DNA of 32,665 nt from a virus, in IMG/VR virus record IMGVR_UViG_3300036790_000293, positions 1 to 32,665 of that record; one strand, written 5' to 3'. The notes beneath the pieces were generated by a model, which saw only the letters and a list, made by a program, of their open reading frames with translations, searched no databases and was not told the DNA's origin. The position numbers and the translations under genes are program-made. Positions 1 to 32,665 of the stretch are shown piece after piece; the stretch's first letter is position 1, and each line of letters opens with the position of its first letter.

Positions 1-519
1 GCGAGAAGGTCTTCCCCGCTCTGGAATGCGTCCGACCCACGAGCGCGGGGACGACGGCGATCGTCGCGATGGCTTCTTCGGGCATCTCGAGTCCGACCCA
101 CGAGCGCGGGGACGACGGGGTTTTCCCTACTATGCCCATCTAATCGCCGGTGTCCGACCCACGAGCGCGGGGACGACGGGATCGCACCGGCGCGGGGCCG
201 CCCGGTCCGGCCGTCCGACCCACGAGCGCGGGGACGACGGTGCATCCCTTCGCTGGAGCCGCAGAGGCCCGGCGGTCCGACCCACGAGCGCGGGAACGAC
301 GGTAGACGTCCGCGACGGACACCTGTTCATCCTGAGTCCGACCCACGAGCGCAGGGACGACGGAACTACAAGCGCTCGTGTCCACGAGCGCGGGGACGAC
401 GGTTGATCTTACGCTAAGCGCGAAAGGTCGGCGGTCCGACCCACGAGCGGGGACGACGGGGAGCACCTGGTGCACAAACTGCGGTTCCAGATGCCCGGTC
501 CACGAGCGCGGGATGACGG
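1..519 (+). CRISPR. CRISPR array, nine repeats, type I-E-like, left end cut by the window
   Basis: Repeats lie at 30-57, 91-118, 152-179, 213-240, 275-302, 336-363, 380-402, 434-459 and 498-519. The full repeat is 28 nt, starts GTCCGACCCACG and ends GCGGGGACGACGG; complete spacers are 33-34 nt, giving the roughly 61-bp period of type I-E. Bases 1-29 are the end of one more spacer, so the array continues leftward. Repeats 5 and 6 each carry one substitution. Repeats 7 and 9 have both lost five bases after GTCC, repeat 8 has lost two, and their spacers are 16, 31 and 38 nt. Erosion at the right end marks it as the trailer, so the leader should lie left of the window and the array should read on the plus strand toward cas1. 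A CCC/GGG stem with an A.C mismatch remains in the repeat. By eye I saw no spacer match to the rest of the window. Confidence 0.97.
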
Positions 520-555
520 GTCCTGGTACTCGTCAATGACGAAGGGAGATTTTCG

Positions 556-1482
556 GTGAGGGGCGCCCTGCCCGCATCGGCGATGGAGCTGGGCCGACTC
601 GGCGACCGGCTGAGCTTTCTTTACATCGAGCACGCGATCGTGGACCGCGAGTCGAACGCGGTGACGATCTGGCGGGCCGACGGCATCGCCAGCGTGCCCG
701 CCGCGGTGCTGGCGTGCCTGCTGCTCGGCCCCGGGACCAGGATCACGCAGGCCGCGGTCGCCCTCCTGGCCGGCAGCGGCTGCAGCATCGCGTGGACCGG
801 GGAGGAGGGGGTGCGCCTCTACGCGGGCGCCGTCACGGCCGCGACGGGCTCTCGGCTGCTGCAGCGGCAGGCCGCGCTCGTCAGCGGCCAGCGGCCCCGC
901 CTCGCGGTCGCCCGGGTCATGTACGGGATGCGGTTCCCCGGCGAGGACGTCTCCGGCCTGACGATGCAGCAGCTCCGGGGCCGGGAAGGGGCCCGGGTCC
1001 GCGCGTGCTACCGGGACCAGGCGGCACTGCTGGGCGTCGAGTGGAAGGGACGCCGCTACGACCCGTCCGACTGGGGCGCCGGCGACCCGGTCAACCAGTG
1101 CCTGTCGGCGGCGAACTCGGCACTGTACGGGATCTGCCATGCGGCGATCCTGCACCTCGGCTGCTCGCCGGGGCTCGGGTTCGTCCACACCGGCCATCAG
1201 CTTTCGTTCGTGTACGACGTCGCGGACCTGTACAAGGCGGAGATCACGATCCCGGCGGCGTTCCGGGTCGCGGCGGACAGCGGCGCGGACGGCGGCGCGG
1301 TGCGCCGGGCGGTCCGCGACGCGATCAGGGAGACGCGGCTGCTGCCCCGGATCGCGGGCGACATCGGGCGGCTCCTCGGCGCCCCCGCCGAGGAGCCCGG
1401 CGGCGACACGGGAGCGGCGCGGCTGTGGGACGGCGCCGGGACGGTGCCCGGCGGCATCGGGTACGGGGAGGGGCCATCATGA
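556..1482 (+). CDS. cas1: Cas1, type I-E CRISPR integrase subunit
   Basis: Cas1 is the metal-dependent integrase that, as a Cas1-Cas2 complex, inserts new spacers at the leader end of a CRISPR array. The 308-aa protein has the usual type I-E length and colinear family motifs: DRLSFLY near residue 17, a LLLGPGTRITQ segment near 55, FPGEDVSGLTMQQLRGREGA at 127-146, and GLGFVHTGHQLSFVYDVADLY at 207-226. The metal-binding residues match E144, H211, D221 and D224 (E141, H208, D218 and D221 in the E. coli enzyme), so it looks catalytically intact. I chose the GTG start because GAAGGGAG lies 7-8 nt upstream; an ATG ten codons in is less likely. It begins only 36 bp after the last CRISPR repeat with no obvious promoter between, so the array transcript could run into it. 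Its stop overlaps the cas2 start (ATGA). No cas3 or Cascade gene is visible. Confidence 0.96.
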   Translation: MRGALPASAMELGRLGDRLSFLYIEHAIVDRESNAVTIWRADGIASVPAAVLACLLLGPGTRITQAAVALLAGSGCSIAWTGEEGVRLYAGAVTAATGSRLLQRQAALVSGQRPRLAVARVMYGMRFPGEDVSGLTMQQLRGREGARVRACYRDQAALLGVEWKGRRYDPSDWGAGDPVNQCLSAANSALYGICHAAILHLGCSPGLGFVHTGHQLSFVYDVADLYKAEITIPAAFRVAADSGADGGAVRRAVRDAIRETRLLPRIAGDIGRLLGAPAEEPGGDTGAARLWDGAGTVPGGIGYGEGPS

Positions 1483-1886
1483 TCGTCCTGGTCCTCACCG
1501 CGGTCCCCCCGGGGCTGCGGGGCGACCTGAGCCGCTGGCTGACCGAGATCGCCCCGGGCGTGTTCTGCGGGCGCGTGTCCAGGCGCGTCCGCGACCATCT
1601 CTGGGACCGGGTGGGACAGTCCGTCCGGGACGGCTCAGCGGTCCTCGTCGCCGCCAGCGCGGACCGGGAGCAGGGGTACGAAATCAGGGCGTGCGGCGCC
1701 CGGCGGCGGCTCCCCGTCGACTTCGACGGGCTGACCCTCATGGAGAGGCCGCGCCGTCCCCGAGGTGAGACGGGCGGGAACAGCCCGCATCCCAGGCGCA
1801 GGACGGCGAGACGCAGGCGGCGAGGACTGCGCCCGTGGGCAGCGGCCTGGAAACGCCTCCGGGACGGGGCGGAGAAACGCAAGTGA
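1479..1886 (+). CDS. cas2: Cas2, type I-E (CasB/YgbF-like), with basic C-terminal extension
   Basis: Cas2 is the dimeric ferredoxin-fold scaffold that holds two Cas1 dimers and the prespacer during spacer integration. Residues 1-95 follow the type I-E pattern: a first strand MIVLVLTAVPPGLRGDL, RWLTEIAPGVFCGRVS, RVRDHLWDRV, then GYEIRACGARRRLPVDFDGL. Family members usually stop near residue 95-100. This one continues to 135 aa with an Arg-rich, probably disordered tail (clusters at about 96-105 and 116-125) that ends in a short basic helix-like stretch. The start overlaps the cas1 stop by four bases, so the two are translationally coupled. The 3' end faces the phage operon: minus-strand terminators at 1897-1942 and 2118-2173 separate them. 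The extension could be real or a read-on beyond a lost stop; it keeps high GC with many CGG/CGC codons. Confidence 0.93.
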   Translation: MIVLVLTAVPPGLRGDLSRWLTEIAPGVFCGRVSRRVRDHLWDRVGQSVRDGSAVLVAASADREQGYEIRACGARRRLPVDFDGLTLMERPRRPRGETGGNSPHPRRRTARRRRRGLRPWAAAWKRLRDGAEKRK

Positions 1887-1896
1887 CAGGCAGCGC

Positions 1897-1942
1897 AAAA
1901 GAACGCCCTCGCGCCGCACCGAAGTGCAACGCGAGGGCGTTC
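1897..1942 (-). terminator. intrinsic terminator facing the cas genes
   Basis: Perfect 13-bp inverted repeat (GAACGCCCTCGCG at 1901-1913, its complement at 1930-1942). The loop itself folds as GCAC-TTCG-GTGC, a UUCG tetraloop on the minus strand. Minus-strand reading continues into TTCTTTT at 1897-1902. There is no T run on the plus side, so it mainly stops transcripts coming from the phage late genes; it also sits 10 bp after the cas2 stop. Confidence 0.85.
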
Positions 1943-2117
1943 GAGCGCCGGACCCAGTTCGGCGCTGTAAAGCAGGCAAGCCGAGCCTATCGGCGGGGCC
2001 GGGAAGATTTAGCAGGGCGCCCGGCAGGCGGTGAGCCAGTGCCGGCAGACCGTCGCACCGTGGCCCGGGACGCCCCGTGCCCCTAGATTACCAAGACGCT
2101 CACCGTACGCGGACGAC
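1943..2117. other. intergenic stretch between two minus-strand terminators
   Basis: No convincing ORF on either strand and no tRNA cloverleaf. A perfect 7-bp stem with 9-nt loop lies at 1944-1966 (AGCGCCG / CGGCGCT). The stretch is bounded by minus-strand terminators on both sides. A minus-strand RNA starting inside it would be a short non-coding transcript, but I see no clear promoter. It is also where a prophage/host junction would be expected if the cas genes are chromosomal; no att-like direct repeat could be recognised. Confidence 0.4.
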
Positions 2118-2173
2118 AAAAAGCGCTCCCCGGTCGACCCCGGCGCGAGGCCGGGATCGACTCGGGAAGCGCT
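2118..2173 (-). terminator. terminator of the phage late operon
   Basis: On the minus strand a long stem begins AGCGCTTCCCG at 2173, pairs with the arm ending at 2122 (AGCGCTCCCCGG on the plus strand, one bulge and two mismatches) and is followed directly by TTTTT (2122-2118). It lies 37 bp after the holin-like gene and ends the right-to-left operon. Confidence 0.85.
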
Positions 2174-2209
2174 AAGGCGGAGGGCCGGGCCGTGGACTTC
2201 TGCGGCAGG

Positions 2210-2656
2210 CTAAGGCTGCATGCCCGGCGGCGGCTTCCGCGCGAGCTCGTCGGCGGCCTGCGCGCTCATGCCGGACCTGGCCAGGGACGCGACCTTCGCC
2301 TGCCGCTTCCGTATGGTGACGAGCGTGGTCAGGTTCCATCGCAGGACGAGGGAGAGCACCGCGACGATCGCCGCGTTGAGGGAGGCGACGACGCCCGGGT
2401 GGATCCCGGGGACCCCGAAGGCGATCAGGAGCGTGACCCCCGCGGTCACGAGCCCGGTGATCGCGGAGATCCCCACGGGCCGGGCGAGTACGGCGGGGAT
2501 CGCGGCCAGGAGCGCCGCCGTGAACGCGACGATCCCAGCCGCCTCCGCCGTGGTGAGGCGGAATCCGAGGGTCACTATCAGGGCGACGGCTGTCTGCACG
2601 ACCGCGACGATGGCGGCGGGCTCGTTCTTTACCAGGTTGATCAGGGATCGGAACAC
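2210..2656 (-). CDS. holin-like membrane protein
   Basis: The 148-aa protein has three to four hydrophobic helices: PAAIVAVVQTAVALIVTLGF (about 13-32), AAGIVAFTAALLAAIPAVLA (39-58), AITGLVTAGVTLLIAFGV (65-82) and VVASLNAAIVAVLSLVLRW (89-107). A basic cytoplasmic-type tail follows. Size, topology and position as the last gene of a phage late operon fit a holin, the protein that permeabilises the membrane to release the endolysin. No family motif proves this, and the endolysin is more than 6 kb away, so a structural or anti-holin role is possible. The start is GTG; an AGGAGGAC ribosome site overlaps the stop of the upstream peptidase gene. Terminator 2118-2173 follows. Confidence 0.65.
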   Translation of the reverse strand: MFRSLINLVKNEPAAIVAVVQTAVALIVTLGFRLTTAEAAGIVAFTAALLAAIPAVLARPVGISAITGLVTAGVTLLIAFGVPGIHPGVVASLNAAIVAVLSLVLRWNLTTLVTIRKRQAKVASLARSGMSAQAADELARKPPPGMQP

Positions 2657-2666
2657 GCGTGTCCTC

Positions 2667-3644
2667 CTACAGGCCGCGGGAGTGGAGCCAGCCGGTGAGC
2701 CGGCCGAAGTCGGTCTCCGCGCTCGCGGCGCCCTCGCGGATGAGGGCGGCGAGCTCGGCGAGGAGCCCGGCGTGGTCGGCGGCGGCGTCCGGGGCCGAGG
2801 CCGGCGCCGGGGCGGCCGCGCCGGGGAACGGCCGCCCGGTGATCGCCCGGTAGTCGGCGGCGAGCTGCTCCTGGTCGACGCCGGCGAGGAAGTCGGCGCT
2901 GCCCAGGTGCTCCGGCCAGATCACGACCCACGCCTCGTCGGCGCCGTGCGACCAGAACGCGTCGGTGAAGCTGGTCTCCTGCGCCCAGGTGACGAACCGC
3001 TCGTCGCCGCCGAGCTGCGCGGCGCCCGGGGCGCCGTAGCCGCCGGTGACGATGCTGTGGCCGCCGTCGACGGGGCTGGACGCGTCCCAGTCCCACGGCT
3101 CGTCTGCGGAGAACTGCTCCTGGTTGACCTCGAGGACGTTGACGCCGGTCCAGACGAACCCGAAGAGCGCGATCGCGGCCTTCACCTCGGCGGCGTTCCT
3201 CGGGTCGACCGAGGCGAACGCCAGCGCCTTCACGCCGTCCGGGCCGCCGGCCGAGACCAGGCGCTCGAGCAGCGTCTGGATGTCCATGCCGCCGTCGGCG
3301 CCGGAGCCGGGGCCGTTGGTCTCGGCGGTGCCGCTGGGGTCGAAGTCCGGGTTCTGGGTCTGGTAGACCTCCCAGACCTGCGCCTGCGACGGGTAGCCCG
3401 GGGTGCCGGTCAGGGTGCTGGTGACGAGGCGCCGGACGTTCGCCCAGGTGACCGCGACGCAGTCGCCGGCCTGGTCGTTGCCGAGCATCTGCCAGCCGCC
3501 GCCCAGCGCGGCCAGGTAGTCGGCCGACGCCGGGTGGGCCGGGACGGTGCCGGTCAGGAGCGGCCCGAGCTTCAGCGCGGGGGCGCGCTTCGGGGCTCGC
3601 CTGCCGTAGCGGCCGGGGACGCGGGCGGGAGCGGGAGTGGTCAC
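2667..3644 (-). CDS. papain-like cysteine peptidase domain protein
   Basis: The 325-aa protein shows the layout of a C1/C39-type papain fold. A basic N-terminus (ARVPGRYGRRAPKRAP) is followed by DQAGDCVAVTWANVRR with Q58 and candidate nucleophile C62, then GGHSIVTGGYG with candidate base H196, and WAQETSFTDAFW at 220-231 where papains carry the third catalytic residue. A Pro/Ala linker near 275-290 leads to a helical C-terminus (LLAELAALIREGAAS). Such proteins occur among tail or lysis genes of actinobacterial phages; the target could be peptide cross-links of the cell wall, a phage structural protein or a host protein. The third catalytic residue is uncertain because Gln/Glu stands near the expected Asn. 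GTG start with GGAGGTCC 3 nt upstream. It lies between the LamG tail protein and the holin. Confidence 0.7.
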   Translation of the reverse strand: MTTPAPARVPGRYGRRAPKRAPALKLGPLLTGTVPAHPASADYLAALGGGWQMLGNDQAGDCVAVTWANVRRLVTSTLTGTPGYPSQAQVWEVYQTQNPDFDPSGTAETNGPGSGADGGMDIQTLLERLVSAGGPDGVKALAFASVDPRNAAEVKAAIALFGFVWTGVNVLEVNQEQFSADEPWDWDASSPVDGGHSIVTGGYGAPGAAQLGGDERFVTWAQETSFTDAFWSHGADEAWVVIWPEHLGSADFLAGVDQEQLAADYRAITGRPFPGAAAPAPASAPDAAADHAGLLAELAALIREGAASAETDFGRLTGWLHSRGL

Positions 3645-3723
3645 TGGACCTCCGGTGGAAGGGGGAAGCCCCGGCGGATGGCCGGGGGCGAAGGGACTGA
3701 GACGGGCCGTGCGGGGGGCGCGG

Positions 3724-4422
3724 TCAGACGATCCCCGACATGAGAAGGCCGGAAGGGGAAGAAGGCGGGGCGCCGACGGCCGCGTCGTAGTGCGCTGTGA
3801 CCTGGTCGGCGGTGAGCGCGGCCGGGTAGACGGCGTAGGCGGACACGGTGCCGGCCAGTAGCGGGCTGCTGCTCACGTCCTGGTCCTCGTACCCGGCGGA
3901 GTAGACCGGGCTGCCCGGGGAGTTGGCCATCGTCGCGGAGGTGCCCTCGGCGACCTGGGCGCCGTCGGCGTACAGGGTCATCGCGGTCGTGCCGCTGTCG
4001 TAGGTGGCGACGATGTAGTGCCATCCCCCGTCGCCGAACGTGGCGGCCGACTGGCAGGTGTTCAGGTTCTCGCCGTCGTACACCAGGTAGGTGATGCGCC
4101 CGTCGTCGCCGAGGGCGACGATCCAGGCGTTGCCGGACATGATGGTGCCGCCGTCGGCGGAGGAGGAGCTGAACCAGATCTCGCCGGCCGTCGACGGCGA
4201 GTAGATGTCGCTGTTGGAGTAGGCGAAGCCGGCGGATCCGTCGAACTCCGCCGCGGCGGCGCTGACGCCGGGGGGGCCGGGCTGCGCGAGGGTGACGCCG
4301 GTGTCGGTGTAGGTGCCGTCGTTGCCGTTGCCGGTCGCGTCGGCCGCGGTGGTGCCCGTGGTCTCGGCCAGCATCCACAGGAGCGTCGGGGAGTCGCCGA
4401 GGACGGCCGCCTCGTAGGTCAT
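3724..4422 (-). CDS. LamG/concanavalin-like tail tip protein, paralogue of the tailspike N-terminus
   Basis: The 232-aa protein is one LamG-type (concanavalin A-like jelly-roll) domain: MTYEAAVLGDSPTLLWMLAE, ATGNGNDGTYTDTG, GWHYIVATYDSG, MTLYADGAQVA and a C-terminal TADQVTAHYDAA. These domains bind glycans, so it is likely part of the host-recognition tip. Its first about 40 residues and the jelly-roll repeat those of the next gene upstream (4419-6782), also at DNA level near 4260-4422 and 6660-6782, showing tandem duplication. The ATG overlaps that gene's stop (ATGA), so it is translationally coupled. The C-terminus PSGLLMSGIV matches the last residues of the upstream protein (AAGIV), suggesting a shared end. 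A 79-bp gap without a gene separates it from the peptidase gene. Confidence 0.8.
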   Translation of the reverse strand: MTYEAAVLGDSPTLLWMLAETTGTTAADATGNGNDGTYTDTGVTLAQPGPPGVSAAAAEFDGSAGFAYSNSDIYSPSTAGEIWFSSSSADGGTIMSGNAWIVALGDDGRITYLVYDGENLNTCQSAATFGDGGWHYIVATYDSGTTAMTLYADGAQVAEGTSATMANSPGSPVYSAGYEDQDVSSSPLLAGTVSAYAVYPAALTADQVTAHYDAAVGAPPSSPSGLLMSGIV

Positions 4423-6782
4423 ACGATCCCCGCCGCGATCATCGGCGACGTCGCCGGCGGCCCCTGCAGGACGAGGACCCAGTCGTTCCCGCCGACGGAG
4501 TTGAGGGCGTCGGTGCTGTACGACGATCCGGGGGCCGTCCCGGCGAGGGCGCCCGTGACCGGGTCCATCCAGGATGCCGCGTAGCCGCCGGGCAGCCTGG
4601 ACTCGTCGATGGTGACGGGGCCGCCGTTCTGCGCGCCGGTCGCGTCGGGGAGGTAGGCGACGGCCAGCGTCCCGTCGGGGGTGACGCTGGCGGTGACGTA
4701 GTAGTTCTGCCCGTCTCCGGCGTTGGAGCCGCCGGTGAACCCGGTGTAGAGGTAGTCGCTTTCCGACGGGAAGAGGGCCAGCGGGTCGCCCCGGCCGCCG
4801 GTCACCAGGGAGCCGCCGGCGTCCGGGGCGAGCGCGTGCCATCCGGGGAGGGCGGCGAAGGCGTTCCAGATGCTGTCCAGGTCCGAGTTGTCGAACGTGT
4901 TCGTCGTCAGGGTGGCGCTGGCGCCGGCGTTCCAGGCCCACAGGTCCGTGTCGCCCTGGCCGCGCCCGTAGATGTAGCCGCGCGAGCCGGATGTGAGGCC
5001 CCACCAGACGAGGGTCCGCATGTAGTCGCGGGAGTCCTGGACCGTGATGCTTCCCGCCTCGTAGGGGCCCGCGTCATACCAGCCGTCGCCCCACAGCACG
5101 GCCAGCGGGGGCTCTTCGGCGTAGGAGTACTGGATGACGGGGTAGCCGCCGCAGTAGGAGTACGCGAAGTTGAACTGGGCGTTGGCGGTTCCCCACGCCC
5201 ATCCGGTTCCGGCGTCGGCGGCGAACCGGGAGTCTCCCTCGGTCAGGTTCTCGGCGGTGACGAGGTGGGCGTCGCCGCCGTCGCGCAGGGCGGTGAGGAT
5301 GCTCGTGTAGATGTCGTCGGAGCCGCCGTTGTAGTCGTTGCCGAACAGCCACACGATGTTGGGCGCGCTCGCGTACCGGGCGGCGAGCGCGGCGCCGTAC
5401 GCGGCCGCCTGGTCGCCGGTTATCCCGTCCATGGCGCCGCCGGGCTCGAGCGCGTAGAAGTCGGCGGGGTCGAGGAAGACGGTGATGCCGTAGCTCGCGG
5501 CGGTGGACACGGCCAGGTCCATGCGGTCCCACCAGTCGTCGTTCAGGTCGCCGATGACGTCGCCGGCCCAGGGGTGCACGCCGTCCCACGTCCACCCGGG
5601 GGTCGCGATCCCCTCGATGTCGGCGCCGCACGGGCCGTCGACGATGGCGGCGTTGAACCCCTGCCCCGCGCGGACCGCGAAGTACAGGGCGATGTCGGAC
5701 TCCCAGGTGGTGTCGCCGCCGTTCACCCCGGCGTTGAGGACGAGGCCCCAGACGCTGTCGCCGCGGCACAGCCACGGGTCGCCGTGCTGGTCGGCGAGGT
5801 ACTGGCCGGCGCCGGATCCCGCGATGGCCGCCGCGAAGACGACCGGGCGCACGGTGAGGGAGAGCTCCCGCGTGACGGCCCCGTCGGCGGCGTCGGTCAG
5901 CTCGACGGTGAAGGCCGTCGTGCCGGGCGCGTCGGGGGTGCCGGAGATGACGCCCGTGGAGGCGTCGAGCGAGGCCCATCCGGGGAGCGACCCGGAGGAG
6001 ACGGACCAGCTGTAGGGCGTGGTGCCGCCGTAGCCGCCCAGCGTGGCGGAGTACGCCACCGCCGGGAAGGCGTACGGCAGGCTCCCGGTGGTGATAAGCA
6101 GCTCGAACGCGGCGTCGTAGTGCGCGGTGACCTGCCCGGCGCTCAGGGCGTAGTCGTAGGCGGCGGCGGCGCACAGCTGCCCCGTGAGGAAGTTGCTGTC
6201 CTGGGTTCCGGGCCAGCCGCCGGCGATGTTGACGCCGTTGCCGATGTAGACGTCGTTGGAGCCGGAGATCCCCGTGGGGCAGGTTGTCGTCGCGGCCTGG
6301 GCGCCGTCGATGTAGAGCGTGATCGTGCCGGCGGTCGAGTCGTAGGCGGCTGCCGCGTGATGCCAGTCCCCGTCGTTGTATGCGCTGGCGGTGGTGCACG
6401 ACTCGATGCCGGAGCCGTCGTAGATCCCGAAGGTGACGGTGCCGTCGTCGGACATGTAGACGACGCTGGAGGACCACAGGTGCAGGCCGCCGCCGTCGGC
6501 GCTCGCGGTCTGGAACCAGGTCTCGTGCGACCAGGAGGCGGGCGCGGGGATGGTCTCGGCGGTGTCGAACACGTAGCCGGAGGAGGTCTCGTCGAGGGAG
6601 ACGGCGAACGCGCTGACCCCGGTCGGCCCGGGGGCGCCCAGGGTGAGGCCGCCGGGCGCGCTCTGGCTGTAGGTGCCGTCGTTGCCGTTCCCGGTCGCGT
6701 CGGCCGCGATGGTCCCGAACGTCTCGTCGAGCATCCACAGCAGGACCGGGGAGTCGCCGAGGACGGCTGCCTCGTAGGTCAT
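4419..6782 (-). CDS. tailspike: LamG + Ig-like + DUF4038/GH140-like glycosidase
   Basis: The 787-aa protein is modular. Residues 1-220 are a LamG jelly-roll; about 225-310 a He_PIG-type Ig-like domain (TTPYSWSVSSGSLPGW, ASTGVISGTPDAPGTTAFTV). From about 320 follows a DUF4038-like (apiosidase-like, clan of TIM-barrel glycosidases) catalytic domain: GQYLADQHGDPWLCRGDSVW, QGFNAAIV, SYGITVFLDPADFYAL, YASAPNIVWLFGNDYNG. A beta-rich C-terminal domain ends near LVLQGPPATSPMIAAGIV. The likely role is cleavage of a surface polysaccharide during adsorption; the actual substrate cannot be read from sequence. The start at 6782 overlaps the tail fiber stop (ATGA) and the end overlaps the LamG paralogue. 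Order fiber, tailspike, LamG protein suggests all three sit at the tail tip. Confidence 0.8.
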   Translation of the reverse strand: MTYEAAVLGDSPVLLWMLDETFGTIAADATGNGNDGTYSQSAPGGLTLGAPGPTGVSAFAVSLDETSSGYVFDTAETIPAPASWSHETWFQTASADGGGLHLWSSSVVYMSDDGTVTFGIYDGSGIESCTTASAYNDGDWHHAAAAYDSTAGTITLYIDGAQAATTTCPTGISGSNDVYIGNGVNIAGGWPGTQDSNFLTGQLCAAAAYDYALSAGQVTAHYDAAFELLITTGSLPYAFPAVAYSATLGGYGGTTPYSWSVSSGSLPGWASLDASTGVISGTPDAPGTTAFTVELTDAADGAVTRELSLTVRPVVFAAAIAGSGAGQYLADQHGDPWLCRGDSVWGLVLNAGVNGGDTTWESDIALYFAVRAGQGFNAAIVDGPCGADIEGIATPGWTWDGVHPWAGDVIGDLNDDWWDRMDLAVSTAASYGITVFLDPADFYALEPGGAMDGITGDQAAAYGAALAARYASAPNIVWLFGNDYNGGSDDIYTSILTALRDGGDAHLVTAENLTEGDSRFAADAGTGWAWGTANAQFNFAYSYCGGYPVIQYSYAEEPPLAVLWGDGWYDAGPYEAGSITVQDSRDYMRTLVWWGLTSGSRGYIYGRGQGDTDLWAWNAGASATLTTNTFDNSDLDSIWNAFAALPGWHALAPDAGGSLVTGGRGDPLALFPSESDYLYTGFTGGSNAGDGQNYYVTASVTPDGTLAVAYLPDATGAQNGGPVTIDESRLPGGYAASWMDPVTGALAGTAPGSSYSTDALNSVGGNDWVLVLQGPPATSPMIAAGIV

Positions 6783-8419
6783 GATGTGAACCCGAGCGCC
6801 GCCCCGGCGTAATACCATGAGCCGGCCGCGTCGTTGAGCGCCGCGTCGTAGACGAACGCGACCACGTCCGTCTTGCCCGATGCGGCGCTCCACGCGGGCG
6901 CCCCGGCGGCGCCGAAGTCGAATACCGCGTTGAACTCCGGCGTGAACGAGCCGGAGTACTTGACCCGGATGCGGATCGCCTGCCCGTCCACGGGATTGGA
7001 CGGCGCGGCGAGCGTGTGGCTGCCGGCGCCGAGCGTCCACGAGAACTCGTTGCCGAGGGCGGCGTTGAGCGCCACCGAGGACCCGTCGGTCAGCGCGGTG
7101 ACCTTCGGCGCGACGTACGCGGGGAACGCCGCGCCGCCGGCCAGGTTCGTGGCGGTGGCGGCGTTCCCGGTGGTGGACTGGTTGAGGGTGGGGACGTCCC
7201 CGGAGGCGATGGTCCCCCACGCCGGGGCGGCCGACGCGGAGCCCGTCCCGGTCTGGGTCAGGAACAGCTTCGTAGTCGAGGTGTTGCCGGCGAGACGGGC
7301 GGGCTCGGGCCCGGCTCCCTCGTAGATGACGTCGCCGACGGTCGTCATCGGGTCGGCGAACCCCGACGACGGGGTCTCCCAGTCCGCCGCCGTGGACGAC
7401 GTGGCGGTGAGCACCTGGCCCTCGCTCGGCGCGGTCGCCGCCGAGACGACCACCGTCGTGGTCGCGCTCTTGAGCCCCGCCGCGGCGGTGGCCGTGGCCG
7501 CGTTGCCCGTGGTGGCCTGGTTCAGCGTCGGCACGTCGGCGGCGGCCAGCGAGCGGAACGAGGGGGCGCCCGTCCCGCCGGTCGAAGGGCCCGCGAAGAC
7601 CGAGTTCTGGGCGGCGGTCGCCGCGCCTGTGCCGCCGCGGCCGACCGTGACCGGCGTCGCCAGGCGCACCGTCGGGTCGTCGCCGGTGCCGCCGACGACG
7701 ATCGAGGAGTCCGCCGCGGTGACCGAGCTGACGTCCCCGTCCCCGCTCGGGGACCCCCACGCCGTCGCGTTGCCGTCGCCAGTGGCCACGGGGACCTCGC
7801 CCGACGACGGGGTGCCCGACGGCAGCGGGAGGTAGGGGGTCATCATCGTCGTGCTCGAGACCGGGGTGAGCGCCGACAGGTTCCACTGGGCGACCGTGAC
7901 CGACCCCGAGCCGGCCCCCGTCGACGCGATCGGGTCGCCGCCCGACGTCGCCGCGAGCTCGAACGTGTCGTCCGAGGCGCTCACGACGTAGTAGGTGGTC
8001 GCGGCCTCGAAGCCGGCCGGGAGCGAGTCCCCCGACAGCCGCACGCCGGTCCCGTTGGGCAGCTCGGTCAGGTCGTCGGTCGGCGTGAACGTGAAAACGC
8101 AGGGGGTCGCGTCGGTCGCGGTGAAGTCAGTCGGCCCTGCGGGGAGGAAGAACGAGTACGCCGCGGGCGCCCCGGCGGCGTTGACCGTGATGCCCCACGT
8201 CCACCCGGTCGGCGACAGGTCCGGGTCGTCCGTCGGGATCAGGGCGACCACCGGGGCCGACTCGCCGCCGAAGGACGCCGTCACCGGCTGCCGAGTCACG
8301 ACGGCCTGGTCCTGCACGTCGGTCAGGACCGCGGACGGCTTCAGGGCCGCCGACCCGGACGAGAGGAGATCCAGGCCGGCGTACAGGTCAAGCACGAGAT
8401 TCACGCTCGGGAGCGCCAC
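6779..8419 (-). CDS. tail fiber protein with repeated motifs
   Basis: The 546-aa protein looks like a trimeric tail fiber: low-complexity Ser/Thr/Gly/Ala composition, a GGTGAAT turn typical of fiber shafts, and two copies of the motif ADVPTLNQxTTGNAATAT (residues roughly 415 and 290). The N-terminus (MALPSVNLVLDLYAGLDLL) is followed by a beta-rich domain with a TTYYVVSASDDTFELA segment. The C-terminus FAFVYDAA... SWYYAGAALGFTS is like phage fiber ends. The gene is chosen to start at GTG 8419 because GGAGGTG lies 7 nt upstream; the open frame continues upstream but through the terminator at 8476-8500 and into the endolysin gene. It ends in ATGA with the tailspike gene. Role: host attachment, inferred from composition and position. 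Confidence 0.75.
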   Translation of the reverse strand: MALPSVNLVLDLYAGLDLLSSGSAALKPSAVLTDVQDQAVVTRQPVTASFGGESAPVVALIPTDDPDLSPTGWTWGITVNAAGAPAAYSFFLPAGPTDFTATDATPCVFTFTPTDDLTELPNGTGVRLSGDSLPAGFEAATTYYVVSASDDTFELAATSGGDPIASTGAGSGSVTVAQWNLSALTPVSSTTMMTPYLPLPSGTPSSGEVPVATGDGNATAWGSPSGDGDVSSVTAADSSIVVGGTGDDPTVRLATPVTVGRGGTGAATAAQNSVFAGPSTGGTGAPSFRSLAAADVPTLNQATTGNAATATAAAGLKSATTTVVVSAATAPSEGQVLTATSSTAADWETPSSGFADPMTTVGDVIYEGAGPEPARLAGNTSTTKLFLTQTGTGSASAAPAWGTIASGDVPTLNQSTTGNAATATNLAGGAAFPAYVAPKVTALTDGSSVALNAALGNEFSWTLGAGSHTLAAPSNPVDGQAIRIRVKYSGSFTPEFNAVFDFGAAGAPAWSAASGKTDVVAFVYDAALNDAAGSWYYAGAALGFTS

Positions 8420-8475
8420 GGGCGCCCACCTCCAGACGTTGCAGGCGGCCGCCGGACGGCGGGAATCAGGGCATG

Positions 8476-8500
8476 AAAAAGCCCCGCTCGCAGGCGGGGC
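8476..8500 (-). terminator. terminator after the endolysin gene
   Basis: GCCCCGC at 8481-8487 pairs perfectly with GCGGGGC at 8494-8500 around a 6-nt loop; minus-strand reading continues into TTTTT (8480-8476). It lies 30 bp beyond the endolysin stop and before the tail fiber ribosome site, so fiber genes depend on read-through or another promoter. Confidence 0.9.
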
Positions 8501-8529
8501 CAATGGATGTCGGGTGTTACAGGGTGCCG

Positions 8530-9414
8530 CTAGGACGGATAGCCCGCGACGAGGACCCCCCACGTCGCAGAGCCGGCGACGCCGTCCTGCGCGAGGCTGA
8601 AATGCGCCTGGACCGCCTTCACGCCGGCCGTGGTCGCCGGGCCGAACTGGCCGTCGTCGGCGACCGCCTCGGCCGCGGGGAGCCCGTTGATCTTCCCCAC
8701 GCAGGCGACGAGGGCCTGCAGCCGGGCGACGAAGAACGTCGATCCGGGCTTGTCCGCCGCGCCCTGCTTGAGGACCGGGAGCTTGGTCATGTCGATCTCC
8801 GTCCACTGGGGGGAGGGCTTGGGTGGCGCGTAGCTTGCGATCCACGCCGCCATCTCGGCCGGCGTGCCGTTGTATGCGTCGCGGTCAGGCGTTCCCTCGC
8901 TCCCGAACTGCCATTGCCAGAGCTTCCACGCGTCCCACGGGGTCACGGTCTGCGGCGGGTGGTCTGCCGGCCATGCGGCCCAGAGCGGGTAGGCCGCCGC
9001 GCTCTCCGTGAGTGAGGTCGCGACGCTGAGGTCGCTGTAAACCAGTACCGCTACGTGGGGGCCCGCGAGTCGGGACATCTCGTCGGCGAAAGCCTTCACG
9101 TTGCCGTCAGTGACACCGGGGTAGTCGCTCGCGACAACGCCGATCATGTCGCCCGGCTTGAAACCTCCGGCCGCATTGACCACGGACGCCATAAACTGCG
9201 CCTGCGACCGCGGGCTACCGGCGGTCAGCTCGTGATACGCGCCCCGGTGGCCCTTCCATCCGGCGAGGACCGCCCAGTTCGCCGCGAACTTCGGGTCCTC
9301 CCCGGCGACCCCGTTCGTCGCCTTCGCGAAGCAGAAGTCCAGCCCGGCGAGGGCCTCGGCCGTCAGGACGGCCTGGAACTGGCTGACGTCGATGCCCTGC
9401 GCGCTATCGGTCAC
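8530..9414 (-). CDS. endolysin: GH25-like muramidase domain + peptidoglycan-binding domain
   Basis: The 294-aa protein begins QGIDVSQFQ with D9, the position of a catalytic Asp in GH25 lysozymes, followed by FAKATNG (29-35), GHRGAYHE (55-62), LVYSDLS, and WKLWQWQFGSEGTPDRDAYNG (163-183), all GH25 landmarks. From about 224 a PG_binding_1 domain is visible (DGQFGPATTAGVKAVQAHF, LAQDGVAGSATW). The usual DxE catalytic pair of the family should lie near residues 92-97, but the sequence there is IGVVASDYPG, so the general acid Glu seems absent or displaced. It may be a diverged subfamily or a binding-only protein. GTG start with GGAGGG 7 nt upstream. A strong terminator follows. The papain-like protein at 2667-3644 could complement cell-wall cleavage. 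Confidence 0.82.
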   Translation of the reverse strand: MTDSAQGIDVSQFQAVLTAEALAGLDFCFAKATNGVAGEDPKFAANWAVLAGWKGHRGAYHELTAGSPRSQAQFMASVVNAAGGFKPGDMIGVVASDYPGVTDGNVKAFADEMSRLAGPHVAVLVYSDLSVATSLTESAAAYPLWAAWPADHPPQTVTPWDAWKLWQWQFGSEGTPDRDAYNGTPAEMAAWIASYAPPKPSPQWTEIDMTKLPVLKQGAADKPGSTFFVARLQALVACVGKINGLPAAEAVADDGQFGPATTAGVKAVQAHFSLAQDGVAGSATWGVLVAGYPS

Positions 9415-9453
9415 TGGCTTTCCCTCCCGCCTTCCCGGCCGGGACGGCGAAGA

Positions 9454-10179
9454 TCAGGCGGCGGCCGGGTATGACCTGCCTGTGCAGATGTCGGATATGG
9501 CCTGGATGGACAGGCCGAAGTCGGCGCCGAGCTCCTTGAGCGAAGCGCCCCCGGCCCGGCGCCGGCGAATCTCCGCCACCTGATCGGGCGCCAGAATGCG
9601 CCGCGACGGGACTCCGAGCGCACGCCGCCTGCGATCTTCGCTCTCGCGCCTGCGCTCGCGATCGCATTCGGCGCACCTGTCGGCGGATTTGCCGTGCTTG
9701 ATCGCTCCGGGAAGCGTGAGGTCGTGGCCCTTGTCGCACTCGGCGCGATCGTGCCGCCAATGCCGCCGGCGCTCCACCATGTCGCGGCTGTTGTCGGCGC
9801 AGGTTCCGGGAACGAGGTGATCCGGGTTCACGCACGGCGGGTTGTCGCAGGAGTGCCGCAGCACCATCCCGTCCGGGATCGGCCCTACGAAGTGCTCGTA
9901 CACGACACGGTGGGCGCGGGCGTCCTGGAACCCTAGGCGCCTTGCGTTGAAGATGCCGTAGCTTGTCTCCGGGGTGCGGCCGCGCCTCTTGCCGCGCCAT
10001 TCCCAGCAGCCTGATTCGGTGACGGTCCAGCCGATATGCCGGAGCTGGGCTTCCAGGGGCCAATCGCGGCGAGGTATCGGATTTCCCGTGGTCCGGAAGT
10101 TCTGCGCATGCCGGTGGCAGTATCCATGCGCCTCGGGGGGCCTTACGCAGTCGCCAACCCCGCACGTAGTGTTGCCCAT
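9454..10179 (-). CDS. HNH homing endonuclease
   Basis: The 241-aa protein has an N-terminal zinc motif (CGVGDC ... YCHRH, residues 6-24). It is followed by an HNH_3-type core: HRVVYEHFVGPIPDGMVLRH, then SCDNPPCVNPDHLVPGTCADN, with the H, N and H of the motif spread over about 93-118. A second Cys/His group (CDKGHDL ... CAECDRERR) and a C-terminal helix-turn-helix (QVAEIRRRRAGGASLKELGA, LSIQAISDICTG) follow. This is the domain order of free-standing phage HNH endonucleases, which cut a cognate intron- or gene-less allele and spread by repair. The ATG has AGGAG 6 nt upstream. It separates the DUF1003 gene from the endolysin, as an inserted selfish gene would. Confidence 0.9.
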   Translation of the reverse strand: MGNTTCGVGDCVRPPEAHGYCHRHAQNFRTTGNPIPRRDWPLEAQLRHIGWTVTESGCWEWRGKRRGRTPETSYGIFNARRLGFQDARAHRVVYEHFVGPIPDGMVLRHSCDNPPCVNPDHLVPGTCADNSRDMVERRRHWRHDRAECDKGHDLTLPGAIKHGKSADRCAECDRERRRESEDRRRRALGVPSRRILAPDQVAEIRRRRAGGASLKELGADFGLSIQAISDICTGRSYPAAA

Positions 10180-10212
10180 GCCGTCTCCTGTTGCAGTCAG
10201 CGAGTCGGTTCG

Positions 10213-10245
10213 CCCCGGTGGCGTTGCTGCGCCATCGGGGCACCT
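10213..10245 (-). other. hairpin between DUF1003 and HNH genes
   Basis: The arms GCCCCGGTGGCG and CGCCATCGGGGC pair except for one mismatch around a short loop. No T run follows on either strand, so it is a possible attenuator or RNA-stability element rather than a clear terminator. The remaining bases of 10180-10254 hold only the HNH ribosome site. Confidence 0.45.
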
Positions 10246-10254
10246 TCGAACATT

Positions 10255-10686
10255 CTACCGTTTATCGTCCGTCGACGTCCTTTCCTTGACGATCGCCGCG
10301 TGGACCGCCTGGGTCAGCTTGTGCACCTCGGCGGTGAGGGCGACGTCGGCGCGGATCTCGGACAGGGCGGTCTCGTTGACCGCGTAGTCGTGCTCGGCCT
10401 TGAGGCGGTCGCGCTCGGCGCCCCGGTTCTGGGACAGCAGGATCAGCGGCGCCGCGTAGGTCGCCTGGGCGGAGAACGCCAGGTTGAGCAGGATGAACGG
10501 GTACGGGTCCCACTTGATGCCCCTGGTGAGCCACAGCGTGTTCACCACGAGCCAGCCGATGATGACGACCGTCATCCAGGCGATGAACCTCAGCGACCCG
10601 AAGTAGGCGACGAACCCGTCGACCGCCCGCTGGGTCCGGGTGGCGCGGTCGAGCATCGCCTGGTTGACGGGATGGCGGTGCTTCAC
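10255..10686 (-). CDS. DUF1003 membrane protein
   Basis: The 143-aa protein matches DUF1003. Two membrane helices (FIAWMTVVIIGWLVVNTLWL at 34-53 and PFILLNLAFSAQATYAAPLI at 63-82) enclose the family signature DPYPFILLN. They are followed by SQNR (85-88) and RLKAEHDYAVN (94-104) and a helical cytoplasmic tail. The function of DUF1003 is not established. In this operon it sits in a run of small membrane proteins before the lysin, so a role in lysis timing or membrane remodelling is possible but only inferred. The GTG start at 10686 overlaps the upstream VIT-like gene stop (GTGA). Confidence 0.85.
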   Translation of the reverse strand: MKHRHPVNQAMLDRATRTQRAVDGFVAYFGSLRFIAWMTVVIIGWLVVNTLWLTRGIKWDPYPFILLNLAFSAQATYAAPLILLSQNRGAERDRLKAEHDYAVNETALSEIRADVALTAEVHKLTQAVHAAIVKERTSTDDKR

Positions 10687-11180
10687 GCGGCGCCCCCTGG
10701 CAGGAAGATGACGCACAGCAGCACCACGGCGAACGCGGCGCCCATCACCCCGGACGTCTCGAGCAGGGATAGGCCCTTGCCGCGGTTCGGCCGCATCATG
10801 GCGATCGCAGCGGCCATCGCGACGCAGACCGCGACGGACGAGGCCATCGCCGCGGCGCCGGAGCAGAGCGCGTAGGGGATCGCCGGCAGGACGCAGCCGA
10901 CGCCGGTGGCGAGCCCCAGGAGGCACGCCTCGCCGGGGCCGTGACCGGAGTCGTCGGACAGCCAGTCCCAGCCGGCCATCGACACGGCCGATGTGAGGCC
11001 CCCCGAGATGGCTCCGGGAAGCACGAACGCCGGGTGGTGGGACAGGTAGAAGACGGTTCCGAGCAGCGACACCATGCCGTCGCCCAGTCCGAAGATGAGC
11101 GGGCGCGCGAGGGGCGCCCTCCCGCGCGCGCCGTCTCGGCCGGCCGCCCGGCGCTCCCCGGCGGCGTCAGGCCCCGCCAT
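10683..11180 (-). CDS. VIT1/CCC1-like membrane protein
   Basis: About 165 aa with four to five hydrophobic helices. The first, LIFGLGDGMVSLLGTVFYL, and the following GGLTSAVSMAGWDWLS resemble the start of the vacuolar iron transporter (VIT1/CCC1) family, where FGxxDGxVS and GAxSMAxxEYxS are hallmarks. The Glu of the usual E-Y-x-S element is replaced by Asp/Trp, and the cytoplasmic metal-binding helix is not evident. Transport activity is therefore uncertain; it could be a repurposed phage membrane protein. The start at ATG 11180 has GGAGAG 7 nt upstream and is preferred; an in-frame ATG at 11198 lacks a good site and would overlap the preceding gene more. Its end overlaps the DUF1003 gene by four bases. 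Confidence 0.6.
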   Translation of the reverse strand: MAGPDAAGERRAAGRDGARGRAPLARPLIFGLGDGMVSLLGTVFYLSHHPAFVLPGAISGGLTSAVSMAGWDWLSDDSGHGPGEACLLGLATGVGCVLPAIPYALCSGAAAMASSVAVCVAMAAAIAMMRPNRGKGLSLLETSGVMGAAFAVVLLCVIFLPGGAA

Positions 11181-11520
11181 GGTCGTTCTCTCCGTCATCG
11201 CCGCCCCGGTTCCGCTGCCGGTGGATCCGCTCGAGCACGACCACCCGCCAGAGCATGACGAGCGCCATGGCGCCGAGGGCCGCGATCTGGACCCAGGCGG
11301 CCACCTGCGACGTGAGGCGGCTGAAGCGCCAGAACACCGACATGGCCGTGAGCGAGATCACCACTAGCAGGAACAGGTCCTTGAGCACGATGGTCCGGCC
11401 CATGGCGTTTGTCCACCAGCGGTACAGCCTGGAGTAGTCGCCGACGAAGAGGCTGATCGACGCGACGTCGGCGATCAGGAAGATCTTCAGCAGCAGGAGC
11501 AGGAGGGATTCCTGGGTCAT
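11167..11520 (-). CDS. small three-helix membrane protein
   Basis: The 117-aa protein has hydrophobic segments at about 4-27 (ESLLLLLLKIFLIADVASIS), 44-63 (TIVLKDLFLLVVISLTAMSV) and 71-95 (VAAWVQIAALGAMALVMLWR). An Arg/Asp-rich C-terminal tail follows. No family recognised. The ATG overlaps the preceding stop (ATGA) and GGGGGG lies 5 nt upstream. It may be a holin or holin partner, since it sits in the membrane-protein run before the endolysin; this is inference only. Confidence 0.7.
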   Translation of the reverse strand: MTQESLLLLLLKIFLIADVASISLFVGDYSRLYRWWTNAMGRTIVLKDLFLLVVISLTAMSVFWRFSRLTSQVAAWVQIAALGAMALVMLWRVVVLERIHRQRNRGGDDGENDHGGA

Positions 11521-11753
11521 GCTTCCCCCCGCCTGTGCCTGGCGATGATCTGGTCGGTGAGCGCGGCGGCGAAGTGGTTCTCGGCGGCCATGCGCTCTAT
11601 GTCGGCGGTGATCCGCCGGGCCTTCGCGGCCGATGCCTGGGACTGCTCTTTCCGCTTCCGGGCCGTCGCGATGGCGGCCTTCCTCTCGCCCCTGGTCGGC
11701 CATGGCAGCAAAGCGGCCACCGCCCTCCGGATCGCGGTGCGCAGCCGGGTCAC
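11517..11753 (-). CDS. small basic helical protein, unknown function
   Basis: A 78-aa protein with an Arg-rich N-terminus (VTRLRTAIRRAVAALLPWP) and a continuous charged helix, probably a coiled coil (GERKAAIATARKRKEQSQAS ... RITADIERMAAENHFAAAL). No transmembrane helix except a weak amphipathic N-terminal one. Not recognised with certainty; small proteins of this type occur in lysis/tail regions of actinobacterial phages. GTG start overlaps the upstream stop (GTGA) and its own stop overlaps the next ATG, so it is coupled on both sides. Confidence 0.65.
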   Translation of the reverse strand: MTRLRTAIRRAVAALLPWPTRGERKAAIATARKRKEQSQASAAKARRITADIERMAAENHFAAALTDQIIARHRRGEA

Positions 11754-12004
11754 TGCTCGCGCCCGGGAGTGATCGACCTGCCGAGCTGGATCGCGGCGAG
11801 GATGTCCCTCGTGGCCGAGGCGGCGGCGACGGCGGTGTCGGCGCGCTCCCGCTCGTTGGCGTTCTCCGCCTTGAGTTCCTCGATCTCGGCCTTCAGGTCC
11901 GCGACCACCGAGCGGGGAAAGATCAGCCCGCAGATGAACAGGACGCAGAAGACCCCGGCGACCCCGGCGCCCGTCAGGATGTTGACAAGAGTGCTGTCGG
12001 GCAT
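11750..12004 (-). CDS. small single-span membrane protein with coiled coil
   Basis: An 84-aa protein: one membrane helix (LTGAGVAGVFCVLFICGLIF, about 10-29) followed by a charged coiled coil (VADLKAEIEELKAENANERE) and a helical tail. This one-helix-plus-coil shape resembles phage membrane proteins near lysis genes (DUF2746-like), but no motif proves it. ATG at 12004; GGAGGTG lies 9 nt upstream. First gene of the membrane run, starting from a 185-bp divergent intergenic region shared with the plus-strand gene at 12190, so it may have its own promoter. Confidence 0.65.
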   Translation of the reverse strand: MPDSTLVNILTGAGVAGVFCVLFICGLIFPRSVVADLKAEIEELKAENANERERADTAVAAASATRDILAAIQLGRSITPGREQ

Positions 12005-12189
12005 CCGGGAGGGCACCTCCCGTCGCGGGCTGGGAGGGGGGCGGGCGGCAGCCCGGTCCACGGACCATCTGCTTCTGGCATCCGCTTTCGCGGCCAGTGA
12101 AACCGAGTGATGCGCTGCCCTTCCCGGCCCGTCGGCCCGCCCCCCGGTCCGCGGCACCGGTCCACCGCTCCCGGAGTACGGTGGCTGGC
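12005..12189. promoter_or_regulatory. divergent intergenic region with plus-strand -10-like box
   Basis: No gene found in these 185 bp. The plus-strand end reads TACGGTGGCTGGCATG: a TANNNT-type -10 box whose 3' end is 7 nt before the ATG at 12190, as in leaderless actinobacterial promoters. A -35 box is not clear. The left side carries the GGAGGTG ribosome site for the minus-strand gene ending at 12004. Confidence 0.4.
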
Positions 12190-12396
12190 ATGCCCGTTCT
12201 CCTGCGCGCCGGGACCGGCCGGATCCCGCACGTCATCGCGACATGGCGAAGGCGCCCGTGCGGTCTCTGCGGCGGCCGGGCGCACGTCACGCTATTCTCG
12301 CCGTCGATGGCGTTTGCCCCGCGATTCCCCGGAGCGGATGGCCAGTGCTGCGTCCGCTGCACCCGGCGGCTGCGCTCGGGGCGCGGGGCAGGCTGA
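12190..12396 (+). CDS. small plus-strand CxxC zinc-ribbon-like protein
   Basis: A 68-aa reading frame, MPVLLRAGTGRIPHVIATW, with two Cys pairs: CGLC near residue 24 and CCVRC near 56. This spacing fits a small zinc ribbon; function unknown. Support: it is on the strand opposite to the phage operon, its stop (12394-12396) is one base from the stop of the convergent tail gene (12398-12400), and a -10-like box stands just before the ATG. The upstream in-frame ATG at 12097 is possible but would put the frame through the putative promoter. Very high GC lowers the weight of open-frame evidence. Confidence 0.5.
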   Translation: MPVLLRAGTGRIPHVIATWRRRPCGLCGGRAHVTLFSPSMAFAPRFPGADGQCCVRCTRRLRSGRGAG

Positions 12397-12397
12397 A

Positions 12398-12964
12398 TCA
12401 GGCGATGCGGCGCAGGGAGATCCACGAGCCCGCGTGCAGGATCGTCGCCGTCGAGTTGCTGCTGTTCTGCGCCCATGACAGGAACAGCGTCCCGGCGCCG
12501 CTGGCGTTGATGACCGTCCCCTTCATGGACGCGCCGCGCAGGTTCGACGCCCCGTTGCTGCCGAGCGCGATGCTGGCGCTCCCCTGGAACGTCTGCCCGA
12601 TGATCGTGGCGAGGGACGTGTTGCTGCCCCACAGCTGGAAGCGGAGCGTCCCGACGGAGTGCATCTCGATCTGCAGGTCGCTGGCGCCCTCGGTGCCGCC
12701 CTCGTAGTCGAGGTACCCCTCGAATACGTACGTGGCGCTCGCGGCGACCGCCAGGGACAGGTCGGGGTCGGCGGTCAGGCTCGTGGTGGACGACCGTGAC
12801 GTGTCGGACGCCTTGAACGCGGTGACGACCGGGTAGGGCAGCCCCGACACGATGGTCTCGAGCTCGGCGTCGACGGCCTCGGCGAGGGCCTCGATCTGCG
12901 ACGGCCCGTCGGGCGCATCGGTCAGGGCCGGGTAGGGGAAGCTGAAGTTCGTCGTGACGCCCAT
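12398..12964 (-). CDS. minor virion/tail protein
   Basis: The 188-aa protein begins NFSFPYPALTDAPDGPSQIE, a motif common at the start of phage tail and fiber proteins, then EALAEAVDAELETI. The rest is beta-rich with a jelly-roll look (FEGYLDYEGG, LQIEMHSVGTLRFQLWGSN, GSWISLRRIA). Probably a receptor-binding or fiber-associated protein. ATG with GGAGG 6 nt upstream. Last gene of the baseplate run; its end converges on the plus-strand CxxC gene. Confidence 0.65.
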   Translation of the reverse strand: MGVTTNFSFPYPALTDAPDGPSQIEALAEAVDAELETIVSGLPYPVVTAFKASDTSRSSTTSLTADPDLSLAVAASATYVFEGYLDYEGGTEGASDLQIEMHSVGTLRFQLWGSNTSLATIIGQTFQGSASIALGSNGASNLRGASMKGTVINASGAGTLFLSWAQNSSNSTATILHAGSWISLRRIA

Positions 12965-12974
12965 TGCCGGCCTC

Positions 12975-13250
12975 CTAGCTTCCCGCGACCGAGGCGACGC
13001 CGAGGACGAGGACCGATGACTTGTACTGCAGGAGGACGACGACGTCGCCGGGGTCGAAGCTGGCGCCGCCCAGGACGAGGAGCCCGGACAGGGGCGCCCC
13101 CGCCACGGTGACGACGTAGCCGTTGACGCCGTCCCAGGCGGTGACGGTTCCGGTGGTCATGCGGGCGCCGTACGGCTGGCGGTCCTGGCGGCGCTGCGCC
13201 GCGTGGGCGCCGGCCAGGAGCCGGGCGACGGCCCGGGCGGGGTCGCTCAC
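12975..13250 (-). CDS. small beta-rich baseplate protein
   Basis: A 91-aa protein: helical N-terminus (VSDPARAVARLLAGAHAA), then short strands (TGTVTAWDGVNGYVVTVAG, GLLVLGGASFDPGDVVVLLQ, SVLVLGVASVAGS) that suggest an OB-like barrel as in phage baseplate insert proteins. GTG start overlaps the preceding stop (GTGA). Assigned to the tail tip by position only. Confidence 0.6.
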   Translation of the reverse strand: MSDPARAVARLLAGAHAAQRRQDRQPYGARMTTGTVTAWDGVNGYVVTVAGAPLSGLLVLGGASFDPGDVVVLLQYKSSVLVLGVASVAGS

Positions 13251-14374
13251 GCGGTGGCCACGGCGATGAGGGAGGTGGGCGGGCAGTGGCCGGTGCCGGT
13301 CAGCGGGTCCGTCGCGGTGAGGGGGAAGACGACCGTGTCGACGGTGAACGGGGGGTCGGATCCGGTCAGGTAGTCGATGCTGATCACGTCGAGCGGCTCC
13401 AGCCCGGGGTTGGGGATGGCGCTGAACGCGCACTGGGCGGGCAGCGCGATCGAGCTGGCGAGCAGCAGGCGGGCCGCGGCCTCGGCCTGGGCGACGGTGG
13501 TGACGGTCGGCGACGACCAGAACTGGGGCACCTGCCCGAACGTGCCGTGGTACCAGGTGGGCGACGCGGGGTCGTCGTCGTAGGCGATCGCGAGCGGCGG
13601 CGCGGAGTCCGACGCGCCGTCGGCGGTGACGACGGCGGCGTTGTAGATCCCGTCGCGGGCCAGGGTGCGGCCGGCGGACACCTGCACCCCGCCCGGGCCG
13701 GCGTCGACGTGCCACACCGGGTCGCCGCCCGGCGGCGTCTTCACCTGCAGCTGCCCCTGGTAGTCCCAGTACATGACCTTGCCGCGGGTCGTGGCCAGGT
13801 CCGACAGGGTCTGGTAGCGGTCGGCGTCGGTGGTGACGACCAGCGTCGTCCCGAGCAGGTCGGAATCGGCGTCCCAGTCGTAGTTGATCGTGGCCGACGG
13901 GTAGACGCCGCCGACGAGGGACGCGAACACCTCGCTCACGGACATCGCGGCGGTGAACGACACCGGGACGACGGTCATCGCGTCGACGATCGCCTGCATG
14001 CGGTCCGACCCGCTGATCACCAGCGGGCCGTCCGGGGCGGCGTCCTGCTCGGCCTGCTGGATCCGGTAGTAGCCTAGGCCGACCCACTCGACGGACCCGC
14101 CGACGCCGACGCCGCGCTCGACGTAGATCTCGGCGCCGTACGGCTGCAGGTCGCTCGCGCCCGGCAGCGGGGACCAGCCGGTGCCGTCGGTCGTCAGGTC
14201 CAGGGTGCCCCACACCTGGGCGGTGCTGTCGATGGTGACGGAGCCGTCCTCGATCGGGATCTGCGTCCCGGTCGGGCTGACGCCCTCCTGGTAGGTGGTG
14301 ACCACGGTCGCGCGGGCCGCCATCTGGTGGGAGCCGCGTATCGCTGCGAGGAGCGCGTCGCTGACCGGTCGCAC
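13247..14374 (-). CDS. tail tip hub protein, DUF5047-like
   Basis: The 375-aa protein begins VSDALLAAIRGSHQMAARAT and then reads TTYQEGVSPTGTQIPIEDGS, WGTLDLTTDG, resembling the DUF5047 minor tail family of actinobacterial phages. A middle part (SGSDRMQAIVDAMTVVP, YQTLSDLATTRGKVMYWDYQ) and a C-terminal NPGLEPLDVISIDY match tail-hub (gp27/Tal-like) folds. Role: central baseplate hub at the end of the tail tube. GTG start with GGGGG upstream and 8 bp after the Dit-like gene; the open frame extends further upstream only into that gene. Confidence 0.78.
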   Translation of the reverse strand: MRPVSDALLAAIRGSHQMAARATVVTTYQEGVSPTGTQIPIEDGSVTIDSTAQVWGTLDLTTDGTGWSPLPGASDLQPYGAEIYVERGVGVGGSVEWVGLGYYRIQQAEQDAAPDGPLVISGSDRMQAIVDAMTVVPVSFTAAMSVSEVFASLVGGVYPSATINYDWDADSDLLGTTLVVTTDADRYQTLSDLATTRGKVMYWDYQGQLQVKTPPGGDPVWHVDAGPGGVQVSAGRTLARDGIYNAAVVTADGASDSAPPLAIAYDDDPASPTWYHGTFGQVPQFWSSPTVTTVAQAEAAARLLLASSIALPAQCAFSAIPNPGLEPLDVISIDYLTGSDPPFTVDTVVFPLTATDPLTGTGHCPPTSLIAVATA

Positions 14375-14382
14375 CGCGCCCC

Positions 14383-15168
14383 CTAGCTGACCACGACGTC
14401 GGCCGGCGAGCCCACGAGAGACAGGACGTCCTGCCACGTCGAGAGCGCCCCGGTGACGTCGGACCATTCGGCGTAGTCGTCGGCGAGCGTCTGCCAGATC
14501 GCGGTCGTGCCGGTGACCGACGGGTCGGGGGCGGCCGCCTCGGTGAGGGGGATCGTGACCCAGCGCTGCTGCGTCGGGACGGTGTTGCGGGTCTCGGTCG
14601 TGTCCCCGCATGCGAAGTAGCCGCCGGCGATGATCGACCCCGACGGGACCTGCAGCAGCAGCACGTCGCCGGTCTCCAGCAGCGCGTTCAGCGCGGCGAG
14701 CTCGGCCAGGTCGGCGGTGGCGACCGTGAGGGCCCACTGCGCGGACGCCCGCGGCAGGCTGACCACCACGGGGAGCGAGCTGCCGACGATGTTGAAGACG
14801 CCCGACATCGACGGCCGGGTCACGTCGCCGACGTCCGACGGGGTGACGGTCATGTTCAGGAAGGGGAACCTGATGTGCTTGAGCCACCACTGCCCGGCCA
14901 GGTCCGGGGTGATGCTGTCGTCCTGCTCGGTGTGGGAGGACGGCACGACCCGGTAGTAGTTCAGGGTGTCGGGGGCGAACTCGTAGTCGTCGAGCGGCAG
15001 CGCGCTCGAGGTGAGCGCCACGGCGGAGCCGCCGCGGACCGTCGTCCAGCGGACCTGGTCGAGGGACCGCTGCACGACCGCGGTGTCGTCGGCGCCGATC
15101 GCGGTCCGGACCGCGGTTAGGCTGACCTGCACCCGCGACAGGGTGCCGTCGTAGCTGAGGTACGTCAC
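14383..15168 (-). CDS. distal tail protein (Dit-like)
   Basis: The 261-aa protein starts VTYLSYDGTLSRVQVSLTAV and contains RSLDQVRWTTVRGG, DYEFAPDTLNYYRVVPS, FPFLNMTVTPSDVGD and a C-terminal helical-beta part ending DVVVS. Size, content and place directly after the tape measure suggest the distal tail protein that joins tube and baseplate. GTG start overlaps the tape-measure stop (GTGA). An Ig/fibronectin-like fragment may be present in residues 20-85. Confidence 0.68.
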   Translation of the reverse strand: MTYLSYDGTLSRVQVSLTAVRTAIGADDTAVVQRSLDQVRWTTVRGGSAVALTSSALPLDDYEFAPDTLNYYRVVPSSHTEQDDSITPDLAGQWWLKHIRFPFLNMTVTPSDVGDVTRPSMSGVFNIVGSSLPVVVSLPRASAQWALTVATADLAELAALNALLETGDVLLLQVPSGSIIAGGYFACGDTTETRNTVPTQQRWVTIPLTEAAAPDPSVTGTTAIWQTLADDYAEWSDVTGALSTWQDVLSLVGSPADVVVS

Positions 15169-18100
15169 GGCGTCAGGCCCGCCCCGCCGCGCGCCATGGT
15201 GAGGATCTTCTGGTCGTGCCGCCGGATCTCGCCGCGGACGACGCCGAGCAGCTCCCCGGAGTCGAGGTACAGATTCCCGGTGAACTCGCCGCCCGTGGCG
15301 GGCGCCGTCGAGGCGGCCCGCGCGGTGCCGGACCCGGATCCCCGCGGCGCCGGGACGGCCGCGACGGCGAGCCGGGACGCGGCGCCCTCGACGTGGCGGA
15401 CGCGGGACAGCAGCCCCTCCTCGATGCCGATCCCGGTGAACTCGCCGATGCCGTAGGTGATCTTCGACGGGGAGTGGATCCCGAGTTCCTTCTTCAGGGT
15501 GGCGACCATGCTCTTGGCGATGGCCTCCATGAGCTTGGTGATGGACGCCTGCTGGGCCTTGAGGCCGGACAGGAACCCCTTCCCGGCCTGCTTGCCGCTG
15601 TCGTACATCTCGTCGGCGGCGGTCTTGCCGAGGGAGTTCGCGGTCTTGGTGATGGCGGCCTGGGCGGCGTTGGCCTGCTGGATCCCGGACGCGCCGGAGG
15701 TGATGAGGGCCTGGGCGAGCTGGTCGCCCTGGACGGGGCCGGCGTCGATGATCTGCCCGAGCAGGGCCGTGCCGAGGCCCATCGCCTTCAGCCGGGTGAT
15801 GTCGTGGGCGAACTGCCTTATGGCGGTGAGCTGCCCCTGCAGGCCGGAGACGATCCCGGCGCCGTCGATGACGCCGCCGGCGGCGGACTGCAGGCTGGTC
15901 AGCTGCGCCCCGGACGCCACGTTCCCGGCGACGGTGGTCGCGTACTTCTCCGCGGTGGCGATCGTCGCGGCGATCTTCGCCCGCTTCGTCGCGAGGGACT
16001 GCAGGCGGGTGTTGTCCTTCTCGAGCCAGCCGGTCAGCGCCGACGCCCTCGGCGCGCTGATGGCCCCGGCCGACCAGGCGGCCTTGACGTAGCCGAGCAG
16101 CTTGCCGACGGCGGACTTGACCTGGGCGGCGGTGGTGGCGCCGGACAGGGACGCGATGAGGGCGGCCTTCATCTCCAGGCCGATCGTCGCCAGCGCCTTG
16201 ACGATCCTGTCCTTGCGGGAGGTCAGGGCCGCCTGGATCTTCAGGGTCAGCTGCGCGGCCTGGGAGGCGCTGATCTTCCCGGCGGCGAGCTCGTCGTTGA
16301 TGGCCTTCATCAGGCTCTTCGCGGCGGCCCTGGCCTTCGGGAGGGTCTCGGTGACCCCGGAGCCGATCCGGTCGGTGATGGCCGCTCCGAGCTTCGCGGC
16401 CGCGGTGGACGCCCCGGCCTTGGCCAGGGACGTCAGGTCCGACGCGAGTTTCGTGGTGATCCGGGACAGGAGGCTCTGCTCCTGCGCGGAGGTGATCTGC
16501 CCGGCGGAGTAGGCGGCGGTGACCTGCGCGGCGAGGGACGCCGCGGCCTTCTCGGCCTTCGCCGCGGTGGCGCTGATGCCGAGCGCGAGCCCGGTCGTGA
16601 TGTAGGTGCCGAGCTGGTAGAACACCTTCGACGGGCTCGCGGACTTGATCTTGGACGCGAACCAGCCGATGGCGCGGGAGCCGAGGGACGTGATCTCGTT
16701 CTTGAGCGAGGCGGCCTTCGACTCGATGCCGCCGGTGAGCCCGTCGACGATGCTCTTCCCGGCGGACGTCAGCCAGGTCCCGGCGTTCGCGAACTGGCCG
16801 GTCACCCAGCCCTTGGCCTTGTCGACCTCGGTCAGCACCCAGTGCTTGCCCGAGTCGAACCCGGACGCGAAGAAATGCGCGCCCTTGGATCCGCCGGAGG
16901 TGAAGAAATGCGGCAGCGAGCTGGTGAACCAGGAGGTGAGCTTCCCCGCGAAGTCCCGCTGGAAGTCCTGGTAGGCCGGGGACCATAGCTTGCCCGGGAT
17001 CGTCTTGGTGAAGAAATGCGGCAGGGACCCGGTGAACCACGAGGTTATCTTGCCGGCGAAGTCGCGCTGGAATCCCTGGTAGGCGGGCGACCAGAGCTTG
17101 CCGGGAATGGTCTTATCGAAGAAATGCGGGAGCGACCCGGTGAACCAGGACGTTATCTTCCCGGCGAATTCCCTTTGGAAGTTCTCGTAGGGGTCGGACC
17201 AGAGCTTGCCCGGGATCGTCTTGGTGAAGAAATGCGGCAGCGACCCGGTGAACCACGATGTGACCTTCCCTGCGAAGTTCCGCTGGAAGTCCTCGTAGGC
17301 GGTGGACCACACCCGGTCGACCGGGCTCGACCTCGAGCCCGCCAGCTGGGCCTGGTAGGCGGCGTAGCCGGGCGACCCGGGGGCCGGCTCGCCGCCGGCG
17401 CCCTTGGGTGCGGCGCCGTAGGGGCGGGGGATCCCGATGCCCGCGATCGGCATGGTGACCGACGCCGCGTTCTGGGATCCGCCGAACAGGGTGTTGGACA
17501 CCGCCTGGACCGGCCCCGGGACGGCGGACTGGTACTGGCGGACCTGCGTCTTGGTGGCGGGGTGGACGGCCTTGGCGATCATCCCGGCGATGTTGCCGGC
17601 GATCAGGGCGATGACGACCCCGCCGGCGGCCGACTTGAGCCACCCCGCGACGCCGATCCCGACGGCCGCCTCGTCGCCCGCGGTGACGCCCCCCGCGCCC
17701 GCGCCCGCGCCGGCCCCGCCGACGGTGGCGTCCTCGGTCATCCCGGCGGCCTTGAGCATGTTCAGGCTGGCCTTGTACATGACGTCGCCGGCGGAGGTCA
17801 TGTTCGCGGCCGCCGTCGTGGTCGCCGACACCGCGGGAGTCTTCCTCGCCTCGAGGATCTTGCTGATCCCGGTGAGCTGCCCGGCCTTCTTCAGCCCGGA
17901 GTAGATCGCGGTCGCCGCGGCGGCGGCGAGGATGAGCTTCCCGGCGATCTCCGTCCACGGCTTCACGTCGGGGCTCGTCAGCCAGCCCGCGATCTTCTGG
18001 ACGTCGGGCAGGACGGTCTTGTCCAGGTACCCGGCGAACTGCGTCACCGGCGGCAGCAGGTCCAGGCCGAGGCGGATCCCGAGCGTGTCGACGGTGGACT

Positions 18101-19130
18101 TCAGGAGGTCGAACTGGGCGGCGGCGGTCTTCCGCTGGGCCGCGACGGCGGGGCCGTACGCGCCCGTCGAGCTGTTGATCTGGTCCTGCTTCTTCTTCAG
18201 CACGGCCAGGTTGTTGATCATCGTCAGGATGGCCGAGCTGGACCGGCCGCCGCCGAACGCCTTGGACAGCAGGATCGCCTGCTGCGACGCGGACAGGCCG
18301 CTGGCGTCCAGGTGCTGCTTCAGCAGCACGATCGTGCCCACCAGCCCCTGGGGGCTGCGCATCTCGTTGGCGAGCTGGAGGCCGGTGATCCCGATTGTGC
18401 CGAGCACCTTGGACGCGGCCAGCGACGGGGCGCCGAGCAGGGACAGGGACATCTTCAGGCGGGTCGCGGCGCTGTCGGCGGGGACGCCCTCGTCGGTCAT
18501 CAGCGCCAGGGCCGCGCCGACGCTCTTGAGGGACACCCCGAAGGTGCGGGCGGCGGGGAGGATCCCGGTGCCGAACGCCCCGACGAGGTCGGTCATCTGC
18601 ATGTTGCCGGCGCCGATGATCGCGTTGACCGTCGCGGCGGTCTGCCCGAACGACTGGGCGCCCTTGACGCCGGACCGCCACGCCCCGGCGAGCGCGTTGG
18701 TGGTGTCCTCGAGGTTCGACCCGCCGACCGCCGCCAGGTCGGACGCGGTCTTGAGCGCCTTCATCGCGTTCGCGTTGTCGAGGCCCACGCTCTTGAGGTG
18801 GAACAGCGCGAGGGCGAGCTCCTGCGGTCCCTGCTGGGTCGACGGCGCCATCTTCAGGACGGACTTGGTCAGGGAGTCGACCGCCGACTGCGATGCCCCG
18901 GCCTGCGTGTGGATCTTCTCCATGCTGGCCTGGAAGGTGACCGCGGACTTGACCGACTCGACGGCCACGGCCGCGGCGCCGGCGGCGATCGCCAGCATCG
19001 CGACCTGGGCGGCCTTGCCGAGCTTGCCGAACTTGGAGTCGAGCTCGTCCGCCGACGCGCCCGCGGCCTCGAAAGCGGGGCTGGCCCCGTCCACGCCGAT
19101 GAGGCTGTAGATGACCGTCGTCGTCGACAC
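15165..19130 (-). CDS. tail tape measure protein
   Basis: The 1321-aa protein is the longest in the window. Residues about 60-260 match the TP901-type tape-measure core (FQASMEKIHTQAGASQSAVD, GTGILPAARTFGVSLKSVGA, ALMTDEGVPADSAATRLKMS). A hydrophobic segment near 497-520 (VVIALIAGNIAGMIAKAV) could insert in the host membrane on DNA injection. Residues about 606-742 hold four tandem 36-aa repeats (see the repeat entry). Long alanine-rich helices follow. A second GKGFLSGLKAQQASITKLME segment and GIHSPSKITYGIGEF lie near the end. Function: sets tail length and helps assembly and DNA passage. GTG start, GGTGAG upstream. It ends in GTGA with the Dit-like gene. Confidence 0.95.
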   Translation of the reverse strand: MSTTTVIYSLIGVDGASPAFEAAGASADELDSKFGKLGKAAQVAMLAIAAGAAAVAVESVKSAVTFQASMEKIHTQAGASQSAVDSLTKSVLKMAPSTQQGPQELALALFHLKSVGLDNANAMKALKTASDLAAVGGSNLEDTTNALAGAWRSGVKGAQSFGQTAATVNAIIGAGNMQMTDLVGAFGTGILPAARTFGVSLKSVGAALALMTDEGVPADSAATRLKMSLSLLGAPSLAASKVLGTIGITGLQLANEMRSPQGLVGTIVLLKQHLDASGLSASQQAILLSKAFGGGRSSSAILTMINNLAVLKKKQDQINSSTGAYGPAVAAQRKTAAAQFDLLKSTVDTLGIRLGLDLLPPVTQFAGYLDKTVLPDVQKIAGWLTSPDVKPWTEIAGKLILAAAAATAIYSGLKKAGQLTGISKILEARKTPAVSATTTAAANMTSAGDVMYKASLNMLKAAGMTEDATVGGAGAGAGAGGVTAGDEAAVGIGVAGWLKSAAGGVVIALIAGNIAGMIAKAVHPATKTQVRQYQSAVPGPVQAVSNTLFGGSQNAASVTMPIAGIGIPRPYGAAPKGAGGEPAPGSPGYAAYQAQLAGSRSSPVDRVWSTAYEDFQRNFAGKVTSWFTGSLPHFFTKTIPGKLWSDPYENFQREFAGKITSWFTGSLPHFFDKTIPGKLWSPAYQGFQRDFAGKITSWFTGSLPHFFTKTIPGKLWSPAYQDFQRDFAGKLTSWFTSSLPHFFTSGGSKGAHFFASGFDSGKHWVLTEVDKAKGWVTGQFANAGTWLTSAGKSIVDGLTGGIESKAASLKNEITSLGSRAIGWFASKIKSASPSKVFYQLGTYITTGLALGISATAAKAEKAAASLAAQVTAAYSAGQITSAQEQSLLSRITTKLASDLTSLAKAGASTAAAKLGAAITDRIGSGVTETLPKARAAAKSLMKAINDELAAGKISASQAAQLTLKIQAALTSRKDRIVKALATIGLEMKAALIASLSGATTAAQVKSAVGKLLGYVKAAWSAGAISAPRASALTGWLEKDNTRLQSLATKRAKIAATIATAEKYATTVAGNVASGAQLTSLQSAAGGVIDGAGIVSGLQGQLTAIRQFAHDITRLKAMGLGTALLGQIIDAGPVQGDQLAQALITSGASGIQQANAAQAAITKTANSLGKTAADEMYDSGKQAGKGFLSGLKAQQASITKLMEAIAKSMVATLKKELGIHSPSKITYGIGEFTGIGIEEGLLSRVRHVEGAASRLAVAAVPAPRGSGSGTARAASTAPATGGEFTGNLYLDSGELLGVVRGEIRRHDQKILTMARGGAGLTP
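16896..17312 (-). repeat. four tandem 108-bp repeats inside the tape measure gene
   Basis: The plus-strand marker gaagaaatgcgg recurs at 16902, 17010, 17118 and 17226, exactly 108 bp apart. Encoded units of 36 aa read like LWSPAYQGFQRDFAGK then ITSWFTGSLPHFFTKTIPGK; variable positions are few (A/E after Y, D/E/N before F, T/D/S near the end). The units are rich in W, F and Y and in turn residues. DNA identity is high but not perfect, so the duplications are fairly recent or held by selection. Confidence 0.95.
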
Positions 19131-19152
19131 GGCTCACCCCGCCCCGGCGCCG

Positions 19153-19718
19153 CTACGGCTTCTTGTCGGCCTCGGCCTGCGCGGCGGCCTCTTCCTCGTC
19201 GCGGATCCGGTACTCCGCCTGCCACTCGCTGAGCTCGCGGGCGGAGATCCGCTCGAGCAGCTCGGCGACGGTGCAGCCGAGATTCTCCGCTAGGTGGAAG
19301 AGGAATCTTCGGCTTGGGCGGGCCCGGAGAAATTTGCGAGCGCGTCGACGTCCTCGGCGGTGAGGCCGGACAGCTCGGCGGCGACGTCGAACAGCCGGTC
19401 GAGGACCGCCCCGGCCTTCTTCCCGAGCGCGGCGGCGTCCTCGTCTTTGAACAGGCGCTTCCCGTCGGCGTCGACGAGCGCGCGGACGACGAGCTTCGCC
19501 CGGATGTTCAGGATGCTGCGGTGCATCTCCATCTGCCCGCGGATCCGCTTGCCGTCCTTGTCGACGGCGGGCCGCTCGATCATCTGGGACGCCTCATAAG
19601 CGTCCCGCTCAGTACCCGACAGCCCGCGGACCAGCACTGAGCCGCCCCATTCTGGAACGCTGACCTCGCGGGTCTCGATGTCGACGGCCTTCAGGATGTC
19701 TGCGCCGCTCAGCGGCAT
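19153..19718 (-). CDS. tail assembly chaperone GT, -1 frameshift product
   Basis: Long form of the chaperone made by slipping from the frame of 19290-19718 at 19329-19335. After the slip the frame reads LRARPSRRFLFHLAENLGC, TVAELLERISARELSEWQAE, YRIRDEEEAAAQAEADKKP and stops at 19153. The stretch RFLFHLAENLGxTVxELLxRxSxRELxEW is the standard second half of siphophage GT chaperones. It has no start codon of its own and lies directly before the tape measure. Both forms coat and fold the tape measure during tail assembly. Confidence 0.85.
19290..19718 (-). CDS. tail assembly chaperone G (short form)
   Basis: The 142-aa protein (MPLSGADILKAVDIETREVS, GSVLVRGLSGTERDAYEASQ, LFKDEDAAALGKKAGAVLDR, AELSGLTAEDVDALANF) matches the G-type tail assembly chaperone of siphophages. 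It is expressed in excess over the GT form. Unshifted reading ends 13 codons after the slippery site in ...EDSSST. ATG start with GAGG 5-6 nt upstream. It follows the tail completion protein gene and precedes the tape measure, the conserved order. Confidence 0.88.
   Translation of the reverse strand: MPLSGADILKAVDIETREVSVPEWGGSVLVRGLSGTERDAYEASQMIERPAVDKDGKRIRGQMEMHRSILNIRAKLVVRALVDADGKRLFKDEDAAALGKKAGAVLDRLFDVAAELSGLTAEDVDALANFSGPAQAEDSSST
19329..19335 (-). promoter_or_regulatory. -1 ribosomal frameshift site A AAT TTC
   Basis: Minus-strand bases 19335-19329 read A AAT TTC, an exact X XXY YYZ heptamer, with AAT and TTC in the zero frame of the chaperone gene (codon start 19334). A -1 slip gives AAA TTT and opens the frame that ends at 19153. 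A GGGCCC-rich segment just downstream could form the stimulatory structure. Confidence 0.82.
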
Positions 19719-19725
19719 GCCTGCC

Positions 19726-20238
19726 TCATTTCAGGGTGATATTCCGGGTGATTGAGTCGACTACGGCCTCGATGCCCGCGCGGCCTCGCAGGCCGAGGGA
19801 CTTCAGGGCCGGGTAGAACCAGGGGGTCGCGTCCTGCTCCGCCCACGGGATGTCCGGGTTCCCGTAGACGGGATGCCGCCAGGGGGACTTAGTCCCCTCG
19901 GAATAGGCGGGGAGGGCTCCCTGCCCGCTCGGCATCCGCTTGGCGTCGGCGCGGATGTTGACGCCCGCCCGCTTCCCGGTGGTGCGGACGGTGAGGTGCA
20001 CCGACTTCGACAGCCGCTTCCGCAGCCCCGTGGACCCGGAGGTGCCCTTGACGGGGATGTCGAGCGCCGCCCGCTTCACGACCGGGACGAGCGGCTTGGC
20101 GACCGCCCGGAGCTCGTTCCGGAACCGCCGGGTGATCTCCTTGTTGTCCATCCGCCGCAGCTGCTTGGCGATGACGCGGAGGTCGGCGCCGCTGCGCACC
20201 ATGGCGTCGCCGCCCACGTAGCGGCGGGGCGGCGCCAT
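19726..20238 (-). CDS. tail completion / HK97 gp10-like protein
   Basis: The 170-aa basic protein reads ADLRVIAKQLRRMDNKEITR, FRNELRAVAKPLVPVVKRAA, and TGLRKRLSKSVHLTVRTTGK, similar in pattern to HK97 gp10-like head-tail closure or tail-completion proteins (helical N-terminus, beta C-terminus, FYPALKSLGLRGRAGIEAVV near the end). ATG overlaps the tail tube stop by one base (TGATG). An internal ATG (MVRSGADLRV) 13 codons in is an alternative start. Position between tail tube and chaperones supports a tail role. Confidence 0.65.
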   Translation of the reverse strand: MAPPRRYVGGDAMVRSGADLRVIAKQLRRMDNKEITRRFRNELRAVAKPLVPVVKRAALDIPVKGTSGSTGLRKRLSKSVHLTVRTTGKRAGVNIRADAKRMPSGQGALPAYSEGTKSPWRHPVYGNPDIPWAEQDATPWFYPALKSLGLRGRAGIEAVVDSITRNITLK

Positions 20239-20735
20239 CAGGACGACGGGACGAGGATGTTCTCCGAGGGCTCGGAGGTGATGACGAACGAGATGACGAC
20301 CTGGCCGGGGTCGGTGGTCGTCGTCTCCTTCGACGCCGAGGAGACGGTGACGGGGAACACGTCCATCGTCTTGGTGCCGCTGACGCCCTCGTCGTCGCCC
20401 TCGGGGAACTGGACGATGAAGCCGGTGGTGTCGCGGGGCAGCACGGTGCGGACGTCGACCGAGTCCTCGTCGAGGTAGATGTTCATCGACGAGGCGTCGG
20501 CGGTGATCATGCCGGGGACCTGGGACGTGAACCGGCTCTTCAGGTCCGGGGCGTCGACCGGGTTGGTGGTGGTGGTGAACCCGGTGACGGACATGATCTC
20601 GCCGGTCAGGTCGGTGCCGGCGTCGAGCTCGTCCCTGGTCGGGGCGGTCTTGTCCGCGATCGTCGCTACGAAGTAGTACTGCCTCAACCCGACCGGGAAG
20701 TACCTGGTCACCGTCGAGAGTGGCGTTGCGGCCAT
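20238..20735 (-). CDS. major tail tube protein
   Basis: The 165-aa protein (TRYFPVGLRQYYFVATIADK, PTRDELDAGTDLTGEIMSVT, VPGMITADASSMNIYLDEDS, DGTKTMDVFPVTVSSAS) has the size and beta-rich fold pattern of siphophage tail tube proteins and lies in the usual place before the chaperones. ATG with AAGGGAG 6 nt upstream. A terminator lies just before it, so it depends on read-through or its own promoter; high expression would be expected. Confidence 0.82.
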   Translation of the reverse strand: MAATPLSTVTRYFPVGLRQYYFVATIADKTAPTRDELDAGTDLTGEIMSVTGFTTTTNPVDAPDLKSRFTSQVPGMITADASSMNIYLDEDSVDVRTVLPRDTTGFIVQFPEGDDEGVSGTKTMDVFPVTVSSASKETTTTDPGQVVISFVITSEPSENILVPSS

Positions 20736-20756
20736 GGCTGCTCCCTTGGGGCATGA

Positions 20757-20784
20757 GAAAAGCCCCTGGCGGCTGCCGGGGGCT
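20757..20784 (-). terminator. terminator between decoration-like and tail tube genes
   Basis: AGCCCCTGGC at 20761-20770 pairs with GCCGGGGGCT at 20775-20784 around a GGCT loop with one mismatch, followed on the minus strand by TTTTC (20761-20757). It is 23 bp past the stop of the 111-aa gene. Confidence 0.8.
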
Positions 20785-20806
20785 CGGGGCGGAAGGTCGG
20801 GCGGCG

Positions 20807-21142
20807 TCAGGAGACCTGGAAGACGCCGACGGTCAGGTCGGCGTAGGCGTCGTAGGACAGGTGCGCCAGGCCGTCGGAGGGCTGCTTGTAGATCTCCAGG
20901 AGCGGGATCATCTTCGTGCCGCCGGAGCCGGTGGCCGGGATGGTGACGGTCCGGCTGGTGACCGCCTGTCCGTCGACCGTCTCGGGGATCGGGATGGTGA
21001 CGGTGTGCGAGGCGGTGTCGCTGTTCTTGACCTGCAGGAACAGGCCCGAGCCGACGGCGCACTTGTCGCCGCTGGAACCGGCTGCGGCGTAGGTGGGGGC
21101 GCTGCCCGCGTGGGCGAGCGGCTGCGTTGCGAGGGTGGCCAT
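20807..21142 (-). CDS. small beta-sandwich virion protein, probable head decoration
   Basis: The 111-aa protein (MATLATQPLAHAGSAPTYAA, GSGLFLQVKNSDTASHTVTI, GTKMIPLLEIYKQPSDGLAH, SYDAYADLTVGVFQVS) has an Ig-like beta-sandwich pattern often seen in small actinobacterial phage virion proteins near the head-tail genes. Its own ribosome site (AAGGAG, 5 nt before ATG) and the terminator right behind it point to high separate expression, as for decoration proteins. No direct proof of location on the head rather than the tail. Confidence 0.6.
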   Translation of the reverse strand: MATLATQPLAHAGSAPTYAAAGSSGDKCAVGSGLFLQVKNSDTASHTVTIPIPETVDGQAVTSRTVTIPATGSGGTKMIPLLEIYKQPSDGLAHLSYDAYADLTVGVFQVS

Positions 21143-21186
21143 GTCGCTCCTTAGTGCTTCCGGAGGGGACGGACGAGAATGGACGC
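21143..21186. promoter_or_regulatory. divergent gap with -10-like box for the plus-strand gene
   Basis: The 44-bp gap carries GAGAATGGACGCATG at its right end: a TANNNT-like -10 box (GAGAAT) followed by 6 nt and ATG, the spacing of a leaderless start. A clear -35 is not seen (TTAGTG is 19 nt upstream). On the minus strand the gap holds the AAGGAG site for 20807-21142. Confidence 0.35.
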
Positions 21187-21681
21187 ATGAACGGACAAAG
21201 ATCAGCCGTCGGCGTTCCCGAGGACGGGATCGCCGCCGCCGCCGCTTGGTGGGCGTCCCGGCTCGGGAACTGCCATCACGACCCCATCGGCCTGGACGCC
21301 CCGGACAAGGCGCTCTCTGTCGACGACATGCAATGGGTGATCGAGATGAACCTTCAGGCCAAGCGGGGGAAGTACGATCCCGGGCAGCTCGAGAGGTACC
21401 GGGCCGCGCTCGCGGAGGCCATATGGGAGCACCTGCGCGGCTGCCCTGGCGCCGGCACGTGCGGGGGGAGGAGCGTCGGGCCCGGGCGTCACACAATCGC
21501 GTGCGACTACGACCCAGACCAGACGCTCTGCAGCGGTGCCGCCCGGGCGGGGATCGAGCTCGACTCCCTCGACCTTCCATGCAAGACGACCATGCTCCTG
21601 CAGGCGGACTCCATCACTGTCAGCGAAGGCTACGGGGGGCCGTGGATGACGATCTGGGACGGCCGTCCTACGGGTTCGTGA
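21187..21681 (+). CDS. plus-strand moron, unknown function
   Basis: A 164-aa acidic protein on the strand opposite to the operon: GIAAAAAWWASRLGNCHHDP, ALSVDDMQWVIEMNLQAKRG, QLERYRAALAEAIWEHLRGC, CGGRSVGPGRHTIACDYDPD, SITVSEGYGGPWMTIWDG. A pattern like AWWAxxL ... DYxPD ... WKTTM ... GYGxPxxTI recurs in small proteins of actinobacterial phages, but I know no function. Cys pairs (C109, C114 region) are too spread for a clear zinc motif. Start at ATG 21187, just after a -10-like box. Its end overlaps the end of the minus-strand connector gene by 14 bp. Confidence 0.65.
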   Translation: MNGQRSAVGVPEDGIAAAAAWWASRLGNCHHDPIGLDAPDKALSVDDMQWVIEMNLQAKRGKYDPGQLERYRAALAEAIWEHLRGCPGAGTCGGRSVGPGRHTIACDYDPDQTLCSGAARAGIELDSLDLPCKTTMLLQADSITVSEGYGGPWMTIWDGRPTGS

Positions 21682-23002
21682 AGGCGTCGATGTCGACCCC
21701 GAACCTGACGGACGCCTTCGCGCCCCTCGGGCCCATCGACGGGGTGTAGGAGGTGGCGCCGACGGTCGCGAGCATCACGGTCCTGCCGAGCCGGGGGTTC
21801 GCGGCGATGAGCCCGGCGCAGGCCGAGACGATGGCGTAGGCGCGCTCGCGGGCGGGGACGAGGCCGTCCGACGCGCCGCGGACCACCTCGACGGTGTTCG
21901 TGATCGTGTACTTCTCGCGGGACCGGGCGGCGGACAGCCCCTCGATCGCGAGGGAGCCGGCGATCTCCGGGCCCTCGGGCTCGGGGTAGGTGCCCTTCGT
22001 GCTCATCCGCTCCCCGGACCAGCCGGCGAGCAGCCACTCCAGGGCGCTGGACGAGCTGACGATCGGCCCGTCGGCGATGTGGACGCCCGCGAGGGCGCAG
22101 CCGGGCGCCGTCGCGGCGGTGAACATGGCCACCAGCGCGGCGAGCGCCGCGGGCTGCGTCGACTGCCAGGCCATCGGGGCTCCTAAGAACACGATCGGGC
22201 GCGCGGGCCCGATCCACTCGAGCACCTTGCGGGGGAGCATCGTCATCTGCTTCCAGTCGTCGGCTTCCTCGGGGCCGATGTCGCCGGCGCCGACGGTCCC
22301 GGCTCCGCGGCGGGTCTCCCACAGGTGCTGGAGCAGGACGGAGGCGCCTTCGATGTAGTGCTCGGGGATGACCGCGTGCCCGGCGGTGTAGACGGAGGTG
22401 ACCCAGCCGAACGGCCGGGGGCCGGCCAGGCGGTGGACGAGCCCGGACTCGGCGTCGACCCGGAAGTTGCCGACGTCGTAGGTGGTGGTCCCGGCCTCGG
22501 TCTCGCCGGTCAGCGCGTCGAGGCTGATGACCGGCGGGCGGAGGAGCCGCAGCGGCTCGTGGCGGGCGTGCATGCCCGTCTGGGTGACGCTCCGCCTGGC
22601 GATGCTCTCGTTCTTCGCCCGCTCGAGGGCCCGCGTGAGCCCGGCCAGCTTGGCCCGCAGCTCGGCGTCGTCGGTCGTGTCGGCGAGGTCGATGCCGAGC
22701 CTGACCTTGGCGTCGAACAGGGACAGGATCGACGGCGACGCGGCGGCGGAGACGTCGAACACGTCGGTCCACGCGCAGTCGGGGTTGGCCGACGTCCAGC
22801 GGACGACGTGCCGGCCTTCCTGCGCGGTCGGGTAGGCGTAGCGGTAGGAGCCGGTGACCGCCGGGGGGTTGGCGACGTCGGGGGTGTCGGTGGTGGCGTC
22901 GGGCAGTGTGAAGGTGAGGGTCACCGTCTCCGCGTTGGCCGGGTTCCCGTTGCCGTCGCGGACGGCGAACGAGGCCGGGTAGTCGGCGCCGAGGTCGATC
23001 AC
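21668..23002 (-). CDS. Ig-like + head-tail connector + tail-terminator-like fusion
   Basis: The 444-aa frame joins three parts. Residues 1-85 are an Ig-like domain (YPASFAVRDGNGNPANAETV, EGRHVVRWTSAN). About 95-270 are a gp6-type connector (FDAKVRLGIDLADTTDDAEL, PVISLDALTGETEAGTTTYD, YIEGASVLLQHLWETRRGAG). From 277 onward a tail-completion/terminator-like domain follows (MAWQSTQPAALAALVAMFTA, SSALEWLLAGWSGERM, RFGVDIDAFTNP). At the joint (codon 277, 22174) stands ATG with AGGAG 5 nt upstream, and a shift of one base just before it would give a TAG stop, so the third part probably started as a separate gene and may still be made alone. GTG start at 23002 overlaps the glycosyltransferase stop. 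Confidence 0.75.
   Translation of the reverse strand: MIDLGADYPASFAVRDGNGNPANAETVTLTFTLPDATTDTPDVANPPAVTGSYRYAYPTAQEGRHVVRWTSANPDCAWTDVFDVSAAASPSILSLFDAKVRLGIDLADTTDDAELRAKLAGLTRALERAKNESIARRSVTQTGMHARHEPLRLLRPPVISLDALTGETEAGTTTYDVGNFRVDAESGLVHRLAGPRPFGWVTSVYTAGHAVIPEHYIEGASVLLQHLWETRRGAGTVGAGDIGPEEADDWKQMTMLPRKVLEWIGPARPIVFLGAPMAWQSTQPAALAALVAMFTAATAPGCALAGVHIADGPIVSSSSALEWLLAGWSGERMSTKGTYPEPEGPEIAGSLAIEGLSAARSREKYTITNTVEVVRGASDGLVPARERAYAIVSACAGLIAANPRLGRTVMLATVGATSYTPSMGPRGAKASVRFGVDIDAFTNP
22174..22184 (-). promoter_or_regulatory. internal ribosome site and ATG in the connector fusion
   Basis: AGGAG at 22184-22180 and ATG at 22174-22172 in frame (residue 277, MAWQ). It could allow separate translation of the terminator-like domain, 21668-22174, 168 aa. 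Confidence 0.5.
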
Positions 23003-24120
23003 GCGGAGGCGCCCGGCTCCCCGGCGCCGCCGGGCGCGGATGCGGTCTTCCGGGCGCGCTTGGCGGCCGGGCCCGGCGGCGCGGGGTCGGCGGTCTTCGC
23101 GGCCGGCGTTCCCGCGCCCGGCTGGGACTTGAGCCCGGACAGGAACCCCTCAGCCGCCCCCGCGTCCTTGGCGTCTCCCGGCCCGTCGGGCGCAGGGGCC
23201 GCGGGCACCGCGGGCCCGGGATCCGGGTCGCGACCCGTTCCGGGGACGAGGGTGAAGAACGCGTGCCCGGCCCTGAGCACCGGGTGGCCCTCGGGGAACC
23301 GGTCGCCCTTCTTGACGCCGATCGCCCTCCCGTCGCCGGCGTCGGTGACGAAGCCCCTGTTCGCAACGTACGTGTCGTCTTCCATGGCTGCCTCTCGGGT
23401 CGCGGGCCTTGCGGGCGGGTGCCAGTGGTCGTCGGGGGCGCCCGGCCGGGTGCCGGCCACGGCGCGGACCGTCGCGGCGTCGGCGCCCATCCGGGTCATT
23501 CGCCATGCCTGGTAGGCGGCGTAGTCGGCGGGGCCGTTCCGCTCCGCCTCGGCGTAGGTGCGGTCGCGCTCGGCCCCGGTGCCGGGGACGTGGTAGTGCA
23601 GGTGCGGGACCAGCGCGTCGCGGACGTACCGCAGGCATCCCGCCGACCGGCCGATGTCGGCCAGCACGTGGTCGGCGTAGTAGTGGACCAGGGAGGGCTC
23701 GAAGAACCAGCCGAGCGCGGTGACGATCTCCGAGGAGACGAAGGGGTGCTCGGGGATGTCGTCCCGGCGCCGGTCCTCCGGGTAGGCGATCCCCGGGGTG
23801 GCCAGGGCCTCGGCGAGCATCAGGTCCCAGCCGGGGGCCTGGGGCGCGCAGTCGTCGGCGAGGAACCCGACCGCCCGGTAGCGCTCCGCGGCGGGGACGC
23901 AGACGGCGTTGAGCTTCGGGGTGAGCCACATGCGCGGCAGGACCGTCATGCTGGCCCGGTCCGGCAGCGCGAGCCCGGCGTAGGCGTCCTGGTCGTCGTC
24001 GTCGGTGACGACCAGCAGGTCCGTGTCGCCCTGCACGGTATCGGCGTAGGCGGCGAGGAAGCGGTCCATGAGCTTCCGGCGCCCCCGCGTCGGGACGACC
24101 ACCAGCAGGCCCGCGGTCAC
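22999..24120 (-). CDS. GT-A-like glycosyltransferase fused to a small head-type domain
   Basis: The 373-aa frame has an N-terminal GT-A-like glycosyltransferase: LLVVVPTRGRRKLMDRFLAA, LLVVTDDDDQDAYAGL, LTPKLNAVCVPAAERYRAVG, FLADDCAPQAPGWDLMLAEA (a DDC in place of DxD near residue 88). It also has HLHYHVPGTGAERDRTYAEA. From residue 246 (MEDDTYVANRGFVTDAGDGR, GVKKGDRFPEGHPVLRAGHA) it continues as a domain that resembles a small separate protein of phage head regions, then a Pro/Ala tail. ATG at 23385 with AGAGG 5 nt upstream marks a possible internal start. The likely acceptor is a virion protein or a host-wall-like glycan. The end overlaps the connector gene (GTGA). Confidence 0.72.
   Translation of the reverse strand: MTAGLLVVVPTRGRRKLMDRFLAAYADTVQGDTDLLVVTDDDDQDAYAGLALPDRASMTVLPRMWLTPKLNAVCVPAAERYRAVGFLADDCAPQAPGWDLMLAEALATPGIAYPEDRRRDDIPEHPFVSSEIVTALGWFFEPSLVHYYADHVLADIGRSAGCLRYVRDALVPHLHYHVPGTGAERDRTYAEAERNGPADYAAYQAWRMTRMGADAATVRAVAGTRPGAPDDHWHPPARPATREAAMEDDTYVANRGFVTDAGDGRAIGVKKGDRFPEGHPVLRAGHAFFTLVPGTGRDPDPGPAVPAAPAPDGPGDAKDAGAAEGFLSGLKSQPGAGTPAAKTADPAPPGPAAKRARKTASAPGGAGEPGASA
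23385..23395 (-). promoter_or_regulatory. internal ribosome site and ATG in the glycosyltransferase fusion
   Basis: AGAGG at 23395-23391 followed after 5 nt by ATG (23385), in frame at residue 246. A product of 128 aa (22999-23385) would be the small head-type domain alone. Confidence 0.45.
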
Positions 24121-24578
24121 CCGCGCTCCCTGATGCGGCGGATGATCTCGCTGGTGGAGATCGGGGAGTGGTGCTCGTACGGCACGTAGGCGAGGATGAT
24201 GCGGTGCTCGTCGAGCCAGTCGGCGGTGACGTCGACCTGCCTGAGGTAGTCCTTGCGGGCCCAGTCCGACCCGACGGCCAGCACGTCGGGGCGCGCGCGC
24301 TCGATCAGCTCCCGGCCCGCCGACTTGTTCAGGATCACCGGGTAGCCGAGCTGGCCGACCGCGTGCATCCGCTCGTCCTGCGTCATGATCGGCCGCCGCT
24401 TGTAGCTCGCGGCGAACTCGTCGCTGTTCACGCCCACCGACAGGCTGCCGCCGAGCCTCGCGGCGGAGCGCAGGAAATCGACCTGGCCGTGGTGCAGCAG
24501 ATCAAAAGTGCCGATGGTCAGGACTCTCGTCGCGGCGGCTCCGGGCTGTGTCCTGCACGCGCAGTCGGGGGCGATCAC
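24117..24578 (-). CDS. cytidylyl/adenylyltransferase (RfaE/TagD-like)
   Basis: The 153-aa protein has the nucleotidyltransferase signatures: VLTIGTFDLLHHGQVDFLRS (GTFDLLHHGQ, near residues 23-33, where the usual final His of HxGH is Gln), KRRPIMTQDERM, and ISTSEIIRRIRERG at the C-terminus. The family couples CTP or ATP to a sugar phosphate or polyol phosphate to give an activated donor, as GCT/TagD and the RfaE C-terminal domain do. It could make the donor for the two neighbouring glycosyltransferases. The His-to-Gln change is unusual for the active-site HxGH, so activity is open. GTG start overlaps the preceding stop; its own end overlaps the next gene (ATGA). Confidence 0.82.
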   Translation of the reverse strand: MIAPDCACRTQPGAAATRVLTIGTFDLLHHGQVDFLRSAARLGGSLSVGVNSDEFAASYKRRPIMTQDERMHAVGQLGYPVILNKSAGRELIERARPDVLAVGSDWARKDYLRQVDVTADWLDEHRIILAYVPYEHHSPISTSEIIRRIRERG

Positions 24579-25777
24579 AGGCCGGCCTCCAGCTGCTCGA
24601 GGACCGGCTTCCAGTGCTGGGTGAGCACGGCGTCCGCGTCGTAGGCCAGCGCGTGCGGCCGCGCCCGGGCGGCCTTGGCGCGGTAGTCGGTGCCGCGCCG
24701 GTAGGCGTCCTCGTAGGCGCGTGCGATTCCGTCGATCGACGGCTTGCGCCACCATGCGGCGTGGGCGAGGGACCAGTACGGCTCGCCCTGGACCTTCCAC
24801 CCGCAGCCGACCTCGGACATCGCCGACCCGTCGGTGACGACCGTGGGGACGCCGGCCGACTGGGCCTCCAGGACCGGGAGCCCGAACCCCTCGGCGAGCG
24901 TGCAGCCCGAGAACAGGTCGAGCGCCCCGTACCAGGCGGCGACCGCCTCGGTGCCGACCTGCCCCGACTGGATCAGGTAGTCGTCGGACCACCCGACGGC
25001 CTTCGCGATGCCCATGTCGCGGGCCATGCGCCTCAGCTTCAGGCCGTTCTTCTCGTCATCCTGCGTCATGATCATCAGGAAGGCGTCGGCGTGCCTGCGG
25101 TGGAACTTCGCGAACGCGGCGAGGTTCTCCGGCCACGCCTTGCGGACCTTGTCGTTGTTCGCCGCGTTGATCCCGATGACGAACCGGCCGTCCAGCCCCG
25201 CCATGCGGCGCAGCTCGTCCCGGTCCGCCGGCGGGGCGTAGACCGTCGTGTCGATGCCGTGCGGGGCGAAGAGCGGGGAGTGGCCCGACCTCTTCAGCTG
25301 CGTCTCGCCGAACCTGGACATGGCGATGGGGACGCCGCCGCCCTGCATGAGGTTGAGGTGGTCCTTCAGGCCGATCGACCGCTCGAGCACGTCGCCGGAG
25401 CGGCCGATGATGCCGCCGCCGTCGTCGCAGTCGACCGGCATCCAGTGGGCGACGGGGATCCCCGAGTCCTTCCACGGCTCCGGGTCCAGGCAGAACACGT
25501 CGCCGAGGTGGATGACCAGGTCGGCCTTGAAGTGCCTCGCGTGCTTGGCGAGGACGTCGGCGCCGTACGGGTCGCGGCCGCCGGGGTAGACCCGGTGGCC
25601 CTCCCACTCGTCGACCCGGCCCTGCTGGCCCCAGAACGCGGAGACGGCGACCTCGTGGCCGAGGGCGGCGATGCGCGGGACCCACAGCGCCGACTGCGTT
25701 CCGTAGCCGGAGCCGGTGGGGTGCAGCGCGTCGCGCCCGGGGTGCACCGAATGCCAGACGATCCTGACGGCGATCAT
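24575..25777 (-). CDS. GT4-family glycosyltransferase
   Basis: The 400-aa GT-B protein shows N-terminal HPTGSGYGTQSALWVPRIAA, LGHEVAVSAFW and a C-terminal donor-binding half with FVIGINAANNDKVRKAWPEN and the GT4 hallmark LAEGFGLPVLEAQSAGVPTV (ExFGxPxxE). It uses an activated sugar, perhaps the one made by the neighbouring nucleotidyltransferase. Placed directly after the capsid gene, it could glycosylate capsid or tail proteins, as reported for phage glycosyltransferases near structural genes. ATG with GGAGGGG just upstream; the stop overlaps the next gene (GTGA). Confidence 0.88.
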   Translation of the reverse strand: MIAVRIVWHSVHPGRDALHPTGSGYGTQSALWVPRIAALGHEVAVSAFWGQQGRVDEWEGHRVYPGGRDPYGADVLAKHARHFKADLVIHLGDVFCLDPEPWKDSGIPVAHWMPVDCDDGGGIIGRSGDVLERSIGLKDHLNLMQGGGVPIAMSRFGETQLKRSGHSPLFAPHGIDTTVYAPPADRDELRRMAGLDGRFVIGINAANNDKVRKAWPENLAAFAKFHRRHADAFLMIMTQDDEKNGLKLRRMARDMGIAKAVGWSDDYLIQSGQVGTEAVAAWYGALDLFSGCTLAEGFGLPVLEAQSAGVPTVVTDGSAMSEVGCGWKVQGEPYWSLAHAAWWRKPSIDGIARAYEDAYRRGTDYRAKAARARPHALAYDADAVLTQHWKPVLEQLEAGL

Positions 25778-25830
25778 CCCCTCCGGCCGGGGCGGTCCCC
25801 GGCGTCCTTCGGCCTGCGGCTGGGACGGGC

Positions 25831-25863
25831 AGGCCGGGGCCCTCCCGCTTAGGGCCCCGGCCT
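25831..25863. other. perfect inverted repeat after the capsid gene
   Basis: Arms AGGCCGGGGCCCT (25831-25843) and AGGGCCCCGGCCT (25851-25863) pair over 13 bp around a 7-nt loop. No T run follows on either strand, so it may protect the capsid mRNA 3' end or slow polymerase rather than end transcription. Confidence 0.65.
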
Positions 25864-25870
25864 GGTCCTG

Positions 25871-28800
25871 CTACAGCGTGACCATCATCCGGAACGCGTT
25901 GGCGGTCAGGCAGAGGGAGCTGTTGCGCCACAGCGCGTAGATGCCGCGCTGCCCGGTCGGGTAGTTGCTGGTGCCGCCGAACACGTGCGGCACGAGCTCG
26001 ATGCTCATCCCGACCCTGTCGACGATGATGAACTGCTTGAAATCCCCGAGGATCAGGAGCTTCTTGCCGCTGGTCAGGGCGGCGTCCATCACGGAGTTCT
26101 CGAACACCGGGTAGCCGATCAGCTCGGCGGGGGTCCCGGCCGAGGGGCGCACCCACGGGTCGCCCGCGGCGGACGCCTCCTGGGTGAAGGCCTGCCGCGC
26201 GAAGTTGTACGCGGTCTTGGAGCCCAGCCACGACGCCTGCGGGCGGAACCGCGGCGGGACCGCGTCCTCGACCGCGTAGACGTCGCCGTAGGCGACGGTC
26301 GCGGTGCCGGCCGTCTTGACCTCCGACGCCGTGCCCGACCCGGTCGACAGGGCGGTGACGATGCCCTGCGGGATGTCGCCGGTGCCGGCGCCGGTCGCGA
26401 ACGTCCCGGCCTCCTCCACGTCCTTCGCGTCGGCGAGCATCATGCTGATCTCGGCCATGAGGCCGTTCCAGTCCTGCTCGACCTCGACGGAGAACGGCAC
26501 GAACGCCTGGACCCGGGTGGGCTGGACGCCCGGCTGGACGAGGGTCGGCGAGCCGTCGGTGGCCTCGTCGAGCTCGTTCGCCCGGGACACGGTGATCCCG
26601 GCGGAGGTGACGCCGAGCCATTCCTTGCCGACGATCTGCTCGACCCGGCTGATCTGCCGGATCGCGTTGATCGCCCCGTTGGACGTCAGCGTGACGGTCG
26701 GGTCGAGCTGGTAGGGCACCGGGTAGGAGCCGGACGACCACGACGCGGAGGTGCCCATCTCCAGGGCGCGCTGGACGGCCGCCTGCTCGGAGCCGGTCAG
26801 CGTGAGGGTGGTCCCCCGGGTGATGATCTTCTCGAACGCCCGCATGTACGCGGGGTCGCTGGTGACCAGCATGTGCCGCGCGAACGTGGCCTGCCGGTCG
26901 TCGGCGACCGCCAGCAGCCGCTCGATGCCCGCCTGCACGTCCTCGCGGGAGCGCGACTTCTCGCCGGGGAACCGGGCCAGGTCCAGCGACCGCATCGCCC
27001 GGTCCCGGTACTCGCGCACCAGGTCCTCCGGGCTGCGGGAGCGCTGCCGCGCCTCGGTGAGGTCCCAGATGTTCCCCGGGCGCCCCGTGATCGCGCCCAC
27101 GCCGCCGGACCGCCAGCCGGGCTCCCGCACGGGCGGCACGTCGGTCGTCAGGCCGCGGGCGCGCTCCAGGGCGGCGTCGCCGTCGTACCCGGACCCCGGG
27201 TCGGTGCCCCCGATCGTGGCGTTCGGGTTCTGCGCGAGCGCGGAGAGGGTCTGCGCCCGCTGCGTGGCGTCCCTGATCGCCGCCTCGTGGAGGACACGCT
27301 CCTCCAGCAGGGTGTTCCACTCGCTGCGGGTATCGGTGGGCAGTTCGGCGCCCGCGTACTCGCTGTCGATGTCGCCGAGCCTGCGCACGATCTCCTCGAC
27401 CCGTGCCGCCCGCTCCGCGACAGTCATCCTGTCGTCAGCCATTGCGTTTCCTCTTTCGGTCGTCGCGGTTGCCGAGTGCGTGGGCGGCTCGGTCTTCTCG
27501 GCGGCCGGGGTCCCGGTGCCGCGCTCCCCCGAGGGGGGAGAGGTCTGGTGGGAGTGGCTGTGGGCCGCGTCCCCGTCGTGCTCGTGCGGGTGCGTGTGGG
27601 TGGCGTCGCCGCCCTGCGACCCGAAGGCCGAATGCGAGTGGGTGTGCCGGCCGGTGACGGGGGCGTGGCCGGTCAGGTCGGTGTCCGCCGCGGCGGCGGC
27701 GCGCGAGCCCTGCGTGCCCGATCCGTCTGGCTCGTAGTCCGGGCTCACCCGCTTCATCGCCGCCTGCAGCGTCTTCTTCGCCTCGGCCGCGTTGGTCAGG
27801 CCCTCGGTCTGCGGGAGCCGCGACAGCGCGTTCTTCACCCCGGCCGCGTTCGGCGGGCTCGACGGCGTGTACTTGTACGGCAGCGCCCAGGCGTCCTGGG
27901 TGGACTTGTCGCCGGCCTTCTCGCCCGCGCAGATCCCCGCGTAGAACGCGGCGGGGTCGTCGGCCTCGGCTCCGTTGTGCCAGGCCTTCGACGCGTCCCA
28001 GTCGGAGTTGTCGACGGCTGCGGCGCGCTCGGCGTCATCGCCGTCCGGGTCGTCCGCGCTCTCGGCCGCCGCGTCGTCGTCAGTGCTGTCGTCGTCGTCC
28101 ATCGCGGCCGCGCGGCCTGCGGCTGCGGTCACAGCGTCCGGGGCGGCTCCGTAGGCGCTGGCGGGCAGCCCGTGGCCGCACTGGTCGCAGTAGACGGCGT
28201 CCGCGTCGTTGGACCGCATGCAGTTCTGGCACTGGACGTTCTCGCCGGGCTGCTGCTCGTACCCCTGCCGGCCGGTCGGGTAGGCGTAGCCGGGGAGCAT
28301 GTTGCCGCACTGGTCGCAGCAGTTCGCGTCCGGCATGTTGTAGACCGCGTTCGCCCCCTGCGAGCAGGTGGGGCAGCGGACGTTCTCGCCCTGCTTCTGC
28401 GAGTACGGGACGGGACCAGAGGCACGGGACTGCGATCGCACGCCCACCACCTGCGCTTCCTCGTAGTAGGGGATGGGCGTGGGCCCGTACTCGATGAGTG
28501 CGATCTCCTGCCGCGTGACCAGCCGGAGGTTCCCGCGGGCGTCGGCGTGGTAGCGCTGGCCCGGGCGAAGTGGCGGGTCGGAGCGCAGGAACGCGCCCGT
28601 GAACGACATGCCGCGCAGGCTGCCGTTGCGGATCGCCGACAGGATCTGGTCGGCCCACTGGTCGGCCGCGTCGTTGTAGCGGGTGACGGTCAGCAGGCCC
28701 TTGGCGTCAGGCTTGATCGATATCGGGCGCCCGACTGGGACGGACGCCAGGTCGCTCGGAGAGCCATGCAGAGTTTTTGCGTGGTTGTAGACGCAGAAGA

Positions 28801-29044
28801 CCGACGCGGCGCGCTCGGTCGCGGTCTTGTCGAACGCGTGCGGGTCGATCTGCTCGAGGTACTCGCCGTCCTGGTCGTGGACCTCGGTCGGGATATTGAA
28901 CACCGCGGCGTAGGCCGTGACCGTCCGGCCGTCCCCGCCCTGCGCCCGGGACAGGATGCTCACCTCGGCGGGCACGACGGCCCGCACCACGGTCAGCGAC
29001 CGGTCGCCTGCCAGCGCGCGCCGTACGCGTCGGTCGTCGCTCAT
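25871..29044 (-). CDS. HK97-type prohead protease - major capsid fusion with metal-binding linker
   Basis: A 1057-aa frame. Residues 20-200 are a prohead protease: TAYAAVFNIPTEVHDQDGEY, VFCVYNHAKTL with H88, and LRGMSFTGAF with S147, the His/Ser pair of the family. Two zinc ribbons follow (CPTC at 224-227 with CDQC at 243-246; CQNC at 272-275 with CDQC at 286-289). An acidic stretch and a helical module about 345-425 (GICAGEKAG, SSPPNAAGVKNALSRL) come next, then a His-rich segment at about 461-500 (HTHSHS, HTHPHEH, HSHSH). From M535 a charged scaffold-like helix leads to an HK97-fold capsid (ASWSSGSYPVPYQLDPTVTL, GWVTSAGITVSR-type loops, RGIYALWRNSSLCLTANAFR). The protease normally removes the scaffold and itself from the prohead. 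An internal ATG at 27442 with GAGGA 6 nt upstream would give capsid alone (523 aa). Confidence 0.88.
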   Translation of the reverse strand: MSDDRRVRRALAGDRSLTVVRAVVPAEVSILSRAQGGDGRTVTAYAAVFNIPTEVHDQDGEYLEQIDPHAFDKTATERAASVFCVYNHAKTLHGSPSDLASVPVGRPISIKPDAKGLLTVTRYNDAADQWADQILSAIRNGSLRGMSFTGAFLRSDPPLRPGQRYHADARGNLRLVTRQEIALIEYGPTPIPYYEEAQVVGVRSQSRASGPVPYSQKQGENVRCPTCSQGANAVYNMPDANCCDQCGNMLPGYAYPTGRQGYEQQPGENVQCQNCMRSNDADAVYCDQCGHGLPASAYGAAPDAVTAAAGRAAAMDDDDSTDDDAAAESADDPDGDDAERAAAVDNSDWDASKAWHNGAEADDPAAFYAGICAGEKAGDKSTQDAWALPYKYTPSSPPNAAGVKNALSRLPQTEGLTNAAEAKKTLQAAMKRVSPDYEPDGSGTQGSRAAAAADTDLTGHAPVTGRHTHSHSAFGSQGGDATHTHPHEHDGDAAHSHSHQTSPPSGERGTGTPAAEKTEPPTHSATATTERGNAMADDRMTVAERAARVEEIVRRLGDIDSEYAGAELPTDTRSEWNTLLEERVLHEAAIRDATQRAQTLSALAQNPNATIGGTDPGSGYDGDAALERARGLTTDVPPVREPGWRSGGVGAITGRPGNIWDLTEARQRSRSPEDLVREYRDRAMRSLDLARFPGEKSRSREDVQAGIERLLAVADDRQATFARHMLVTSDPAYMRAFEKIITRGTTLTLTGSEQAAVQRALEMGTSASWSSGSYPVPYQLDPTVTLTSNGAINAIRQISRVEQIVGKEWLGVTSAGITVSRANELDEATDGSPTLVQPGVQPTRVQAFVPFSVEVEQDWNGLMAEISMMLADAKDVEEAGTFATGAGTGDIPQGIVTALSTGSGTASEVKTAGTATVAYGDVYAVEDAVPPRFRPQASWLGSKTAYNFARQAFTQEASAAGDPWVRPSAGTPAELIGYPVFENSVMDAALTSGKKLLILGDFKQFIIVDRVGMSIELVPHVFGGTSNYPTGQRGIYALWRNSSLCLTANAFRMMVTL
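27442..27453 (-). promoter_or_regulatory. internal ribosome site and ATG for the capsid part
   Basis: GAGGA at 27453-27449 and ATG at 27442, in frame at residue 535 (MADDRMTVAERAARVEEI). It would let the phage make far more capsid than protease, as the assembly needs. Confidence 0.65.
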
Positions 29045-29083
29045 CCGGCCTCACCGCCTGTCTGCGTCGGGGCCGGGCATGCG

Positions 29084-29117
29084 AAAGGCCGTTCTCGCGG
29101 GGAAGCCGAGAACGGCC
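29084..29117 (-). terminator. hairpin/terminator between portal and protease-capsid genes
   Basis: GGCCGTTCTCG (29087-29097) and CGAGAACGGCC (29107-29117) pair over 11 bp; the minus strand continues with TTTC. The T run is short, so it is likely a partial terminator between portal and capsid. Confidence 0.7.
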
Positions 29118-29146
29118 GTCTGCGGGCGAGCGGTACTGCGAGGCGG

Positions 29147-30580
29147 TCAGGCGGCGGGAGGAGGCGTCTTCGCGGCCGTCTGGGCGCCGTCTGCGGGAGC
29201 GGGGACCGCCGGAGGCCCGGTCGGCGCCGACGCGCTGTCCGCGCCGGGCTCGGGATGGGCGGCGCTCTCTTCCCCTGGCGCCCAGAGTTGGACCGAGAGC
29301 ATCCCCGAGTGCACCAGCACCGAAAGGTCGTTGTTCGTCACGGCCTCGACGGCCGACTCCGGGGTGAAGCCGCCTGAGATCAGGGAGTTGAGGGTCGCGG
29401 CCTGCGCCTGCTGGATGGTCGCGACATCCTGCGCGTCCTCGCGCATGAACGGCACCCGCGAGTCGAACCACAGGCTCGATCCGCCCGCGCTCCCTGACGG
29501 GGTGACGATATTCCCGAGAGCCCCGGCCGCGCAGGTCCAAAGATGCTGCATTGTCGAATCGGAAAACATCCTGCGCGCTGAATTGAAATTCCCCGCGTTA
29601 AGAGACGAGCCCTGCAATCCCTCGCTGAATCCCACCCACGACGGCGGGACTCCTGCGGCGCTTGCGAGCCGGCTTTCCGCTTTCCCCTGGATTACCGCGT
29701 AGTCCATGTCCTTGAAGCTGGACCCGACCGGCGTCACGTCGGCGCCGCCACCCAGGTACAGGGTCTTCCATGCGTTGAACGCGCCGCGGTGCCCGGACTC
29801 GGCGAGCTCCTTGAACGCCTTGACCGCCTCGAGGCCGACGTTCGGGTCGAACTTGATCGCGTAGTTCACGCTGCCGGCGTTCTCGAAGAACCGGACCTTG
29901 TGCTCGACCGCGAGCGTGTCGCCCTGCAACTCCCGGATCACCGGCGTTATCCAGCTCATGCCCAGGAAGTGGTAATAGGGGTTGGGCAGCGGCGCGTAGT
30001 GGGCGACCTCTTCGGGGAAGTAGATCTTCTGCAGCCCCGACGGCGGCGTGTAGAGGTACCCGGCGACCTCGACGTCGGGGGCGTCGGCGGGGTGGCCCTC
30101 GTCCATCTGGCTGCCGAGGATGATCGTGACGAACTCCGGCCGCAGCCGCGACAGCATGCCCGGGCGCGCCTGGACGATGTAGGAGTTCCCCGCCAAGCTC
30201 CCGTCGACTTCCATGCGGGCGAGCAGGTCGGCGGTCGTGCCGTTCGGCCAGGGCTTCTCCAGGACCGCCAGGTCGGGCGAGCCGAACAGGTCGCCGGGCA
30301 CCGCGCCGTTGAACCTGGTCCACTGGAAGCGGACCTGCGAGAACGCCCGGACCCTGGCGGCCACGAGGGAGAACACCGGGCTCGAGCCGAGGTAGGCGCC
30401 CGTCGCGGACATGCCGACGCGCTCGCGGTCGATGCTCCCGAGCGTCGTCTGGATGACCGGGTAGGACAGCCCGGCGAAGTTGAAGAAGTTGGCGTAGTCG
30501 TCGATGTCCAGCGAGTCCATGCTCCGCCGCCGCGGCTGCCTGGCGGCGACGCGGCTGCCGATCCGGTCGAGCAGGCCCAT
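29147..30580 (-). CDS. portal protein
   Basis: The 477-aa protein matches HK97-type portals: LDIDDYANFFNFAGLSYPVI, FSLVAARVRAFSQVRFQWTR, DLLARMEVDGSLAGNSYIVQ, YYHFLGMSWITPVIRELQGD, AGVPPSWVGFSEGLQGSSLN, RMFSDSTMQHLWTC. It forms the dodecameric ring through which terminase packs DNA. ATG at 30580 with GGGAG 6 nt upstream is preferred over the longer frame; it overlaps the stop of the preceding gene by one base. The C-terminus is a Pro/Ala-rich tail. Confidence 0.93.
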   Translation of the reverse strand: MGLLDRIGSRVAARQPRRRSMDSLDIDDYANFFNFAGLSYPVIQTTLGSIDRERVGMSATGAYLGSSPVFSLVAARVRAFSQVRFQWTRFNGAVPGDLFGSPDLAVLEKPWPNGTTADLLARMEVDGSLAGNSYIVQARPGMLSRLRPEFVTIILGSQMDEGHPADAPDVEVAGYLYTPPSGLQKIYFPEEVAHYAPLPNPYYHFLGMSWITPVIRELQGDTLAVEHKVRFFENAGSVNYAIKFDPNVGLEAVKAFKELAESGHRGAFNAWKTLYLGGGADVTPVGSSFKDMDYAVIQGKAESRLASAAGVPPSWVGFSEGLQGSSLNAGNFNSARRMFSDSTMQHLWTCAAGALGNIVTPSGSAGGSSLWFDSRVPFMREDAQDVATIQQAQAATLNSLISGGFTPESAVEAVTNNDLSVLVHSGMLSVQLWAPGEESAAHPEPGADSASAPTGPPAVPAPADGAQTAAKTPPPAA

Positions 30581-30843
30581 CAGCGCTCCCTGCGTCGTGG
30601 CGCCTTCGAATTCGCGGGCCGGGCGCGCTCCCAGCCCTCGACGACCGCGAACCAGCACCACGCCACCGCCAGCCGCGCGCCCGCGAAGGCCCTCCCACCC
30701 CAGGTGAAGGCCTGCGCCAGCGCCCAGCCGACGACGAACAGGACCGCGGCGAGACCGGTGGCCGCCATCCTTCCCGGCTTCGCGCTCCTCGCCCGCGCCG
30801 TGATCACGTCAACGTCGGGACGGGCGGACAGCACGGTGGCCAC
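30580..30843 (-). CDS. small membrane protein between terminase and portal
   Basis: An 87-aa protein with one or two hydrophobic helices (AATGLAAVLFVVGWALAQAF at about 27-46 and AGARLAVAWCWFAVVEGWE at 54-72) and a basic tail. No family recognised. GTG start with AGGAG 6 nt upstream; it lies 9 bp after terL and overlaps the portal start by one base. Confidence 0.7.
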   Translation of the reverse strand: MATVLSARPDVDVITARARSAKPGRMAATGLAAVLFVVGWALAQAFTWGGRAFAGARLAVAWCWFAVVEGWERARPANSKAPRRRER

Positions 30844-30852
30844 GGCGGTCTC

Positions 30853-32319
30853 CTATCGTCCGAAGAGGATGAACGGGTCGGGCGGCGTCGTGAGGCCGTG
30901 CGTCATGAACCCGTGCCGGGCCAGGGTCACGGCCTCGAGCGGGCAGATGTCGCCGGTGCCGTCCCTCGGGGTGAAAGCCCACGAGTCGCCCAGCTTGCGC
31001 GAGCCCGCGCCGCCGACTGCCGTCTCCAGCGGTTCCGCCGGGAGGAAGCGCAGCCCGTGATCCTTGATGTCGCGGGTCAGGGCCACGCATGCCTGCGCCC
31101 ATTCCCGGCCGCCCACGACGTGGAGAAGGTGCTCGCCCGGTCCTGGCTTCGGCTTGACGCCGTTCTCGATGAGGTCCTTCTCGATCGCGGCCGCCGCCGA
31201 CGACGGGTTCAGCACCACCGCGCACGGCTTCCAGCGGGCCGCCATCTCCTTGAGGCGCCCGGTCAGCCACACGGTGCCCACGCGGTAGTCGACCAGCTCG
31301 ATGTGACCGAGGCCGTCCGCGCGCCGGCCGCTTATGCCGATCGCGGCGCAAGACAGGTCCGAGGCCACGCTGAACCCGATCGCCACGGTCCCGGTGGGCG
31401 CCGAGGCGGCGTCCTCGCACTCCCGCCACCGGGCCGCGTTGATAACTCCGCCTTCGACGCCGTCCCACATGCCCAGCGCCTCGCGGAGGAAATCGGCCGG
31501 GCTCAGAAGCTTCCGCATCCGCAGGATCGCCTTCGCCGGCGTCCGCTTGGGATACGACGGGTTCGCCTTGGCCCACGCCGTCCGGTCGTCCGGGGCCGAC
31601 CCGGGCGGCGCCGACATCTCCGCGTACAGCACGCCCTCGCTGTCGCCCGCCAGCGCCTCCGCGCGGATCCGCCGGACCACCTCGCCCGGGTCGGTCGGCT
31701 TCGGCGGCGTGCACATCAGGATGATCTGCGGGTTGACCGCCTGGTTCATCGTCGGCACCAGGTCCGACAGCGCGTACTCCGTCAGGATCTGCGCCTCGTC
31801 CAGGATGAGCCGCCGCACCTTCGTGAACCCGCGGATCGCCCCGCGCTCCCGCGCGGCGAACACGATCCGCGAGCCGTTGCGGAACGGGATGCACTCGTTG
31901 CCCGCGGCGGTGGTGATGTCGTCGTAGTCGATGTGCGGGCCGAGCGGCGCCGACCTCGCCCACGACCGCATCTCGTTGAACGACTCGCGCGCCACCTTGA
32001 ACCGGTGCGCGGTCCACACGGTCGTGCTGCCGGGGTTGATGATCGCGTCGGCGAAGACCAGGCCGCCGATGTCGAACGTCTTCCCGACCTGGCGCGGGAT
32101 CGACAGCAGCACCGTGTCCGCCGCGTACAGGCCGCTGCGGGTCTTCCCGAGGATGCAGCGGTTAAGGCCGCACTGCCACGGGTCGAAGATGATCCCGATC
32201 CGCTCGCAGACCCGGTAGGTCGACGGGAACGCATCACTGACTATGCCGCGCGGCAGGACGAGATGGGCGGCCTCGGGAAGGAGCCCATTCCTCGTCCGGG
32301 GTTGCGGCCGCGTTGCCAA
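30853..32319 (-). CDS. terminase large subunit
   Basis: The protein (488 aa from the chosen start) is a packaging ATPase-nuclease. Walker A is SIPRQVGKT (73-81) and Walker B is LILDEAQ (171-177); C-motif-like LMCTPPKP follows. The nuclease domain begins FSVASDLSCAAIG with D321 and continues with AVVLNPSSAAAAIEKDLIEN. The start is uncertain: TTG at 32319 gives the most usual N-terminus and overlaps the terS gene by 86 bp, while GTG 32403 would extend the overlap to 170 bp with an N-terminus that does not look like the family. It drives DNA into the portal. Confidence 0.92.
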   Translation of the reverse strand: MATRPQPRTRNGLLPEAAHLVLPRGIVSDAFPSTYRVCERIGIIFDPWQCGLNRCILGKTRSGLYAADTVLLSIPRQVGKTFDIGGLVFADAIINPGSTTVWTAHRFKVARESFNEMRSWARSAPLGPHIDYDDITTAAGNECIPFRNGSRIVFAARERGAIRGFTKVRRLILDEAQILTEYALSDLVPTMNQAVNPQIILMCTPPKPTDPGEVVRRIRAEALAGDSEGVLYAEMSAPPGSAPDDRTAWAKANPSYPKRTPAKAILRMRKLLSPADFLREALGMWDGVEGGVINAARWRECEDAASAPTGTVAIGFSVASDLSCAAIGISGRRADGLGHIELVDYRVGTVWLTGRLKEMAARWKPCAVVLNPSSAAAAIEKDLIENGVKPKPGPGEHLLHVVGGREWAQACVALTRDIKDHGLRFLPAEPLETAVGGAGSRKLGDSWAFTPRDGTGDICPLEAVTLARHGFMTHGLTTPPDPFILFGR

Positions 32320-32584
32320 TGTCGTCCGCCTTGGTTTCCGCGTCGAGCGCCTCGATCTCCCTGGCGATCTCCAGCAGGCGCCTCGACAGCGCGGCAAGAT
32401 CACGGGGAGGCGTGTTGGGGTTGTCGATGTCGGCCGCGATCCGAGCGCGGAGGGCCGCCAGGAGATCGCGGCGGTCGCCGACCTCGGCCGCCGACTTCAC
32501 CGTCATCGTGGCGCGGCGCGGCGGCGGCGTCTCGTCTGTGACGACCTTCAGCGGCGGCTTTCGTGACCGCGCTGGCACATGCAC
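32234..32584 (-). CDS. terminase small subunit
   Basis: The 116-aa helical protein carries SAAEVGDRRDLLAALRARIA, DIDNPNTPPRDLAALSRRLL, EIAREIEALDAET, the pattern of small terminase subunits of actinobacterial phages (two helices with RDLAALSRxL). The small subunit recognises the packaging site. GTG at 32584 is possible; GTG at 32578, with GAGG 5 nt upstream, is an alternative. It precedes terL in frame-shifted overlap. It is the first phage gene at the right edge of the window. Confidence 0.72.
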   Translation of the reverse strand: MHVPARSRKPPLKVVTDETPPPRRATMTVKSAAEVGDRRDLLAALRARIAADIDNPNTPPRDLAALSRRLLEIAREIEALDAETKADDIGNAAATPDEEWAPSRGRPSRPAARHSQ

Positions 32585-32665
32585 CTCGCTCAGAGCGGGA
32601 GGGCCAGGATGGTGACCGTCCGTGACCGCGATTTTGGAAAAAACGAGTGTATAAAAAAGAAAGAC
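32585..32665 (-). promoter_or_regulatory. AT-rich upstream region of terS with GTGACCG repeats
   Basis: Bases 32631-32665 are the most AT-rich stretch of the window and read CTTTTTTATACACTCG on the minus strand, a possible promoter for the operon. GTGACCG occurs at 32612-32618 and 32622-32628, ten bases apart, and once more at 32563-32569 inside terS. These could be sites for a regulator or for the small terminase; no experimental consensus is known to me. The window ends here. Confidence 0.4.

Follow-up and report, generated by a model that had tools for sequence, protein, structure and literature searches.

The window, as we term the whole 32,665-base uncultivated virus record analysed here (IMGVR_UViG_3300036790_000293, positions 1 to 32,665), raises the question of what four closely similar aromatic units in tandem are doing in a phage tape measure protein (TMP). 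The bodies of these proteins tend to be poorly resolved and difficult to align, and exact whole-unit changes in related phages represent a natural experiment on the evolution of tail length. The answer that we favour, and hold to be probable, is that the array is a member of a zone of aromatic repeats in siphophage TMPs whose units would be helical, would pack, and would act as exchangeable modules of length.

The identity of the host protein, which the preliminary description of this DNA took to be a tape measure, is borne out by both Pfam and PHROG families. In addition to the PhageMin_Tail domain (Table 1), tail length tape measure protein is the name given to 17 of the 24 PHROG families listed, and the match to phrog_5493 stands at 8.4e-37. 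The surrounding gene order is that of siphophages, in which the major tail protein gene is followed by a chaperone gene with a putative frameshift and then by the TMP gene. The strict slippery heptamer in the chaperone gene, together with the open -1 frame, is likely a programmed frameshift that would give a second form of the chaperone. This resembles the classical G/GT arrangement.

Table 1. Features of the TMP gene and its neighbours in the window (aa, TMP residues)
Feature	Position	Strand	Basis
TMP gene, 1321 aa, GTG start	15165..19130	-	ORF, Pfam, PHROG
Single sister-repeat copy (45-aa type), from about aa 775	16674..16808	-	Profile, 37.7 bits; end inferred from unit length
Aromatic unit 4, aa 715-750, final few residues diverged	16881..16988	-	TRF and self-comparison
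Aromatic unit 3, aa 679-714	16989..17096	-	TRF and self-comparison
Aromatic unit 2, aa 643-678	17097..17204	-	TRF and self-comparison
Aromatic unit 1, aa 607-642	17205..17312	-	TRF and self-comparison
Hydrophobic segment, aa 492-523, about 85 residues ahead of the array	17562..17657	-	Kyte-Doolittle scan
PhageMin_Tail domain, aa 89-293	18252..18866	-	Pfam, E 5e-18
Tail assembly chaperone	19290..19718	-	Phage_TAC_1 3.2e-7 (Pfam), phrog_344 3e-29
Slippery heptamer AAATTTC within the chaperone gene	19329..19335	-	-1 frame open to 19153
Major tail protein, upstream of the TMP gene	20238-21188		Pfam/PHROG

TRF reported an array of period 108 at 16899-17309 (3.8 copies, 81% matches), corresponding to four tandem units of 36 residues at aa 607-750 of the TMP. 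With the phase taken from Trp, the units share 21-31 of 36 amino acids and 71-94 of 108 nucleotides with one another, and since they differ at the DNA level the array is not an assembly duplication. At a lag of 36, the best 108-residue stretch of the protein matched itself at 86 of 108 positions, as compared to a maximum of 26 in 200 shuffles (lags 5-119). Phe, Trp and Tyr together make up 23.0% of the array as compared to 3.8% of the remaining TMP. Both the four tandem 36-residue units and the richness in W, F and Y that had been read from the letters are thus upheld.

The array contains eight Trp residues, each 18 apart (608, 626, 644, 662, 680, 698, 716 and 734), and after it three more follow at intervals of 11 (764, 775 and 786), so that the window TMP has the 11/18 spacing of W/F published for aromatic TMP repeats. 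Among the window units dS is 0.42-0.87 and dN 0.08-0.28, which indicates purifying selection and argues that the protein sequence of the unit has been conserved since duplication. An alignment of ten units, drawn from the window and three further distinct viral contigs, shows no change at the W, Y, F, F, P and F positions.

The array falls within a class that is already known, that of aromatic TMP repeats, and represents a variant of it as regards the length of the unit, its content of proline and the period of its stripe. Passages of a study of phage TP901-1 (PMC5099701) describe the TP901-1 TMP as having 29 proposed repeats, each of 11 or 18 aa, and report a 40-aa aromatic unit in the TMP of Lactococcus phage p2 (ORF14); our repeat scan of the latter recovered the 40-aa period with 68% identity. 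Like the window TMP, that of p2 carries aromatic tandem units in its C-terminal half behind a chaperone gene, whereas the p2 unit has 40 aa, a period of 3.62-3.64 and no proline in its printed example, and the window unit 36 aa, a period of about 4.0 and two prolines. The TP901-1 TMP shares with the window the Trp/Phe markers 11 and 18 apart, as far as the passages describe them, although its repeats are weakly alike (best 45%), as compared to an identity of up to 94% across one unit length among those of the window. Portions of Belcaid 2011 (PMC3271669) trace the duplication and loss of 11-aa W/F-marked units in Clostridium and Staphylococcus (pro)phage TMPs; aromatic-marked units in variable number are common to these and the window, but the unit there is of 11 aa as compared to four of 36 aa here, and the 18-18 Trp spacing of the window differs from their patterns (seven W/F at 11; 11-11-18), compared by description. 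The titles and abstract openings of the literature searched describe no 36-aa TMP unit. A 2688-aa protein (L108, 3135-11201) contains seven aromatic repeats of 35 aa in tandem, 75% alike, which have FFTTTIPxWF cores and a hydrophobic period of 3.88; these resemble the window unit in motif and period rather than over an extended sequence, and would be at most putative homologues of it.

Searches with the array itself returned little. PHROG gave short, low-scoring matches only, with no stretch passing alone, and a search of a plasmid collection gave no match. Among 50,697 phage records there was one weak match, to a hypothetical protein of Phage C48C1 (E 2e-3, 24% identity), which we treat as chance; the repeat region of the relative L021 matched none of the phage records, and the whole TMP found no relative in genome contigs. 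Unit-alignment matches in genome contigs of Flavobacteriales and Hymenobacter (L026-L028) were dropped as short low-complexity repeats of the SLPHFLTS type.

A hydrophobic stripe runs through the units. With F, W, Y, I, L, V and M taken as hydrophobic, single units peak at a period of 3.8-3.9 (permutation p <=0.0005) and the array at 4.00, an exact value that is partly automatic because a tandem array yields only harmonics of its own length. Every fourth position of the consensus is F, I or L in eight of nine cases, with Ala in the remaining one. A unit period of about 3.9-4.0 is unusual as compared to 3.5-3.66, and the array does not have the hendecad-type period (about 3.64-3.67). One continuous aromatic stripe of period 3.6 was also considered and found weakly supported (p 0.036 for F/W/Y, 0.23 for all hydrophobics), the signal near 4 being stronger. 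Each unit contains two prolines, and its stripe period does not fit a simple straight coiled coil, which counts against the packing proposed below. AlphaFold, given the array and three relatives, produced a low-confidence model (mean pLDDT 55) that is almost wholly helical (aa 603-638, 645-673, 680-710, 713-756 and 758-799) with breaks near IPGKLW, and this faintly suggests that the units are kinked helical rods.

The stripe of the window can be placed within a survey of hydrophobic periods in which 45 non-redundant proteins, of 65 given, were read in 120-residue segments. After aa 380, strong peaks occurred in 251 of 694 segments (8 of 694 in a shuffled control), with 209 of the 251 at >=3.635; in the N-terminal part 24 of 180 segments were strong, and 20 of these 24 lay near 3.5. 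For TP901-1 and p2, the peaks lie at 3.60-3.68 in the repeat halves and at 3.38-3.60 in the strong segments of the N-terminal halves. Since the strong segments of lambda gpH lie at 3.52-3.58 and phiC31 rises above 3.6 once (3.64), the trend above 3.6 in TMP bodies does not extend to every TMP. With about 3.9-4.0, the window array stands at the far end of the observed range. One unit of L015 (1479-1520), a carrier described below, had no periodicity (p 0.55), and two other units gave only p 0.06-0.09.

Relatives sharing the N-terminal domain were gathered by scans of viral contigs, one of which took the best 80 of 112 relatives, and by BLAST with that domain. The resulting set holds at least 90 ORFs, at least 76 of them distinct with the window included, and 50 complete TMPs of more than 900 aa. 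At a profile threshold of 12 bits, chosen by us, these 50 complete TMPs (from the BLAST and the best 80 of 112 relatives) carry the 36-aa unit in no copies in 48 cases, two copies in L021 and four in the window; a different aromatic unit of 44/45 aa, in one to five copies, was recognized by profile in 47 of the same 50. This sister repeat (motif GxWL...GL..GI) lies in tandem in the TMP zone matching the window array, for instance in L013, L036 and L086, so that aromatic character, tandem arrangement, position and N-terminal homology are all common to the two. In L021 the two 36-aa units are followed by four 44/45-aa copies, as the window array is by its single one. We considered whether the 36-aa unit could be a shortened form of the 45-aa one and rejected this, as the profiles have no detectable similarity (hhalign probability 0.3%, 5 columns). 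In several relatives the C-terminal third of the TMP includes a transglycosylase-like domain, with PHROG transglycosylase matches for L021 and L024, and there is no Pfam transglycosylase in the window TMP.

It is the sister repeat that displays exact steps of length. In the zone at aa 600-980, 115 alignable pairs from the relatives gathered above contain 55 indels of >=15 aa, of which 33 are exactly 45 aa, although the pairs are not independent and by eye represent about five lineages (L073/L074, L065, L069, L047 and L100). The inserted segments are identical to their better-matching neighbour at 19-31 of 45 positions and so are not very recent copies; one 97%-identical pair differs in length by 22 aa. 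These indels support gain and loss of whole units in the zone. The preliminary description had reasoned that gain or loss of units would change the tail in fixed steps; for the TMP itself, such whole-unit changes are supported by the sister repeat. For the 36-aa unit itself the sequences reveal copy-number variation only; an exact gain or loss of 36 aa was not seen because no close relative carrying the unit was found among the relatives examined (best 80 of 112).

Further carriers extend the range of copy number. One contig (L106), fetched after the count and outside the 76 distinct ORFs, has an N-terminal domain of the window type and two units in a TMP cut by the contig end. A 1084-aa protein (L020) has no window-type N-terminal domain and has in common with the window the pre-array linker, the hydrophobic segment and two units, of which the second is truncated. 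In L015/L016 three strong units occur along with five weak ones; L015 (2536 aa) has an N-terminus of another type and only a weak endolysin match in PHROG, its identity as a TMP resting on repeat and size; L024 has weak units only. Several other matches came from the same two contigs as L015/L016 (L017, L018, L022, L023, L029, L030 and L116) or the same contig as L020 (L031, L107 and L115). We excluded from the unit counts L025, which had one short match, and L109-L114, which mainly share the linker; the unit profile found one weak match in these (L110, 12.9 bits) and none in L109 or L111-L114. Repeat counts in relatives, to which the preliminary description had pointed as a check, are therefore not fixed (0, 2, 4 or more), which is the variability typical of aromatic TMP repeats, and the evidence for this comes mostly from distant relatives. 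The unit has apparently been exchanged between TMPs of different ancestry.

What such units might mean for the tail can be gauged from better-studied phages. In TP901-1, according to the passages of PMC5099701 noted above, TMP deletions shorten the tail by 0.145 nm per residue, 127 residues making no contribution, length is tied to TMP residue count generally rather than to aromatic repeats as such, and replacement of a whole aromatic repeat by alanines had little impact on infection. Residue count may thus matter more than aromatic content, and by analogy neither length nor chaperone binding may require the aromatics. On the TP901-1 scale the tail of the window virus would be about 173 nm long, and one unit would account for 36 x 0.145 = about 5.2 nm. 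The lambda tail, by partial accounts, has 32 tube rings; with the 853-aa gpH this is about 27 residues per ring, so that 36 residues equal about 1.35 rings and one unit cannot equal a whole-ring step, and three units come to about four rings. A set of zero to four near-identical modules would make a clean construct for converting residues to tube rings. In lambda and JBD30 tails, as described in the portions of those reports consulted, a trimeric coiled coil of the TMP was modelled only close to the tip, the body being poorly resolved.

Taking these observations together, we propose that each 36-residue unit would mainly form an alpha-helical rod segment, probably kinked at its IPGKLW end, in which Trp recurs every 18 residues and a hydrophobic stripe runs without a break. 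This stripe probably packs against other TMP chains within the tail lumen and, during assembly, probably against the chaperones encoded just upstream. The tandem units would then be interchangeable length modules, each adding about the length of tape given above, and the zone would evolve as whole units are gained, lost and exchanged. We regard this length-module reading as plausible and in part supported.

Alternatively, the 36-aa unit might be a mobile module recombined among unrelated TMPs, serving a putative chaperone or tail-tip partner in a limited set of phages. The motif is indeed common to TMPs with other N-termini (L015, L020) and to the kin of the window, and in L020 the linker and hydrophobic segment accompany it; known carriers are few, however, the partner is hypothetical, and the likeness of the weakest copies (L024, L108) could have come about through convergence on a helical motif of W/F. 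We judge this unlikely. The preliminary description had also suggested a wall- or membrane-active segment, for example interfacial helices that insert at DNA injection once the TMP has left the tail. Such a role would suit the very high W/F/Y content, the net charge of +6, the position after the main hydrophobic segment, and the view in parts of PMC5099701 that TMPs form a channel at injection. The array, however, has a GRAVY of -0.45, contains within aa 607-750 no Kyte-Doolittle window of >=1.6 (a hydrophobic span of about 19 residues), has no Pfam match above cut-off, and is absent from 48 of the 50 complete relatives (best 80 of 112 scan) and so is not a required part; the suggestion goes unsupported, and we consider it very unlikely.

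The tolerance of TP901-1 for alanines (PMC5099701, in part) and the ease with which repeat copies arise could be read as signs of selectively neutral filler from tandem duplication, whose length would matter and whose sequence would not. We see scant chance of this, given the excess of dS over dN between the units and the six residues invariant in all ten aligned units.

A bolder extension of the length-module reading is that the TMP body as a whole is an exchangeable array, in which the unit length would be set by the stripe register needed for chaperone coating or chain packing, and the tail would evolve in quanta. We think this quite unlikely. Unit lengths can be written as whole stripe steps (36 = 9 x 4.0, 35 = 9 x 3.89, 45 = 12 x 3.75, 44 = 12 x 3.67), a match that is partly automatic through array harmonics, the independent evidence being the 3.8-3.9 peak in single units. 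Thirty-six residues are exactly 10 ideal alpha-helical turns, so a period-4 stripe would wind once around a straight helix over each unit; this is an odd helical pattern for an aromatic stripe, and one that a structure could explain.

Other parts of the window hold features of separate interest. At 25871-29044 (-) a single ORF combines a Peptidase_S78 prohead protease, a stretch resembling a double zinc ribbon, with repeated CxxC motifs, for which the Pfam zinc-ribbon match was under cut-off, and an HK97-type capsid domain. Between the capsid and head-tail genes, at 22999-25777 (-), lie a group 1 glycosyltransferase, a cytidylyltransferase-like ORF and one further, unassigned ORF. A 1155-aa ORF at 4419-7886 (-) has laminin-G-like, Ig-like and apiosidase-like catalytic domains, and from these its product is perhaps a tail-tip glycosidase.
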